A stretch of DNA of 46,429 nt, taken from a virus. Both the position numbers and the translations under genes were made by a program. How positions within the stretch are numbered: the stretch's first letter is position 1; every line of letters starts with the position of its first letter. Location of the stretch: IMG/VR virus record IMGVR_UViG_3300036889_000007, positions 1 through 46,429 of that record. The stretch is one strand, 5' to 3'. Shown here one piece after another: positions 1 through 46,429 of the stretch. The notes under the pieces were generated by a model, which was given only the letters and a program-made list of their open reading frames with translations, did not search any database and had not been told where the DNA came from.

Positions 1-127
1 GCGTAAAGTTTCCAGAATAGGTAGTAGTTCCTTCCATGTCCAGCACGATCGTGTCGCCAGGGGACGAGTTGGTAAGGGCAGTCTGGAAGTCGGTCGCATT
101 GTGCGGTGTCCAAGTCGTGCCTCCCGC
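1..127. repeat. Terminal direct repeat, left copy
   Basis: The 127 bases are identical to 46303-46429. The beta-helix frame reads through the joint when the copies are merged, so this is a circular or terminally redundant molecule of about 46,302 bp. A length of 127 equals a widely used maximal assembler k-mer, so it may reflect assembly overlap rather than a biological terminal repeat. Confidence 0.97.
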
Positions 128-241
128 CGGCGGGTTCCACGTCGTGTCGATGAACAAACTGGGCGGAGTAGGATACGGCATTTGAGCCACGGCAGCGCTA
201 ACTGCCAACATCAGAGCAAAGATTGTGAGTAGTCTTTTCAT
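1..241 (-). CDS. Exported beta-helix protein, N-terminal part (gene crosses the contig joint)
   Basis: This is the 5' part of a gene that starts with ATG at 241, runs down to base 1 and continues at 46302 to its stop at 44750. The merged product is 597 residues. AGGA lies just upstream of the start (GGCAGGAATATG on the minus strand). The first 20 residues form a clear Sec signal peptide: MKR, a hydrophobic core, then AAVAQ with an A-V-A cleavage site. The start is 23 bases after the stop of the upstream spike gene, so the two are co-transcribed. The in-frame ATG at 46348 would remove the signal peptide and is an artefact of cutting the circle. Confidence 0.9.
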   Translation of the reverse strand, partial: MKRLLTIFALMLAVSAAVAQMPYPTPPSLFIDTTWNPPAGGTTWTPHNATDFQTALTNSSPGDTIVLDMEGTTTYSGNFT

Positions 242-264
242 ATTCCTGCCTGTGCTCCAGTTCA

Positions 265-2982
265 TCAGAACCGAGTCGGCTGCGTGTTGCCCTGGTACTG
301 CACGTTGTAGATGATGGTAAAACTCGTAGCCGTCATGCTAGTTGTTGGCGTCACCTGCAAGAGAGTCGGATTGGCCGCAGTCAGTGCCCACGAGTCGGTA
401 AGGGTAGAACCTGACGTGCAGGTCGTCGCTTCGTTTAGCCCTGCCCCGGTTGTCGGACTCACTACGAAAACGCTAGCCGAGTTCTCGCCAGCGAAGTTCA
501 GCGTACCACTCAGAGCACATTGGTTTGTTCCACCGCTGGCTTGGATCGTGTACTCTACCTGACCGCCAGTGGTTTGCAGCGTAGCAAGAGGGATGCTTAG
601 AATCGTGCTCGCAGCCGCGCTAGTAAGGTTCTTCGTTCCCCCGATGATCTGTTTGGTAGTTCCAGCAACTTGAACATTACCACCCGCTGTTGTGTTAGCT
701 GCGGGAGCAGTTGCACCCAGAGATGCGTCGGCAAGCGTGAAGCTGAACGTGGTCGTCGTATTGTTAGAGATGCAGGGGGCAGAAGCACAGCCTAGATAAT
801 AACTGCCCGTGTCTCCAGTCTTGGTGGCGTAGATATTGCGGCCCGTAGTCCCTACTGGCCCAACGGGAATTACACTCAGGGGCACGGTAGCAGCTACACC
901 GCAAGTCTGAACCGCCGACTTTGCGCTTGGGAGTGATTCACCAAAAGCGGTTATGAATGTTACCACCCAACTGTGGGTGCCTGCTGTGCAGCTTCCGCCC
1001 GACGTGGGAGTTCCTGCGGTCAGCGCTGCCGGGGTAGTGTCATTCGCATAGTTCGTCGGGCCGGTAGAGGTTACACCGCCGTACAGGGTATTGGTTGCTA
1101 GCCCCGTGGAGTTGTGGGTTGCGTAGGACGACGTGCCGCCACTGGTTGTGTTCCCTGTCGTCACCTGCTCGTAAAAGCTGGTACTGTATTTAACGTACCC
1201 GCTCTTTGGAACAATCCACAAATCAGGAGAGCCGCCAGTTCCTGACCCAATCGTAGTTATCCCAGGAGACGCTCCAGTATAGTTGCTCTGCAAAGACAAG
1301 CCAGCGTAATTGCTCCCGTAATTGTTGACAATCCCATCGGATGAGGTGAAGATCGTCATCTTCATCGAGTTCGTCCCGTTCTTTAGCTCTAATTCATAAT
1401 CGCTTCCTTGGTACAGGTTGTCATTTCCAATCGCCAACCCTACTGTGTTCGGGAAGAGGTTCCCACCATCAGCCATGATCTGGGTATCAAGGCTCTGGTC
1501 GTAACTTGCGTTGAACGGTGTACAGTAGATGCCAGAACAACCCATGTTGCCGATAATGACGCTCCCCGGAACCGCCGTGCCATCGGTACAGAAGGCATAG
1601 GCCGTACCTAATGCATCCCAAAAACTGTTATTCACAAACGTATTCCATCGGGCGTATGACATGCTGATGCCGCAGCCGCCAGTGTAGCCAGTCAGCTCGA
1701 TTACATTACCCGAAACTTGGTTGCCGGAATCCTCCATTCCGGTTCCGCCGTCAAGTTCAATAGCATTAGCTACTCCCCCGCCGCTCTGGAATGAGATGAT
1801 GTTGTTAAGGAACTGCACGCCGTTTCCGGTGCGCTGCAACTTCATGGCGGTTCTAATCTTCTCGAAGGCGTTGTCACGAATTACTGTTCCATAGCCCTGG
1901 AAGCGATCATTGATAGACCCATTTAACGGCGTCGGTAGATCGTTTGTTCCCCCTAGAATAATGGCATCGTTGCAGGCTGTAGTTGTAATGTGAGTCCCGA
2001 GGAATGTGTTGTTGTGAATCTGCACGTCTGTCAAGGTAGTTTGCAAGAAAGGCTGACAATCGGTGCTGGTATCTTTGAGTGTCAGATGGTCAATTTCTAA
2101 TACACCGCCACCCTCTGAAACCATCTTCGGGCCACTGGCATATTGCAAATCCAATCCGCCCCCACCGATAATAGAGCCATGAGCATCAGTCATGGTGAAG
2201 GTATTAACTTGGCCCGTAATCCTATAAGGAGGGGAACTCCATGGAGTAGTTGCGTTCTTCGGAAAGACTACCTGCCCAGAGATTAGGCAAAATTTTCCGG
2301 GGGGGAACTGGATTGTCCCGCCTCCGTTGGTATAAAGAACACCTAGCAGGGTATTGAATGCGCTGGTGTCGTCCGTCGAATCGTCGCACGCAAAGCCATT
2401 GGCCATCGCGTTGTAGACCGCTCCGCCATTGTCCCATATTGGAGCAGTAATCGGCTCGGCAGTTGAAACCGTTGTACCACTGTCGGTGATAGAAGAAGCT
2501 ACGGCGTTAGTGCCGTCTGACTTCATCACAACGTTAGCTCCAGCAGAGTTGGTGATTCCTCCACCACTCCCACCCCCACCGCCCCCGCTCCTTGCGGAGG
2601 CTGCTGAAGGTGTGATAGTAGCTGTAGCTGAACCAGACATGGTTGCTGAGGCCCGCATACGTAGCCCTGTAAATCCAGCAGCATTGACCTGCCAAGTACC
2701 ATTAGCTGTAGCAGAGGTGACAGCGGTTGTGGAGGCTAAGGGGGTGACGTTTACAGCTACCCAAGTAGCTCCACCATCGCCTGTAGCCTCAAATGAGATG
2801 GTTCCTGTCCATGTACCTGAGAGTGTTAAAGTGGCACCACCCTTATCTTCGGGAAGATTGACTATAAGACAACTAGCTTCTAGTACACAGGTAGTGCCAC
2901 TGGTTGTGATTACGTTACTCGCTGCCCATGAGGGCATGGCCCACAGAGCAATGAATAGCAGTACCGTTGATAGACGTTTCAT
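265..2982 (-). CDS. Exported beta-helix tailspike-like protein (905 aa)
   Basis: The start at 2982 is chosen because a strong GGAGG (in taggagggataATG) precedes it and a Sec signal peptide follows (MKRLSTVLLFIALW, ending P-S-W-A-A). An upstream in-frame ATG at 3009 would bury the signal. After a Thr/Ser-rich region and a polyglycine linker near residue 140, the GFACDDSTDDTSAFN and GGGTIQFPPGKF motifs mark the entry of a pectate-lyase-3-type beta-helix, as in many phage tailspikes. The C-terminal third is beta-rich with paired Cys. It starts 8 bases after the ATP-grasp stop. Base composition is richer in GC than the internal virion genes (52% over 1681-1800 against 40% over 5701-5820). Role: host surface binding or depolymerisation. 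Confidence 0.85.
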   Translation of the reverse strand: MKRLSTVLLFIALWAMPSWAASNVITTSGTTCVLEASCLIVNLPEDKGGATLTLSGTWTGTISFEATGDGGATWVAVNVTPLASTTAVTSATANGTWQVNAAGFTGLRMRASATMSGSATATITPSAASARSGGGGGGSGGGITNSAGANVVMKSDGTNAVASSITDSGTTVSTAEPITAPIWDNGGAVYNAMANGFACDDSTDDTSAFNTLLGVLYTNGGGTIQFPPGKFCLISGQVVFPKNATTPWSSPPYRITGQVNTFTMTDAHGSIIGGGGLDLQYASGPKMVSEGGGVLEIDHLTLKDTSTDCQPFLQTTLTDVQIHNNTFLGTHITTTACNDAIILGGTNDLPTPLNGSINDRFQGYGTVIRDNAFEKIRTAMKLQRTGNGVQFLNNIISFQSGGGVANAIELDGGTGMEDSGNQVSGNVIELTGYTGGCGISMSYARWNTFVNNSFWDALGTAYAFCTDGTAVPGSVIIGNMGCSGIYCTPFNASYDQSLDTQIMADGGNLFPNTVGLAIGNDNLYQGSDYELELKNGTNSMKMTIFTSSDGIVNNYGSNYAGLSLQSNYTGASPGITTIGSGTGGSPDLWIVPKSGYVKYSTSFYEQVTTGNTTSGGTSSYATHNSTGLATNTLYGGVTSTGPTNYANDTTPAALTAGTPTSGGSCTAGTHSWVVTFITAFGESLPSAKSAVQTCGVAATVPLSVIPVGPVGTTGRNIYATKTGDTGSYYLGCASAPCISNNTTTTFSFTLADASLGATAPAANTTAGGNVQVAGTTKQIIGGTKNLTSAAASTILSIPLATLQTTGGQVEYTIQASGGTNQCALSGTLNFAGENSASVFVVSPTTGAGLNEATTCTSGSTLTDSWALTAANPTLLQVTPTTSMTATSFTIIYNVQYQGNTQPTRF

Positions 2983-2990
2983 TATCCCTC

Positions 2991-4244
2991 CTAAAAATCT
3001 ATGCCCCATGATGCCAAGTCCTTTAAGTTCTCTTTAAGATCATCCATGCTACCTGTAGTAACTGTTAGTTGTGTGCCCTTGATTTGCTTACCAATCTCAC
3101 TAACCTCCTCCATACAATCTTCAAGACTCGATCCGTAAGCCACAACAGCACCTACCTCTTCACCAGAGTTCTGTGGAAGTATCCATGTCTCATTACCGAA
3201 CTGTGCAGCGTAGCGTAACTTGACTTGGTTACGATACTCTGCTGGGAACTCTATGAGCATAGGCTTCTCAGGAGACCATTGGCTTTTGATGAGAACTTCA
3301 CAGCCATACTTAGCTTTGTAGATAGGCTCAACAAGCATCCCGTTAGCCCCTTCCCACATAATCTCAGGTAGGTTGGTGATTAGGTCTAGCTCTAGCTCAG
3401 ACACAGGGGAACCAAACCTACAGCATGGATCAGCTAGCCAGAGACCACCCTTACCTACCCTAGACTCCAGAGCAAACAAGTTACGATACTGATAGCTCTC
3501 TAATGTAGGTGATAGCTTCTCATAGATGTCAACTAGGGTTGGGGGCATAGCAGCCCAAGGCTTGACTGCACCCACATAGCCCATATCTTTCTGCTCCACA
3601 CCTAGCATAGCCATTGCTGGATACTTACCATCTATACTATAAGTATCTATAGCAATATCTAACGTGTCTGGTAAGTTATCTTCCACTACAAAATCACGTT
3701 GTTCAGCTATGGGGCCAAACTCAGCCTCCATAAAGTCTAGCCGATTCTTAGCTAGGTCATAACCTTCAACTGAGAATGTCTCAGTGTCTCCACGAGTCTT
3801 ATCAATCTTAATCCAGAGCTTAGTGTTGCCACGGCTCTTGATGTACTTCCTGAGTGCTGACATTCCTGTAACAACTACATAGGGAGCTTGCGGTATACTC
3901 AGCCCAGCAAAGTGCTCCTTAGCATCAGTACGGTAGCACTCTAGCTCATCCGCATTACGCGACCCAAATACCCTTTTACCCTTCGACGCCAGATATTCTT
4001 GCAACGTCCCTTGATGAAGATCAGTAAACACAAACAGGTCAACATCATCTATAATGTCCCATATATCATCTACACGTTCAAAGTCAGGGAAGCCCTCACC
4101 TAGCTCAGTCTTGTAGGATGAAGGGAAGTCAGCTACCCAAGGGGAGGTATAGTAGACCTTACCAAATCGTTTGCTGAGTGATCGCGCTACCTCAGCAAAG
4201 ATGCCGTTATCTACTACGCAGACCGTATTGGTGGTAAAGTCCAT
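2991..4244 (-). CDS. ATP-grasp family protein, PurD-like (417 aa)
   Basis: The fold pattern is that of ATP-grasp ligases: an N-terminal Rossmann-like pre-domain (VCVVDNGIFAEVARSLSKRF, GKVYYTSPW), a hinge, then the ATP-grasp core with WIKIDKTRGDTETF for the nucleotide lid and acidic metal ligands further on. Resemblance is closest to phosphoribosylamine-glycine ligase, but purine synthesis is not implied because no other pathway gene is present. These enzymes join a carboxylate to an amine using ATP. The start at 4244 overlaps the upstream stop as TAATG, giving translational coupling to the HELAE-motif gene. The position between ejection proteins and spikes in the late operon suggests modification of a virion or envelope component. 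Substrate unknown. Confidence 0.75.
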   Translation of the reverse strand: MDFTTNTVCVVDNGIFAEVARSLSKRFGKVYYTSPWVADFPSSYKTELGEGFPDFERVDDIWDIIDDVDLFVFTDLHQGTLQEYLASKGKRVFGSRNADELECYRTDAKEHFAGLSIPQAPYVVVTGMSALRKYIKSRGNTKLWIKIDKTRGDTETFSVEGYDLAKNRLDFMEAEFGPIAEQRDFVVEDNLPDTLDIAIDTYSIDGKYPAMAMLGVEQKDMGYVGAVKPWAAMPPTLVDIYEKLSPTLESYQYRNLFALESRVGKGGLWLADPCCRFGSPVSELELDLITNLPEIMWEGANGMLVEPIYKAKYGCEVLIKSQWSPEKPMLIEFPAEYRNQVKLRYAAQFGNETWILPQNSGEEVGAVVAYGSSLEDCMEEVSEIGKQIKGTQLTVTTGSMDDLKENLKDLASWGIDF

Positions 4245-4618
4245 TATAAGTTCTCCACAGTAGCATCGTACTGTTTCCAATCTACATCTAACTCAAGTGC
4301 AAGTAATCGCTCAACACAAGTAGAGAACTGATGCTCACGATAGTAGGGGGCTGCTAGACTATCCCCAGGCTCACTAACATCATTATCCCCTCTAAGAGAT
4401 TCATACTTAATATCAAAGTCATCTACCTGTTCTTGCTGTATCCCTCGGTGTCTACATATAAGACATTCAGCTAATTCGTGAAACGCAACTAGCATCTCAT
4501 ATCGCCAGTCACCCATCTTTGATACTGAGATGGTCAAGTTATCTCCATCCCATTGCCAATCTCCACACGTAGAATAACGTTGCTGGTTGTTAGGTATGAC
4601 CTCAATCGTTACTTTCAT
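4244..4618 (-). CDS. Conserved phage protein with HELAE motif, possible metalloenzyme (124 aa)
   Basis: The central helix reads VAFHELAECLICRHRGI. The HExxE arrangement resembles metal-binding helices of zinc proteases, and similar helices followed by D-F-D occur in hypothetical proteins of many tailed phages. No second metal ligand can be assigned with certainty and no peptidase family is recognised. It overlaps the end of the large internal virion gene by four bases (ATGA) and its stop overlaps the ATP-grasp start, so the three are one translational unit. It could act with the ATP-grasp protein. It is also one of few candidates for a cell-wall-active enzyme, but this is only a guess. Confidence 0.6.
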   Translation of the reverse strand: MKVTIEVIPNNQQRYSTCGDWQWDGDNLTISVSKMGDWRYEMLVAFHELAECLICRHRGIQQEQVDDFDIKYESLRGDNDVSEPGDSLAAPYYREHQFSTCVERLLALELDVDWKQYDATVENL

Positions 4619-7600
4619 TGACCCCTCTTTATACTAAACTTACCACGACTAGACTTAGCCCCCGGCAAGGATGCTTGCTTACCCTGCTTTGCCCCCTCAT
4701 GGTATACTGCTGCACCTACAAGTCCAGCAAGGAAGTCTTTGTAGGTTAAGCCCTCATCAGGATTCATAAGGCGCTGTGACATATCCTTTATGACAAAAGG
4801 TGCAGGCAATAGCTGTTCCCCAGCAAATGCTAATCCCTTCTCGCTCTTTTCACCAAAGCTATCAGTACGCTTTATAATTGGCCTACCCTGCCAGTCTGTT
4901 TTCTCAGTTAGCTTAACTCCAGTTCCAACAAGTGGTGAGGCTTTGTTAAGGGCAAACTCTACTGTGCCTATAGGGAAGCCATCACGCATTGTGCTATTGA
5001 TCGTACCTATAGCATCCTTGGGTGCACCAACAAAGAACATGCTAGAGTACATCTCTTTACCCTTATCGTCCTTGCCAAGATAAACCTTATCCCACTGCTT
5101 TGACATCTGGCCTGTGAGTAGGAGACTCATGCCCTGTGTCATAGCATAGCCAGTAGTGAATGACTTTAGCCAGAACATACGTGCTGCATTACCACCAGGG
5201 CCACCCTCAAAAGCATACTTCAGGTTTGCTACGTTACTGAATGTCCAGTCAGGGGCAAGTAAGAACATACGCCCAACAGCTTGAAAGTTTTTACTGACTC
5301 CTAATACATCCCAGTTAAGTCCTCCATACACGGCGTTGGCTTCCTTAGCAATAGAGCGCATAGCAGTACCATATTCAGAGTCAGTTGTGTTTGGGTTCTT
5401 GGCAAGCCAAGCTGCCTTTCGTGTCATATACCCAATTACTTTGAACTTACGTTGGGCTACATCAAAGGTAGCTTTAGTCATACCCTTGAAGATTGCATCC
5501 ACTGGTGCGTAGCCTTCCTTGACCTTTGCTAACAAAGTATTGCGTGGCTCTAAGCTAGAAGGCTTTGGGCCTTGGTATGCCTCATAAGGTACGCTAGTTT
5601 TAGTTGTTGTTAAACCCCACAGAGCACCATCCCTCTCACCTTCCTCAAACTCAGGGGAGTTATTACCAGTATATAGAGCTTTCCTATAAGCGTCTACTCC
5701 TTCATTATTCATAAACGAGAGCGACAAAGCACGCATGTGGAATGGAGATAAGCCAAGCTCAATAGACTTGATATATGCTTGGGTCATCTTAGCAACCTTC
5801 CAAAATTTAGCCCCAGATATAACATCATTCTCAAGAATCGGACGCATGGCTTCGGCAATCTTAGGTGGCACCTGAAGCCCCATACGGAATTGCTTATCTC
5901 CACTAACAACTGTTTTACCTGTACCCGGAAGCTCTACCCAATCCCTAGGTATACCACCAAACTCTTCTAGCTCCTTCTGGCTGAGAATATCTTTATATGC
6001 TTTTAGCTCAGCCGGAACCTGACCTGCTACTCCATGTTTACCAAGCTCAGAGTTCTTTAACTCCATTTCAAGCACGTTGCGACCTACAGAGGTTCCAAGC
6101 CTATCACCATAGATACGTAGCTCATCAACTGCGTTGAAGGTACGAGCTTCAGTCTCACCAGACTTCAGGGGGTCTAGTAAACGTAGGTACTCACGACGGA
6201 TGTCATGTGGTGAGCGTTTAGAGAACTTCGATCTACCTACACTACTTTCCTCATCCTCAGCGTGCATAAAGTTACGTGGGCTATATCGAGCTGGATCAAT
6301 GCTGCTGTCAACACCTACGAACTGACGACGTAGATCATTAGCTTGCTTAAAGTATTCGGTCATCTGCTTATCAGCTTCAAGCATCTTAGGTGTAGGCTCT
6401 AATGCACGTTCCATTGAGGGTATAGCACGCTTTAACTTCTCGTTGTCACCCTTACGTATCTCCTCAATCTCAGAACGTAACTCATTAGGATCGTCACGAT
6501 AGTCACGCATGAAGCTGAGTGCTTCCTGATCTATGTAGTCAGGTATTAGCTTTGCTATGTGCCCTGCAACCTGTTCTGCTTGAGCGTGTACCATGTTCCG
6601 TGGGCCAGTGAATAGAGTACGGATTACAGACTTACCATAGCCTTCACTCTTGTTACCAGCCTTGATGTCATTCAATGATTCTCGGTTCTTAGCAAGGAAC
6701 TGGGTAAGCTCTTGTGATACTCCAGTAAGCTGTGACTCACCTTCTAGAGTGGTACGATCAGATACACGCTTATGGGCATTCATGTAATCTTCACTATGGA
6801 ACTCTCTATCCTCGTCACCACCCTGTTTCCACATCTCATGCACATCAGGTTCATTCTCTTTGACCCAGTTCTTTGCTTGGGAGCGATTGAGGTAGTCACC
6901 ACTGGGAGTAGTAAAGCCTCTACCAGACTTGAGTGACTCCTTTGGGGGTAGTGGATCATCTTCAGGAGCCTGTAGTTCAGCAATACCACTAGGCCCACGT
7001 AGGGTGTAAGCACGATCAATAACCTGCTGTACTTGAATCTCAGGTTGAGATAGTACCTTATCAGCTAGCTTAGGATTAGCCTCAAGCTCATCAATACCAA
7101 TAGGACGCTCACCAGTCACACGTTCTGCTAGGTCTGAGTGAGTTGCATCCTCTCCACTGATAACCTGCTTGCTACCATCCTTAGCTGTTACTCGAATAGC
7201 AGGTTGTAGTCCTGGCTTCATCTCAGGCTTAACTGGGGGCTGCGCTTGTAGCTTCTCAGCAGACTGTTCAGGGGTAGTGCCGTCCTTGGTGTATACATCC
7301 ATCAAGCCCTGTTTAGCTTCAGGTGCACCAATACTACCTGCTAGTCCTGCTGCTGAGACTAGGACAGCATTACGCTCAAATCCCTCTAAGGTAGGCATAC
7401 GCTGATTCAATACAGAACCAGCTACTTCCATAGCTGTAGACTGGTATAAGCCTTTGAGTAATGTAGCTGCTGCTGGACTCTGAGCAAGGAACTTACCTAC
7501 TGGTATATCGCCAGCCAGTATCATTGCTTCTCCACTAGCAGCACCCTTAGCAGCATCCCATAGTGCACTACCAGCACGACTTGCTAGATCACCAGGACTC

Positions 7601-8238
7601 TTTATGTCACCCTTCTGGTAATGATCCATGAGAGTCTTTCGTAGGCCAGCACTAAGGGCAAACCCACCTAGTGTACCTAGCTTAGCAAAGCCAGCGAGCT
7701 TACCTAGGCCCATAGGAAGGAAGAACGATGGATCAGTATAGATACTAGATACATCATGGATGAAGTTTAATAGTGCATCATGTGACTCAAAGGGCTCTGG
7801 TGGCTTACCTCTTATAGCCATTGCTAGAGGTGTTTCCTCTAAGCCAGACTTAGCTGCCTTACCAACCTGTGCATCATAGTCACTAGCAATATCCCGGAAG
7901 CCTTTGTCAAACTCTTGGTAATGGTCATAGGCAAGTTTAGGATCAGCACCAGTCATCTTGGAGTGGATGAGTGCCTTGAGTAGCCTGCCGGACTCCATCG
8001 GCCCGCTGAAAAGCTCGTGCCCTACCATGCTTGTGAGTTCCCCGGCTACGCTTGCAGGTTCCCACGATCCTCCAGCCCCACCAGAAGAGGGCGCTGCGTT
8101 CGCTGTGGGCGAGGCTGGCGCTGGGGATGACCCAACAGGGTTCCCAGACGCATCCCACTCGTGTGTGGGCGCTGTACCAGCCTGCACGGGATTCCCCTGC
8201 TCGTCCCACTCACGCGGCGTTATTGCTGTAGTTGCCAT
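4615..8238 (-). CDS. Large internal virion protein, T7 gp16-like ejection protein (1207 aa)
   Basis: Identified mainly by size and position: the third and largest of the internal virion proteins after a gp14-like and a gp15-like gene, as in T7-type podoviruses. In that family such proteins leave the capsid first and form a DNA conduit through the envelope. The N-terminus carries two copies of an EWDxxGNPV motif (about residues 10-18 and 27-35) in a Pro/Ala-rich segment. Glycine-rich hydrophobic stretches near residues 180-300 could insert into membranes. I see no lytic transglycosylase domain, unlike T7 gp16. It overlaps the upstream gene by 19 bases. The first 200 coding bases are visibly GC-richer than the rest. 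Confidence 0.75.
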   Translation of the reverse strand: MATTAITPREWDEQGNPVQAGTAPTHEWDASGNPVGSSPAPASPTANAAPSSGGAGGSWEPASVAGELTSMVGHELFSGPMESGRLLKALIHSKMTGADPKLAYDHYQEFDKGFRDIASDYDAQVGKAAKSGLEETPLAMAIRGKPPEPFESHDALLNFIHDVSSIYTDPSFFLPMGLGKLAGFAKLGTLGGFALSAGLRKTLMDHYQKGDIKSPGDLASRAGSALWDAAKGAASGEAMILAGDIPVGKFLAQSPAAATLLKGLYQSTAMEVAGSVLNQRMPTLEGFERNAVLVSAAGLAGSIGAPEAKQGLMDVYTKDGTTPEQSAEKLQAQPPVKPEMKPGLQPAIRVTAKDGSKQVISGEDATHSDLAERVTGERPIGIDELEANPKLADKVLSQPEIQVQQVIDRAYTLRGPSGIAELQAPEDDPLPPKESLKSGRGFTTPSGDYLNRSQAKNWVKENEPDVHEMWKQGGDEDREFHSEDYMNAHKRVSDRTTLEGESQLTGVSQELTQFLAKNRESLNDIKAGNKSEGYGKSVIRTLFTGPRNMVHAQAEQVAGHIAKLIPDYIDQEALSFMRDYRDDPNELRSEIEEIRKGDNEKLKRAIPSMERALEPTPKMLEADKQMTEYFKQANDLRRQFVGVDSSIDPARYSPRNFMHAEDEESSVGRSKFSKRSPHDIRREYLRLLDPLKSGETEARTFNAVDELRIYGDRLGTSVGRNVLEMELKNSELGKHGVAGQVPAELKAYKDILSQKELEEFGGIPRDWVELPGTGKTVVSGDKQFRMGLQVPPKIAEAMRPILENDVISGAKFWKVAKMTQAYIKSIELGLSPFHMRALSLSFMNNEGVDAYRKALYTGNNSPEFEEGERDGALWGLTTTKTSVPYEAYQGPKPSSLEPRNTLLAKVKEGYAPVDAIFKGMTKATFDVAQRKFKVIGYMTRKAAWLAKNPNTTDSEYGTAMRSIAKEANAVYGGLNWDVLGVSKNFQAVGRMFLLAPDWTFSNVANLKYAFEGGPGGNAARMFWLKSFTTGYAMTQGMSLLLTGQMSKQWDKVYLGKDDKGKEMYSSMFFVGAPKDAIGTINSTMRDGFPIGTVEFALNKASPLVGTGVKLTEKTDWQGRPIIKRTDSFGEKSEKGLAFAGEQLLPAPFVIKDMSQRLMNPDEGLTYKDFLAGLVGAAVYHEGAKQGKQASLPGAKSSRGKFSIKRGQ

Positions 8239-9998
8239 GTCTTAGTCTTTGGATTCCACTCTGCGTTATCTGGTACACTCTTGGGTCTTGATGGAGCTGA
8301 TTGAGATTTAGTAACAGGAGCACTCGTTGCTGCTGGTGTAGGTACTGCTGGCCCATGCACCAAACCATACAATAAATCCTTAACGTAGTTTGATGAAGCT
8401 GCCTTACCAGTCTGATCTGCCATATCCTGTGCCTCTTTCAGAATGGCAGACCCATGTAAGTTCTTCTCCTTAATAGTCTTGAGTAATGAGTCACGAGCAT
8501 CAGCAGCTTTACGATTGTTCTCAGTCGTCAAGGGCATGGCTTTGTATACAGATGAAATGATACCTATACCTTCTTGAATCTCTGGATATTGGTCACTGTC
8601 CTTATACATATGCCATAACTTAGCACCATCTGCTTCAGTCATCTGACCCTTGGATATAGGCGTAAGGATGTCACTGTTATAATCAATCACGTCACCCTTA
8701 GCCATGCGATCAGACAACCTTAATGACGTTGCAATACTCTTATCCTCAAGCTCCCGCATTCTCTGTTGACGTTCAGCCAAACCAAGACTACGCTCCTCAT
8801 TACGCATTACACGAGCTTGACGTTGCTCTTGAAACAGAGCTGTCTTTAACTGATTGACAGCTTTGGAGCTAGCCTTATCAGTCTGTGGCAACGCTTCAAT
8901 CTGAGCAATGGTAAGAGGATGCTTTGGATCATATATCATAGGTGAGTATTTCTCTAGCACATCCTCATCCTTATCCCGCTGCACCTTCTGATGCATCTGC
9001 CACTGCCTTGCATCATCCTCTTGTAGCTTCTCAGCCATCACATAGTTAGGCTTACCATTAGGAGTAACGATACCATGCGACTTTAGCCAGTCACCATCCT
9101 GTAATGCTTTCTCACGAGCTTCATAGTCTGGGGTGTTATCTGGGTGCTTAAACTCTGGAGAGCTGAATGCCTCAGCCTTGACATTGAGTGCACCATTAAG
9201 ACTCCCAGCTTCCTCCTTCTCAGTAAGGGAATGGTTAGTATCAACAGCATGAGTATATAGTTGACTCAGCTCCCCACTACTAAGTTCGGAGTGTTCCAAG
9301 TTACCACCACCGCTACTTAGCTGTTTTATAACATCATCTCTAACACCCTGTGATGGACTGTTGATTTTGGTAAGGATTGAACCCTTCTGAATATCCTTGC
9401 TCAACTGCATCTTGAGAGCTTCAGCCTCTTGTGGGTATAGGATACCACTTTGAACAAATCCCTGAAGCTGCAAGTCAAACTGTTTATTCTCTGTTGATGA
9501 GTTACCCCCGGCTGCTATGGTATTGATAGCAGCTTGTACATGCTTCTTACCTAATATCTCTAGTGCAGCCGTACCACTATCCCTTATGATAACTGCCTTC
9601 CTAGCATTTACAGTGTTCTGAAGCTCAACATCCTCACGCTGAAGATGGATAGAAAGTTCCTTTGATAACTCACGGTCATGCTCATAAGGAGCTATGGCAT
9701 TCTGCAACTCTCCCCTACCATGATCTAAAATTGCTTGAGCCTCTTCTGGAGTCCTTGCTTTGTTAAGATCAGCATGTACTTGGCTCTTTACTTTATCTAA
9801 GGCAATCTCTGCTTGAGCAGCCTTTAGCTGACGTTGAGCATAGATCAGGTGCCCTTCAAATGCCATATTAGCCTGGGCCATCTGTTCAGTCTCTTGGCCC
9901 AGACCTGCAATGGTCTCCCCCACAGAACCAAACTGACCAGGACTAGCCTTTGGCTCTGCTACTGGTTCATCAATCGGTAATGAAGGTATCTGTGCCAT
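8220..9998 (-). CDS. Internal virion protein, T7 gp15-like (592 aa)
   Basis: A long, mostly helical, charged protein with little Cys, as expected for the middle ejection protein of T7-like virions. Residues about 30-130 and 380-440 look like coiled coils (Glu/Lys/Gln-rich, e.g. RNEERSLGLAERQQRMRELE). It starts with an ATG that overlaps the upstream stop (TAATG) and ends 19 bases inside the gp16-like gene. The C-terminus is a Pro/Ser/Thr-rich tail. Assignment rests on order, size and composition, not on a specific motif. Confidence 0.7.
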   Translation of the reverse strand: MAQIPSLPIDEPVAEPKASPGQFGSVGETIAGLGQETEQMAQANMAFEGHLIYAQRQLKAAQAEIALDKVKSQVHADLNKARTPEEAQAILDHGRGELQNAIAPYEHDRELSKELSIHLQREDVELQNTVNARKAVIIRDSGTAALEILGKKHVQAAINTIAAGGNSSTENKQFDLQLQGFVQSGILYPQEAEALKMQLSKDIQKGSILTKINSPSQGVRDDVIKQLSSGGGNLEHSELSSGELSQLYTHAVDTNHSLTEKEEAGSLNGALNVKAEAFSSPEFKHPDNTPDYEAREKALQDGDWLKSHGIVTPNGKPNYVMAEKLQEDDARQWQMHQKVQRDKDEDVLEKYSPMIYDPKHPLTIAQIEALPQTDKASSKAVNQLKTALFQEQRQARVMRNEERSLGLAERQQRMRELEDKSIATSLRLSDRMAKGDVIDYNSDILTPISKGQMTEADGAKLWHMYKDSDQYPEIQEGIGIISSVYKAMPLTTENNRKAADARDSLLKTIKEKNLHGSAILKEAQDMADQTGKAASSNYVKDLLYGLVHGPAVPTPAATSAPVTKSQSAPSRPKSVPDNAEWNPKTKTWQLQQ

Positions 9999-10522
9999 TA
10001 TGGAGCAAACACCGTTCCCATCCCGCCCATACCAGAGGACGCATTAAACGTACTATCAATACCACTACTACCACCACCAGTGTATCCAGTTGCACTGAGG
10101 TATCCTTGAACACTCTTACTCATGCCACTAAGGAACGTACCAATCCCAGCCACCTGACCTTTCCATGCAGCAACCTTACCGTAGTATTCCTCAAGTGTCG
10201 AGGCTTCTGTACCAGACTGATATATCTCCTCTGCCTGTCTCCCACCACGTCCTGCTGTAGCTGCCATCATAAGTAGTGGAGAGCCTCTAGTAATGTCAAC
10301 ACCTGATGCAGCATAAGCTGTAGCCTGCTTACCAACCAAGGCTGAATACTTCTGCTCATTAGCAACCATGTCATTAGACATGTTGTTAAGATCAACTTGA
10401 GCATTGTAGTCATAGCCTGCTTGCTGTTGCTTACCAGCATCAGCTTCACCCATACCAGAGACTAAGGAGCTTATAATCCCCAGTCCCGAGAGCGCACCAG
10501 ATTGAGTAGTCGGATCACTCAT
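9998..10522 (-). CDS. Internal virion protein, T7 gp14-like (174 aa)
   Basis: Starts with a small Gly/Ser/Ala-rich hydrophobic segment (GLGIISSLVSGMG), then a helical region with AYAASGVDITRGSP, a pattern common in the small gp14-like ejection proteins of podoviruses (SGVxxxxGSPL). It is directly downstream of the tail tubular protein B gene, the usual place of this protein. The Gly/Ser-rich C-terminus has no assigned function. In the family the protein forms a channel in the outer membrane during DNA entry. Confidence 0.75.
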   Translation of the reverse strand: MSDPTTQSGALSGLGIISSLVSGMGEADAGKQQQAGYDYNAQVDLNNMSNDMVANEQKYSALVGKQATAYAASGVDITRGSPLLMMAATAGRGGRQAEEIYQSGTEASTLEEYYGKVAAWKGQVAGIGTFLSGMSKSVQGYLSATGYTGGGSSGIDSTFNASSGMGGMGTVFAP

Positions 10523-10528
10523 ATTATC

Positions 10529-13078
10529 TTAGTCCTGATTATATGACATACGCATTACTAACCCGCGTAAGGTAAATGGAAATGGCTCATCTTGGACAAT
10601 GTAAAAGGTTGATTCATCATCCCAGTCAGCGTCAAGATCACGGGTTATTTCAAAGGTAGACATTGCTGGTTGCTGTCCCATTGTCCCAGGCCCATACACA
10701 ATAGGATACATGTGGTTAAGGTCTGTACCGAACTGACCCCCCATTGATTGATATAAAGACAACGTGGCTCTGTTCAGCTTCTGCTTCATACCTCGTGTAG
10801 TGTTACCTGCTGAACTGAGTACAGGGTTCACAGGTTGTATGGTTGTGCTGTATGGCAACCCTACTGTAATCTGATTACAATAGTAAGGAAATGTCAGGGA
10901 GTCAGATGTAACGATAGTTGGGGGTAGTATCTTAGCTCCATCACCTACAGCAATTACCGTTTGGCCTAGAAGGTAGTACATACCTGTAACTACGTTGGTC
11001 ACGGGGAGGGCTGTACCACCACTGGTGTAAACTCCAAAGGCAGTAGTGTCCATGCCCTGTAGTTGAAACGTACCAGCAACGTAGTCTGTATTGATAACTG
11101 TGTATGCCTCAGTCTTGTCTTGGTTAATCTCAACCATCCCCAAGACATTAGCTATCTGCACAAATGTTCCATTAACAAAGGTCTGCCCAGGAGCAGTAAC
11201 AGTGGGTGGGTTAGTATTACTTATAGCTGTGATAGCAACTGCTGGGCCTAGATTAAGCTGTAAGCCACAATGAACAAAGAAGGCATTGGATAGCTGACCA
11301 AACAATTCCTGTGGCATGAAGTATTCAAGATAGCGCCCGACAGCACCATTGATAGTCCGCTGAACGCTGATGACTACCATGTCCTCTTGGTTCTGTCCAG
11401 TTATTACTGCTACAGATTCAACCTTGCCACCCTCTGATAGCATGTTTACACGGAACCATGCGTACACTTGATCCTGCTTGTTGAACACCAGACCAAGTAG
11501 TTGACCATCTGCTCTAACAGCCCAGAATATCGGATAGGGTTCTGATTGGAATGCTGTCTGAATAATACCAGAACTAGCCGCATCTGTACCAATGGTGATC
11601 TGTCTGTTGAGTCTAGTTAGGTCTGTGTTGTCCCACTGGTTGCTGACAAAGTTATAAGTCAGGAATGTTACTGTCTTAGCCGAGCGAGAGACAAAGATTG
11701 CAGAGTCACCGACTAACTGTGGCTGGAGTCGGGCTACTCCTAGTGTACTTTGCTTAGCAGCATTAACACTAACCTGACTTATTGACGTTCCACCAGGACT
11801 TGAGATAGCCCATATACCACCTGCCGTACCAACTATAAGAGCGTTAGGTGAACCAATCAGGTTAAGTATCTGATCTAACAGTGTAGACACCAGGGTGAAT
11901 TGTACAGCATAGTCATCTTGAGTAGAATCACAAATAAAGTCTGGGTAGTCACCCTGTACGCTACCCCATAGAGTGGTAGGGTTATCGTCAGTACCAGCTA
12001 ACCACAAACGCTGTTGATAGAATGTTCCACAAGCTGGATAGTTACCAGTAGTGTTAAATAGTGCAACTACCGGAACTATAAATCCACCCCCAGTATATGT
12101 TAGCCATTTAGTAGAATCAACTAAGGGAGTTGTTATTAGTGTGCTACCAACAGACTGAGTGGGGGATACTGTATAAGTGCCGAGGCCACCAACACCACCT
12201 AAGAATGCTGTTACTGTAGTACCTGATGTAACTCCTGTTCCTGCTAATAGCATACCAACACTGATCGCACCACCATGTATTAGTGTAACTGTTAGGGTTG
12301 TTCCTGAGATAGCGCCAGTAACTACTGCACCACCATCAGCGGGTGTCAAGTTTATTACGTCGGTATATCCCCCAGAGCTGGCAATAAAGAACTCACCCTC
12401 ATTGAGTTCTACCATACCAGAGCAGCCATTAATGTAGATACGTTCTCCTTCAGTAACACCAATAGCCTCTGCTAGCGAGACTGCACATGGATTAGCTTGC
12501 GTAATGTCAGCTATGGATGTTCCTATACCAGAGAAGCCAACGCCTATAATATCAGAGGTGCCACGATATGGAGGTTCATTATACTGTCCACCTGGAGGAG
12601 ATAAAGTATAAACCCAGTTAGTAGGACTTAGCTGCTCTACACAAGCTGGTGGATGGTTAGGGTGGAATATCCACAGAACGTCAGCACTCTGGGTTGAGCA
12701 ATCAAGCTCAAACAGTTCATTTTGTAGGTATGGTAATCCTGTAATGGTTGCTACATTTACTAGAGTCCATGAGCCGGGGGTAGCTGGCACAAATACAGCA
12801 ATAGCTGTTCCACCATAGAATGCGTTGTTAATGATCCAAAGAATCGCTCCCTGTGTAGTAGAGAACTGAAATGGAACCACTCTGCATGGGTTTGGTGTAG
12901 CACCACCAGCAGCGTAGTATGTTCCAGGCATCTTCTTTGTGCCACCCTCTACCAAGGGTACAGAGTTCTCTAGGGTACGGCAAGCAGACTTATACTTGCT
13001 AATGTCCTCACGATTGAAGATCAGCTCGCTGACTTCACCAGCGTTGAATGTGTTGATGTATGGATAAGCTTTAGGCAT
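10529..13078 (-). CDS. Tail tubular protein B, nozzle (849 aa)
   Basis: The N-terminus (NTFNAGEVSELIFNREDISKY and RTLENSVPLVEGG) is typical of gp12-like nozzle proteins of short tails, which usually begin FxxGExSP..RxDxxKY. Further family features are QRLWLAGT and the Trp-rich propeller segments. Two internal copies of a small beta domain ending GMVE(L/I)N lie near residues 190-245 and 625-675. An extra Gly/Thr-rich domain (about 254-317, SGTTLTVT ... TYTVSPTQSVGS) is inserted after the first copy and is related to one in the 251-residue protein upstream. The start follows the tail tubular protein A stop by one base. Confidence 0.92.
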   Translation of the reverse strand: MPKAYPYINTFNAGEVSELIFNREDISKYKSACRTLENSVPLVEGGTKKMPGTYYAAGGATPNPCRVVPFQFSTTQGAILWIINNAFYGGTAIAVFVPATPGSWTLVNVATITGLPYLQNELFELDCSTQSADVLWIFHPNHPPACVEQLSPTNWVYTLSPPGGQYNEPPYRGTSDIIGVGFSGIGTSIADITQANPCAVSLAEAIGVTEGERIYINGCSGMVELNEGEFFIASSGGYTDVINLTPADGGAVVTGAISGTTLTVTLIHGGAISVGMLLAGTGVTSGTTVTAFLGGVGGLGTYTVSPTQSVGSTLITTPLVDSTKWLTYTGGGFIVPVVALFNTTGNYPACGTFYQQRLWLAGTDDNPTTLWGSVQGDYPDFICDSTQDDYAVQFTLVSTLLDQILNLIGSPNALIVGTAGGIWAISSPGGTSISQVSVNAAKQSTLGVARLQPQLVGDSAIFVSRSAKTVTFLTYNFVSNQWDNTDLTRLNRQITIGTDAASSGIIQTAFQSEPYPIFWAVRADGQLLGLVFNKQDQVYAWFRVNMLSEGGKVESVAVITGQNQEDMVVISVQRTINGAVGRYLEYFMPQELFGQLSNAFFVHCGLQLNLGPAVAITAISNTNPPTVTAPGQTFVNGTFVQIANVLGMVEINQDKTEAYTVINTDYVAGTFQLQGMDTTAFGVYTSGGTALPVTNVVTGMYYLLGQTVIAVGDGAKILPPTIVTSDSLTFPYYCNQITVGLPYSTTIQPVNPVLSSAGNTTRGMKQKLNRATLSLYQSMGGQFGTDLNHMYPIVYGPGTMGQQPAMSTFEITRDLDADWDDESTFYIVQDEPFPFTLRGLVMRMSYNQD

Positions 13079-13840
13079 TTACCACCTGCGACCTCCCCAA
13101 CCACTTACCCATCTACCAGCACGTTCCCAACTCTCTGAGCCTGCCTCGTCCTGCTGATAGTCCATACACTCATTCTGAGCTTCAGCACTGTTAAGGCTAT
13201 CACGATATAACTCAAGCATACTCTGACCTTTCTGCTTATCCTCAGTGATAGCAACACTGACCTCAGCAGCTAGGCGATATGCTAGGCAGGTTACAAACCC
13301 AGGCATGAGTTGTGTGTAGTCAGTGATGAGTTGAATGTAAGTTATTGCTACAGGAGCTTGCCATCCTCCATAGTTGGTTAGGGCATACTTCCCAGACGGG
13401 AATGGTGGTGGATAAGGTACTGGTGGTGCTGGTGGAACTACCAACCACCCAGCAGTTAGTGTCTCAATCTTGTAGTCATAATCATTAGGCCAGAATGGAG
13501 GGTCTTGACGGTTGTACCAACCCATACCTTCCGGCCCATACATCCAAGCATAGTTACGGTTGGCTTGACGCTTAGTAGGGCGCACGAAGCGTAAGAAGTC
13601 TGCTGGTAGTGCCCAAGCAAACTTATAGGTGTAGAGTGGAGTAACTGAGCTTAGTACAAGCTGCTGCCGAGTCTTAGCAAACTTCCAATCACGTTCAGAT
13701 AGTACCTCTTGGAATATAGCATCCCAGACATCTAGAACCTTAATAGCATTGGGGCTGTTTTCATTCAGATCAGTAATCTGACCACGAGCACCTATCTTAC
13801 CAAGAGCCAAGTTTGCGATACTGGCAGCACTATAATTCAT
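13079..13840 (-). CDS. Tail tubular protein A, adaptor (253 aa)
   Basis: The opening ASIANLALGKIGARGQITDLNE is the hallmark of gp11-like adaptor proteins (xxINxAL..LG...I.SL.E), and SERDWKFAKTRQQL plus YKFAWALPADFLRFVRP match the family core. In T7-like virions twelve copies connect portal and nozzle. A Pro-rich loop (VVPPAPPVPYPPPFP) near residue 135-150 is unusual. It overlaps the upstream zinc-finger gene by four bases and abuts tail tubular protein B, as expected for co-assembled parts. Confidence 0.92.
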   Translation of the reverse strand: MNYSAASIANLALGKIGARGQITDLNENSPNAIKVLDVWDAIFQEVLSERDWKFAKTRQQLVLSSVTPLYTYKFAWALPADFLRFVRPTKRQANRNYAWMYGPEGMGWYNRQDPPFWPNDYDYKIETLTAGWLVVPPAPPVPYPPPFPSGKYALTNYGGWQAPVAITYIQLITDYTQLMPGFVTCLAYRLAAEVSVAITEDKQKGQSMLELYRDSLNSAEAQNECMDYQQDEAGSESWERAGRWVSGWGGRRW

Positions 13841-14235
13841 TTTACAGCCTCAACTACTTCCTCAGCTTCCTCAGCAGCTCTGCGCTCTGCTAACAGCCGC
13901 TCCTCTTCCTCATCAGCATTAGCTGCTTGGGCATTATCCACAGTAGCTTTAGTCTTGTTATGTAGGCTACGTGTGTGTGTACCAATCTCGCTCAAGCGGT
14001 CAAAGGGCTGTCCACATTCCTTACAAAAGAATATACGATGGGCTGTACTAGAGGAGTCAGCCCTGTCAAACTGGAATATCCACTTGCCTGTCTGGGTCTT
14101 GAGCCATACGAGCTTACGTTGATACTTGTCAGCTAAATCAATCTGGTATTCAAGCCCAGGGAAGTATTGCACAGCATTCCTGCTCTCGAAAGCATGAGCT
14201 GTACACTTTGCTACGATGATATGTTGATCTGACAT
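13837..14235 (-). CDS. C2H2 zinc-finger protein in the virion operon (132 aa)
   Basis: Residues 71-92 form a textbook C2H2 spacing: C71-x2-C74-x12-H87-x4-H92, in FFCKECGQPFDR ... THTRSLH. The N-terminus has basic and aromatic residues (KWIFQF), and the C-terminus is a strongly acidic helical tail (ADEEEERLLAERRAAEEAEE). GGGAG precedes the ATG. It lies between head and tail genes and overlaps the adaptor gene. It may bind DNA or a partner during head completion; function unknown. Confidence 0.8.
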   Translation of the reverse strand: MSDQHIIVAKCTAHAFESRNAVQYFPGLEYQIDLADKYQRKLVWLKTQTGKWIFQFDRADSSSTAHRIFFCKECGQPFDRLSEIGTHTRSLHNKTKATVDNAQAANADEEEERLLAERRAAEEAEEVVEAVK

Positions 14236-14249
14236 GTTATCTCCCAGAA

Positions 14250-14266
14250 GGAGGGCTAGCCCCCTT
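14250..14266 (-). terminator. Short G/C hairpin between head and tail genes (weak)
   Basis: On the minus strand the stretch reads as GGGGGCTAGCCCTCC, a self-complementary element between the stop of the 33-residue gene and the next ribosome binding site. There is no run of T, so it may only attenuate or stabilise the message. Confidence 0.3.
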
Positions 14267-14275
14267 GGTTAGTTG

Positions 14276-14377
14276 TTATTGTGTACCAGCAGTGAAAGCG
14301 TTAGCAACATCGGTAGCTGGGCTAGAAGCATTGGCTCCTGCTCCATGTACAAAGAGAGCTACATCGGTAATCGGCAT
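14276..14377 (-). CDS. 33-residue peptide resembling the N-terminus of its neighbour
   Basis: ATG at 14377 is preceded by AGGAG with an eight-base spacer and the frame closes with TAA at 14276. The peptide begins MPITDVALFVHGAGAN and ends in ANAFTAGTQ. The upstream gene begins MPYSDALAYLHGSGSS and continues to TANALTG, so about 14 of the first 30 positions agree. This looks like a duplicated N-terminal segment kept as a separate mini-gene in the head operon. It could be a decoration or assembly peptide, or a remnant of a truncated paralogue. Confidence 0.65.
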   Translation of the reverse strand: MPITDVALFVHGAGANASSPATDVANAFTAGTQ

Positions 14378-14435
14378 TAGCTTACTCCTAGCTTAGTATT
14401 GGGGGCATGACCCATGCCACACCCCCAGGTTAGTG

Positions 14436-15191
14436 TTACTGTTCACCACCAGTGCGTGGCCCCCAATAGGACACGATGGTGCCATCAGTTGTGGGACTAC
14501 CAGCCAAGACAGCATACCAGCGCAAGAACTCCAGCACTGTCGATTGTGGGACAGGGATGAAGTAGTGTGCACCCAGTATCTGTAACTGGGCTAGAGTGAG
14601 TGAACGAGTAGCAATGATGTTGGTTGCTACACTGTACAGGGCACTAGCAGACGCTGACGTGAGTACCTCAAAGTTAAGTGAGGTGAGGGTATTGAATGGA
14701 GCCATGACCAAGATATGGACTCCAAACTCCGTACCACCATTTCCAGGAATCTCAGGAGGGAAGGTATAACCCTTCTCAGTGAGTGATGGGAATGCCGGAA
14801 CCCAAGGATAAGCAGTCCCAGGATTAGGAGCACCAAAGTCCAGTTCAAGGTTACTGTATTGACTGGCAGCCGTACAGAGAGTGTCGCCAATGGTAGGAGG
14901 ATAGGCAGTGCCAGTGGTTGTGGTTACAGTCTGCGAGGGACTCACTGTAGCAGTACCCGTTAGACCATTACCAGTAAGGATCGCAGTAACCGTAACACTT
15001 GAGGATACGGTTGGTGCTCCACCAGCAAGAATAATTACCTGACCAACGATCACCTCCCCAGTAGATACCGTGTAGGTTAAGGTTGTTCCAGACTGACTTA
15101 CGCCAGTCAAGGCATTGGCAGTTGTGGTAGTCGGCAGACCCAGTGAGGAGCCGCTACCGTGAAGATAAGCAAGAGCATCAGAATACGGCAT
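14436..15191 (-). CDS. Head-associated structural protein with inserted beta domain (251 aa)
   Basis: Lies 12 bases downstream of the major capsid gene. Residues about 30-95 form a Gly/Thr-rich beta domain (SGTTLTYTV ... GTATVSPSQTVTTTT) that resembles the domain inserted in tail tubular protein B. The rest (TLCTAASQYSNLELDFG, then LARS-like TRSLTLAQLQILGAHYF and a terminal beta strand) resembles proteins often found directly after podovirus capsid genes, possibly decoration proteins. The first 30 residues are related to the adjacent 33-residue peptide. The precise virion role is not known. Confidence 0.65.
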   Translation of the reverse strand: MPYSDALAYLHGSGSSLGLPTTTTANALTGVSQSGTTLTYTVSTGEVIVGQVIILAGGAPTVSSSVTVTAILTGNGLTGTATVSPSQTVTTTTGTAYPPTIGDTLCTAASQYSNLELDFGAPNPGTAYPWVPAFPSLTEKGYTFPPEIPGNGGTEFGVHILVMAPFNTLTSLNFEVLTSASASALYSVATNIIATRSLTLAQLQILGAHYFIPVPQSTVLEFLRWYAVLAGSPTTDGTIVSYWGPRTGGEQ

Positions 15192-15203
15192 TGGTTCCTC
15201 CTT

Positions 15204-16253
15204 TTAGGTGACTACCGTTTCAGTGTTGAGAAGTTTCTCACACATCAGAATGGGAATATTTTGGAACTTGGTTACAGAGCGCCCGAATACATCAACTTCG
15301 TTCGCACTGAACATGGTGTAAGCGTTAAGCTTCTGACTAACTGCACGGATGTCAACCTGTGTTTTAAGTTGACGGTTCATCAAGAGCACCGTGCCAGGAG
15401 CCTCACCACTTCCGGGGAGTTGGTTCTTGGCTTCGATAAAGACATTCTCATCGAAGTTGTTGCTACTCAAAGCAACAGAGTTAATGTTGGCAATACGTTG
15501 AGCACACCGCTCATCGTTGATTTGAATACCCATGCGCCAAGTGAGGTGGGTACGAAGCACTTGGTACATATAGTTAAGCATTGGGCCACCACCCGTTGCA
15601 CTTGGTTGCTCTTTGGTCATCTCACCCAAGTCCTCAATGTTGAGGCCAGCAGGGGTGTTAGGTGGGTAGATACCATAGACCTTCATCTGACCTAGCTCAA
15701 GGAACCATGCACTGGTACAGGAACCAGAGGTAGCCCCATTGTTCCACACGTTAGGCACCCAGCTTAGGTCGCCGTTCGGGTAGGACTCTAGGTTATTGAA
15801 GCGGGTAGAAAGACCATTGAAGGAGCCAGGGTCTTGTGACAGGTTGCCGTAGAATAAGAGAGATTCCATTAGCTGCTTGAATCCCTCTACGTGGTTAAGG
15901 TCTTGATCCTGACGCCACATGTTAGGATCGTTCTGAATCTTCCACAGTTCCTTATCCACTTCACTGTATGCCTCAAACAAAGCCATCGGATCACTGAGGG
16001 GAGTGTTCTTGGCAGCAGTGGGTTGGACACCTGTGTTAAAGCGTCGAGTACCAGGTACTGGGATAGAATCAGTACGTGTGGCAATGTTGGACAAGATTTG
16101 GTTGGACGGTATCATAGGCAGATACCTAATGAGTGGACACATACGGTCAAGTACACGAGCAGCCATTACGAATGGTGCCCGTGCATCTGACGTAGAGTAG
16201 TTGTTGATAACATCTTGCAGTGTGGTGTAACCCAACTGCACAACGTCGGCCAT
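15204..16253 (-). CDS. Major capsid protein (349 aa)
   Basis: Position after the scaffold gene, size, and the segment VLDRMCPLIRYLPMIPSNQI with later DPMALFEAYSEVDKELW fit the HK97-fold capsid proteins of phages with P22-like or related coats. The mid-protein segment (HLTWRMGIQINDERCAQRIANI) and C-terminal FGRSVTKFQNIPILMCEKLL are typical of the family end, where a strand names the 'interesting' receptor-facing patch. It starts with ATG preceded by GAGG at nine bases. It forms the icosahedral shell. Confidence 0.85.
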   Translation of the reverse strand: MADVVQLGYTTLQDVINNYSTSDARAPFVMAARVLDRMCPLIRYLPMIPSNQILSNIATRTDSIPVPGTRRFNTGVQPTAAKNTPLSDPMALFEAYSEVDKELWKIQNDPNMWRQDQDLNHVEGFKQLMESLLFYGNLSQDPGSFNGLSTRFNNLESYPNGDLSWVPNVWNNGATSGSCTSAWFLELGQMKVYGIYPPNTPAGLNIEDLGEMTKEQPSATGGGPMLNYMYQVLRTHLTWRMGIQINDERCAQRIANINSVALSSNNFDENVFIEAKNQLPGSGEAPGTVLLMNRQLKTQVDIRAVSQKLNAYTMFSANEVDVFGRSVTKFQNIPILMCEKLLNTETVVT

Positions 16254-16286
16254 GAGTTAATCCTCTAACTACACCCGTGGAGCAAG

Positions 16287-17033
16287 CTACCTCTTTGGGG
16301 GCTTAGGACTCTTGCTATAATCAAAGCCAGCAGCATCACTGGATTTGGAAGTAGAGTGCCCACCCTGTGGTGAAGTATCCTCTCCGGTCAAGGCAGACAT
16401 CTTGAGAAGGAATCGAATCATACCGTAACGATTGGTAGCTGTCTCACTAGAGAACAGCTTGTCAAAATCCCCTTCTCCATGTTTCTGCCATACTCGTTTG
16501 GCCAGTTCTACGTTGGTATCAAACTTGTCGCCCATCTCGGTTCTGAGCTTCTGTTCAGCAGTAGTCATCTCGGTCTTGAGTGCAGCATTGTGAGCTTCAA
16601 CCATCCTCTGCATCTGCCCATTGAACTGCGTACTCAGTGCCTTAGCCTGAACTTTAGTTAAGCCCAGACCATGAAACTGTCCCTTCCAGAAGTTCGTCCA
16701 CTCAGGGGCGTTCTTGTCCTCACCATCAAATTCATATTCGCTGGCTTGTTTTGGTCGGCCTAAAGCATCGTAGTAAGTGTTACGATCCTCGTCCGTCGCA
16801 CCATCCGGTAGTTTAGGTATTGAGTCACCCAGCTTCTTTTCCAGATCACCTACCTTGGCTTTCGTTTCAATAGCACTCTTGGCAAAGTCACCAACAGTCT
16901 TGAACGTAGCAAGGTCAGTGTTCTGTTTGAGATCGTCGGGTAGCCCAGCACGCCATCCCAAGGATGTAGTGTCAGGGGTAGTAGGAGCAGCTACGTTAGT
17001 AGTCTGCGTTGCGTCTAGCACTGCTTCAGGCAT
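16287..17033 (-). CDS. Capsid scaffolding protein (248 aa)
   Basis: Located immediately upstream of the capsid gene. The motif GWRAGLPDDLKQN near residue 26 and GRPKQASEYEFD near residue 92 are recurrent in phage scaffolds of this kind. The middle is helical and charged (KTEMTTAEQKLRTEMGDKFD), and the C-terminus is basic (KSPKPPKR), suited to bind the coat N-arm. It acts inside the procapsid and is usually lost or cleaved before DNA packaging. Confidence 0.85.
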   Translation of the reverse strand: MPEAVLDATQTTNVAAPTTPDTTSLGWRAGLPDDLKQNTDLATFKTVGDFAKSAIETKAKVGDLEKKLGDSIPKLPDGATDEDRNTYYDALGRPKQASEYEFDGEDKNAPEWTNFWKGQFHGLGLTKVQAKALSTQFNGQMQRMVEAHNAALKTEMTTAEQKLRTEMGDKFDTNVELAKRVWQKHGEGDFDKLFSSETATNRYGMIRFLLKMSALTGEDTSPQGGHSTSKSSDAAGFDYSKSPKPPKR

Positions 17034-17091
17034 GGTATCCTTCTTTCACTTTGGCCAATGGGCCATTGATAGTTAAGGTAGTAACAGTGTA

Positions 17092-17634
17092 CTACTTAGA
17101 GCGTTGACCAACTGGCGTACCAGCAATCAGGGCTGGAGCCAAGATCGAACCACCACCAGTCGGGGCAGTAAACTCTACTGCGATAGACTGCGTGAACTGA
17201 GTAGGAGGCACAATGGCATCCGTCTGAATAGTGAACTCCTGAGTCCACGGAGTAACTACACCATTGGTATCGGTGACGGTGCAACTAACTGAACCAGAGA
17301 TCGGCCCAGACGAAGCTGCTATACCAGTGACCAAGGCTGTGACACCATCAGGATTGATAACCACGGTTGCTGATGGATCGCTGAACGTGTAGATGACAAG
17401 CGACAAAATGCCGCCAGATGGTGTGATACCATCCTTGAGCAATGGAACGATAGACGCCTGTGAGGTCTGTCCAATATCAAGCACTAAAGCATTGTTCATT
17501 TTAACTCCTGTGAAATGCACTGCTATAGCAGCGGTTATTGGTTGAGGTTTAGAGCGTTTGAGTAACTCACGATCATCAGCGAGTATCTCACGCTCAACTT
17601 TGAGAATCTTATCAAGTTCACATCTTTCAGACAT
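17092..17634 (-). CDS. Ig-like head protein with a possible second internal start (180 aa)
   Basis: The longer start (MSERCEL at 17634) follows the upstream stop by two bases and has GGAAAGG in front. A second in-frame ATG at 17499 (MNNALVL) is preceded by a better site, AGGAG with a six-base spacer, and would give a 135-residue product. The first 45 residues are a charged helix; the rest is beta-rich with an Ig-like strand order (SGSVSCTVTDTNGV, WTQEFTIQTD). It is probably a capsid decoration or head-surface protein. Two isoforms from nested starts are possible. Confidence 0.6.
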   Translation of the reverse strand: MSERCELDKILKVEREILADDRELLKRSKPQPITAAIAVHFTGVKMNNALVLDIGQTSQASIVPLLKDGITPSGGILSLVIYTFSDPSATVVINPDGVTALVTGIAASSGPISGSVSCTVTDTNGVVTPWTQEFTIQTDAIVPPTQFTQSIAVEFTAPTGGGSILAPALIAGTPVGQRSK

Positions 17635-17636
17635 GG

Positions 17637-17858
17637 TTAGCCTTTCCACTTAACAGGCTGTGGATACAGGTTCTCAAAAGCAGCAGGCTTGAGCTTCGTC
17701 TCACGGAAGCCCTTAGCCCATGCCTTGAAACGCTGCTTGCGCTGGAGCAACACTTCATCTGTGTCATCTAGGATAGCTCCACTGGGACTAGTGTTACCCT
17801 TAGCTGCTCCAAGGCTCCTAGCTCCACCCTTGCTGCTACCACCTTTACCACTTGGCAT
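17637..17858 (-). CDS. Small basic head-region protein (73 aa)
   Basis: Starts with ATG after AAAGGAGC at a standard distance. The N-terminus is Gly/Ser/Lys-rich (SGKGGSSKGGARSLG), the C-terminal half is helical and basic (LLQRKQRFKAWAKGFRETKLKP). It lies in the run of small genes between portal and scaffold. No family recognised; a basic unstructured N-terminus suggests nucleic acid or capsid contact. Confidence 0.6.
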   Translation of the reverse strand: MPSGKGGSSKGGARSLGAAKGNTSPSGAILDDTDEVLLQRKQRFKAWAKGFRETKLKPAAFENLYPQPVKWKG

Positions 17859-17941
17859 ATTGTGCTCCTTTGAAAGCTAAGGGGGTAGGCTGCTCTGGCA
17901 CACCAGAAAAGCCCCTTCCGGCCCTGCCCACCCCCAACCCG
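17859..17941. other. G-rich untranslated spacer in the head operon
   Basis: On the minus strand the 83 bases are rich in G runs (GGGGGTGGGCAGGG, then AAGGGGC) between two head genes that are otherwise tightly packed. No convincing hairpin with a T run is present. The spacer ends with the ribosome binding site of the next gene. Confidence 0.4.
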
Positions 17942-18334
17942 TTAAATGTCAGCCGTGAGACGTAGGATGTCACCAGCCGCGCTATCCATGACCAGCATAG
18001 CCTTCTTGGTAGTAGCGACCGTGATACCTGTCTTGCCTGTGACCATCCATACGCTAGACTGGGCGGTGTTGTTGAACACTGTGAACACAAGCCCAGGGAG
18101 CACAGCAGGCCACTTTATGGTGGTTGCTCCACTACCTGCGTTAGTGATCGTGTAATAGCTAGAGCGAGTCTGGGTTAGGTCAAGGTTGATGGTATTGGTA
18201 GTACCAGCTCCCCCTACATTGATGTCGGTCTCTTTTACAAGAGCCATAGTTGCTGGGAATGCTTCTTGAGGGATACGTACCCCTTTCGGGCCTCCCCATC
18301 TAATGTCGTCATAATACGGTGGTGAACCTGCCAT
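17942..18334 (-). CDS. Beta-rich small head protein, decoration candidate (130 aa)
   Basis: After a short N-terminal arm (YYDDIRWGGPKG) the sequence is almost all predicted beta strand, with T/S/V-rich alternation (TNTINLDLTQTRSSYYTITN, GLVFTVFNN, GITVATTKKAMLVMDSAAG). Such compact beta proteins between portal and capsid are often head fibres or cement proteins. It is separated by only one base from the upstream gene stop. Function is inferred from composition and position. Confidence 0.55.
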   Translation of the reverse strand: MAGSPPYYDDIRWGGPKGVRIPQEAFPATMALVKETDINVGGAGTTNTINLDLTQTRSSYYTITNAGSGATTIKWPAVLPGLVFTVFNNTAQSSVWMVTGKTGITVATTKKAMLVMDSAAGDILRLTADI

Positions 18335-18335
18335 G

Positions 18336-18566
18336 CTATTTCTCCTTACTTAGCCCAAGTCCTAGTTGGGGGTAGAGTGAATTAAATACACCTGCCATCT
18401 GTAGAATGACAAGTGCAAAGTTGCGCTCGGCAACCTTTGCGATATCCTCTGGTGGAATGGTATCGAAAACGTGACCGAGAGTAGCTATGTCACCTAGCAC
18501 AATATGACCCTCTATTGTTTTAAACACGTTGCTATAACGCTGTTCCATTTCCTGTGCTGGTGTCAT
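18336..18566 (-). CDS. Bbp19-like small phage protein (76 aa)
   Basis: The N-terminal helix followed by FKTIEGHIVLGDIATLGHVF resembles the short proteins with a 'F.T.dG..VL.DL' motif that follow portal genes in podoviruses (Bbp19-like family). The start overlaps the upstream stop by one base. Proteins of this family lie in the head-to-tail gene block and their role is unclear. Confidence 0.5.
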   Translation of the reverse strand: MTPAQEMEQRYSNVFKTIEGHIVLGDIATLGHVFDTIPPEDIAKVAERNFALVILQMAGVFNSLYPQLGLGLSKEK

Positions 18567-18754
18567 TATGATCTCACTAACTTCTTTCTTTTCTGCCTCA
18601 ACCTATACCTTTGCATTGCGGGAATATCAAGTTTCGCAATGTCGTCATAATATATTGGAACACTACCATACCCTATTTCACGCTCAGGCTTCTCAGGTAT
18701 ATAAACAGATTCTGCCCACAACAACAAGGGATCAAAGTATACTGTCAGTCTCAT
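18566..18754 (-). CDS. Small hypothetical protein downstream of portal (62 aa)
   Basis: The start at 18754 overlaps the portal stop (ATGA) and the end overlaps the next start, so it is translated as part of the operon. Aromatic and acidic N-terminus (YFDPLLLWAESVYIPEKPE), strongly basic C-terminus (RYRLRQKRKKLVRS). The YYDDI tetrad also occurs at the N-terminus of the beta-rich head protein downstream. No family recognised. Confidence 0.6.
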   Translation of the reverse strand: MRLTVYFDPLLLWAESVYIPEKPEREIGYGSVPIYYDDIAKLDIPAMQRYRLRQKRKKLVRS

Positions 18755-20643
18755 TGTGCTGGTGCTCCTTCCTCACCACCACCTCCAGCTCCACTCATAA
18801 TCTTCTCAACCATGCTACCTGCCTCTGGTGCCTTACTCAATGATTGAGCCGCTCTAGCTACCTTGGGTAGATTCTCCGCAGTCCTATCCTGTTGCATCAT
18901 CTTGTTACGCTGATCGCGGATAGCTGCAATCTGACGGGGTTCACGGTAGCATGAAGCTGGGAATGATACTGCCTCTAATACTTCAAGAGCAGCCTTGTCA
19001 TAGTCTACTACATCTATAGAGGTAGGGTTGTTCTGTGCTATCTGCGTGAGGAGTTGTAGACCAGTTGTGATAGCTCTAACCTTTGTAAGCCTAGTCTGAG
19101 CTTGGGCTAACGGGCCAAGGTATTGTATTTCAACTGGGCCATGCTCACTCTGAAGTAATATGTCAGGTGGCTGCGGAATACGACCAGCCATTGCTTCGAT
19201 GCTATAGACGCGAGAGATGAGTGGGTCAAATGCCTCTGACTGTAGGTTGCCTACACGGGTGCCGAGGATAGCTGCCTTCTCACCTTGAAGCTCCTGTACT
19301 TGCTCAGTTACCATACGTGATTGGTTGCCCTGTGCAGATAGTCCAGACATCATCATAAACACATCTGTGTGGAAGTGTTGGTTAATGATCTTAGTTACTC
19401 GGTCTTGGAACTCTATGTTAAAGGGGAGTTGGTTGACCCCTGTGTATAGTGGCATAGGAGCACGGGTACGAATGTCGCCCCTGTTTGATTCAAGGTAAGT
19501 GATACCAGCAGGGCCTCTTTGTATCGCCCCACGTAGATCGGAGTAAGCGATAAGAGGTGGCTCTGCTGCTTGATGCGCTGTAATAAGATTCGTTCGGCCC
19601 ATCTGGTTAGCAAGTCCGATAGATACGAAGGCATCATGTGCTGGCCCCCTCCCGTATACTTCATCATCATTACTACGCCACCTCCATGCAATCATGGGCA
19701 TTGAATCATAGCCCCCCTCAGCTAGCATAACTACACCAGCGTCAGTAGAGGTGTTAGTAGCACGCACCTTAGTTTCAAGTATCTTCCCACCCTTACGGTA
19801 GACCCATGCTGACTCCCAGCGTTTAGCACGAGCATCCATGCGGGTAGTATCGAAGTCCTGTCGTGGGTAGATAGCGTGTAGAATCTCACGCTCCTCATAC
19901 ATGTTCTGCTTGTAGGCATTATACCAGTTGTCGTCTACAGCCTTCATCTTATCCTCGCCAAACTTCTGTACGAATTGGCGTAGAGTCATCTTGTAGACAC
20001 GATAGAGAGTATCAACCTTGCCCCACTGGTTTTCTGCTATAAAGCATTCGCGGTAGTGGGGTACGGTGAATACTATTGAGCCTTCAGTAATAGCCTCCTC
20101 TACTTGGAGATAAGCTGTACCACATGTAGCTCCATCACTAATGAACTCAGTTACTATATCGTAGAAGTTAGAACGGTTGAAGGCTGAGTACATTACTGTT
20201 TGGCAGTCTTGGAGCCATTGCTGTACTTGAGGATATTCGTCTACTCGTCGTCCTGACCAGGAACGCATAGCAGAGGAGCGAGGAAAGTTGAACTTTCCGG
20301 GGAGTTCCAAAGCGAACCAGGGCTGGTTTCGAGAGCACAAATATCCAACCATCCCATCCACAAGCATGTTTCTTGCGAGCATTGCTGAGTCATCAAATAC
20401 CTCTTGGCCTGTTTGCTGCCCTGGCCATAGTTCGGTGTCTTGGATAAAGCGTCGTCCATGATTGACATACATGATTATGTTATCTATGGCTGGTTCCCAA
20501 GGCAACCTTTGATCTGCTAATACCATTAAATATTTTTGACAATCTTTGGCTTTCTCGTCTGGGGTAGGATTACCTAAAGTAGATTGAGGCAACCCCGAAA
20601 CATTTCCATACTGACGAGATGTAGATGTCATTGGATAAGGCAT
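18751..20643 (-). CDS. Portal, head-to-tail connector protein (630 aa)
   Basis: Matches the podovirus head-tail connector family in size and landmarks: an N-terminal helix with WE.A....I.Y..H.RRF, the segment VDGMVGYLCSRNQPWFALEL, FNRSNFYDIVTEFISDGATCGTAY, and RWRSNDDEVYGRGPAHDAF in the clip/wing region, then DVFMMMSGLSAQGNQSRMVTEQVQE in the crown. The C-terminus is Gly/Ala-rich and disordered. Twelve copies form the DNA gate of the capsid. It starts two bases after the stop of the endonuclease VII-like gene. Confidence 0.95.
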   Translation of the reverse strand: MPYPMTSTSRQYGNVSGLPQSTLGNPTPDEKAKDCQKYLMVLADQRLPWEPAIDNIIMYVNHGRRFIQDTELWPGQQTGQEVFDDSAMLARNMLVDGMVGYLCSRNQPWFALELPGKFNFPRSSAMRSWSGRRVDEYPQVQQWLQDCQTVMYSAFNRSNFYDIVTEFISDGATCGTAYLQVEEAITEGSIVFTVPHYRECFIAENQWGKVDTLYRVYKMTLRQFVQKFGEDKMKAVDDNWYNAYKQNMYEEREILHAIYPRQDFDTTRMDARAKRWESAWVYRKGGKILETKVRATNTSTDAGVVMLAEGGYDSMPMIAWRWRSNDDEVYGRGPAHDAFVSIGLANQMGRTNLITAHQAAEPPLIAYSDLRGAIQRGPAGITYLESNRGDIRTRAPMPLYTGVNQLPFNIEFQDRVTKIINQHFHTDVFMMMSGLSAQGNQSRMVTEQVQELQGEKAAILGTRVGNLQSEAFDPLISRVYSIEAMAGRIPQPPDILLQSEHGPVEIQYLGPLAQAQTRLTKVRAITTGLQLLTQIAQNNPTSIDVVDYDKAALEVLEAVSFPASCYREPRQIAAIRDQRNKMMQQDRTAENLPKVARAAQSLSKAPEAGSMVEKIMSGAGGGGEEGAPAQ

Positions 20644-20644
20644 G

Positions 20645-21034
20645 TTAATTGCTCGTTACCCTTCCTAGATAAGCAATAGCTGCACAAAGTACATTAGGGT
20701 TATCCTTAGAATGACCTAACAACAAGTTGCAAGAATGGCAAAGAATCCCACGCACTTTATTAGTGTTGTGATCATGGTCAACATTCCAGTCTCTATTACC
20801 TAGATTCTCACCACAACAGATTGCACACTTGTTTCCCTGGGATAACAAAAGAGCATCGTACTCTTCCGTAGTAATTCCATATAGCCGTTTGCGTACAATG
20901 CCCTTCTGATAGGACTTAAACTCCTCAGGGTGTGCTGCTCGCCACCTATAGGTAGCGGCCCTAACCCTATCTGGGTGTGCTTGGCGATACTTCTGAACAG
21001 CAATCCTGTTCCGCTCTTTGGTGTCACTCATCAT
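20645..21034 (-). CDS. Endonuclease VII-like HNH nuclease (129 aa)
   Basis: The core YGITTEEYDALLLSQGNKC and CAICCGE, then NVDHDHNTNKVRG, ILCHSC and NLLLGHSKDN, is the recombination endonuclease VII signature: a zinc site (C70, C73, C99, C102) around the DHDH catalytic stretch (residues 86-89). T4 gp49 of this family resolves branched DNA before packaging; smaller members often behave as free-standing homing or packaging-linked HNH nucleases. The N-terminal 50 residues are basic and helical. The start overlaps the upstream stop as TAATG and the portal starts two bases after its end, so it is seamless in the operon. Confidence 0.88.
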   Translation of the reverse strand: MMSDTKERNRIAVQKYRQAHPDRVRAATYRWRAAHPEEFKSYQKGIVRKRLYGITTEEYDALLLSQGNKCAICCGENLGNRDWNVDHDHNTNKVRGILCHSCNLLLGHSKDNPNVLCAAIAYLGRVTSN

Positions 21035-21327
21035 TATGTTCCTAGCGTTGCTGATTGACCCTGTGCTGGGCCACCAGATGTACCCATAGGACTAGTTAGA
21101 ATGGTTGAAGCCATACCACGACGTTTCTGTAATGCTTGAGCTTGAGACAATGCTGCTGCCTGTTGAGCCTCGGCTTGCTGGGTTTGGATGGTAGACTGGC
21201 TAGGTGCTTGTGGAGCTGCACCAGCCCCAGGTTGATTAGCCATCTCATATAGTGACACTCCTACACCAGCCGCTGCTACTGTAGCTCCTACAATCGTGGC
21301 TATCGTTGCTGCCGATACTCCAGACAT
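21034..21327 (-). CDS. Small hydrophobic/Gln-Ala-rich protein (97 aa)
   Basis: An N-terminal hydrophobic helix (AATIATIVGATVAAAGVGVSLY) is followed by a Gln/Ala-rich helix (QTQQAEAQQAAALSQAQALQKRRG) and a Gly/Ser tail. Similar short proteins are common between terminase and portal in podoviruses and may be virion-associated. Start and stop both overlap neighbouring genes. No specific function can be given. Confidence 0.65.
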   Translation of the reverse strand: MSGVSAATIATIVGATVAAAGVGVSLYEMANQPGAGAAPQAPSQSTIQTQQAEAQQAAALSQAQALQKRRGMASTILTSPMGTSGGPAQGQSATLGT

Positions 21328-21785
21328 TATGCACCTGTAAATACTATGATGTCGTCATGCTGAGTTCGAGATAGTAAATTGTCTACCTCATCTGTAAACT
21401 GTGCTTCTGCATCTTCAACTGTTTCGGCATTGGACGTAAAGATCATCGTGATCTCAACAGCACTTCGAGCAATACAAATTTGCTTACGCCATGCATTTCC
21501 TGGTATTACATTGTAGCCCTCTAGCCTAACCCATTCATCACCAACCAATAAGTCACAGATTCCATTTATGATGAATATGGTTGGAATCTTCATAAGTGTT
21601 CCAACAGCTACCGTGTTTGGTACAAAGCGTATAGTACGTGCATACATCCCAGCATGAAAGACATGCTCAGTTCGTAGCTTGATTTGTTTATACTGGCGTA
21701 TGAGTTCCTCAGCAATAACTATCTTCTCAATAGTTTCCTTAGTTGAGGCCGGGAGTATATTGCTAAGTATGGCTAATGAACTCAT
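21327..21785 (-). CDS. Cupin-like phage protein (152 aa)
   Basis: After an N-terminal helix the sequence follows a small beta-barrel pattern with HVFHAGMYARTIRFV, GTLMKIPTIFIINGICDLLVG and GYNVIPGNAWRKQ. This matches the cupin-like proteins found next to GNAT-like genes in many podovirus head operons, where the barrel carries a His near the start (H-x-F-x-x-G) and a G-D/I-x turn. The metal site is incomplete, so enzymatic activity is uncertain. It overlaps both neighbours by one to four bases. Confidence 0.6.
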   Translation of the reverse strand: MSSLAILSNILPASTKETIEKIVIAEELIRQYKQIKLRTEHVFHAGMYARTIRFVPNTVAVGTLMKIPTIFIINGICDLLVGDEWVRLEGYNVIPGNAWRKQICIARSAVEITMIFTSNAETVEDAEAQFTDEVDNLLSRTQHDDIIVFTGA

Positions 21786-22240
21786 GCCAAGCTCCGTAGG
21801 TAAACATTGCTTGTGTTACGATAACGATCTACGTTCGTAGCTAATAGATGGTCAAACTGGCTACCTGCTGGAGCACTGTAAAGGAAGGCAATACACCCTT
21901 TACTCTTTGCATAGCTCTCTATGAACAGTAGAAGCCTTCCACCAATGTCACCATGTCTGTGATCTTTAGAGAGGAAGATGCTCTCTGTAGTAGCAACCCT
22001 CTTTCCATAGTGGGGAAGGGTGTAGATCAACACAACAGCAAAGCCAATTAGCAGCACACTATCATATACTCCAAACGCCTGTAACCCACCTGTGGCCTCC
22101 ATTACGTCGTATGTTGAGCATTGTGGGTTAATTGACCCAAGCTCAGTGATAGAACATTCAGCAGCATACTCGTCCAATAGAACCTTTATGTTTGGCTCTT
22201 GGAACAGCACAGAGCATGTTGTTGGACGAATGATAGCCAT
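21782..22240 (-). CDS. GNAT-family acetyltransferase-like protein (152 aa)
   Basis: The GNAT fold is suggested by AFGVYDSVLLIGFAVVLIYTLPHYGK (central strands), IFLSKDHRHGDIGGRLLLFIESYAKSKG (acetyl-CoA loop, R-x-x-G-x-I-G) and a C-terminal strand GCIAFLYSA. It would transfer an acetyl group to an amine. Such genes often sit between terminase and portal in podoviruses, with unknown targets. It overlaps the large terminase stop by one base. Confidence 0.75.
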   Translation of the reverse strand: MAIIRPTTCSVLFQEPNIKVLLDEYAAECSITELGSINPQCSTYDVMEATGGLQAFGVYDSVLLIGFAVVLIYTLPHYGKRVATTESIFLSKDHRHGDIGGRLLLFIESYAKSKGCIAFLYSAPAGSQFDHLLATNVDRYRNTSNVYLRSLA

Positions 22241-23967
22241 TATCTCATCACCAGTCCATAAGTAAGCGGGTTGTAAGCCTCTACAGGAGGCATGTGCATT
22301 AGCACCTCGTCAAGCTCAGGTGATCGGTAAACTGGTTGCTCCATAGCTACATATCTTACTGTATCTGCAAAATCTTTGAAGTCCTGCTCGGGCTGATCAC
22401 TACCCTCCTTCCATCTGTAGTTCCACATATCCTGGGTCGGCCCGCGCAGTCCCGAGCACCCATCACGAGCAAACATCATGCCTGGGAACTCTCGATTCTG
22501 TACAGTGCTGTAGTGGGGTTGAAGATATTGCTTCACTAGCTTATGGCCTAGAGCTATGTCACCTGGAGCTGAGTGGGAGAGTCTGATGTGCTTAATGCTA
22601 GCCTTATCAAGTTCCTCTTCCCATGAGGTTGTTTCGTAGGCTGTGTTGACTGTCTTAGTACCAAACTTAGCATCAAGGATAACCATTGCTGGTTCTTTGT
22701 AATCGTGTTTAGCACGCATCACACGCACAGAGCGTGCTATGGTATCTATGTTACCACTGGCTAGGAGATAGGTATAGAAGTAAATCCGGTTTGCAGGTCT
22801 ACCATTGATGGTGATCTCTTCAGGCGACACTGCACCGAAAAGCCAGCGGGTTGGACGTGCATCGTGAGGATCGACACATTCGATACGCATCCAGCCACGT
22901 GGAATGGTAAAGTCAGCATAGAGATGGGCTTCACGATCCAACTCTTTGTAGACCATCCCGCTAAGGTGCTTCCACTTACCTTCTTCACGAGCTTCCCTTT
23001 CATCTTGGTCAGTGATGGTCTTGAGGTAGTTGTCTATGCCAGCCCTAGGCATGAAGCCCATAACCTTACCACAGTTAGGGCATTTACCTTTGGGTCGTAC
23101 TTGTCCAGGCTCAAGGTTCTCTGGATGATTCTCTGGGACAGTAACGTTACAGTCACGGCACCAGTCTTGGCAGTTCTCCCATACACTACATCTAAATATC
23201 GCTATCTCATCATCCTCTCCATTGTTGTTGAATGCATTGAGGGAGAGCATGTCATAGATGTAGGGCTCCTTGAGGGGAGTCATGGTGAGCCATGAGGGAG
23301 CGTTAGCAGCCATCTTACCACGAGATGCAGCATTCCAGATTGGCTGTGGTGGAGGCTCATCCCAGTGTTGCCAGTCAGAGAGGACACCTTCAAAGGATTC
23401 AGCAGGCTGGACATACGATCTGAAGTGTGCTGTAGAGCCACACTTGTTGCCCAGGTAGTCATAGGTTAGGGTGACTGACTTGACTGAGCCATCACTATAG
23501 CGTGTCCACTCAGGCTCACAGTGAGAGGGTATGAACTCTCTGAACTGAGGTTCGATACGTTGGATAAGGTTCTGTCCAGCTACCTCACAACCTAGCAAGC
23601 CATTGTTAGGAACCTTTATCTTTATGCGGTAGTCAGGATCATCCTTCTTTAGCCAAGGACGGAAGCCCATCATGTGAGCGATGTCCTCAGCAATGCCTAG
23701 TGTGGTTTTGCCTGATTGGTTAGCACCTTCAAAGAGCCTAATGCGGGGCATACGACCATACTTGTTCTTGATGCGTATGAAGTCATCCTGGATTTGAGTG
23801 AGCTTGAGGAAGAAAAGTTTGTAATGCTCATGTGCTGCAACCTCAACATTAGCTAGGGTCTCAGGCTTCTTAGGATCAAAGCCAGAGAGGATTGAGGCTA
23901 TAGCGGAGTCAGTAGGGGATGCAGATGGTGCAGCAGTGGTACTCGTAGGTGAGCGTCTACGCTTCAT
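22240..23967 (-). CDS. terL: Terminase large subunit (575 aa)
   Basis: Walker A is G81-ANQSGKT (residues 81-88), Walker B with catalytic Glu is in LSDWQHWDEP (D203, E204). The nuclease domain has acidic residues in CVDPHD (D366), VILDAKFG (D432) and FADTVRY (D535). It packages DNA into the procapsid at the portal. A Cys cluster between the domains (C266, C270, C273, C296, C299) forms a zinc-ribbon-like insertion. The start overlaps the upstream stop. Confidence 0.95.
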   Translation of the reverse strand: MKRRRSPTSTTAAPSASPTDSAIASILSGFDPKKPETLANVEVAAHEHYKLFFLKLTQIQDDFIRIKNKYGRMPRIRLFEGANQSGKTTLGIAEDIAHMMGFRPWLKKDDPDYRIKIKVPNNGLLGCEVAGQNLIQRIEPQFREFIPSHCEPEWTRYSDGSVKSVTLTYDYLGNKCGSTAHFRSYVQPAESFEGVLSDWQHWDEPPPQPIWNAASRGKMAANAPSWLTMTPLKEPYIYDMLSLNAFNNNGEDDEIAIFRCSVWENCQDWCRDCNVTVPENHPENLEPGQVRPKGKCPNCGKVMGFMPRAGIDNYLKTITDQDEREAREEGKWKHLSGMVYKELDREAHLYADFTIPRGWMRIECVDPHDARPTRWLFGAVSPEEITINGRPANRIYFYTYLLASGNIDTIARSVRVMRAKHDYKEPAMVILDAKFGTKTVNTAYETTSWEEELDKASIKHIRLSHSAPGDIALGHKLVKQYLQPHYSTVQNREFPGMMFARDGCSGLRGPTQDMWNYRWKEGSDQPEQDFKDFADTVRYVAMEQPVYRSPELDEVLMHMPPVEAYNPLTYGLVMR

Positions 23968-24179
23968 TATTTATCGTTAAGCCAGTCTAACAACTTCTGA
24001 ATGAATGTCTTAGGGTCATCGGTGTGTGGTAGAAGTTCAGCTACATGCTCCGGCTCTGCTCGAATGTGTACTGAGATAACATCAGGTGCTGGTGAGTAGG
24101 CTTTCACTACTGGTGGCTTCCTCATTCGCATTCCACGTTTCTTACTAGCTTTCTTTACTTGTTTAGGTGGTAATGGCAT
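23967..24179 (-). CDS. Small basic protein upstream of terminase (70 aa)
   Basis: The start at 24179 is preferred because AAGGAGG precedes it with a six-base spacer. The N-terminal half is very basic (KQVKKASKKRGMRMRKPP), the C-terminal half acidic and helical (PEHVAELLPHTDDPKTFIQKLLDWL). It overlaps the upstream gene by 17 bases and the terminase start. Not recognised; a DNA-binding accessory of the packaging motor is possible. Confidence 0.6.
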   Translation of the reverse strand: MPLPPKQVKKASKKRGMRMRKPPVVKAYSPAPDVISVHIRAEPEHVAELLPHTDDPKTFIQKLLDWLNDK

Positions 24180-24339
24180 CAGATGCCTCCTTGAGCTTCT
24201 CACCCTCAATATGAACCTTAGCTACACGAACTGCATCAGTGCCACTATGAGCAGGTAAGATAACTCCACATGTGCAACGTACCAATATAGGCACGTCCAC
24301 ATTTGACATTGGTGTGTATGTAATGTTATGCGCCATCAT
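24163..24339 (-). CDS. Small CxC-containing hypothetical protein (58 aa)
   Basis: Two adjacent ATG codons (24339, 24336) follow GGAG; the first is taken as start. The product contains VRCTCGVILPAHSG, a half zinc-knuckle, followed by a helix (AVRVAKVHIEGEKL). Overlaps genes on both sides in the compact stretch between the small and large terminase genes. No family recognised. Confidence 0.5.
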   Translation of the reverse strand: MMAHNITYTPMSNVDVPILVRCTCGVILPAHSGTDAVRVAKVHIEGEKLKEASDAITT

Positions 24340-24445
24340 CTTCACACTCCACTTCTTCTGGTACACATAAGAGCTCTTGCCATTGGTAAGGAGACACTGT
24401 GATCTGCACTGTGCCATCCGCACGAACTAGGATTACCATGTCCAT
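24326..24445 (-). CDS. 39-residue acidic peptide gene
   Basis: ATG at 24445 lies six bases after the stop of the membrane protein gene and the frame ends with TAA at 24326, overlapping the next start by 14 bases. The peptide begins MDMVILVRADG and ends in a run of acidic residues (VPEEVECEDDGA). The ribosome binding site is weak, so translation is probably coupled to the upstream gene. Accepted because it fills the only gap in a run of overlapping genes. Confidence 0.45.
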   Translation of the reverse strand: MDMVILVRADGTVQITVSPYQWQELLCVPEEVECEDDGA

Positions 24446-24451
24446 GCTTAC

Positions 24452-24619
24452 TCAGTGTTTCAGCCACTGCATACACAGCATGAACACAAGTACAACAGAG
24501 AGCAGCCACCTTACGATGCTATAGCCCGATGGCTTCCAAGGATCAGGAACTCCAGGCCAAGGTACAGCCAGAGCAACAATCAACGAGATGATGATAATAG
24601 TTAGTTCAATGGGACTCAT
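24452..24619 (-). CDS. Two-helix membrane protein, class II holin candidate (55 aa)
   Basis: The start at 24619 is fixed by AAAAAGGAG at seven bases; upstream in-frame codons would add a poor N-terminus. Two hydrophobic helices (LTIIIISLIVALAV and IVRWLLSVVLVFMLCM) flank a short Pro/Gly loop, ending QWLKH. T7 also places a small holin next to its terminase genes (gp17.5 before gp18), and class II holins have two such helices. The evidence is topology and position only. Confidence 0.55.
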   Translation of the reverse strand: MSPIELTIIIISLIVALAVPWPGVPDPWKPSGYSIVRWLLSVVLVFMLCMQWLKH

Positions 24620-24894
24620 TGAGACTCCTTTTTGTTGGTAAACTTGAGTGCCTAGGTCGGTATTCACATGACTCCCACCCCACTCTAAGGGGGGCTCCGG
24701 TAGGCACTAAGTAATTCTTATTGGTCTGATTGCTCATAGTAGCCACTATTTAAGCAAACCCCCCCTCCCCCCACTACTGAAGGTGACCTATACTACACTC
24801 TACTACACACTCTACTATACTACTGGGCTACTTGCTTACTAGCTCTGTGCTTGCATCCTTTATATGTGTGCTCGTACATACTAGCTCCGGGCTA
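24620..24894. other. Gene-free segment below the small terminase gene, G-rich and repetitive
   Basis: 275 bases without a gene in an otherwise overlapping operon. On the minus strand it has GGGGGGAGGGGGGG, repeated TAGTAG and GTAGTA units around 24790-24835, and several CTAG tetramers. No clear promoter or T-tailed hairpin is visible. As it directly follows the small terminase candidate it is a candidate for a packaging (pac/cos) signal. Confidence 0.45.
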
Positions 24895-25350
24895 CTACTC
24901 TTGCTCTCTTACTCTCAATGCCTCTAGTACATCTACTAAAGCATGTACATGTATGCTAGTAGGTTGTCCTCGCATTACTTGTATCTTGTCCTGCATTATA
25001 GCAAAGCCTGTTATGAGTGATACAGCAGGAGTTTTATCTAGCTTGTCTTGAGTAATAGATGCTAGTAGTCTATGCTGTATTACCTCACATATACTAGCCT
25101 TATCTCCACGAAACTCAGCTAACTCCTCAGTAGTTATGTCCTTAAGGTAATCCTTAAGAACTTGAGACACATTACTCTCAGTACACCCTACGCGTCGGGA
25201 GATAGCAGCCTGTGATAATTCAGGATATTTTTCATACAGATAGCGGATTTCAGCAGCCCGGTCGCCCTTAGCTGGGGCTGGCCCCAAGATCACGCCTGCC
25301 AGCATGCCAGGATCGGCTTGCACATCGGGCGATTGTGGGTTGGTGCTCAC
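24895..25350 (-). CDS. Small terminase subunit candidate, HTH protein (151 aa)
   Basis: Residues 46-67 (SQAAISRRVGCTESNVSQVLK) form a helix-turn-helix. The C-terminal half, with TPAVSLITGFAIMQDKIQVMRGQPT followed by a helix, resembles the phrase (S...A...GI..DK...LRG..T) in phage HTH proteins annotated as small terminase subunits. It would recognise DNA for packaging upstream of the large subunit. The start is GTG at 25350 with no Shine-Dalgarno; a TTGACA -35 box at 25385-25380 puts the transcript start almost at the GTG, so the message may be leaderless. It could also serve as a regulator of the divergent region. Confidence 0.6.
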   Translation of the reverse strand: MSTNPQSPDVQADPGMLAGVILGPAPAKGDRAAEIRYLYEKYPELSQAAISRRVGCTESNVSQVLKDYLKDITTEELAEFRGDKASICEVIQHRLLASITQDKLDKTPAVSLITGFAIMQDKIQVMRGQPTSIHVHALVDVLEALRVREQE

Positions 25351-25356
25351 GGCTCG

Positions 25357-25385
25357 AGTAATTCACAGATCACCAGGATTGTCAA
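25357..25385 (-). promoter_or_regulatory. Putative sigma70 promoter for the late arm
   Basis: On the minus strand TTGACA (25385-25380), a 17-base spacer, then AATTAC (25362-25357), a weak -10. The GTG of the small terminase candidate is only seven bases further on, which implies a leaderless or nearly leaderless transcript. Confidence 0.4.
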
Positions 25386-25406
25386 GCACAAACTGCAATA
25401 TAGCAT

Positions 25407-25422
25407 TGTTCCACGTGGAACA
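25407..25422. promoter_or_regulatory. parS-like 16-bp perfect palindrome
   Basis: The sequence TGTTCCACGTGGAACA is a perfect 16-bp inverted repeat with the CACGTG core and GTT/AAC arms of the chromosomal ParB-binding site parS (consensus TGTTTCACGTGAAACA; the C/G variant is used by several bacteria). It lies 22 bp upstream of the -35 box of the late-arm promoter. There is no parA or parB gene in the window, so a host ParB would have to bind it. Confidence 0.8.
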
Positions 25423-25643
25423 TTACATAGGTAAGTGCTTTGTAATCAATAGTTTATATATGCTAGTAATAGCTTTACAAATCTTTACAATTCTATGCTT
25501 GACATGCTACTGTGTTAGTGCAACAGTGTGATTGCCACTATCCCAGACTTAATTGCTAGGGTGCAGATGGTGCAGTCGAGGATGGGCTAACAGTAGTGGT
25601 TAACGGTATCAGCTACAGAGCTGGGCAGGCATAAGGAGTAACA

Positions 25644-25805
25644 ATGTCAAACAGTAACTATCGTAAGTGCACCCGATGTGGACATGAGTGGATTCGCAAA
25701 GGTGGTGGGATCAGCTATAGATTGCACCCACTTGAACCCAAGCAATGTCCCAAGTGCCGTAGCGAGAAGTGGCAGCAAGCACAAGCACCAAAGGAGGAGT
25801 TATGA
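25644..25805 (+). CDS. Zinc-ribbon micro-protein (53 aa)
   Basis: ATG at 25644 follows AAGGAG. The peptide has two zinc knuckles, CTRCGHEW and CPKCRSEKW, spaced as a zinc ribbon with an intervening basic beta segment. It is the first gene of the early arm. The stop TGA overlaps the next ATG (ATGA), and the ribosome site of that next gene (AAGGAGG) is inside its end. Small zinc ribbons of this form are common in early phage operons; target unknown. Confidence 0.7.
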   Translation: MSNSNYRKCTRCGHEWIRKGGGISYRLHPLEPKQCPKCRSEKWQQAQAPKEEL

Positions 25806-26011
25806 CAGAGGCAGCGCGTTATACAGTGTTCACCCGTACATGGTGGAGAAACAATCCAAGCTGGCCCCGTGGCTTGGAACCATGCGCCGGTCGCAGATAC
25901 ATCCATGAGCGCAATCTTACCTATGAACAGGCATTGCGCTATTGTGAGCAGTGGAACAGCACACACAAGCCAGGGAGACTTAGCCGCAAGGCAGAGTTTA
26001 CACAGCAGTAA
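25802..26011 (+). CDS. Conserved phage hypothetical (RYTVFTRTWW family, 69 aa)
   Basis: Start at the ATG that overlaps the upstream stop, preceded by AAAGGAGG. The protein reads RYTVFTRTWWRNN, LEPCAGRRY, then EQALRYCEQWNSTHKPGRLSRKAEF. I recognise this arrangement from hypothetical proteins of other tailed phages, where the N-terminal strand and the KPGRLSRKAEF tail are conserved. Function is not known. Confidence 0.75.
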   Translation: MTEAARYTVFTRTWWRNNPSWPRGLEPCAGRRYIHERNLTYEQALRYCEQWNSTHKPGRLSRKAEFTQQ

Positions 26012-26066
26012 GTAACCGGCAGCGGAGATGCTGTAAACGTGACTCAGATCACGAAAGGGAGATGAA

Positions 26067-26267
26067 ATGAGCAAGAAAGATTTTATCGCACTGGCAGACG
26101 CAATCGGGGAGCACAACAGGATTTACATTGGCTCAGAGTTTAGTGCAGGGCAGCTTTACACGTTAGCAGACTTCTGTCAATCGCAGAACAGCAACTTCAA
26201 ACGTGACCGCTGGCTTGGATACATCGCCGGCGAGTGTGGCCCGAACGGTGGAGCAATCAAGAGCTAA
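26067..26267 (+). CDS. Conserved phage hypothetical (66 aa)
   Basis: ATG after GGGAGATGAA. The sequence KKDFIALADAIGEHN, LADFCQSQNSNFKRDRWLGYIAGECGPNGG follows a pattern seen in many phages (DF..LA..L, LA.FC...NP.F....F..Y..G.CGP.GG). It is a small helical protein ending in a Gly-rich tail, of unknown role. Confidence 0.75.
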   Translation: MSKKDFIALADAIGEHNRIYIGSEFSAGQLYTLADFCQSQNSNFKRDRWLGYIAGECGPNGGAIKS

Positions 26268-26279
26268 CTTTTGACGGTT

Positions 26280-26299
26280 CCGCTTCATACCATGAGCGG
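26280..26299 (+). terminator. Short hairpin between early genes
   Basis: CCGCTTCAT and ATGAGCGG pair around an ACC loop with one bulged T. The octamer CGGTTCCG is also repeated directly at 26275 and 26297. No T run follows, so it may attenuate rather than terminate transcription or protect the mRNA. Confidence 0.35.
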
Positions 26300-26328
26300 T
26301 TCCGTGAGCAGTTAGAATATTGAAGGGT

Positions 26329-26439
26329 ATGATGCAAAAGACTACAGTAATATTTCTCACATTACTGGTAGGAGCATTGCTACTAGCGGGATGCTACTAC
26401 CTAGCGGTGACATACGCAATGGCGGAGGTGCAGTGGTGA
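26329..26439 (+). CDS. Small hydrophobic peptide with lipobox-like LLAGC (36 aa)
   Basis: Two ATG codons at 26329 and 26332 follow AAGGG. A hydrophobic helix (TVIFLTLLVGALLLAGC) ends in LLAGC, a good lipobox, followed by a short Tyr-rich tail. It may be a lipoprotein or a single-pass membrane peptide. The TGA overlaps the next gene's GTG, so it is coupled to it. Probably a real gene because it fills the gap in the chain, but function is unknown. Confidence 0.5.
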   Translation: MMQKTTVIFLTLLVGALLLAGCYYLAVTYAMAEVQW

Positions 26440-26621
26440 GCAACTATAACTTTGAAGAGTGGGGCGACGATCACGGATATGTACGTTATCGCTGTCCTGT
26501 GTGTCATAGGCAGTTCTACAGTGACAGCGGCCCTCGTGGGCAGTGCTGCCAGGAACCGGAAGAGGATAACGACCAGTCAAGCACAGCGGGCATTGACATG
26601 CTACCAGAGGAGGAGATGTGA
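26436..26621 (+). CDS. Zinc-ribbon protein with acidic tail (61 aa)
   Basis: GTG start at 26436 overlaps the upstream TGA and is preceded by GGAGG at eight bases; longer in-frame starts would lie inside the hydrophobic gene. Contains YRCPVCHRQFYSDSGPRGQCCQEPEED, a Cys4-like cluster followed by an acidic C-terminus (MLPEEEM). Part of the chain of micro-proteins with metal-binding knuckles in the early arm. Confidence 0.65.
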   Translation: MSNYNFEEWGDDHGYVRYRCPVCHRQFYSDSGPRGQCCQEPEEDNDQSSTAGIDMLPEEEM

Positions 26622-26845
26622 GCAATAGCAACTTGCTTATGTTACCCTTTGCTTTAGTATGCATTATTGTGCTCACTTGTGTCTGGTATCTAGTGCGATC
26701 ACTGCTTGTATGTCAGCACGATCATTTAGGCTGGCCGATTGGTAACACACAACGATGTTTACAATGTGGGGCTGTGAGACCTTATGTGATGGGCGAGCAC
26801 CCCGGAAAGTGGGGGAGAGAGAAAGTTTTACAAGCGTCAAAATAA
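26618..26845 (+). CDS. Membrane-anchored zinc-knuckle protein (75 aa)
   Basis: GTG start overlaps the upstream stop (GTGA), with GAGGAGGAG in front. One transmembrane helix (LPFALVCIIVLTCVWYLV) is followed by CQHDHLGWPIGNTQRCLQCGAVRPY, a zinc-binding pattern (C-x-H ... C-x2-C-G) found in many small phage proteins. It would expose the knuckle to the cytoplasm under positive-inside rules. Role unknown. Confidence 0.7.
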   Translation: MSNSNLLMLPFALVCIIVLTCVWYLVRSLLVCQHDHLGWPIGNTQRCLQCGAVRPYVMGEHPGKWGREKVLQASK

Positions 26846-26848
26846 TCC

Positions 26849-26877
26849 TTGACAAGTGGCAAAACACAGTTTAGTAT
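26849..26877 (+). promoter_or_regulatory. Sigma70-like early promoter
   Basis: TTGACA at 26849-26854, a 17-base spacer and TAGTAT at 26872-26877. It sits directly before the 135-residue gene, with transcription expected to start near 26884. The extended -35 context CCTTGACAAGT is shared with the promoter at 29213. Confidence 0.75.
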
Positions 26878-26918
26878 CAATATCAGCCCAATCAGGGCAC
26901 ACAGAAAAGGAGAATTAC

Positions 26919-27326
26919 ATGTCAGATGAAAGTGCTGTAATGGAACCGGAAGCTAAGACCAAGGCGCGTAAAGCTTACGCACCCCTCACCAATGAGCAAA
27001 AGGAAGCGGCAACTCTTCGACGGGATGCGACGCTGCTTGCAAAATACGGTAATGCGACCAAGGCTGCGGAGCTTGTAGCCCAGGCGGACAAGATTGCCCC
27101 GGAGCGCAGCAATCAGGCAAAGCGGGTTGATCCTCTGATTGAACTGAATGCCCAGGAGCAAGGATTCCTGCGAACGTCCTACTTTGAGACCACCAAGAAA
27201 GGCTTTGCCCACATCTGTGCTCTGGTCAGCTATAAGAAGCTGGCAGAGATTGTGGAGAGTCACCCAAAGCAAGCTCTGGTCAGCTATAAGAAGCTGGCAG
27301 AGATTGTGGAAGGCGCACAGAAGTAA
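26919..27326 (+). CDS. Early helical protein with recent C-terminal duplication (135 aa)
   Basis: Start at 26919 after AAAAGGAG; a longer frame from 26856 is rejected because it would begin within the promoter. The protein is charged and helical (EAKTKARKAYAPLTNEQKEAATLRRDATLLAKYG), followed by a compact region with GFLRTSYFETTKKG. The last 36 residues contain two copies of ALVSYKKLAEIVE, 18 residues apart, encoded by identical 38-base segments. It has its own promoter and is followed by a strong hairpin, so it is a single-gene transcription unit, likely highly expressed. Function unknown. Confidence 0.75.
   Translation: MSDESAVMEPEAKTKARKAYAPLTNEQKEAATLRRDATLLAKYGNATKAAELVAQADKIAPERSNQAKRVDPLIELNAQEQGFLRTSYFETTKKGFAHICALVSYKKLAEIVESHPKQALVSYKKLAEIVEGAQK
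27219..27310 (+). repeat. Tandem duplication, 38-bp identical copies (54-bp period)
   Basis: Bases 27219-27256 and 27273-27310 are identical and begin GCTCTGGTCAGCTATAAG. The period is 54 bases, so the reading frame is kept and 18 residues are duplicated. Absence of any silent change points to a recent event. Confidence 0.9.
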
Positions 27327-27334
27327 CCTCCCTG

Positions 27335-27375
27335 TAACAAGCCTTCAGAGTCAACCAACTCTGAGGGCTTTGTTA
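27335..27375. terminator. Strong hairpin, bidirectional terminator candidate
   Basis: GCCTTCAGAGT (27341-27351) pairs with ACTCTGAGGGC (27358-27368) around a six-base loop, with one G-T pair. An outer TAACAA/TTGTTA pair of six bases extends it across one bulged T. It lies nine bases after the stop of the plus-strand gene and inside the end of a minus-strand small gene, so it separates converging transcripts. The T tract on either side is imperfect. Confidence 0.7.
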
Positions 27376-27515
27376 CTTCTGTAGTTCTTCTTAAGGGCAT
27401 CGAGGTTTAGATAGCCGTGCTCTTTAAGAACAAATTTGATGTTCTCCTCCATGTCTGCTACAGCTAGGCGCTCTGTCCTTGTCAATTTCTCGTGTACTTT
27501 CTTCTTTCTTTTCAT
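27351..27515 (-). CDS. Small basic protein (54 aa) at the end of the minus-strand island
   Basis: ATG at 27515, stop TGA at 27351. The product is basic at the start (MKRKKKVHEKLTRTERLAVA) with a helical core (MEENIKFVLKEHGYLNLDALKKNYRS). It is 80 bases downstream of the ATPase gene on the same strand and its last codons form one arm of the terminator hairpin. The ribosome site (GAAAGAG) is weak. Codon use and the lysine/glutamate-rich helix look like real protein. Confidence 0.5.
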   Translation of the reverse strand: MKRKKKVHEKLTRTERLAVADMEENIKFVLKEHGYLNLDALKKNYRSNKALRVG

Positions 27516-27595
27516 TGGGTTAGCTCTTTCATCTACCGAAAATTCCGTTAATCAGTGTTCTCAAAATATGCAAAATTCCGATAAGTCCTTTGTTT

Positions 27596-28795
27596 TCAGT
27601 TAGGCTTTTTATTGGCGGTAGATAGGGTAGATGACGGAGCCTTCCCCCCCTCTCTATCTATCTCTGTATTCTTTTCTATGTTGTTGATTCTATTACTATT
27701 AGTATTCGGGGGCAGGGGGGTGCTTAACTGCTCCAAGGTGTCGGGGTCAGAGTAACCTATTGATTCATAAGCACTAAGCAGTGACTTGCGGTTGAGCTCA
27801 ACAACGGCCTGACCGTGGGACACCTTGACGGTGAACCCCATGAGTCGGAGCTGGCGACCAACCTTGCGGGCGGGATAAGAGTCTCTGCTTTCCTTGTAAA
27901 TAGCGTCAACTAAAGCACTTAATCTGACGTTGCAATAACTGATGGTGTGCGTTGAATCATTTGGGTCTGTCATGCAGCTAACAAGGGCCGAATAGACTAC
28001 ATGGGTAAACTCAGTGCCCTGATCCATACACATGTTCTCAGTTTGGGTATGGAGGATGTCCAGAGAGCCTATGATAAATGCTTGGTCATCGAGGTATTGA
28101 GCCAACATTAGGCATGGACGGTAGGTATCCATTACACGACCGGCGACATTAGCAACAGATTCAAAATAGGGTAGCTGTAGCTTTTCTATCTGCCCTATAG
28201 CCTTGTTTGTTTCTATGATGAGTGGGTCAGTGGAGTTGTAAGGTTTGTAAGTCCGCGTATGTACTGCCTTGAATTTTACAATTATGGTACGACTTTCGAG
28301 GGCTGAATCATCAAACGGTTGTCTACGATGTAGGACTGTTGCACCAAAGTATTTAGATCGTTGCCGTTCCCAGTGTTTTCCAACCTGATGGTTGTGTTCC
28401 TCAATAGAAGCACTGCGATTGCCGCGATTGTTCAATAGGTTTTCAAAAGCCTTGTCATGTTCTGTTTTCCATGTGGTATCTGCTTCCTCGATTAATACGG
28501 TGCCCTCGTGTGCATTGATAAAGGCATCACGGACTGCTGGCAATGTAAAGCTATTGAGGGTGATCCTGATTGACTTGGCAGATAACAAGCTGATTACATT
28601 TAAGCACTCTGACTTGCCACAGCCAAATTGTCCTTGTAGGCTCAATATGGGAAAGGTTTCTAGGTTTGGTAAGGCATGAGTGGCAAGTGCCCAGTATGTG
28701 ACCAGCTTGCGTTTGTAATCGTCCAGCCCAGTACAGTCGCTCAGAGTTTTGTCAGCAAGCGTAGCAGCCAGTTTAAGGGACGCAAGGTTACTCAT
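27596..28795 (-). CDS. P-loop ATPase, primase-helicase-associated type (399 aa)
   Basis: Walker A is in LQGQFGCGKSE (G55 to S62) and Walker B is TVLIEEAD (E103-D106), followed by a sensor-like stretch (FGATVLHRRQPFDDSALESRTIIVKF) and a C-terminal winged-helix-like region (YPARKVGRQLRLMGFTVKVSHGQAVVEL). The layout resembles DUF927/DUF3631-type ATPases often found as replication initiators or helicases in mobile elements. The C-terminus is a disordered Asn/Ser/Glu tail. It could be the phage replicative helicase or an initiator, as no DnaB-like gene exists. It is on the strand opposite to all neighbouring replication genes, which suggests separate regulation. Confidence 0.7.
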   Translation of the reverse strand: MSNLASLKLAATLADKTLSDCTGLDDYKRKLVTYWALATHALPNLETFPILSLQGQFGCGKSECLNVISLLSAKSIRITLNSFTLPAVRDAFINAHEGTVLIEEADTTWKTEHDKAFENLLNNRGNRSASIEEHNHQVGKHWERQRSKYFGATVLHRRQPFDDSALESRTIIVKFKAVHTRTYKPYNSTDPLIIETNKAIGQIEKLQLPYFESVANVAGRVMDTYRPCLMLAQYLDDQAFIIGSLDILHTQTENMCMDQGTEFTHVVYSALVSCMTDPNDSTHTISYCNVRLSALVDAIYKESRDSYPARKVGRQLRLMGFTVKVSHGQAVVELNRKSLLSAYESIGYSDPDTLEQLSTPLPPNTNSNRINNIEKNTEIDREGGKAPSSTLSTANKKPN

Positions 28796-29031
28796 GCCTC
28801 CTCACCCCTGCCGGAGTTTTCGGCGTTGATCCTAGGGCCGTTTCCGCTCACTGGTGATGCCTTTGTACGCACGGCCTGGACTGCGGTACTCGAACAGTAA
28901 ACTTGTGTACCGTCAGACTCCATCCAAATTAATTCGTAATGACCTAGCGTGAACGATCCATCAGCAACCGTATGCCAGCCATCGGAAAGCAAAACGGCTA
29001 CAACGTCATATAGCTCAATGTCAAGATTCAT
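28792..29031 (-). CDS. Small hypothetical partner of the ATPase (79 aa)
   Basis: The start at 29031 follows GAGGAGAAT; longer in-frame starts lack a ribosome site. The segment YDVVAVLLSDGWHTVADGSFTLGHYELIWMESDG is a small alpha/beta unit, followed by a Ser/Gly-rich tail. The stop overlaps the ATPase start (ATGA). No family recognised; translation coupling suggests it works with, or controls, the ATPase. Confidence 0.65.
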   Translation of the reverse strand: MNLDIELYDVVAVLLSDGWHTVADGSFTLGHYELIWMESDGTQVYCSSTAVQAVRTKASPVSGNGPRINAENSGRGEEA

Positions 29032-29153
29032 ATTCTCCTCAGAAGTTTTGGGAGCCACGCTTCTGAGGTCGTGGCCCCCTGCGCAAGAGTACAACCTGGG
29101 GAGGGTTGCTCTTTGATTATGGCACAAGCGCAGCACGAAAGCAACCACAAGAT

Positions 29154-29176
29154 GTTGTGTATGTAACACTTACAAC
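29154..29176. promoter_or_regulatory. Operator-like imperfect dyad
   Basis: A 23-bp dyad with the form GTTGT-N3-TGT-A-ACA-N3-ACAAC (8 of 11 pairs match) lies in the 219-bp spacer between the divergent ATPase island and the 29251 gene. Its size and symmetry suit a dimeric repressor. The cognate protein is not evident. Confidence 0.45.
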
Positions 29177-29212
29177 GCTATAAAAAGTGGCTAAAATAAT
29201 TGTAGATTTCCC

Positions 29213-29240
29213 TTGACAAGTTTACGGAAAGGTTTATTAT
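29213..29240 (+). promoter_or_regulatory. Sigma70-like promoter, overlapping divergent -35 boxes
   Basis: Plus strand: TTGACA (29213-29218), 16-base spacer, TATTAT (29235-29240). The ATG of the next gene is at 29251, so the transcript may start only a few bases before it. The palindromic CTTGACAAG (29212-29220) also supplies TTGTCA on the minus strand, a possible -35 for the ATPase island, so both directions could compete for one polymerase site. Confidence 0.7.
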
Positions 29241-29250
29241 CGTAAACGTC

Positions 29251-29430
29251 ATGTTAATTAAACCATTGAAACGAAGGGTCTGGACGTGCCAATGTGGTTG
29301 TGGGCTGACGTTTATCCCAAAGCGCATGAATCAGAAGTATGCTAACGGAGACTGCAAGAACCGCGACGCCCAGCGCCGATGGCGCGAGCGGGCTGCAATG
29401 AGACAGGAGCGGAGGCCCTCCAATGTGTGA
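29251..29430 (+). CDS. Zinc-finger micro-protein (59 aa), possibly leaderless
   Basis: ATG at 29251 lies 10 bases after the -10 box and has no Shine-Dalgarno, so a leaderless mRNA is likely. The sequence WTCQCGCGLTFIPKR ... ANGDCKNRDAQRRWRER is a common small phage motif: C-x-C-x-C, then a final Cys and an Arg-rich helix, likely a zinc-bound DNA- or RNA-binding unit. The TGA overlaps the following ATG frame. Confidence 0.65.
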   Translation: MLIKPLKRRVWTCQCGCGLTFIPKRMNQKYANGDCKNRDAQRRWRERAAMRQERRPSNV

Positions 29431-29617
29431 ACAACAATGGAGTACTGCGTGGCAGCAAGTCACCTGTAAAAACTGCAACAAGCACTATCAGTGCACCCCA
29501 AGTAGTGACTACTATAACTCAACCTGTGCAACTGATGGTCTTTGCGAGACCTGCTTGCTATACGCGCACAATTTACACAACGTGCCAATGATCGTTAAGG
29601 AAGTGGACAATGTGTGA
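29423..29617 (+). CDS. Cys-rich zinc-ribbon protein (64 aa)
   Basis: Start overlaps the upstream stop, with GGAGG seven bases before. Contains VTCKNCNKHYQC and TDGLCETCLLY, two zinc knuckles in a ribbon arrangement. Part of a chain of small Cys-rich proteins. Function unknown. Confidence 0.65.
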   Translation: MCEQQWSTAWQQVTCKNCNKHYQCTPSSDYYNSTCATDGLCETCLLYAHNLHNVPMIVKEVDNV

Positions 29618-29735
29618 ACATTATTGTCCTATCTGTCAAGATGAATGGTTCCATGACATTGAGGAGCCATGTGACAGCCACTATCAGAAACCCTGTCGCA
29701 AGTGTGAGCAGGAGAGAGGAGATGAGTATGACTAA
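29610..29735 (+). CDS. Double CxxC micro-protein (41 aa)
   Basis: ATG at 29610 overlaps the end of the preceding gene. The peptide reads MCEHYCPICQDEW, then PCDSHYQKPCRKCEQERGDE, with two CxxC pairs and an acidic tail. It overlaps the next gene by eight bases. Too short to assign, but the Cys pattern strongly argues for a real zinc-binding peptide. Confidence 0.55.
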   Translation: MCEHYCPICQDEWFHDIEEPCDSHYQKPCRKCEQERGDEYD

Positions 29736-30051
29736 ACAAGTTTGTTCTTGCAAGGTGTCTGACAATGGGTATGTTTTTCGTCTACATACACCAGACTGCC
29801 CTACCCAAAGTAAGCCTAACCGAGTTGAGATTTGGCGTTACAATGACAGAACTCTAACTGTTGCTCATAGTGATGGGAGCTGTTGGAATGGCCCTGATGG
29901 AGCGTGCAAAGTTAAGCATGAGGGAATCTGGAACTGTGCTCAGATGAAGTTTTTGCCCAGTGACCGTTTCACCGATGGCACTCCTGTTGCTCTATATGAG
30001 GGGCTTGAGACCCTTGAGGATGGGGAAAGGAGTTTGTCTTGCCTAAGCTAA
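29728..30051 (+). CDS. Cys-containing hypothetical protein (107 aa)
   Basis: ATG at 29728 follows AGGAG with a seven-base spacer; another ATG six bases earlier is too close to it. The N-terminus VCSCKVSDNGYVFRLHTPDC and middle SCWNGPDGACKVKHEGIWNC suggest two metal-binding or disulphide-forming pairs in a beta-rich fold. No family recognised. The following gene begins within its end. Confidence 0.6.
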   Translation: MTKQVCSCKVSDNGYVFRLHTPDCPTQSKPNRVEIWRYNDRTLTVAHSDGSCWNGPDGACKVKHEGIWNCAQMKFLPSDRFTDGTPVALYEGLETLEDGERSLSCLS

Positions 30052-30245
30052 CTGAGTTCCTAGCAATGCCAACACACTGTTCTAGACCTAGCGGGGCAAG
30101 TGGGATGCGTGATAGGGGTAGAGGCCCACACGACCGTGAGAGCTTTGACTGTGAGCATGAGCGCCTACAAATAGAAAAAGACCTTGTGAAATGCTGGTCT
30201 TGTGGGCGACAGTGGAAGGACTGTGGAACTGGAGGCAAGAAGTGA
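30039..30245 (+). CDS. Zinc-knuckle protein upstream of the nuclease (68 aa)
   Basis: Start is TTG at 30039, supported by AAGGAG seven bases before. The C-terminal half has DCEHERLQIEKDLVKCWSCGRQWKDC, a zinc-ribbon type arrangement. The N-terminal half is basic (CSRPSGASGMRDRGRGPH). The TGA overlaps the GTG of the nuclease gene (GTGA). Confidence 0.55.
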   Translation: MPKLTEFLAMPTHCSRPSGASGMRDRGRGPHDRESFDCEHERLQIEKDLVKCWSCGRQWKDCGTGGKK

Positions 30246-31474
30246 ACCATTACTTTGACCGGAGCAGAATGGAAGTGGATGCACGGTGTCCCAGGCGTCT
30301 TTACTGGGAATACTACTACGATGGTAAGGGTCTGCAACCAGTCAAGATCAACCAGCATCTTGCTTTTGGTAGTGCGGCGCATGAGGCGATTGCAGATATC
30401 CTTGAGTATTGTCGTGACCTTGATATGCTGCCCAACAGCGAACAAGTGTCAATGCGTGTTCGAGCAGCTCAGACAACTCTCCGTGCAGAGTTTGATAAAG
30501 CTAAAGGCTTCCAAGCTGCAACCATCCTTGAGGAAGGTTTCGACGGTGAGATGATCCAGGTTACGGATGACCAGACTTGGATGGTTGACCATTACTGCGA
30601 TCTACTGGAAGGATTGGTGGTTGGTTGGTGCCTGGTACGTCTCCCACTGCTTATGCAGCAGTATCGAGTAGTGCAAACGGAGGCCGAGGAGCGGTTACAG
30701 CTCTCACCTGAACTAATGTTCCTCTCCCGCCCTGACGCTATCTTTGAGCGTCGAACTGACGGTGCCCTTGTTATCCTATCACTCAAGACAGTTAGCCAAG
30801 TTAACCAGATGTGGCTTGAGAATTTCAAGACTGACCAGCAGACCATCAGCGAGGTGCTCCCAATCGAGGCTAGACTAGGCAAAGAGGTTGCTGGTGTGCA
30901 GATTGAAGGCTTGACCAAGGGTGCTCAAGCTGTTGACTGGCCCAAGGGTGCAGGCCATAAGCACCATGCTTCACCCCTCATCTGGGGCTATCTCAAAGAG
31001 GAAGGTGGGCTAGATGAGGATTGGCAAGCTAAGTGGGAGTGGAAGGATGAAGCTGGGAACAATAGACGGTTAGGTAAGGGATTCAACCGTCAGCGTATCT
31101 CAGAGCGTTATCCTGGTGGAATACCTGAATGGATTAGCTATCTCTACCAGACTGAGAATGAGCTGTTACGTGCTCAGTTCCCATCCCCTCCACTTATCAG
31201 TCGTAGTGCTAATGAGCTTGAGGAGTGGCAGGCACAGGTTAAGTATCGGGAGACTGAGATTGGTAATGCGCTGGTGCATATCAATGGTGGTGCAGCAGGT
31301 AATGTGTTAGCTCAAGTATTCCCGAAGCACACAACCGGCTGTGCTTACGATGCTCAGTTCCATAGCAAGTGTCCTTGTTATTCACTTTGTTGGGGATCGC
31401 AAGGGGCTGACCCTATAGGCTGTGGCGAATTTCAATACCGTGTTCCGAATCATCCAGAGGAGACTACAAAGTGA
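30242..31474 (+). CDS. PD-(D/E)XK-superfamily nuclease-like protein, RecB/Cas4 type (410 aa)
   Basis: GTG start at 30242 is supported by GGAGG and the GTGA overlap. Landmarks of the RecB/Cas4-like fold are present: CPRRLYWEY near residue 16, FGSAAHEAIADIL with the motif I His (H47), SRPDAIF with the metal Asp (D165) and ILSLKT with Lys182. One N-terminal Cys and three near the C-terminus (CPCYSLCWG) could hold an Fe-S cluster as in AddB and Cas4. The residue before L-K is Ser, where Asp or Glu is usual, so nuclease activity is uncertain. Likely role: end processing in recombination with the nearby ATPase. Confidence 0.8.
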   Translation: MNHYFDRSRMEVDARCPRRLYWEYYYDGKGLQPVKINQHLAFGSAAHEAIADILEYCRDLDMLPNSEQVSMRVRAAQTTLRAEFDKAKGFQAATILEEGFDGEMIQVTDDQTWMVDHYCDLLEGLVVGWCLVRLPLLMQQYRVVQTEAEERLQLSPELMFLSRPDAIFERRTDGALVILSLKTVSQVNQMWLENFKTDQQTISEVLPIEARLGKEVAGVQIEGLTKGAQAVDWPKGAGHKHHASPLIWGYLKEEGGLDEDWQAKWEWKDEAGNNRRLGKGFNRQRISERYPGGIPEWISYLYQTENELLRAQFPSPPLISRSANELEEWQAQVKYRETEIGNALVHINGGAAGNVLAQVFPKHTTGCAYDAQFHSKCPCYSLCWGSQGADPIGCGEFQYRVPNHPEETTK

Positions 31475-31515
31475 CATACCGTGGTGCGAATCAGTACACC
31501 GAGGTGGAGCTATGA
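31471..31515 (+). CDS. 14-residue minicistron bridging two genes
   Basis: GTG at 31471 overlaps the nuclease stop (GTGA) and its own TGA overlaps the next ATG (ATGA). GAGGAG lies nine bases before. The peptide is MTYRGANQYTEVEL. It may only keep ribosomes moving between genes; GGTGGAGC inside it is the ribosome site of the next gene. Confidence 0.4.
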   Translation: MTYRGANQYTEVEL

Positions 31516-31913
31516 AACCCGAGGAGCGAGCAATTCTGGACACCGCGGTGCTCGACTTCATTTCAGCGTGCATGGAAGCCAAAAGCATGTTAGACGCCAG
31601 GGAAATAGATACTAAGCTAGCTGAGTTCCGCGCTGCGCTGGCCGAAGCCAAGAAGGTGATGCCAGCACCGTCGGAGTTAACGAAAGCAGAAGAGATTGGA
31701 AGGTCGTTACGTGGACAAGTTTACTGGCGCACGTGCTCCAAATGTGGGGACGTAGATCGAGACAGCCTTGAAGCTGCACTCATCCACGCGGCGGAACTCG
31801 CATTGGAGTGGGCCGCGAAGCAGTGCGAACATGTTTGCGATTGCGCCGGCGGTTGCGGTTCTCCTGCAAAGCGCATTCGTGCTGGTAAAAAGCAAGCCAT
31901 GACTAAAGACTGA
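31512..31913 (+). CDS. Helical Cys-containing hypothetical protein (133 aa)
   Basis: Start at 31512 after GGTGGAGC. Residues 1-65 are a helical Glu/Ala/Lys-rich pair (MKPEERAILDTAVLDF, TKLAEFRAALAEAKK). Cys pairs appear in RTCSKCGDVDR and CEHVCDCAGGCGSPAKR, so a zinc site between helices is likely. GC content is higher than in neighbouring genes. Function unknown. Confidence 0.65.
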   Translation: MKPEERAILDTAVLDFISACMEAKSMLDAREIDTKLAEFRAALAEAKKVMPAPSELTKAEEIGRSLRGQVYWRTCSKCGDVDRDSLEAALIHAAELALEWAAKQCEHVCDCAGGCGSPAKRIRAGKKQAMTKD

Positions 31914-32071
31914 GAGACGAAGCGATGTCCGCTGCACTTCGCAAATGGCAGATTAGGCAAGTGGCCCACGTACTCCGCGGGCTCATAGGTTGCCTTGCTT
32001 CGCCCCGTGTACGTGAGTAGCTGACTAGTAAAGTCAGCGTACGAACATCTAGCCCGGTGCAAGGTGGCATT
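31914..32071 (+). ncRNA. Gene-free structured segment, pseudoknot-capable (candidate RNA element)
   Basis: No solid gene. AGGCAA (31955-31960) can pair with TTGCCT (31990-31995). CACGTAC (31967-31973) pairs with GTACGTG (32009-32015), extended by CGGG/CCCG (31978-31981 with 32004-32007). The two sets interlock, as in an H-type pseudoknot. CTGACT/AGTCAG (32021-32037) adds a hairpin. It could be a 5' regulatory element of the zinc-finger gene at 32072 or a small RNA. Confidence 0.4.
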
Positions 32072-32278
32072 ATGGGAATTAAAATGAGCAAACTACTTGG
32101 CTCTAACACCAAGCAGCGATCAAGTGGGCGTAATAAAGGAGTATGCAAGAATGGGATACACTCTACTCATGTAAACAACAGAGTAGTTATGATGTGCCCA
32201 GCTTGTAATACCAGATTTAAGGATGACAAACTTTACAAAGAGCATTGGCGGGAGAAACATACAGGAGCAACAAAATGA
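32072..32278 (+). CDS. C2H2 zinc-finger protein (68 aa)
   Basis: ATG at 32072 follows AAGGTGG; another ATG at 32084 is possible. Residues 42-63 have the classical C-x2-C-x12-H-x4-H spacing (MCPACNTRFK ... KEHWREKH). A basic N-terminal arm (KQRSSGRNKG) may contact nucleic acid. It is the second C2H2 protein in this phage, the other being in the virion operon. The TGA overlaps the next ATG. Confidence 0.7.
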   Translation: MGIKMSKLLGSNTKQRSSGRNKGVCKNGIHSTHVNNRVVMMCPACNTRFKDDKLYKEHWREKHTGATK

Positions 32279-32457
32279 AATGGCTTAACTGGCGGTGGTA
32301 CACATACCTATTCGCAAAGCCTAGCGGATACCAGAAGCTAACACGAGTAATGTTCTGTTGTCGTATCAAGGGGCACCCTAGAGGCATAGTGTATTACAAT
32401 CCTTATGGCTTAGAGCCAGATGGCCATTGCAAGGATTGTGGTGAGGACATAGGGTAA
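32275..32457 (+). CDS. Conserved small Cys protein (60 aa)
   Basis: The start overlaps the upstream stop (ATGA), with AGGAG eight bases before. FCCRIKGHPRG and GHCKDCGEDIG form a zinc-binding pair of the kind (CR..GH ... CKRCG) found in many small phage proteins of the DUF1660 style. Function unknown. Confidence 0.65.
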   Translation: MKWLNWRWYTYLFAKPSGYQKLTRVMFCCRIKGHPRGIVYYNPYGLEPDGHCKDCGEDIG

Positions 32458-32495
32458 CAGCTAGGTCGGCGCGTAGGCACACAGGAAGGGGTTAT

Positions 32496-32684
32496 ATGAA
32501 AGTCGTTAACACTGATAATTTTGGTAGTGATTACCCAGCTGAGCGTTTTCTCAATGTTGGGTCTATCTCTGGGTCGCAAGCCAAGCGGATTGCTGACATA
32601 CTAAATGAAGGTGATCCAAACGCTAGCCGTTATTGGAAAGTAGTGCCAGACAATTACGAACTGGCCCCAGGATTTGAACCATGA
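32496..32684 (+). CDS. Conserved phage hypothetical (62 aa)
   Basis: ATG after GAAGGGG. The protein KVVNTDNFGSDYPAERFL, SQAKRIADILNEGDP, RYWKVVPDNYELAPGFEP is recognisable as a widespread small phage protein (NTDNF...YP.E.F ... A..IA..LN ... YWKVV...Y.L.PGFEP). Role unknown. The stop overlaps the next start. Confidence 0.8.
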   Translation: MKVVNTDNFGSDYPAERFLNVGSISGSQAKRIADILNEGDPNASRYWKVVPDNYELAPGFEP

Positions 32685-32845
32685 AAGAATATCTAGGTGA
32701 TGCTGTTTATGCTGAGTATAATAGTGTACTGGACTGCATTGTCCTAACCACTGAGGATGGCATTAACACCACCAACACTATTGTGCTTGAGCCTGATGTA
32801 CGGCAAGCACTCAAGGAATTTGCAAAGAGAAGTATTGAACTGTGA
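32681..32845 (+). CDS. Conserved phage hypothetical (YLGDAVYAE family, 54 aa)
   Basis: ATG overlaps the upstream TGA (ATGA). The sequence YLGDAVYAEYNSVLDCIVLTTEDG, then IVLEPDVRQALKEFAKR follows a pattern frequent in tailed phages: a small beta sheet with LTT.dG and an LEPeV..aL..F helix. Function is unknown. Confidence 0.8.
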   Translation: MKEYLGDAVYAEYNSVLDCIVLTTEDGINTTNTIVLEPDVRQALKEFAKRSIEL

Positions 32846-32856
32846 AGGAGAAAGCA

Positions 32857-33099
32857 ATGACAACTGAAGAGAAACTAAAACATGTACGTTTTCAAATCAA
32901 GTGGTATACCGATGAGGCTGAGAAGAACTTGCTGTGTGCTCAAGCTCACCGACTGTGTGAGGCAGAGCTGGTTGAGGCTATTGAAGGGCTGAAGCCTGAC
33001 TGTCTATGTAATTATGCCATTGAGATGTTTGACGGTATCCACCACGATCAACGCTGCGAGCTTTACAAAGAGACTGAGCTAGAAGGGCAGGCGGTATAA
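32857..33099 (+). CDS. Helical hypothetical protein (80 aa)
   Basis: Start at 32857 because AAGGAG lies seven bases before; an in-frame GTG at 32842 lacks a site. Mostly helical with many Glu and Lys, and scattered Cys (LLCAQAHRLCEAEL, DCLCNYAIEMFDGIHHDQRCELY), perhaps a metal site. The stop overlaps the ATPase start (TAATG). Confidence 0.65.
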   Translation: MTTEEKLKHVRFQIKWYTDEAEKNLLCAQAHRLCEAELVEAIEGLKPDCLCNYAIEMFDGIHHDQRCELYKETELEGQAV

Positions 33100-34187
33100 T
33101 GGCCTATGCTGATCTTTACTTTGGGGCATCCCGCACAGGTAAGACTACACAAATTGGTGTAGCTGCTAAAAGGGCATTAAGGGTATACGGCAAGCCTTCA
33201 CGCTTGGTTACTGCTGATTTGGGCACCCTTGATTGCATACAGTCCCAGATTGATGACGGGACTATCCAAGTGTGGAACCTACGCAACAACGCTCATGTCA
33301 TGCAGGCCATTGACAAAGCCTGTCAAGGCTACTGGCCTGTAGATATGAATGACCCTAACAGTAAGCTCATGGCCCCTACCATCATTCGCTATATAGGCAA
33401 GTGTCCCAAGTGTGGCGATGAAATGAGTAGTGGGCAACCATTACAGCAACGCCCATGCACTAAGTGTAAAACTATCACTAACTTTGCTGTGCAACGCGCC
33501 AACAACCCAGACAATGACTTAACTAAAGTCTCCCTCTATGCCTTTGAAGGTATCACCAGTTACTGTGATGCCATCATGGAGGAGATGTCGTCAGAAGGTT
33601 CAGTTGCTTTGGGTGATAAGGAAGCGCCACTTAGTTATATGAGTGGTGAAACCAAGTTTAGTGGTAATAGTGGTGGAGACTTTGGGCTAACCCAGAAAAC
33701 AATCCCTGGCTGGGTTGCCAAGTCAACAGGAATCCCACATGTTGCACAACTAATTTGGACAGGACTTGAGGGCCGTGGGTTTGTAGAGGGAACAGATAAG
33801 CGGATTGATGATAAACAGGGGAGAACGAAGATAGTTGGAATACCTATGTACGGTGTTCTCATACCTGGAGGTGGGGCAGCAGCTAAGGTTGTGGGAAAGA
33901 TACCTCAATGGTTCCGTCACATGCTGCACTTTGAAACTGTAGAGAAGGCAACTAAGTCTACAGACGGTGGCCCCGACACTATGAGCATTGAGTACCGTAT
34001 GTACATTAAGCCTCACGCTGATCCAATGGGTATCGTGTTCGTTTGCGGGCTAAGGGTTCGCGGAGAGTTCCAGGAAGCATTCAATAAGTGGCCTGCTTGG
34101 ATGGAGCCAGATGTAGGGAAGCTCTATGACAAGATTGACGAGTTGCAACAACGAGCGGTGGCGCAAGTAAAGGAGGCTACGAAGTGA
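33099..34187 (+). CDS. P-loop ATPase with zinc ribbon, Sak4/RecA-like candidate (362 aa)
   Basis: Walker A is FGASRTGKTT (G9-K15) right at the N-terminus, as in Sak4-type and other RecA-fold phage ATPases. A Cys4 zinc ribbon is inserted at C102, C105, C120 and C123 (KCPKCGDE ... PCTKCK). A later segment (SYCDAIMEEMSSEG) may carry Walker B-like functions. Phages often pair such an ATPase with a Cas4-like nuclease and a ssDNA-binding protein for annealing or recombination, which fits the neighbours here. Assignment to Sak4 is tentative because downstream motifs are weak. Confidence 0.7.
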   Translation: MAYADLYFGASRTGKTTQIGVAAKRALRVYGKPSRLVTADLGTLDCIQSQIDDGTIQVWNLRNNAHVMQAIDKACQGYWPVDMNDPNSKLMAPTIIRYIGKCPKCGDEMSSGQPLQQRPCTKCKTITNFAVQRANNPDNDLTKVSLYAFEGITSYCDAIMEEMSSEGSVALGDKEAPLSYMSGETKFSGNSGGDFGLTQKTIPGWVAKSTGIPHVAQLIWTGLEGRGFVEGTDKRIDDKQGRTKIVGIPMYGVLIPGGGAAAKVVGKIPQWFRHMLHFETVEKATKSTDGGPDTMSIEYRMYIKPHADPMGIVFVCGLRVRGEFQEAFNKWPAWMEPDVGKLYDKIDELQQRAVAQVKEATK

Positions 34188-34657
34188 GCTATCAACGGAT
34201 CACCAAAATTACAAACTTTAGACCCTACCCAGACTTTAGTGGAGTCCATAATGTTCCTGAGTATGTTCGCTTTTGGGCTAAGGTTGATAAGTTTGTTGGT
34301 GGTGATTGTTGGGTATGGCTTGCTAAGAAAACGAAAGGGCCAGGACGCGGTATAGGTTATGGTAGTTTTCAGACCGATAGTGGAAGGCATGTATCTGCTC
34401 ATCGGTGGGCTTACATGAATTTGGTAGGCCCAATCCCTGAGGGGCTAGTGATAGACCATCTATGTAATAATCGTAGCTGTGTCAATCCCAGCCACTTTAA
34501 GGTTACAACAAACAAGGAGAACACTAGACGCTCTCTTGTTAAAACCCACTGCATATACGGACACCCACTACATCAAGGGGCACTACAAAATGTATGTGCA
34601 ACCTGTAAACGTGACTGGGCACGCCGGAATAGGCAGCAAATAAGGAGACTAACTTGA
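34184..34657 (+). CDS. HNH homing-type endonuclease (157 aa)
   Basis: GTG start overlaps the ATPase TGA (GTGA), with AAGGAGG before it. The core LVIDHLCNNRSCVNPSHFKVTTNKEN is an HNH_3-type nuclease: D91-H92, central Asn and H104. The N-terminal FWAKVDKF, CWVW ... GYGSF strand set is the usual companion module. A C-terminal Cys pair (HCIYGHPL ... CATCKRDW) could bind zinc. Free-standing genes of this kind are often homing endonucleases that spread between phages. It is embedded without disturbing the operon: its stop overlaps the next TTG. Confidence 0.85.
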   Translation: MSYQRITKITNFRPYPDFSGVHNVPEYVRFWAKVDKFVGGDCWVWLAKKTKGPGRGIGYGSFQTDSGRHVSAHRWAYMNLVGPIPEGLVIDHLCNNRSCVNPSHFKVTTNKENTRRSLVKTHCIYGHPLHQGALQNVCATCKRDWARRNRQQIRRLT

Positions 34658-35334
34658 CAACTCTTGATGACAACAACACGATAAATAGCTTGGTAACTCT
34701 TGACGAGCCTACATTAAATACTGCTCCTGACGATAGTGAAGCCATCTCGATAGATTGGGATGCAGCAGAATCCCGTGGTGGTTCTGGTGGCTACACTCCA
34801 CAGGTCTACCCAGGCATTCACAACTTCCTCTTTGCTCTCGAAGATAAAGACCCTTTCGAGACCCGCGAGTACACTACCAAGGATGGTACTCAGGTTAAGG
34901 ACTTTACCGTAAACCACAAGGGCACTGTGAGCTACACCAATGCGGAGGGTGAGCAGAAGGAATCTACAATTCGTTTCAACCAAGTTGGTTTTCATCGCAG
35001 TCCCAAGATGATTGCCAAGATAATGAACAGTCGTGGAGGGGAGTTGCTACGCACGCTTGGTATCAACCTTGGCAACAATGTCAATAAGGCTGCTGTTGAA
35101 CAAGCTCTACGTGAGGCTGACGGTCGTACAATGGGCCGTGGTGTAGTGAATTGGGAAGCCTACTGTAAGGATTGTAAGCAGGTGGTGAGTACCAATGCCA
35201 ACACCAAGCGTGGTGATGCTCGCTGGCCTAAAGGGACAGATGGGAAATATGTCACTGATGTTATCTGCCCTAAGTGTGGAGCTGCACTGAATGGAAGGGA
35301 GAGGATTACTGATTATAAGCTACCTCAAGTATAA
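34654..35334 (+). CDS. Possible ssDNA-binding or recombination accessory protein (226 aa)
   Basis: Start is TTG at 34654 (TTGA overlap; AAGGAG seven bases before). An acidic N-terminus is followed by beta strands (GIHNFLFALEDKD, KDFTVNHKGTVSYTNAEG), a helical part (KMIAKIMNSRGGELLRTLGI) and a Cys4 zinc ribbon (C171, C174, C205, C208). Position next to the ATPase and nuclease fits a DNA-binding partner. I do not recognise a defined SSB fold, so the call is an inference from context. Confidence 0.5.
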   Translation: MTTLDDNNTINSLVTLDEPTLNTAPDDSEAISIDWDAAESRGGSGGYTPQVYPGIHNFLFALEDKDPFETREYTTKDGTQVKDFTVNHKGTVSYTNAEGEQKESTIRFNQVGFHRSPKMIAKIMNSRGGELLRTLGINLGNNVNKAAVEQALREADGRTMGRGVVNWEAYCKDCKQVVSTNANTKRGDARWPKGTDGKYVTDVICPKCGAALNGRERITDYKLPQV

Positions 35335-35584
35335 TGATGTTACCTGTGCTGAGATAAGAAGGTAGTCCGTTTAGCATCAGCAGCGACGCGGAACGCGAGT
35401 AGCCCGTGAACAAGTGCAACCATAAACAGATGGCTAACAGTGGTGGCAGGCTGGAGAGACAGCCAAACGCGGGGTGTCATATCCCGCGTACCATGCTAAA
35501 GAGCCAACGAAAGCTGTACTCCTTGACAGTAAGTAGAAAGCGATGACTTAGCATGGTACGGGCGGTATGACAACAAGAGGTAAC
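35335..35584 (+). ncRNA. Gene-free stretch with consecutive hairpins (candidate structured RNA)
   Basis: About 250 bases without a convincing gene. Small hairpins follow one another: CGCG-GAA-CGCG (35387-35397), CCAT/ATGG (35420-35433), GGCTG/CAGCC (35449-35464) and ACGCGGG/CCCGCGT (35467-35489). A 13-bp inverted repeat, CGTACCATGCTAA (35487-35499) with TTAGCATGGTACG (35548-35560), encloses the last part, with TTGACA at 35523. This may be a small RNA, a recombination site, or an mRNA control element. Confidence 0.4.
35487..35560. repeat. 13-bp perfect inverted repeat with 48-bp spacer
   Basis: CGTACCATGCTAA at 35487-35499 and its exact reverse complement at 35548-35560. The left arm overlaps the ACGCGGG/CCCGCGT hairpin, so the two structures are mutually exclusive, as in a switch. 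Confidence 0.8.
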
Positions 35585-35794
35585 ATGGACTGCAAAAAGG
35601 TTGTATACAAAAATCGTAAGCAAGCTCTTCTCGGAGCGGCTGATAGGCTTGTGAATGCTAAAAATCACCCCTCTAAGATGAGGGTTTATAAATGCCCGAC
35701 CTGCTGGAAATGGCACGTTGCAAGCGGAGGCAGGAATAAGAACAGCGTGCAGCTCTACTTAACTCCTTCGGGAGAGAAAAAGGAGACTCCATGA
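35585..35794 (+). CDS. Small basic zinc-knuckle protein (69 aa)
   Basis: ATG at 35585 after AAGAGGTAAC; an in-frame ATG at 35567 has no site. The segment KVVYKNRKQALLGAADRL and YKCPTCWKWHVAS ... is a short helical and zinc-knuckle unit (CPTCWKWH) common in small phage proteins. The end overlaps the next ATG. Confidence 0.7.
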   Translation: MDCKKVVYKNRKQALLGAADRLVNAKNHPSKMRVYKCPTCWKWHVASGGRNKNSVQLYLTPSGEKKETP

Positions 35795-36054
35795 GTGATA
35801 AGCCGATGACCTGCGGTACAGGCAATATGCGGCCAGATTTGCTTACTATATACGGAGCACCCACACTGCGCACCGAGAATGAGCGACTGAAATTGGAACT
35901 CGCGCAGATGCGAGAAGCACTGGTTGCATTGCGCAACGAACTTCGCATACATGCACGAAGCGCGCCATTCAGTAAAAAGGATTACATTGTCGGGCGAAAG
36001 CGAGCAGACGATCTTTTATCCTCTACGAAGGCATTACAAAAGAGGCAGAAATGA
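35791..36054 (+). CDS. Coiled-coil hypothetical protein (87 aa)
   Basis: The start overlaps the upstream stop (ATGA) and AAAAGGAG lies close before. A disordered N-terminus (KPMTCGTGNMRP) precedes a heptad-like coiled coil (LRTENERLKLELAQMREALVALRNEL). Such short coiled coils are common fillers in phage operons. Function unknown. Confidence 0.65.
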   Translation: MSDKPMTCGTGNMRPDLLTIYGAPTLRTENERLKLELAQMREALVALRNELRIHARSAPFSKKDYIVGRKRADDLLSSTKALQKRQK

Positions 36055-36236
36055 TCTGTGGCAAAGTAGTCTACCTACCAGGAAACTCGTTTGTCTCTGG
36101 CTATTGTGGATTGCCACCTAACCATAAAGAACCCTGCTTGTTTGTCCCAGAGGAGTATCTAGTGCAGATTTGTAAACAGGTATTGATTGATAGGGGAGAG
36201 GTTATTGTGCCCTTGAGGAGACGAAGTGACTACTAA
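36051..36236 (+). CDS. Hypothetical protein with paired Cys (61 aa)
   Basis: ATGA overlap with the upstream gene. The N-terminus CGKVVYLPGNSFVSGYCGLPPNHKEPC carries three Cys and a His, a possible metal site, followed by a helix (YLVQICKQVLIDRGE). It ends 11 bases inside the glycosylase gene, where its last codons provide the ribosome site. Not recognised. Confidence 0.6.
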   Translation: MICGKVVYLPGNSFVSGYCGLPPNHKEPCLFVPEEYLVQICKQVLIDRGEVIVPLRRRSDY

Positions 36237-36822
36237 CCTAGATCGTCTTGATATATTACCAGTGCTAACTGGTGTTCAGGGAAAATTCTGTGCTGGCTGT
36301 GACAACCGACAAGCAGGCATCCGTATGATCCCCCCAGATGGTAAAGGCTACAGTGGGGTGATGATTGTAGGGGATAGTGGGTGGGACTATGAGGCTAAGG
36401 AAGGTAGACCCTTTGCTGGCCCTGCTGGACAGTTCTTGGATAAGCATATCTTCAGGCGCCTAGGAGTGCAACGTGATGCCTTCACACTAACCAACACAAC
36501 ATGGTGTAAAGCACCGAGGTTAAACTTCTATGACTATGCAGGCCCAGAAGCTATAGCTATCATTGAACATTGCAGGCCATACCTTGATGAGCTTATTGAG
36601 AAAGTAAGACCCAAGGTTATCATCCCTATGGGTAATGTGGCACTGAGACGTATCTGTAACGTGAGTGGCATACAAGCTCATCAGTGTTACGTTATAGATA
36701 CAAACTATGGAGTGCCAGCCATTCCAACCTACCACCCATCGTTCATTATGCAAGATCAGTTAAAGCTAGTGCCCTGCATGTTATTTGCCTTTCGCAAAGC
36801 TCTGGAGATAGCTAAACTATGA
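36226..36822 (+). CDS. Uracil-DNA glycosylase-family protein, Fe-S type (198 aa)
   Basis: GTG start at 36226 with GAGGAG before it. VMIVGDSGWDYEAKEGRPFAGPAGQFLD corresponds to motif A of family 4/5 uracil-DNA glycosylases, and TYHPSFI (HPS at 170-172) is motif B. Four Cys (C22, C25, C94, C116) fit the Fe-S cluster of the family, though the last spacing is a little long. The normal GEAPG start of motif A reads GDSGW, so activity may differ. Phages often place such genes just before DNA polymerase; it may repair deaminated DNA or act in replication. Confidence 0.8.
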   Translation: MTTNLDRLDILPVLTGVQGKFCAGCDNRQAGIRMIPPDGKGYSGVMIVGDSGWDYEAKEGRPFAGPAGQFLDKHIFRRLGVQRDAFTLTNTTWCKAPRLNFYDYAGPEAIAIIEHCRPYLDELIEKVRPKVIIPMGNVALRRICNVSGIQAHQCYVIDTNYGVPAIPTYHPSFIMQDQLKLVPCMLFAFRKALEIAKL

Positions 36823-37106
36823 AGAAAGAATACAACAAGTTGTACTTATTTGGGCCTGTATGCTTTCAGGTGTTATTAAACCGTGGTTATAGTCTAATAA
36901 ATCTACTGCCACAGATAAATCTTGCTATATACAACAGAGATATGATAATCGCTGTTGGCTTTGAGTGGCTCTTTGGTACAGTTAACATTGGCTATTCTAA
37001 GAAGCTCTTTGTACAGCTTGAAGTGGAGCGTCGGAAAGTAATACAAGATCAGGCTAATAAGCTAGGTATTACCTACCAGCAACAGAAGCTAAGATGGGGA
37101 TGGTGA
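36819..37106 (+). CDS. Hypothetical protein before the polymerase (95 aa)
   Basis: The start overlaps the glycosylase stop (ATGA). Hydrophobic beta segments (KLYLFGPVCFQVLL, MIIAVGFEWLFG, KLFVQLEVERRKV) and a final helix (DQANKLGITYQQQKLRWGW) suggest a small compact protein. It is separated by only three bases from the polymerase start. Possible polymerase accessory; not recognised. Confidence 0.6.
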   Translation: MKKEYNKLYLFGPVCFQVLLNRGYSLINLLPQINLAIYNRDMIIAVGFEWLFGTVNIGYSKKLFVQLEVERRKVIQDQANKLGITYQQQKLRWGW

Positions 37107-37109
37107 GTA

Positions 37110-40100
37110 ATGTCATTCCAACGTATGCCAGTAGACTACTGCCTAGACCGCTCTCTACCTGAGATGGAGAAGTGGATGGCTGATCTAGGCTACACACCTG
37201 ATATGCCTCTAGCAGTAGACATAGAGACCCCTGAGACTGACAAGATCAATGAGGAGGATAGTGATGATCCTGAAAAAACGAGCTATACAATTATTCGTTG
37301 TGGTTTCAGCTTTAGACATGGGACTGCTGCAAGTTATCCTTGGGTCGAACCCTTCATTACATTCACGCGCAATCTGCTCTGCGCTGCTCATACTGTCATC
37401 CTTCATAATGGTGGCTTTGATAGGCCGCGACTTGAACGAGCGGGATGTCAAATAACAGGCAGAGTCTATGACACCATGTGGTGTCTTAACTACGATACCC
37501 AAGTAAAGCTCTCAGATGGTTCCTACAAGAAAATTGGTGAGGTTGTAGAGAACAAGCTAGATGTGGAGCTTCTTACATACGAGCGTGGTTGTATTGTACC
37601 TACAAGGATAGTTGCCTATCATGCAAATGCTGTGCTAGGGCAGCGTTGGGTCAAGATTCATGCACAAGGTACTCGGTTTCCCATATTTTGTACACCCGAC
37701 CATAAGATATATACGATGTCTGGGTGGGTAGAGGCAAAGGATATTGTAGTTGGGGATCAGGTTCCGTTACCTCATTATGGGTCAGAGTGGCTGATTCATG
37801 GAACTATCCTGGGGGATGCTTGGGTATCCCCTAACGGAGATTTACGGCTTCTTCATAGCACCATCCAACGAGATTGGATCAATGCTAAAGCACGCCACAT
37901 GCACGCTAATGTTTACGAGAGTAAAGCCCCAACTGGTAAGGGAACAAACCCTAATCTATATGCAAGCATTAGTGTGCCGTGTCAGTGGCGCTCTCTTTTC
38001 TACCCCGATGGTAAGAAGGTATTTATCCCACCCCCACACATTGCCTCTATTGCTGTATGGTACGGTGACAATGGTAACTGGCACCAGAACAATGACAACA
38101 ACTTAGGTGCTCCACGCTTCTGTATAGCAGGTTTCTCAGCCACGAATAAGGCTGCTATACGAGATTGGCTGGCACAGGAGTTTGATGGGGCGCGGCTACA
38201 ACAAAAGGATACGATTGTAGCTATCAATACTAAAAGGGGGCGAATAAAGTTCTTTGAAGCTATAGCTCCTTGGATGCACCCAAGCATGGAAAGGAAGCTG
38301 CCTAAGTGTTTTCGAGGGTACTATAATGGATGGCTTGAGAGGGACTATGCACAATGGGCACCTGTAAAGAGCGTAAGTGAATACCTACCAAGAACTAGAG
38401 AGAGACAGATGGTGAGGTATTGTGTTTCTGTTGCAAATGAGTCACAGTCCTTCTTTACTGAAGGTGGGCTTGTACACAATTGCTTTCATTTTCTACAAAG
38501 CGACTTACCCAAATCCTTGGAGTTCATTGCACCCTTTTATACAGACTTGGCTCCCTGGAAACATCTTAGTCAAGCAGAACCTGCTCTATACAATGCAACT
38601 GACAATGATGCCACTATACGATGCTATTATGCTATGCGCGACTGGCTGATCCGGCAGGGCCGCTGGGAACGCTTCACGCGCCACTGTAGCGACACGGCTA
38701 CGATCTTGGGGGAAATGTCCACCGCTGGGGTTCTCATTGACGTGGAGGCCCGCAGCACCCTCCAAAATGGCCTTCACGCTGAGATTACAGGAGTGTGCCC
38801 TGGAGTTGCAGAGGGAATTGAGCATAATACGCTAGCAAAACCTTGCATGGCGTGTCAGAACATAGCGAGACCCGATTTCATAGCGCTCAATACCTCAATC
38901 CAAGCTGCGATCCCCCGTGAGCTGCGGCCGATCAAAGAACTCAAAACTGAACGAACGCTAAAGGAGCTACCCGAGGACGAACGATCTGATTGGGAACCAA
39001 CCAATGTCAAGTGTGAGTGCAAGCGTCTACGAAAGTCTACTGGACGTTGCCTGCTATGCGATGGATCGGGGGTTGTTACTCACTATAGGAAACGACTACC
39101 TTTTAATTGGAACTCCACCGACCAGTGCCAAGACCTTGCACGTCATTATGGATTCACCATCCCTAAGAAACGGGGTGAAGATAGAGAAGCCCTCGAAGCT
39201 AAGACACTAAGAAAGTTCGGTAAGCGTAAGCCAGTATTCCTTGACATCTGGAATGCTCGTAAGCGCCATAAGTTAATTTCTACCTATGATTGGGTTTTAG
39301 ACAGTGAGGGTAGGGTACACACTAAGTTTGGCTTCTGGCCTAGTACATGGAGGAAGGCGAGTCGTCAGCCAAACTTGATGACCATTCCAGCCCGTAATGA
39401 GCTTGCTGCTGCCTTTAAGAGAACTATTATAGCAGCTCCTGGAAATGTACTTATAAATGCTGACTCATCTGCTATTGAAGCAGTAATTATGGGCTACACT
39501 ATAAATAGTCCTAGGATGGTTGCTCTTGCTAAGGCTGGTATCCACGACTGGTTTATGAGCCACGTAAGAGCAAATAAGGAAGGTGGAGTAGGGATTGATG
39601 CTGGTTTACCATTTGAGCTGTTGCGTAAGGCATGTAAAGAAGCTAAAGCATACGATGCTAGTCTACCGTCAGCTAGGCAGCTTCGAGATGCTATGAAGCG
39701 TACTATACATGGTACAGATTATGGGCTTACACCTTTTGGAATGGCTGATGAATACCCAGATGAGTTTCCATCTGTCAAGATTGCTACAGAATATCAGGAG
39801 ATGCTATTTCAGTTACTTCCTGAACTAAAGATAGGGATACGTAATATACGTGAGCGAGCGGATCGTCAGACCTTCCTTGACAACCATTACCAGTACCGAC
39901 ATTACTTCTATGCAGTCACGAAGTGGAATAGTAACTATCAGAAATGGGACTTAGGTACAGATGCTAAACGCTGCATAGCTTTTGGGCCACAGAGTGATGC
40001 TTCAGCTATTCAAACAGAGGACTTACTAACACTTGCAGCAGACCCTTTAATTCGTCCTATGCTTAGGCTTATCGTTCACGATTCCCACGTTCTTGAATGT

Positions 40101-40256
40101 CCTATAGATATGGTAGACTATGTCTGTGGGGGGTTGCATAGCACAATGTCTCGCCCACGTCCTGAGCTTGGTGGACTAGAGATAGGAGTAGAAATAAAAT
40201 ATGGTATAAACCTACAAGATACTCAATTATGGGTGCCGAAGCCTAGCGGGAACTAG
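37110..40256 (+). CDS. polA: Family A DNA polymerase with 3'-5' exonuclease, intein-containing (1048 aa precursor, 715 aa spliced)
   Basis: Exonuclease motifs: LAVDIET (D37, E39), HNGGFD (N100, D104) and YNATD (Y494, D498). Polymerase motif A is NADSSAIEA (D785), motif B is RDAMKRTIHGTDYG (R859, K863, Y871) and motif C is VHDSHV (H990, D991). His867 occupies the place of E. coli Phe762 and T7 Tyr526, and Ser992 replaces the usual Glu of HDE. A four-to-six-Cys cluster (C579, C582, C635, C637, C647, C650) may form a zinc ribbon between the domains. A 333-residue intein (125-457) lies between motifs Exo II and Exo III. The segment 38641-38760 has 65% GC against 39% for 39421-39540, which suggests a mosaic history. 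Confidence 0.93.
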   Translation: MSFQRMPVDYCLDRSLPEMEKWMADLGYTPDMPLAVDIETPETDKINEEDSDDPEKTSYTIIRCGFSFRHGTAASYPWVEPFITFTRNLLCAAHTVILHNGGFDRPRLERAGCQITGRVYDTMWCLNYDTQVKLSDGSYKKIGEVVENKLDVELLTYERGCIVPTRIVAYHANAVLGQRWVKIHAQGTRFPIFCTPDHKIYTMSGWVEAKDIVVGDQVPLPHYGSEWLIHGTILGDAWVSPNGDLRLLHSTIQRDWINAKARHMHANVYESKAPTGKGTNPNLYASISVPCQWRSLFYPDGKKVFIPPPHIASIAVWYGDNGNWHQNNDNNLGAPRFCIAGFSATNKAAIRDWLAQEFDGARLQQKDTIVAINTKRGRIKFFEAIAPWMHPSMERKLPKCFRGYYNGWLERDYAQWAPVKSVSEYLPRTRERQMVRYCVSVANESQSFFTEGGLVHNCFHFLQSDLPKSLEFIAPFYTDLAPWKHLSQAEPALYNATDNDATIRCYYAMRDWLIRQGRWERFTRHCSDTATILGEMSTAGVLIDVEARSTLQNGLHAEITGVCPGVAEGIEHNTLAKPCMACQNIARPDFIALNTSIQAAIPRELRPIKELKTERTLKELPEDERSDWEPTNVKCECKRLRKSTGRCLLCDGSGVVTHYRKRLPFNWNSTDQCQDLARHYGFTIPKKRGEDREALEAKTLRKFGKRKPVFLDIWNARKRHKLISTYDWVLDSEGRVHTKFGFWPSTWRKASRQPNLMTIPARNELAAAFKRTIIAAPGNVLINADSSAIEAVIMGYTINSPRMVALAKAGIHDWFMSHVRANKEGGVGIDAGLPFELLRKACKEAKAYDASLPSARQLRDAMKRTIHGTDYGLTPFGMADEYPDEFPSVKIATEYQEMLFQLLPELKIGIRNIRERADRQTFLDNHYQYRHYFYAVTKWNSNYQKWDLGTDAKRCIAFGPQSDASAIQTEDLLTLAADPLIRPMLRLIVHDSHVLECPIDMVDYVCGGLHSTMSRPRPELGGLEIGVEIKYGINLQDTQLWVPKPSGN
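37482..38480 (+). mobile_element. Intein with LAGLIDADG homing endonuclease in polA (333 aa)
   Basis: Splice junctions are clear: N-extein ...DTMW, intein starting C125-LNYDTQVKLSDG (block A) and ending GLVHN457, C-extein starting C458-FHFLQ. Block B is FCTPDHKIYT with the TxxH residues (T195, H198), and block F/G is YCVSVANESQSFF ... GGLVHNC. The two LAGLIDADG helices are LIHGTILGDAW (D236) and SIAVWYGDNGNW (D320), both with the catalytic Asp, so the homing endonuclease may be active. Removal restores a continuous exonuclease domain. Confidence 0.95.
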
Positions 40257-40280
40257 GTCAACTTCAAAGGAGCATACAAG

Positions 40281-40508
40281 ATGGCAAAGATTAACTGGAT
40301 AACAATGCTTGGATTGTTCTTGGGTACAGCAGAGACCGTTGTGCCCATCTTCATCCACAACCCACAATCACAGCAGATTGAAGGTGTAGTGATGACGAGC
40401 ACCAACAATCTATTCACCACTATATTGCAGTTGCAGCAAGCAGCGAACACAGTAGCAGAGGTGCCAACGACAGCTCCGGTAGCCGTGGGTGCCCCTAAAG
40501 TAGCCTAA
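40281..40508 (+). CDS. Small hydrophobic protein after the polymerase (75 aa)
   Basis: ATG after AAAGGAGCATACAAG. N-terminal half is hydrophobic (INWITMLGLFLGTAETVVPIFI), then a polar helix (MTSTNNLFTTILQLQQAANTVAEV) and a Pro/Ala/Val-rich tail. Last gene of the plus-strand arm, just before the converging late arm. It may be a membrane peptide. Function unknown. Confidence 0.6.
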   Translation: MAKINWITMLGLFLGTAETVVPIFIHNPQSQQIEGVVMTSTNNLFTTILQLQQAANTVAEVPTTAPVAVGAPKVA

Positions 40509-40510
40509 CC

Positions 40511-40843
40511 TTAACGGACAGCCCCTGGCAGGGTTGCTGGGGGCTGTTGCTGTATGAGCTTAATTACTATAGGCGTAGCAACTACAGCGAACTGTCCTAA
40601 CGTCCTAACAACCACCATAGTCCTTTGACGTTTAGTAAGTGGTGGAGGATTGGCTATCAACTCAGCAAGCCGATTCTGCTCTGCTAATAGAATGTTATGC
40701 TCCGCGAGTGTGACCTGCAACCGATCCATCGAAGCAGCAAGGCAAGCGATGTCACAGGCAGGCAAGGGTGGGGTTAGGGTTAAGGTTGCCTCTTGAGCCA
40801 ATGCCATAGCCGTGAGCAAAACGACTGCGATAAGTATTCTCAT
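40511..40843 (-). CDS. Exported coiled-coil protein, last late gene (110 aa)
   Basis: A Sec signal peptide (MRILIAVVLLTAMALAQ, cleavage after A-L-A) leads a mature protein with a Cys pair (PACDIACLAASM) and a helix with heptads (LQVTLAEHNILLAEQNRLAEL). A second hydrophobic stretch (VRTLGQFAVVATPIVIKLI) follows, then a Pro-rich end. It abuts the start of the preceding gene. Length and topology could fit a spanin subunit or an envelope protein; no lipobox is present. Confidence 0.65.
   Translation of the reverse strand: MRILIAVVLLTAMALAQEATLTLTPPLPACDIACLAASMDRLQVTLAEHNILLAEQNRLAELIANPPPLTKRQRTMVVVRTLGQFAVVATPIVIKLIQQQPPATLPGAVR
40518..40547. terminator. Hairpin at the convergent end of both arms
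   Basis: ACAGCCCC (40518-40525) pairs with GGGGCTGT (40540-40547) across a 14-base loop. It lies 10 bases after the stop of the last plus-strand gene and within the last codons of the last minus-strand gene. A U tract is lacking on either strand, so termination may be imperfect. Confidence 0.45.
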
Positions 40844-41209
40844 TTACCTACCTCTAGGCCAAAGAGTATATGTCAAAGCAACCCCACTGCCAACAGATGC
40901 AATCCTAGGTATCACCAACGCTAGCTTAGGATGTCCATGCTTAGAAAGCAACACAGATGCCCCCAGCTCTACCACCTTACCCCCCATTACCCATGCTGTA
41001 ATACCAGCACAGGTCTGTGTAGGAGCAGTCCGCTCAACCCAATGTGAATGCTCACAGGAGTTTACTGAGTCCGCTATACCAGTAGCAAAGTTTACTGACT
41101 GCCACGTAACCTGCTGGCGTGTCCAGAACTCCTGAGACAACGCCAGAGGAGACATCAATACGATAACCACAACCAGCTTACTTACCTTGGCACATATACG
41201 TGATTGCAT
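40844..41209 (-). CDS. Exported small protein with Cys pair (121 aa)
   Basis: The ATG at 41209 is preferred to an in-frame GTG at 41221 because GGGAG precedes it by six bases. A signal peptide with a basic start (MQSRICAKVSKLVVVIVLMSPLALSQ) is followed by WQSVNFATGIADSVNSCEHSHW and TCAGITAWVMGG, suggesting a disulphide, and two weakly hydrophobic helices near the end. It overlaps the fibre gene by 32 bases. Resembles small exported or membrane proteins with a DxxxS ... C pattern, but no family can be named. Confidence 0.6.
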   Translation of the reverse strand: MQSRICAKVSKLVVVIVLMSPLALSQEFWTRQQVTWQSVNFATGIADSVNSCEHSHWVERTAPTQTCAGITAWVMGGKVVELGASVLLSKHGHPKLALVIPRIASVGSGVALTYTLWPRGR

Positions 41210-44200
41210 AGGTACTCCCACTTGTTAGTCCGATTCCATTATTGTCCCAGTTAAGGGTGATAGCATTCAGTGCCCGACCAGTTATGATCGCTGTAGCCCT
41301 ACTCTGCCAAACACCAGTAGTATCATAGGCTAAAGTAAAGACACATACAGGAAGATTAGTACCTAGATTTGCAGATAACTGTAAAGTTTCATCACCTAGA
41401 TTACCAATCCCTGAACCACCAGGAGTTAGAACCATTACCCCCCACAGGTCTGTACTACCAGTCTCAAGCATACATGTTCCGGTAGACCCAATTCCCCCAC
41501 CACCACCAGTAGGTATACAGGTTGTATTACCTGTCTGGCTATACTTCATTGGGGTAGTGTTAGAAGTTATGTTCAAAGCTGCTGTAGAGTAAACTCCTCC
41601 CAAATCCATACCATACTTGGCTGTTCTATTCTGAGAGCGGAAGTCTGCCTCGGTTACTGTATGGATAGGATCACCCTGGCTATAAGGAACAAAGAAACCT
41701 ACTCTAAATGAGTTCCCCGCAAATGGATTTACCAGATAAGCAGAATCGCACATTGAGGGGCTACCACCATTACCACAGTCAGCTAGGAAAGCTGTAGAGA
41801 TTTGACTGGTAGAATAAAAGGTAGTAGGAGCATCTGTTCCTGTGAAGTTAAATACACCAGACTCAACACCAGTTAGTATTACAAACGGTATCCCAACTCC
41901 TGTTGTACCTACAGCAGCCTCAACTCCAAATGCAGCTCCTGCTGTAGCTGCTATACCAGCATGATTCAAGAATGCATATCCATCAATACCTTCAATGAAG
42001 CACGATCCTCCTCCTGCACCGCAACCACCATCATCTGCTATCTGGGTAAAGAGTCCAGTCATAATAGAGTTAGGATCACTGCTTTCCTTCCTCGATGTAA
42101 AGACGTGGCCCCAGTTGTGGCCAGCATAATTGCTAACCTTCTGCCAAAGATTGGCTGCACCTGCTGCTGTGTTTGGACTAACAAGCCCACCTTGAAGAGA
42201 GAGAGCCTGAGCATTACCAGTCCCTCCTGTATAGTTAGCATTAACTGGGGTAGCATACACGCCACCTCCAACAGTCTCTGACCCAGTTGCTATTATAGAT
42301 ACTACGTTTATATTCTTGGGATTGTCAAGCACCCAGAAAAGACTCGCTCCTATATTTCCAAGTTCTACGGTTGCAGTCTCATTGAGTACAATGTCACCAG
42401 CAGCAACAGGTATTAACCCTATTGGGCCTTGCTTTTTGGCAGTCAGAGGTGTAAGGCCACTGACTGTTATTGTAGGTGTAGTGGTTACATTGCTAGCACC
42501 AGGAATAAAGCTCACCTTTGTACCAATCTGGGTTTGTGATACCAGTGCTGGAACAAGCGTAATCGTGATTGCATCTGCTGTCCCACCAACACTAGAAGCA
42601 ACTGTTGGCTTTGCTATTGCAGCAGCATCTAGATTGCTTGCTCCTACAGCACCACAATTCCCAAAGCTAATTGCCCCTATTGCCGATCCAGATATAGCAG
42701 CTATAGCCGCTTGACCAAGACAGCCTGGGGTATTCGGTGAAGAACCAAGATCAGTAACATCACCAGCTATGGTGGTACTTGCTCCAACATAGTGATTGAG
42801 TGTTATCCCACTAGCGTCTGCTGTCACTATTGGATAGCCAAGTGTAACTAGGCAAGCGTTACCTGTCGTGCCTGGAGCACACCCAGCAACTGTATTTGTA
42901 GGGGCTTCAGCATAAAGCTGGATCGTGGTATCACTAGTGGTAGCAGTAAGTGCTTGACCACCAACTATCTTGGTTAGCTTATATACTGTAGTGCCACTAC
43001 TGGCATTAGGAATTGAGGGGTCTATTATTTGAGTAGGCCCAGAAGCTGTAAAGCTGCTAGCTCCTATGTGACCACTCATATCAGTTGTGCAGTTAGTGTC
43101 AACCTTACTATCTCCTCCTGCATTACCAAACATGCACGTATTCAAATTCAATGCTCCAGCACTATGCGTAACAGTTCCCGTCCCAGGAAAGCTGCTACAA
43201 GATGGTTGTGGTACTGGCTGCACACGAACTAACGTAACACTTCCGGCTAGGCCAGAAGCTACAGCCTGACCAATTACTTCATTGCCACACAGAGGGATTA
43301 TATTTGATCCTGTGTCTGTACCATAACCACTAATAGATGAGGTTGTTACCCAGTCACCAGCCACAACCGCATGAGTTGCATCAAACTGTAGATAGGTTAC
43401 ATTTCCTGTAAGTGCCACTTGTGGAAAGTTAGGATAGCTACAACTGTTTACACAAATCCCAACTACATCACCAGCGTCGTTGGCAGCGCAAGCCGTAATC
43501 TTTTGTGTAGTTGTTTGACACGCCGTATATGTTGCTACCGGAGGGGTGGTTGAGTCACTTGGGTATTGAGTCTCCCAAAAAACATTAGCCTCATTCAATC
43601 CCCACGTAGCACCAGAGGTAAGCTGTGCTGGCTCAACTATAGCACTACCTGCTAACTTAGCAAGCATTGTAGTGTTTGTTCCTGACAGTAGTGCGTTCCA
43701 TCCTGTACTACCAGAGCTTGTGCTACAGGTTCCATCGCTGTAGAGATAACCAGTACAACCTCCACCAGCCCATAAACCTACAACATTGCCATAGGACATA
43801 GTTAGGAAGTTAAAAGGGATTGTATTAGATGCATTATAGCTCGTTCCCCAGGCTGTACCACTGCTGTTTGCTATGCCCGTTGCAGGATAGATCATGCTGC
43901 TAGGACATGGCCCTACATCTTTGAGCAGCTTACCAGTTATGCCATCGTACACAGCACAGTCACCATCGTTAGACGTGCTGGGGCCAGTGACATTCCCACT
44001 ACCATTACCGCTCCCAGTCTCTTGCAGTATCTCTGTTAGCTTATCCAAGCTCCGCTCAAAGGTTTTCATTGGGATGGGCATGTTGTCATAGAACGATATG
44101 TTCTGTGTCACTGGTGTAACACGAGTCAACACAAGTGTCTGAGTACATGGATACAGGCTGCCTAACGTAACACTACCACCATTGGCATAGTTCATGTTGA

Positions 44201-44408
44201 CTGAGATAACCGTATAAGCAGTGGGTGGTAGCAACGTGCCATTCAACGTAACTGTCAGTGCAGTAGGGTCACTGATAGGAAAGCTAAAAGGAAATGGCCC
44301 ATACCCACCTGTGCAAGCAAAGGTAACTGTGTATGGTAGATTGCTAACAGTAGCACATGCTGTGCCAGTTAAGCACAACAACAATATCCACAACATGATT
44401 CGCTTCAT
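41178..44408 (-). CDS. Exported tail fibre with T7 gp17-like N-terminal anchor (1076 aa)
   Basis: The first 20 residues form a Sec signal (MKR, then IMLWILLLCLTGTA, A-C-A cleavage site). Residues about 23-115 match the layout of the T7 gp17 virion-binding domain: YTVTF, FPFSFPISDPTALTVTLNGT, YTVISV, GSVTLGSLYP, TLVLTRVTPVTQNISFYD and MKTFERSLDKLTEILQE. The rest is Gly/Ser/Thr-rich beta structure with many Cys. The start overlaps the upstream stop (ATGA). It should be the receptor-binding fibre, yet the signal peptide predicts export before assembly, which is hard to reconcile with cytoplasmic tail attachment. Confidence 0.85.
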   Translation of the reverse strand: MKRIMLWILLLCLTGTACATVSNLPYTVTFACTGGYGPFPFSFPISDPTALTVTLNGTLLPPTAYTVISVNMNYANGGSVTLGSLYPCTQTLVLTRVTPVTQNISFYDNMPIPMKTFERSLDKLTEILQETGSGNGSGNVTGPSTSNDGDCAVYDGITGKLLKDVGPCPSSMIYPATGIANSSGTAWGTSYNASNTIPFNFLTMSYGNVVGLWAGGGCTGYLYSDGTCSTSSGSTGWNALLSGTNTTMLAKLAGSAIVEPAQLTSGATWGLNEANVFWETQYPSDSTTPPVATYTACQTTTQKITACAANDAGDVVGICVNSCSYPNFPQVALTGNVTYLQFDATHAVVAGDWVTTSSISGYGTDTGSNIIPLCGNEVIGQAVASGLAGSVTLVRVQPVPQPSCSSFPGTGTVTHSAGALNLNTCMFGNAGGDSKVDTNCTTDMSGHIGASSFTASGPTQIIDPSIPNASSGTTVYKLTKIVGGQALTATTSDTTIQLYAEAPTNTVAGCAPGTTGNACLVTLGYPIVTADASGITLNHYVGASTTIAGDVTDLGSSPNTPGCLGQAAIAAISGSAIGAISFGNCGAVGASNLDAAAIAKPTVASSVGGTADAITITLVPALVSQTQIGTKVSFIPGASNVTTTPTITVSGLTPLTAKKQGPIGLIPVAAGDIVLNETATVELGNIGASLFWVLDNPKNINVVSIIATGSETVGGGVYATPVNANYTGGTGNAQALSLQGGLVSPNTAAGAANLWQKVSNYAGHNWGHVFTSRKESSDPNSIMTGLFTQIADDGGCGAGGGSCFIEGIDGYAFLNHAGIAATAGAAFGVEAAVGTTGVGIPFVILTGVESGVFNFTGTDAPTTFYSTSQISTAFLADCGNGGSPSMCDSAYLVNPFAGNSFRVGFFVPYSQGDPIHTVTEADFRSQNRTAKYGMDLGGVYSTAALNITSNTTPMKYSQTGNTTCIPTGGGGGIGSTGTCMLETGSTDLWGVMVLTPGGSGIGNLGDETLQLSANLGTNLPVCVFTLAYDTTGVWQSRATAIITGRALNAITLNWDNNGIGLTSGSTYAITYMCQGK

Positions 44409-44710
44409 ACCTTTGGTTCCTCTCGATCACTAGCCTTAGCTGCGGCAATCTGGGTTTTCAAGTCTGTCACCTGTGCTAACTGCTCTGCTTCACTATCTTT
44501 CCTTGTAATCGTATCTTGTAGATGGGTAATGATTCCATCTGTTTGTGATCTAGTTATCTTAGTTGTTGCATCAACACCCTCTAGCTTTACAGACAGATGC
44601 TCAAGTTTATTAAGCGTCAACTTTAAGAACGCAATGATGACTGCTACTAGAGGTAGCATTACCATTCCAACATAAGGGGCAACGAACTCCCAAAACGAAG
44701 TTGTTGTCAT
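44405..44710 (-). CDS. Membrane-anchored coiled-coil protein, spanin-like candidate (101 aa)
   Basis: One transmembrane helix (YVGMVMLPLVAVIIAFLKL) near the N-terminus is followed by a long charged helix (LNKLEHLSVKLEGVDATTKIT ... AEQLAQVTDLKTQIAAAKA). This resembles inner-membrane spanins of the Rz type or a small virion-envelope protein. The start at 44710 is preferred because it overlaps the stop of a 10-codon minicistron with a strong ribosome site. A start at 44716 would lack one. Confidence 0.6.
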   Translation of the reverse strand: MTTTSFWEFVAPYVGMVMLPLVAVIIAFLKLTLNKLEHLSVKLEGVDATTKITRSQTDGIITHLQDTITRKDSEAEQLAQVTDLKTQIAAAKASDREEPKV

Positions 44711-44739
44711 TCGCATTCACCCAATCTACGTTCAGCCAT
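44707..44739 (-). CDS. 10-residue minicistron coupled to the membrane protein gene
   Basis: AGGAGGAATAAG precedes ATG at 44739; the peptide is MAERRLGECE, and its TGA overlaps the downstream ATG as ATGA. It supplies the only strong ribosome binding site for the next gene. The upstream spike stop TAG overlaps the AGGAGG. Probably a translational coupling device. Confidence 0.5.
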   Translation of the reverse strand: MAERRLGECE

Positions 44740-44749
44740 CTTATTCCTC

Positions 44750-46429
44750 CTATTGTACCTGAAAACCACTAAATGTATATCCGCTCATTGTCAGACTCCC
44801 CACAAACGAGCTGGGCGTGCCCCCGTTCCACCCCGCCTGCACTCCATCCGACGTGTAAGCCGACCAGTTGGGCGTTACCAACACATTATTAGAATCGAAC
44901 GTCCAAGCTGTTGGCACGTCGTTCTGCGGGGGCCATGAATATATCGTGTCGCCGCTAGGTGCAAACATCACGTTCCCGAGAAAGCGGGGTGCCAGTGGCG
45001 ACGGGTTAGGCATGTAGATATTAAGCCCGGTAAGGCCTGTCATACCACATTGGCCACTGACCTGCCGACCAATTACGTTATCAAGAATCCAGATGTTGCC
45101 GCCCGTGTTTGGTATAGAGGAACATCCCGGGGCTGTCCAATCATAGTTGTCTGGATTAGAGCCATCCAGCATCAGGCCGGTGTTGTGCTGAACGATCCAG
45201 TCGGTCAGCCCATTTAGAACCATGGGGCTGAGTTCCCCACCCCATATCAGCATCATTACGTGGTGCGTGTCATCCGGATTTGGGTTAAGCAAGAAGAGAT
45301 TATTGTGTATCCAGACCCGCTTCGATTCTCCGGGCGTAGTACAGTTGGGGTAGCCAGAGGCCGGGTTACAAGCGTAATCCTCGGCTAGAGTGTTGAAGCC
45401 GCGATCACCGTGCTTGATGATATTTCCAGTTACCTCGATGTCATCCACTACGGCGAGGTTCCCGCTTTGGGTAGTACGAATCTCGAACAGAAGCTGGGCA
45501 TATTGTCCAGAGGAGCCTAGCCAGTTATTCTCTAGCGTGTTGCCGGTAACGATGACCCGCCTCGCGCTCTTGAACTCCAAATTGTTCTTCTCCAGCCACT
45601 TGTAACCGGGAGAAGTCGTTGGAGGACACGGCACTCCATTAGGTTGTATGTAGCCAGGAGCCAGCGTAATAAGGCAGGCGTCCCATGCCAAAGGCTTGAA
45701 CATGTGATTATTGCGAATCTCAATGTCCGAAGCTACATAGGGATTGGTGTACCCACCAGAACCGCCGAACATCAAATCTTCGGTGGATGCTGACAGATAG
45801 TTATCAACAACCTTAATCGGCCCAGGAGTCCAGAACGATGCTATAGCTTGAGAGTCGCTGTTGCTTTGATGGATGTCGGAGATGTAACTGTCGATCACGG
45901 CGCAGTTGGTTATGTTGCACTGCACGCCTTCCCGCACGTCCTGGGTATCAGAGCCGTGTATGTAATCGCGGTCTACGGTGATCGAATCCGGCAGGCAGCC
46001 CGAGGTAAAACAACTCTCGCCTCCGTCCTCCTGTCCAATCAGAAAATAGGTATAAGGGTTCATTGGAGGATTTTGGGATGGGTTACCTCCCTGCGTAGAC
46101 GTGCTGGTAACCTCCAATCCAACTAGCCGCCAATGGTTTGATCCCTGTGCGGGCGCAATAGCGGGAAGACTGTTGGGACTAACCACCTTCGCCATGTAGG
46201 GTGCATAAGACGGATCAGTGCGCGTCCCCGGAGGCGGCAAGGAAGCCAACCCTGCACTCTCAATGTAAATCCAAAGGTTGCCCAGATTGGTCTTCGCTGG
46301 CAGCGTAAAGTTTCCAGAATAGGTAGTAGTTCCTTCCATGTCCAGCACGATCGTGTCGCCAGGGGACGAGTTGGTAAGGGCAGTCTGGAAGTCGGTCGCA
46401 TTGTGCGGTGTCCAAGTCGTGCCTCCCGC
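44750..46429 (-). CDS. Exported right-handed beta-helix protein, spike or depolymerase candidate (C-terminal part)
   Basis: Main part of the 597-residue protein that begins at 241 on the other side of the joint. Short N-rich rungs recur with a spacing typical of right-handed parallel beta-helices of the pectate-lyase-like type, for example IEIRNNHMF, VIVTGNTLENN, IEVTGNIIKHG and VWIHNNLFL. Such folds are used by phage tailspikes that cleave surface polysaccharide and by secreted bacterial lyases. Many Cys residues (e.g. CFTSGC, CNITNC, CNPASGYPNC) would suit disulphides in an oxidising compartment. It lies between the other spike and a membrane-anchored coiled-coil protein. No virion-anchoring domain is recognisable, so it may be a second spike or a truly secreted enzyme. 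Confidence 0.85.
   Translation of the reverse strand, partial: AGGTTWTPHNATDFQTALTNSSPGDTIVLDMEGTTTYSGNFTLPAKTNLGNLWIYIESAGLASLPPPGTRTDPSYAPYMAKVVSPNSLPAIAPAQGSNHWRLVGLEVTSTSTQGGNPSQNPPMNPYTYFLIGQEDGGESCFTSGCLPDSITVDRDYIHGSDTQDVREGVQCNITNCAVIDSYISDIHQSNSDSQAIASFWTPGPIKVVDNYLSASTEDLMFGGSGGYTNPYVASDIEIRNNHMFKPLAWDACLITLAPGYIQPNGVPCPPTTSPGYKWLEKNNLEFKSARRVIVTGNTLENNWLGSSGQYAQLLFEIRTTQSGNLAVVDDIEVTGNIIKHGDRGFNTLAEDYACNPASGYPNCTTPGESKRVWIHNNLFLLNPNPDDTHHVMMLIWGGELSPMVLNGLTDWIVQHNTGLMLDGSNPDNYDWTAPGCSSIPNTGGNIWILDNVIGRQVSGQCGMTGLTGLNIYMPNPSPLAPRFLGNVMFAPSGDTIYSWPPQNDVPTAWTFDSNNVLVTPNWSAYTSDGVQAGWNGGTPSSFVGSLTMSGYTFSGFQVQ
46303..46429. repeat. Terminal direct repeat, right copy
   Basis: Exact copy of bases 1-127. 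Both copies lie inside the coding sequence of the exported beta-helix protein, so the contig was opened inside a gene and not at a natural intergenic end. Confidence 0.97.

Follow-up and report, generated by a model that had tools for sequence, protein, structure and literature searches.

Tailed-phage fibres are usually viewed, and taught, as being attached to the particle in the cytoplasm, which raises the question of why the presumed host-recognition proteins of a podovirus should begin with signals for export. The case is posed by a stretch of 46,429 nucleotides (IMG/VR record IMGVR_UViG_3300036889_000007; hereafter the window), for which the original prediction, made from the letters alone, had placed Sec signals on five late proteins of 905, 597, 1076, 121 and 110 aa. 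All five are present at these lengths (Table 1; the three largest are referred to as spike A, spike B and fibre D). The comparisons presented here suggest that in uncultured soil phages host-recognition fibres fold outside the cytoplasm and join the virus as the cell bursts. We consider this explanation as a whole (i.e. Sec export, periplasmic folding with disulphides and attachment at lysis) a rather probable one.

The two ends of the window overlap by exactly 127 bp, and hence it represents a circular assembly with a genome length of 46,302 bp; the repeat is probably where the assembly of a genome that is circular, or circularly permuted, overlaps itself. PHROG profiles mark it as a podovirus whose late proteins are T7-like, with matches for the tail tube proteins, a head-tail adaptor/connector, the major head protein and an internal virion protein, besides a weak one for terminase, and fibre D is encoded together with the T7-like tail tubes, connector and internal virion proteins. 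A search of the window for tRNAs recovered none, and among isolate phages neither close DNA relatives of bases 1-12000 nor protein relatives of spike A were found; scanning bacterial genomes with anchor and portal alignments returned no match that would point to a host. Within the gene for a family A-type DNA polymerase (37110-40256) lies an intein that carries a LAGLIDADG homing endonuclease (matches to phrog_17 and phrog_11023). A 429-aa protein encoded directly before the fibre genes (2991-4280), which neighbours them in most relatives, had no known Pfam or PHROG family and no signal peptide.

Table 1. Features of the window that bear on the export of host-recognition proteins (arrows mark predicted cleavage sites; Cys counts refer to mature proteins).
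Feature	Position	Strand	Remarks
Terminal repeat, exact, 127 bp	1-127 and 46303-46429		Probable assembly overlap
Spike A, 905 aa	265-2982	-	Signal peptide and N-terminal domain common to a relative, distal part unrelated; 16 Cys
Signal peptide of spike A	2923-2982	-	MKRLSTVLLFIALWAMPSWA↓A; AGGAGG upstream
Spike B, first of two parts (597 aa together)	1-241	-	Crosses contig end; 10 Cys
Spike B, second part	44750-46302	-	Continuation across the ends of the circular genome; 46303-46429 duplicate 1-127
Signal peptide of spike B	185-241	-	MKRLLTIFALMLAVSAAVA↓Q
103-aa protein	44405-44716	-	Membrane segment at the N-terminus, plus coiled coil; encoded between fibre D and spike B
Fibre D, 1076 aa	41178-44408	-	26 Cys
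Signal peptide of fibre D	44352-44408	-	MKRIMLWILLLCLTGTACA↓TVS; cut at first anchor residue
T7 gp17-type virion anchor domain of fibre D	44019-44351	-	Cys pair conserved at residues 32 and 88 of the full-length protein
121-aa protein	40844-41209	-	Signal peptide ALS↓Q; 2 Cys; start alternatively 41221
110-aa protein	40511-40843	-	Signal peptide ALA↓Q; 2 Cys; hydrophobic segment near C-terminus

Signal peptides were called with a custom score built from n-, h- and c-region rules and calibrated on 76 Escherichia coli K-12 proteins and 700 spurious ORFs. All known exported K-12 proteins reached at least 37, soluble cytoplasmic proteins all remained below 25, and 6 of the 700 spurious ORFs attained 40. 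The five N-termini scored 40-50 (43 and 50 for the spikes, from slightly longer alternative starts), as against 23 or less for all other called window genes. Strong N-terminal Sec-type signals in the window are confined to the five named proteins. Since several inner-membrane proteins scored high too, the score alone does not separate a cleaved signal from a membrane anchor. The five N-termini further fit the rules for Sec and signal peptidase I (basic n-region, hydrophobic core, small residues at -3 and -1). The AxA cleavage site ascribed to all of them is found as A-x-A or S-x-A in four (SWA↓A, AVA↓Q, ACA↓T, ALA↓Q), while the 121-aa protein has ALS↓Q; likewise, of the ribosome sites said to fix each start, those of the 905-aa and 110-aa proteins are good and the rest moderate, with an ambiguous start (41209 or 41221) in the 121-aa protein.

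Fibre D provides the link to the virion, as its T7-type anchor, already recognised in the original prediction, was recovered by several lines of comparison: phrog_1640 matches residues 20-133 (E=1e-9), a profile of the anchor searched against PDB sequences matches the Carin-1 spike Dpo31/Dpo36 (E=1.8e-4), and the top Foldseek matches of its AlphaFold model (pLDDT 76) include the Carin-1 and T7 gp17 fibres (8ck1, 7boz), with modest TM scores of about 0.5. The N-terminal domain of Dpo31/Dpo36 was placed at the virion base by cryo-EM (PMC13317679). The predicted cut in fibre D (ACA↓TVS) coincides exactly with the start of the anchor, and the start methionine of Dpo31/36 precedes the equivalent anchor position (M↓TVPT). 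In the anchor model, strands 5-13 and 73-81 flank Cys14 and Cys70 (A4 alignment numbering), an arrangement at least compatible with pairing of the two cysteines. The beta-helix fold attributed to the two spikes, by comparison, was not confirmed: neither spike gave a Pfam, PHROG or PDB match, and the AlphaFold model of spike B (pLDDT 33) was unusable.

We assembled 65 portal-protein relatives from IMG/VR (58-100% identity) and read the fibre regions of the longer ones. In 19 distinct anchor fibres (the window included) the predicted cut of a signal peptide falls on or beside anchor residue 1, and thus none of them starts its chain at the anchor, as T7 gp17-type fibres do. The same two anchor cysteines occur in 19/19, a count to be read with the phylogenetic non-independence of these relatives in mind. 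Between relatives, fibre D and spike A are homologous only over the signal and the first 130-230 residues, and beyond these their distal parts are unrelated (for spike A, only the N-terminal 176 aa are common with L069:11281-12345, E=1e-51). A fixed N-terminal end with swapped distal parts is the behaviour usual for receptor-binding proteins.

Homologues that start downstream of the signal segment, named in the original prediction as grounds for abandoning export, do occur, in two close relatives (the only such cases near the window): L107 and L112 (L112 and L081 denote one record). In both, the anchor protein (358 and 357 aa) is devoid of cysteines over its whole length, and it begins M↓SVVT in L112 and M↓TVIA in L107, so that the cut-site residue is the one after the methionine. 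Yet the overlapping next gene encodes a separate distal fibre that begins with a signal peptide: in L081:6721-10080 it comprises 1119 aa and 20 Cys, and in L107 (from 7053) it is incomplete at the contig end. As the signal-less homologues are Cys-free and the signal resides on a separate distal fibre, they support the export idea rather than refuting it. The same split recurs in a distant phage (L231), where a 161-aa anchor with neither signal nor Cys is followed by two signal-bearing genes, and neither the signal nor the Cys pair occurs in the anchors from seven isolate phages and from several distant contigs.

Cysteine parity was counted in complete signal-bearing proteins with at least 4 Cys (one antisense ORF left out). 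The number is even in 29 and odd in 3, as expected of disulphide-bonded periplasmic proteins with paired cysteines, whereas signal-less proteins of the same genomes divide into 72 even and 55 odd (two-sided binomial p=2.6e-6; Fisher p=3e-4; both p-values only indicative, because the sequences are related). Within the window, three proteins encoded at 4615-10522, one of them matching an internal virion protein family, contain no cysteine.

A second fibre family behaves in a comparable manner. In the isolate phage BcepC6B, the tail fibre gp19 has a signal peptide, carries a Cys pair in its C-terminal domain and adjoins the signal-less anchor fibre gp18; Xanthomonas phage PBR31 encodes a relative (orf35), and the gp19 C-terminal domain is common to 76 IMG/VR loci. 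After removal of duplicates (17 members with signal, 39 without), linked Cys pairs at alignment columns 83/168, 85/170 or 85/103 were present in 8/17 signal-bearing and 0/39 signal-less members (p=1.7e-5), and one further signal-bearing member has Cys at 87 together with 172. The two-residue step repeated on both sides is the pattern expected of neighbouring strands joined by a disulphide. At two loci (L148 and L172) the neighbours, judged from their sequences, look like contractile-tail baseplate genes, which indicates that the pattern of signal and cysteines may not be confined to podoviruses. It is also not universal among Burkholderia podoviruses, since the fibres of BcepIL02, when checked for a signal, had none.

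We reason that these observations are best accommodated by an assembly that ends outside the cytoplasm. The signals, the cut site at the anchor edge, the Cys pairing and the split design are read from the sequences, and from them we infer export with disulphides, a step that is strongly supported. The fibres and spikes would thus be Sec substrates that cross the inner membrane after synthesis and lose their first 16-25 residues to signal peptidase I, whereupon the mature chains would fold in the oxidising periplasm with internal disulphides in anchor and distal parts. Tailed capsids would meanwhile assemble in the cytoplasm, as in T7. Once holin and endolysin open the cell, the tailed particles would mix with the periplasmic fibres and the anchor would dock on the tail, lysis becoming the last step of assembly. 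This late attachment is predicted because the virion anchor is retained and because exported fibres would have to meet cytoplasmic particles, and we regard it as likely. In the split-design relatives, the Cys-free anchor may be made in the cytoplasm, with only the Cys-rich distal fibre being exported and added later. The export interpretation of the original prediction is hence sustained by a clade-wide signal, a cut at anchor residue 1 and Cys pairs that track the signal in two unrelated families, with attachment of the exported fibres to virions as its likely, more tentative part.

The main rival holds that the proteins are exported and disulphide-bonded but never become part of the virion, acting instead as periplasmic or extracellular polysaccharide-degrading enzymes, or as receptor-masking or superinfection-blocking proteins. 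The signals and the Cys pairing speak only for export, the split design would be compatible with exported distal fibres that act off the virion, and exported phage proteins from the tail region are known: lambda Lom (PMC12309495) shares export and a tail-region gene with the window fibres, but is an outer-membrane beta-barrel and not a fibre. What sets fibre D apart from such proteins is the complete T7-type virion anchor right after its cut site. Moreover, anchors are conserved while distal parts are swapped, and the split relatives have their own signal-less anchor protein beside the exported distal fibre. We therefore assign the non-virion reading a low, albeit appreciable, probability. In its favour, neither an attachment domain nor a significant match in the comparison with relatives was found for spike B; the lack of a match also applies to the 121-aa and 110-aa proteins (the protein at L070:15376-15867 opens with a motif resembling the start of the 110-aa protein, the similarity search being not significant). 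The two spikes, like the two small proteins, may have secreted roles off the virion; spike B and the small proteins may have other roles as well, and the small ones may be lysis proteins. The 103-aa protein encoded between spike B and fibre D is weakly spanin-like (phrog_89, E=0.04).

Could the N-terminal segment instead stay uncleaved and tether the fibres to the inner membrane, their remainder lying outside, before being lost or serving as a docking element? The score, as noted, also picks inner-membrane anchors, but nearly all signal-bearing anchor fibres have Ala at -1, most have Pro or Gly before the cut, the hydrophobic core is short, and the cut falls on the very residue that follows the methionine in the signal-less anchors (Dpo31/36, L112 and L107), all of which makes this reading improbable. 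Marginally less probable still is a hydrophobic N-terminus that serves as a virion-assembly element or trimerisation tag on fibres folded in the cytoplasm, where the tail fibres of model phages do fold: the sequence of the segment varies freely among relatives while charge, hydrophobicity and cut site are kept, it goes along with Cys pairs and even counts in two fibre families unrelated to each other, and the distal genes of the split relatives possess the signal without an anchor. The notion of two isoforms, one exported and made from the first start, the other a cytoplasmic form for the virion made from an internal start at the anchor, is very improbable and was rejected after a survey of codons and ribosome sites. 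The codon of anchor valine 3 is GTG, a possible start, in only a minority of the fibres surveyed and never with a proper ribosome site; in the window it is GTT, and no conserved internal start with a ribosome site was found.

Phage proteins that use Sec, some of them with disulphides, include spanins and SAR endolysins, which are lysis proteins and not virion parts, unlike the proposed window fibres. The closest structural counterparts of fibre D, the T7 gp17-type fibres and Dpo31/Dpo36 of Carin-1 (PDB 7boz, 8ck1, 28lx), have the same anchor fold and T7-like late gene position; their chains, however, start at the anchor, whereas in fibre D a signal precedes it, and the Cys pair of the fibre D anchor is lacking in isolate-phage anchors. 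BcepC6B gp19 and PBR31 orf35 resemble the window pattern in being signal-bearing fibres encoded after a tail fibre or spike gene, but they are separate downstream proteins of unrelated sequence, and no discussion of their signal was found in the accessible records or papers. The MAT proteins of Bdellovibrio, surface-displayed adhesins in which a signal peptide is followed by a conserved beta-rich domain of ~130 aa (PMC10769870), are alike in architecture; they are cellular proteins of the predator, neither phage-encoded nor virion-attached, in contrast to the phage-encoded fibre D. In the literature searched, from which most subscription journals fall outside, no report of signal peptides on tailed-phage fibres was encountered, and this suggests that the Sec-exported route is new relative to that literature.

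In broader terms, there is about an even chance that several tailed-phage lineages run a two-compartment assembly line, in which capsid and tail would be built in the cytoplasm and disulphide-bonded fibres in the periplasm, to be joined only when lysis mixes the compartments. Signal and Cys pairs would then be gained and lost together, with the split into anchor and distal fibre as a bridging design. Were fibres exported, lysis would be the end of virion assembly, disulphides would become usable for fibre stability in soil, fibres from one cell could dress virions made in another, and the Sec and Dsb enzymes of the host would be needed for fibres to function. The annotation and expression of receptor-binding proteins would be affected too, as many would need periplasmic expression. 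BcepC6B, a cultured phage with the same pattern, makes the proposal testable. A reported dsbA effect on Klebsiella phages (PMC13412088), modest and attributed by its authors to receptors, was set aside as evidence.

Further signal-bearing genes were observed in relatives and in other phages. Many relatives (L070:11282-11824, L082, L085, L088, L104, L107 and others) encode beside the fibre a signal-bearing family of ~180 aa that starts with VGTCTVTDVTSTQ, is absent from the window itself, has C-terminal extensions in some members and weakly matches Methanosarcina virus MetMV. The authors describing PBR31 noted an N-terminal signal peptide on its SGNH esterase gp40, which is similar to tail-associated hydrolases (PMC10975493) and is located in L126 (PBR31 record 26930-27577). 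Additional signal-bearing fibre-like genes lie next to gp19-like fibres at L147:5476-7161 and L148:8505-8999.

Follow-up and report, generated by a model that had tools for sequence, protein, structure and literature searches.

A chromosome-type parS palindrome in a phage without a detected ParB: a proposed borrowed host centromere

Introduction

Chromosomal ParB is reported to load at parS sites and to slide along the DNA with CTP (PMC8367383, PMC12704722). In Pseudomonas aeruginosa, parS2 and parS3 are described as two of the four sites occupied by ParB in ChIP-seq, and a single parS as sufficient to sustain segregation (PMC4368675, PMC5098823); when a single parS2 is located opposite oriC, the reported outcome is that it does not suffice for accurate segregation (PMC4368675). 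The Myxococcus xanthus parS consensus is given as TGTTCCACGTGGAACG (PMC7022226, PMC3899335), and the verified parS sites presented in these reports vary at positions 1/16 and 5/12 (PMC4368675, PMC5098823, PMC7022226, PMC3899335). A mobile element is also reported to imitate such sites: SGI1 carries parS mimics that are bound by the ParB of an IncC plasmid, and this ParB stabilises SGI1 (PMC10954446). For phages without par genes, no report of a host-type parS was found in searches of the open-licence PMC literature.

The window, that is, the whole stretch of DNA that was analysed, is a 46,429-base virus contig that carries the 16-bp palindrome TGTTCCACGTGGAACA. A preliminary description made from the sequence had called it an orphan parS-like site in a divergent control region. 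The match to a bacterial ParB site that was claimed there proves to be exact, since TGTTCCACGTGGAACA is letter for letter P. aeruginosa parS2 and parS3 as published (PMC4368675, PMC5098823); from the M. xanthus consensus it differs in the last base. The palindrome is thus identical to, or one base away from, verified ParB sites as described in those sources. We consider it very probably a host ParB site.

Results

The phage and the surroundings of the palindrome

The ends of the window are identical over 127 bp (1–127 and 46303–46429), and it is therefore most likely a complete assembly. Identical ends were also seen in relatives (127 bp in G030, 123 bp in G031 and G148, 74 bp in G032). By its major capsid protein (GP7 family), portal and packaging genes the phage is near the epsilon15-like podoviruses. 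No close cultured phage was found: the identity of the terminase large subunit (TerL) was at most 29.7%, and for the portal the top match had 28.7%, with none of the 30 matches listed above 30.4%. The region 24800–26000 gave no nucleotide match, and no tRNA was found in the window. When genome contigs were scanned by TerL alignment, one contig matched, from a Neptuniibacter MAG, which is uninformative as a host clue. In this 47-kb contig (NZ_JAAEQH010000214) TerL is split across the contig ends, so that the contig probably represents an entire phage genome in free form; the two parts of it that were examined (L206, L207) contain no parS-type site.

A search of the window with the integrase family PF00589 alone returned nothing. 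ParB_N (PF02195) is absent from the window record, and Pfam scans of 50 of the 152 window ORFs with at least 60 aa showed no ParA or ParB, in agreement with the absence of parA and parB stated earlier. Among the other genes (Table 1), the 151-aa protein encoded to the left of the palindrome could, at a guess, be the small terminase, and the LAGLIDADG stretch in the family A DNA polymerase is perhaps an intein.

The palindrome is perfect and occurs at a single place in the window when up to three mismatches are allowed, dinucleotide shuffles of the window giving a mean of 0.14 places at the same threshold; the chance of one in a hundred thousand that had been quoted holds for a single 16-mer fixed beforehand and a sequence of 46 kb. 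The site falls in a gap, with the start of leftward ORF 24895–25350 on its left and the rightward early genes on its right. It is found in two further assemblies (L122 and L123), which are identical to the window at 331 of 331 surrounding bases, and is therefore no assembly slip. The late promoter that had been placed 22 bp away is less clear: a TTGACA hexamer is indeed near, at 21 bp, but a promoter scan of 24400–26400 gave two sites against 3.4 in shuffles, and the hexamer (25385–25380) was not among them. TTGACA is also present upstream of the orthologous gene in L124, G004 and G030, and the hexamer beside the site may be a promoter even though the scan lends it no support.

The direct repeat of TTGTAAAG also precedes the same gene in G030 and, with a change in one copy, in G006; L128 has an altered form too. 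We regard this repeat as a candidate phage operator, a control element that would be common to the relatives, unlike the parS site. That is, the shared element at this place appears to be the TTGTAAAG repeat, and the parS site seems to be a later addition within the lineage of the window. Half-sites of the form GTTCCAC/GTTTCAC number 17 in the window against a Markov mean of 11.0 and a largest value of 19.

Table 1. Positions of the parS-type sites and of the genes and elements discussed in the text
Feature	Record	Position	Strand	Remarks
parS-type palindrome TGTTCCACGTGGAACA, at which host ParB is proposed to load	window	25407–25422	none	sequence identity with P. aeruginosa parS2/parS3 (PMC4368675, PMC5098823)
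TTGACA hexamer, possible −35 box of leftward (late) transcripts	window	25380–25385	−	read from sequence
direct repeat TTGTAAAG-N2-TTGTAAAG	window	25473–25490	−	upstream of helix-turn-helix gene 24895–25350
151-aa protein, first gene left of site	window	24895–25350	−	weak helix-turn-helix Pfam matches below cut-off, no PHROG; orthologues in relatives
terminase large subunit (TerL)	window	22240–23967	−	phrog_2; family collected with TerL
recombination endonuclease VII	window	20645–21034	−	
portal/head-tail connector	window	18751–20643	−	orthologue in L062, L420 and L422 has exact parS inside the gene
1207-aa late protein	window	4615–8238	−	orthologue frames in G155 and G142 hold the site
family A DNA polymerase ORF, 1048 aa	window	37110–40256	+	LAGLIDADG stretch at residues ~228–398
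site	G006			near contig end, beyond end of 8220–9998 orthologue; between genes as far as visible
site TGTTCCACGTGCAACA	G010			171 bp upstream of TerL match
site TGTTTCACGTGGAACA	G016, G031			between orthologues of 13079–13840 and 10529–13078
exact site	L062, L420, L422			inside portal
two exact copies of site	G155			in open frame of 4615–8238 orthologue; one 31 bases beyond aligned part, perhaps before true start
site TGTTCCACGTGGAACT	G160			just after end of TerL match
site CGTTCCACGTGGAACA	G142			in open frame of 4615–8238 orthologue, beyond aligned part
palindrome TATTTCACGTGAAATA	L147 (G026)	1654–1669		shortly upstream of TerL; two mismatches to TGTTNCACGTGNAACA, uncounted
tandem C-armed/T-armed parS	L049; L071; L099; L108; L109	310–349; 3372–3411; 14–52; 4504–4543; 5089–5128		

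Recurrence at different places in related phages

Relatives were collected by TerL, which gave 36 loci, and then 49 together with L062 through a TerL alignment (best 80 of 130). Hence 86 records (36 + 50) were examined beside the window; many of those without the site are fragments, in which absence is uninformative. At up to one mismatch to TGTTNCACGTGNAACA, the site was found in 12 of the 86 relatives (6 of 36 and 6 of 50, the latter from the best 80 of 130) in addition to the window. Two-mismatch matches in eight more records, six of the 36 and two of the 50 (G012, G013, G015, G019, G026, G034, G147 and G163), were not counted. Such matches are at about chance level (3.8 places expected), and three of the eight are one sequence. 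The palindrome TATTTCACGTGAAATA of L147 (Table 1) is perhaps a divergent parS. On the TerL tree (86 of 87 rows) the carriers make up eight separate lineages. Nine label changes are seen on the tree, and eight lineages were counted since two fragments, L141 and L143, start within TerL and so could not include the site; likewise L062, L420 and L422, being of the same species and 99.9% identical, were taken as one lineage and not three. In the latter three records the endonuclease VII orthologue is located between TerL and portal, on the opposite strand to both. The variants of all four one-mismatch lineages (G010, G016/G031, G142 and G160) are at positions 1/16 and 5/12, at which verified parS sites vary too; the uncounted L147 palindrome is a counter-case.

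At the place that the palindrome occupies in the window, the site is present only in the window's close group (L122 and L123). In L124, whose TerL shares 92% identity with that of the window, the DNA at this place is unrelated and the site is missing, and neither G030 (complete) nor G004 (a 21-kb fragment), both with a TerL of about 80% identity, has a site within two mismatches of TGTTNCACGTGNAACA. The comparison with relatives that had been proposed as a check thus has a divided outcome. The stress laid on the divergent region and the late promoter does not stand, since the site is missing at that place in the close relatives L124, G030 and G004, whereas the general claim of a host-type parS survives, since seven other lineages carry the site elsewhere (Table 1) and its presence there is not due to chance (see below). 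Among the family genomes with terminal repeats, two of five have the site (the window and G031, but not G030, G032 and G148), and the trait is therefore optional. ParB_N was found in none of 37 family records, the window included, and in none of 50 further family records over the cut-off, with one sub-threshold match in G169; many records in both sets are fragments.

A lone site in one genome could be a post-hoc find. In the DNA of the 87 family records (1,182,950 bases examined, some records in part), the real 16-mer was present in exact form in eight records and with up to one mismatch in 13, with none added at two mismatches, whereas the chance expectation for this DNA is 0.013 places. Of 399 permuted palindromes sought in the same DNA, none was present in exact form and one was present in a single record with one mismatch; none of 19 palindromes that keep the CACGTG core was found. 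The site was absent from 50 unrelated viral records (1.58 Mb; 50 of the 54 matched by one control palindrome), against 12 of 86 relatives (Fisher p 0.004), and the reversed pattern was found in neither the 86 relatives nor the 50 unrelated records. With eight lineages set against 0.013 expected places, and no exact match from 399 permuted palindromes, a chance palindrome is an exceedingly improbable reading; family recurrence and permuted-palindrome controls together lead us to reject a chance origin.

Occurrence in viral contigs at large and in cultured phages

In IMG/VR, the exact site occurs in at least 120 stretches and the T-armed form of parS also in at least 120, compared with 12, 10 and 54 stretches for three control palindromes. 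The control with 54 stretches has the same arms as the site, so that the database-wide enrichment is possibly only about twofold by count. After clustering of the flanks of the matches listed, the exact site was intergenic in 35 of 97 clusters against 10.8 expected, and the T-armed form in 39 of 103 against 9.7 expected (119 loci of 120 stretches); the same-arms control was between genes in just 1 of 39 clusters and the other two controls in 2 of 8 and 1 of 6, the calls being made by crude ORF tiling, such that the proportions count and not the exact values. When 50 of the 120 listed hit records were searched whole, 11 had at least two sites at up to one mismatch and 9 at least two exact sites, with five sites in G111, while the reversed pattern was present in 0 of these 50. 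ParB_N was detected in 1 of 50 listed hit records tested (a different 50 from those of the multi-site count). This census of the listed matches suggests that a parS without a ParB gene in the record is a wider trait of viral contigs and not a quirk of the window, some IMG/VR contigs being short fragments or possibly holding host DNA beside prophages. Lack of integrase was considered as a mark of phages with an orphan parS: an integrase was present in 1 of the 50 hit records examined, compared with 2 of 22 controls (Fisher p 0.22).

Several arrangements with more than one site were seen. Five exact parS copies are found within 6.1 kb (4324–10457) of the 28.9-kb viral contig L105, and five related viral contigs have a C-armed and a T-armed parS in tandem, 7–8 bp apart (Table 1).

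Among 24 cultured phages, picked by matches or by accession, a one-mismatch match was present in three (HTVC027P, HTVC023P and phiKZ) and none in the other 21. Pelagibacter phage HTVC027P carries CGTTTCACGTGAAACA at 16412–16427, between gp31 and gp32, and is the only one of the 24 with the full 14-bp palindromic core. The matches in HTVC023P, where the CACGTG core is broken, and in phiKZ, where the arms are unequal, were taken as chance; phiKZ, with its asymmetric one-mismatch match, is the only one with a match among nine P. aeruginosa phages. The survey of cultured phages therefore indicates that the trait is patchy, with nothing tying it to P. aeruginosa.

Discussion

A borrowed host centromere as the preferred reading

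The sequence identity of the palindrome, its non-chance recurrence in eight lineages, the lack of any ParB found and the freedom of its position are established by the analysis. Our preferred reading, which we consider reasonably probable, is that the palindrome is a true parS, at which the chromosomal ParB clamp of the host would load onto a phage without a detected ParB, and that it serves partition or positioning. Host ParB-CTP would load on the phage parS and slide over the neighbouring phage DNA, such that an infecting or carried phage genome could be handled like the host origin region: ParA would act on it, SMC might be loaded onto it, and it would be positioned and distributed when the cell divides. 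Repeated gain of the site at different places across lineages suggests that the entire phage genome, and not the adjoining gene, is its most likely target. If the palindrome is indeed a host ParB site, partition or positioning has roughly an even chance of being its role, regional silencing of late genes would be a rather unlikely one, and a decoy a quite unlikely one. With SGI1 as the closest precedent, we prefer partition or positioning of an unintegrated genome; we infer both this benefit and the binding of ParB in the real host. Nothing that was seen points directly to a carrier state.

Since the site of the window belongs to a divergent control region and the adjoining gene gives a weak helix-turn-helix match, the site could also be an operator for some other phage or host DNA-binding protein that reads the same palindrome. 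Yet copies of the site occur in unrelated positions, some of them within genes, and such changes of position disfavour a local operator and favour an effect on the whole genome. In addition, the helix-turn-helix gene has orthologues in relatives that have the site elsewhere or not at all, the element common to relatives at that place is a different one (the TTGTAAAG repeat), and the variation of the site follows the parS pattern. We therefore regard an operator as improbable, and as a general role that of late-promoter operator is rejected, as the site is not conserved in that position.

Two other readings accept ParB as the ligand. ParB could be a copy-number timer: loaded at one site, it would slide over 10–20 kb and repress the late (structural) module of a single incoming genome, until it is shared out as the copies multiply and the late genes are turned on. 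The placed family sites are in or beside the late module, strong ParB enrichment is reported over more than 20 kb around the four P. aeruginosa parS sites (PMC5098823), and ParB is described as repressing promoters beside parS3 and parS4 (PMC5521831, PMC7022226). The apparent bias in position must be read with care, however, as the relatives were collected through TerL and most of the contigs are thus mainly late DNA, and the sites in genomes with terminal repeats, those of the window and G031, are too few to show a bias; moreover, in several species few or no genes near parS are reported to respond to loss of ParB (PMC7022226). A timer is therefore unlikely in our view. Alternatively, replicating phage genomes could draw ParB off the host origin by titration, and segregation or cell-cycle control in the host would be disturbed. 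One site per genome would become many on replication, position would be irrelevant, as is observed, and SGI1 is reported to destabilise its helper plasmid through extra parS-like copies (PMC10954446). A titration device should, however, carry arrays of sites, whereas the family carriers have one copy and G155 two, which makes a decoy very doubtful.

Returning to partition or positioning through host ParB, a wider proposal is that a broad class of non-integrating phages carries host-type centromeres but no par genes and hitches onto host chromosome segregation, with repeated gain because one 16-bp sequence anywhere would suffice. We put this forward tentatively, as a possibility somewhat short of an even chance. 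To our knowledge, the persistence of integrase-less phages in dividing hosts is poorly understood. If the proposal is right, mimicry that connects them to the host ParABS (perhaps SMC) would be a simple and testable route by which such phages persist; the phages would also be naturally occurring tools for the study of ParB in uncultured hosts, with the form of the site usable as a host clue.

Comparison with known systems

The chromosomal parS2 and parS3 of P. aeruginosa have the same sequence as the site described here, and the chromosomal parS of M. xanthus is off by one end base; both are reported from bacteria with their own parAB (PMC4368675, PMC5098823, PMC7022226, PMC3899335), whereas here the carrier is a phage for which no ParB was detected. 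SGI1 is likewise a mobile element with mimics of the parS of another replicon, whose ParB it uses for its stability, but it is an integrative element that uses a plasmid ParABS, as was shown by experiment (PMC10954446), whereas the present case concerns a phage and the host chromosome and is read from sequence. Mycobacteriophage RedRock (PMC7157519), cyanophage Mic1 (PMC7156551), P1, N15 and staphylococcal phage Lacachita are likewise phages tied to ParB-type partition, several of them without integrase. According to these descriptions, however, they encode ParB, mostly together with ParA (Lacachita has ParB alone; PMC10286716), unlike the window, and the parS sequences given for RedRock and Mic1 are of another kind, while the site of the window is of the host-chromosome type. 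In the P22 carrier state, the episome is reported to pass to one sibling only, and the parS used there is a label inserted by the authors (PMC3573128); nevertheless, with its unintegrated phage genome in dividing cells, it represents the kind of situation where borrowing a centromere would be of benefit.

Follow-up and report, generated by a model that had tools for sequence, protein, structure and literature searches.

Virion assembly in tailed phages is generally held to be cytoplasmic, and the T7 fibre protein gp17 starts without a signal peptide. The N-terminal virion-binding domain of gp17 (PDB 7boz) shares its fold, and its place at the N-terminus of a fibre, with the domain described here. 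Unlike gp17, the fibre under study has a signal peptide and a conserved pair of cysteines. Fibres of the BcepC6B, Vibrio VP5-phiVC8 and Pelagibacter types carry a homologous anchor (28-34% identity), and the cultured anchors of these types lacked both the signal and the anchor cysteines in 10 cases out of 10 scored. The best matches in both sequence and fold are LME-1 orf22 (9efk) and the Carin-1 spike (8ck1), which were solved in tail complexes; in their deposited chains the match already starts at residue 2 or 6, which leaves no room for a signal peptide. The tail fibre gp20 of the cultured phage VP2 binds the outer-membrane secretin EpsD (PMC8101328). The gp20 cloning primer given in that paper begins like the VP5 anchor protein.

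Exported proteins of related kinds are known in other settings. The virion proteins pIII and pVIII of filamentous phages are made with signal peptides, but these phages assemble in the membrane of a living cell and are not tailed phages. WceF of Pantoea stewartii is an exported protein with a tailspike fold (PMC7949094); it differs from the present case in being bacterial and in having a Tat signal. In phages, signal sequences have been tied to lysis proteins in JG068 (PMC3765740), UFJF_PfDIW6 (PMC8951688) and Circe (PMC13001222), and unnamed proteins with signal sequences were reported for rumen phages (PMC5723332). For one class of diversity-generated, receptor-binding-type proteins, the absence of signal peptides has even been cited in favour of a phage origin (PMC6199706). 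Our search of the open-access literature, which left most subscription papers out of reach, found no account of an exported fibre in a tailed phage, and the relevant sections of the phiCbK paper (PMC3556154) and of a hypermutation survey (PMC8144416) contained no such case.

The virus record and its fibre-end genes

The window, which is the whole stretch of 46,429 nt that was analysed, corresponds to the complete IMG/VR record IMGVR_UViG_3300036889_000007, classed as linear by IMG/VR. Its ends carry an exact direct terminal repeat of 127 nt (1-127 = 46303-46429), and a second contig spans the junction of the ends without a difference. For these two reasons we read the record as circularly closed. 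It has the gene content of a podovirus, with a terminase, a head-tail adaptor, a major head protein, two tail proteins and an internal virion protein. On the minus strand, and across the junction, the structural genes are followed by a 914-aa ORF, proteins of 597 and 103 aa, the fibre of 1076 aa, and two small proteins.

Signal peptides were called with a lenient, home-made rule, so that the weight of the call on the fibre rests on conservation. Within the cassette of six fibre-end genes, all on the minus strand, five scored positive. The 914-aa ORF (265..3009) has a signal peptide when read from the ATG at 2982 (MKRLSTVLLFIALWAMPSWA, followed by ASN after the predicted cut) and 16 Cys; by eye, the beginning of its sequence after the cut looks like that of the upstream neighbour in locus L097. 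The 597-aa protein spans the record ends, its N-terminal part lying at 1..241 and most of it at 44750..46429, and it has a predicted signal peptide from an ATG at 241 (beginning MKRLLTIFALMLAVSAAVAQ). Downstream of the fibre are a small protein at 40844..41221 (121 aa if read from the ATG at 41209) and a 110-aa protein at 40511..40843 (signal peptide MRILIAVVLLTAMALAQ), each with a predicted signal peptide and 2 Cys after the cut. The one exception is the 103-aa protein (44405..44716), which has a single hydrophobic N-terminal segment and did not pass the rule. A weak match of this protein to an Rz-like spanin (E 0.041) was not relied on. Among related loci with a clear upstream ORF, the upstream neighbour of the anchor gene had a signal in only 9 out of 20.

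The fibre preprotein itself (1076 aa, 41178..44408, minus strand) consists of a predicted signal peptide, a gp17-type anchor and a body. The start codon, an ATG (44408), overlaps the stop of the 103-aa ORF upstream, and is preceded, 9 nt before, by the Shine-Dalgarno-like GAGAGGA (44418..44424, minus strand). The putative Sec-type signal peptide covers codons 1 to 19, M1 to A19 (44352..44408, minus strand), and reads MKRIMLWILLLCLTGTACA, with A-C-A before the predicted cut and TVSN after it. The anchor, recognised by PHROG 1640, by PDB sequences and by its fold, follows at residues 20-130 (44019..44351, minus strand); should cleavage after Ala19 occur as predicted, the mature protein would begin with it. 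Residues 131-1076 (41181..44018, minus strand) make up the body, for which Pfam and PHROG searches gave no match. After the cut, 26 Cys would remain: the two of the anchor and 24 further ones in the body.

Anchor, signal peptide and cysteines

Residues 20-133 of the fibre matched the PHROG 1640 "tail protein" family with an E-value of 1e-9. When a profile of 27 relatives was run against PDB sequences, the Dpo31/Dpo36 spike (28lx, 8ck1) was retrieved at E 5.4e-8 and LME-1 orf22 at E 6e-4. An AlphaFold model of the anchor, built from 27 sequences, had a mean pLDDT of 75.6 (76 for residues 1-10, 82-91 for residues 11-80, and low values beyond 80). Compared with PDB structures, this model matched LME-1 (Z 10.3), Carin-1 (Z 9.4), HRP29 (Z 9.1) and T7 gp17 (Z 8.1, rmsd 2.2 A over 66 residues), and each of the top nine rows was a tail, fibre or spike chain of a phage. 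A Z under 8 may reflect a common arrangement only, and the gp17 match is just over this value, so LME-1 and Carin-1 are the clearer matches. Foldseek used alone was weaker (best E 1.1e-3; gp17 at rank 13, E 0.09, probability 0.98). Given the agreement between profile search and structure comparison, we have little doubt that the N-terminal domain is a gp17-type virion anchor, its binding to the tail being inferred. Because it carries a signal peptide, contrary to the members outside the group of relatives described below, it is a variant of the gp17-type, PHROG 1640 anchor. A preliminary description of this DNA had proposed a 1076-residue ORF at 41178-44408 and a gp17-like anchor placed directly after a cleavable signal, with Cys in the motifs FACTGG and LYPCTQT. 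All of this held, the Cys being Cys32 and Cys88 (mature 13 and 69), with the reservation that cleavage itself is predicted; the comparison with the gp17 domain that it suggested did not reveal an unrelated fold.

Scanning with a gp12-like tail protein, we obtained 64 loci from related phages, and 50 of these records were searched for anchors. Left out of the 50 were L004-L007 (100% identical to the window), L009, L010, L027, L034, L035, L037, L044, L051, L052 and L053. Anchors were found in 20 of the 50 records, 21 in number, and all 21 had both a signal peptide and two Cys. Of the 30 records without an anchor, which count against generality, 29 are 22 kb or shorter, and the remaining one, G011, has 34.9 kb; in the parts examined of G009, G011 and G022, three of the longer records, a stricter scan turned up no anchor and no signal-bearing ORF of at least 150 aa. 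The window, as well as 19 of the 20 related records with a match, has a single detected anchor. In hmmscan with the anchor proteins of 9 relatives, the match to PHROG 1640 missed the E 0.01 threshold in 5, although these had been found by A2 or by the genome search. In search of the host, two scans of a collection of 84,980 species genomes with exact 8-residue patterns, taken from one anchor and from the gp12-like protein, did not find any relative.

Scans with anchor queries raised the signal-bearing set to 25 distinct anchors, the window's (L088) included, and in each of them the signal peptide is at the same alignment position. Sec and signal peptidase I features (basic n-region, hydrophobic core, A-x-A) are present in the window's fibre, and 23 out of 23 distinct anchors, the window's among them, passed the rule, all with K or R among the first six residues. 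Residue -1 of the predicted cut is Ala in 22 of these 23 and Gly in one, residue -3 is Ala in 17, and residue +1 is Thr in 21, Ala in one and Gln in one. The predicted cut adjoins a conserved Thr-Val, and the rule placed it exactly there in 21 of the 23. The leniency of the rule shows on antisense ORFs, 91 of 876 passing when any start within the first 60 codons was allowed; none of 161 conserved non-fibre genes passed (head, tail, portal, terminase, internal proteins and a 429-aa gene). Conservation in 25 distinct anchors, set against this 0/161, rules out a signal peptide arisen by chance. A lipoprotein signal was also discarded, as Cys never directly follows the predicted cut (0/23). Sec export of the fibre is strongly supported, although actual export and cleavage remain inferred.

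The two anchor cysteines follow the signal without exception. All 25 distinct signal-bearing anchors have exactly two, whereas none of 51 distinct signal-less anchors has any, and no mixed case (a signal without the Cys pair, or the reverse) was seen among the 25 + 51. The signal-less set comprises 39 distant anchors (reduced from 51 rows), 10 from cultured relatives (10 scored of 42 records) and two from close relatives. In the 10 scored cultured relatives, an ATG stands one codon ahead of the same Thr. The cultured phage YeP4, which was not scored, lacks both signal and Cys in the part examined. A tree made without the Cys columns could be explained by a single gain of signal and Cys pair together, with weak support (33/17); with cultured outgroups and the Cys columns, two changes were needed, one change being found in 32% of bootstraps. 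As the tree requires no more than one or two changes, the linkage represents a joint change that was conserved, rather than many independent events.

Two close relatives are instructive, as their anchor is a separate short protein (L096/L118 and L120/L129; 358 and 357 aa) that has no signal and neither of the two Cys. The gene after it (in L118 and L129) encodes a spike body, and it is this body that begins with a signal peptide. In L129, this body is homologous to that of the fused L091 fibre (27.7% identity over 488 columns, E 1e-16). With a Cys-free, unsignalled anchor and a signal on the next gene, the signal belongs to the spike body; judging from sequence, the anchor bears a signal and a Cys pair only when fused to such a body. 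One further relative is built as signal, anchor and pectate-lyase-like domain, a classic spike build.

Cysteine counts provide evidence of another kind than the signal rule. From 373 gene calls near anchors, 304 remained without copies, and 110 complete representatives were kept. An even number of Cys was found in 21 of 24 signal-bearing proteins (p 1e-4), versus 22 of 60 signal-less ones, or 22 of 47 when only signal-less proteins with two or more Cys are counted. The set includes three doubtful signal calls (L028:9553, L104:9587 and L107:7509); without L028 the ratio becomes 21/23. Cys content in the 110 proteins was 1.89% with a signal and 0.92% without. For complete signal-bearing fibres alone, the count was even in 14 of 16 (p 0.002), the odd ones being L094 and L107, and fibre Cys content was 1.92% in 23 signal-bearing fibres, as opposed to 0.13% in 39 signal-less distant ones. 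The 10 cultured fibres had 0.68%, many of these sequences being cut by the stretch examined. This pattern is the one expected of disulfide-bonded proteins, with the caveat that hosts may differ between the groups. We consider disulfides, including one in the anchor, well supported, the actual bonds being inferred.

Returning to the preliminary description, the bridge that it proposed between the anchor Cys receives indirect support from their presence as a pair in 25/25 signal-bearing and 0/51 signal-less anchors. It had missed the signals on the neighbouring fibre-end genes, and did not remark that what the signal goes with is the spike body, not the anchor. The puzzle of assembly order that it raised stands, and is common to a group of related phages.

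A proposed two-compartment model and its rivals

We propose that the podovirus tail spike would be exported over the inner membrane by the Sec pathway, and that signal peptidase I would cut after Ala19, making Thr1 of the anchor the new N-terminus, at the very position that follows the start Met in signal-less relatives. In an oxidising periplasm, which we assume because the host is unknown, the cysteines would pair, one pair lying in the anchor, and the spike would fold there. The head, portal and tail proteins, which lack a signal, would be built in the cytoplasm. Lysis would then mix the two compartments, and docking of the anchor on the tail would be the final assembly step. Where the anchor is encoded by a separate gene, it would remain cytoplasmic and Cys-free, the spike body alone being exported. 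Shown here are the anchor, the signal, its conserved cut site, the co-occurrence of signal and Cys pair, the even Cys counts, and the signal following the body. Export as such, cleavage, disulfides, a diderm host and docking at lysis are inferred from sequence alone. Sec-exported, oxidised spikes joining cytoplasm-built virions at lysis is probably the best explanation, the joining to virions being inferred. The bolder reading, in which the virion itself is built in two compartments, with head and tail from the cytoplasm and disulfide-bonded spikes from the periplasm meeting at or after lysis, is one that we lean towards without pressing it. A difficulty for docking is that spikes and virions must meet after lysis, when both are diluted. 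Late attachment of spikes is known to be possible from work on P22 and T4. No paper on spikes added to tailless heads was found in the open-access literature searched.

The main rival is that these proteins are exported but do not belong to the virion, being instead secreted decoys or enzymes whose task, late in infection, would be to strip the cell surface or cover it, and so to block superinfection or free the progeny. In its favour are the pectate-lyase-like domain of one relative, the several signal-bearing neighbours without a detected anchor, and the fact that no data here show the spike to be in the virion. Against it, the signal-bearing fibres keep the invariant residues of the anchor, and this anchor is the only one detected in the window and in 19 of 20 matched records, which does not amount to exclusion. 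Moreover, none of 15 fibres has a membrane-like segment after the cut, and residue +1 is not Cys in any of 23, so nothing obvious would retain them on the cell. We regard this rival as unlikely. The particular case of a membrane-held decoy was rejected, as no 19-residue stretch with a mean hydropathy >1.9 was present in the 15 fibres after the cut (the highest was 1.77); as part of this check, a C-terminal F, W or Y was seen in 3 of the 15.

The other two rivals concern the N-terminus. The hydrophobic segment might stay uncut and act as a plug in the membrane or in the virion, and cleavage indeed lacks experimental proof. But an A-x-A-like motif is fixed at one alignment column (with the residues at -1 and -3 given above), and a cut there restores the N-terminus of the signal-less relatives, so that we give this possibility very little credit. 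Finally, the signal might be an artefact of gene-start prediction, an ordinary cytoplasmic fibre being translated from a later start. An ATG or GTG does lie within codons -4 to +14 of the cut in 17 of 23 distinct anchors, and in the window's fibre possible starts occur inside the signal, namely an ATG at codon 5 and TTG at codons 6 and 9-11. However, no start codon lies between codons 11 and 55 of this fibre, its first ATG has a good Shine-Dalgarno sequence and overlaps the previous stop, and the internal start codons are at differing places among relatives. A late start would also leave the conserved cut site and the paired Cys unexplained, and it is all but excluded.

We are confident that the anchor at this locus is a real variant among podovirus fibre anchors and a conserved one; its features are surprising, but they do not make it a system of a new kind. 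As a group, these related podoviruses appear to depart from the rule of cytoplasm-only assembly and signal-less fibres. If the model is true, it shows a route by which a tailed phage can use disulfide-stabilised spikes, and attachment of the tail spike at or after lysis becomes directly testable. It would also mean that annotation may misfile spikes of this kind among the host's secreted proteins.

Genes ahead of the fibre in related phages

The gene immediately upstream of the gp17-type anchor carried a predicted signal peptide at 9 of 20 loci, only those with a clear upstream ORF being counted. A GTCxVSDVTSTQ-like start after the predicted cleavage site was common to 5 of these 9 signal-bearing neighbours (loci L089, L091, L094, L095 and L096). 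In the window, a 429-aa protein is encoded immediately ahead of the fibre cassette (2991-4280, minus strand), and it was kept at this position in several relatives (L091, L094, L097, L099, L116 and L129); Pfam and PHROG searches with it gave no match. A single related phage (record G033, locus L098) was seen to have two fibres, at L098:150-2276 and from L098:4947 on, each with signal peptide and anchor.

Polymerase and endonuclease genes

The family A DNA polymerase gene (37110-40256, plus strand; Pfam E 2e-20) contains what appears, by eye, to be an intein (CLNYDTQ...VHNC), and gave a weak LAGLIDADG match (E 0.003). Endonuclease VII-like (20645-21034, minus strand; E 2.5e-23) and HNH endonuclease-like (34184-34657, plus strand; E 5e-14) genes are also present.

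Recurrence of the virus

The window's gp12-like tail protein (10529-13078, minus strand) was matched at 100% identity in four other metagenome records (loci L004-L007). We therefore concluded that the same virus recurs across metagenome records.
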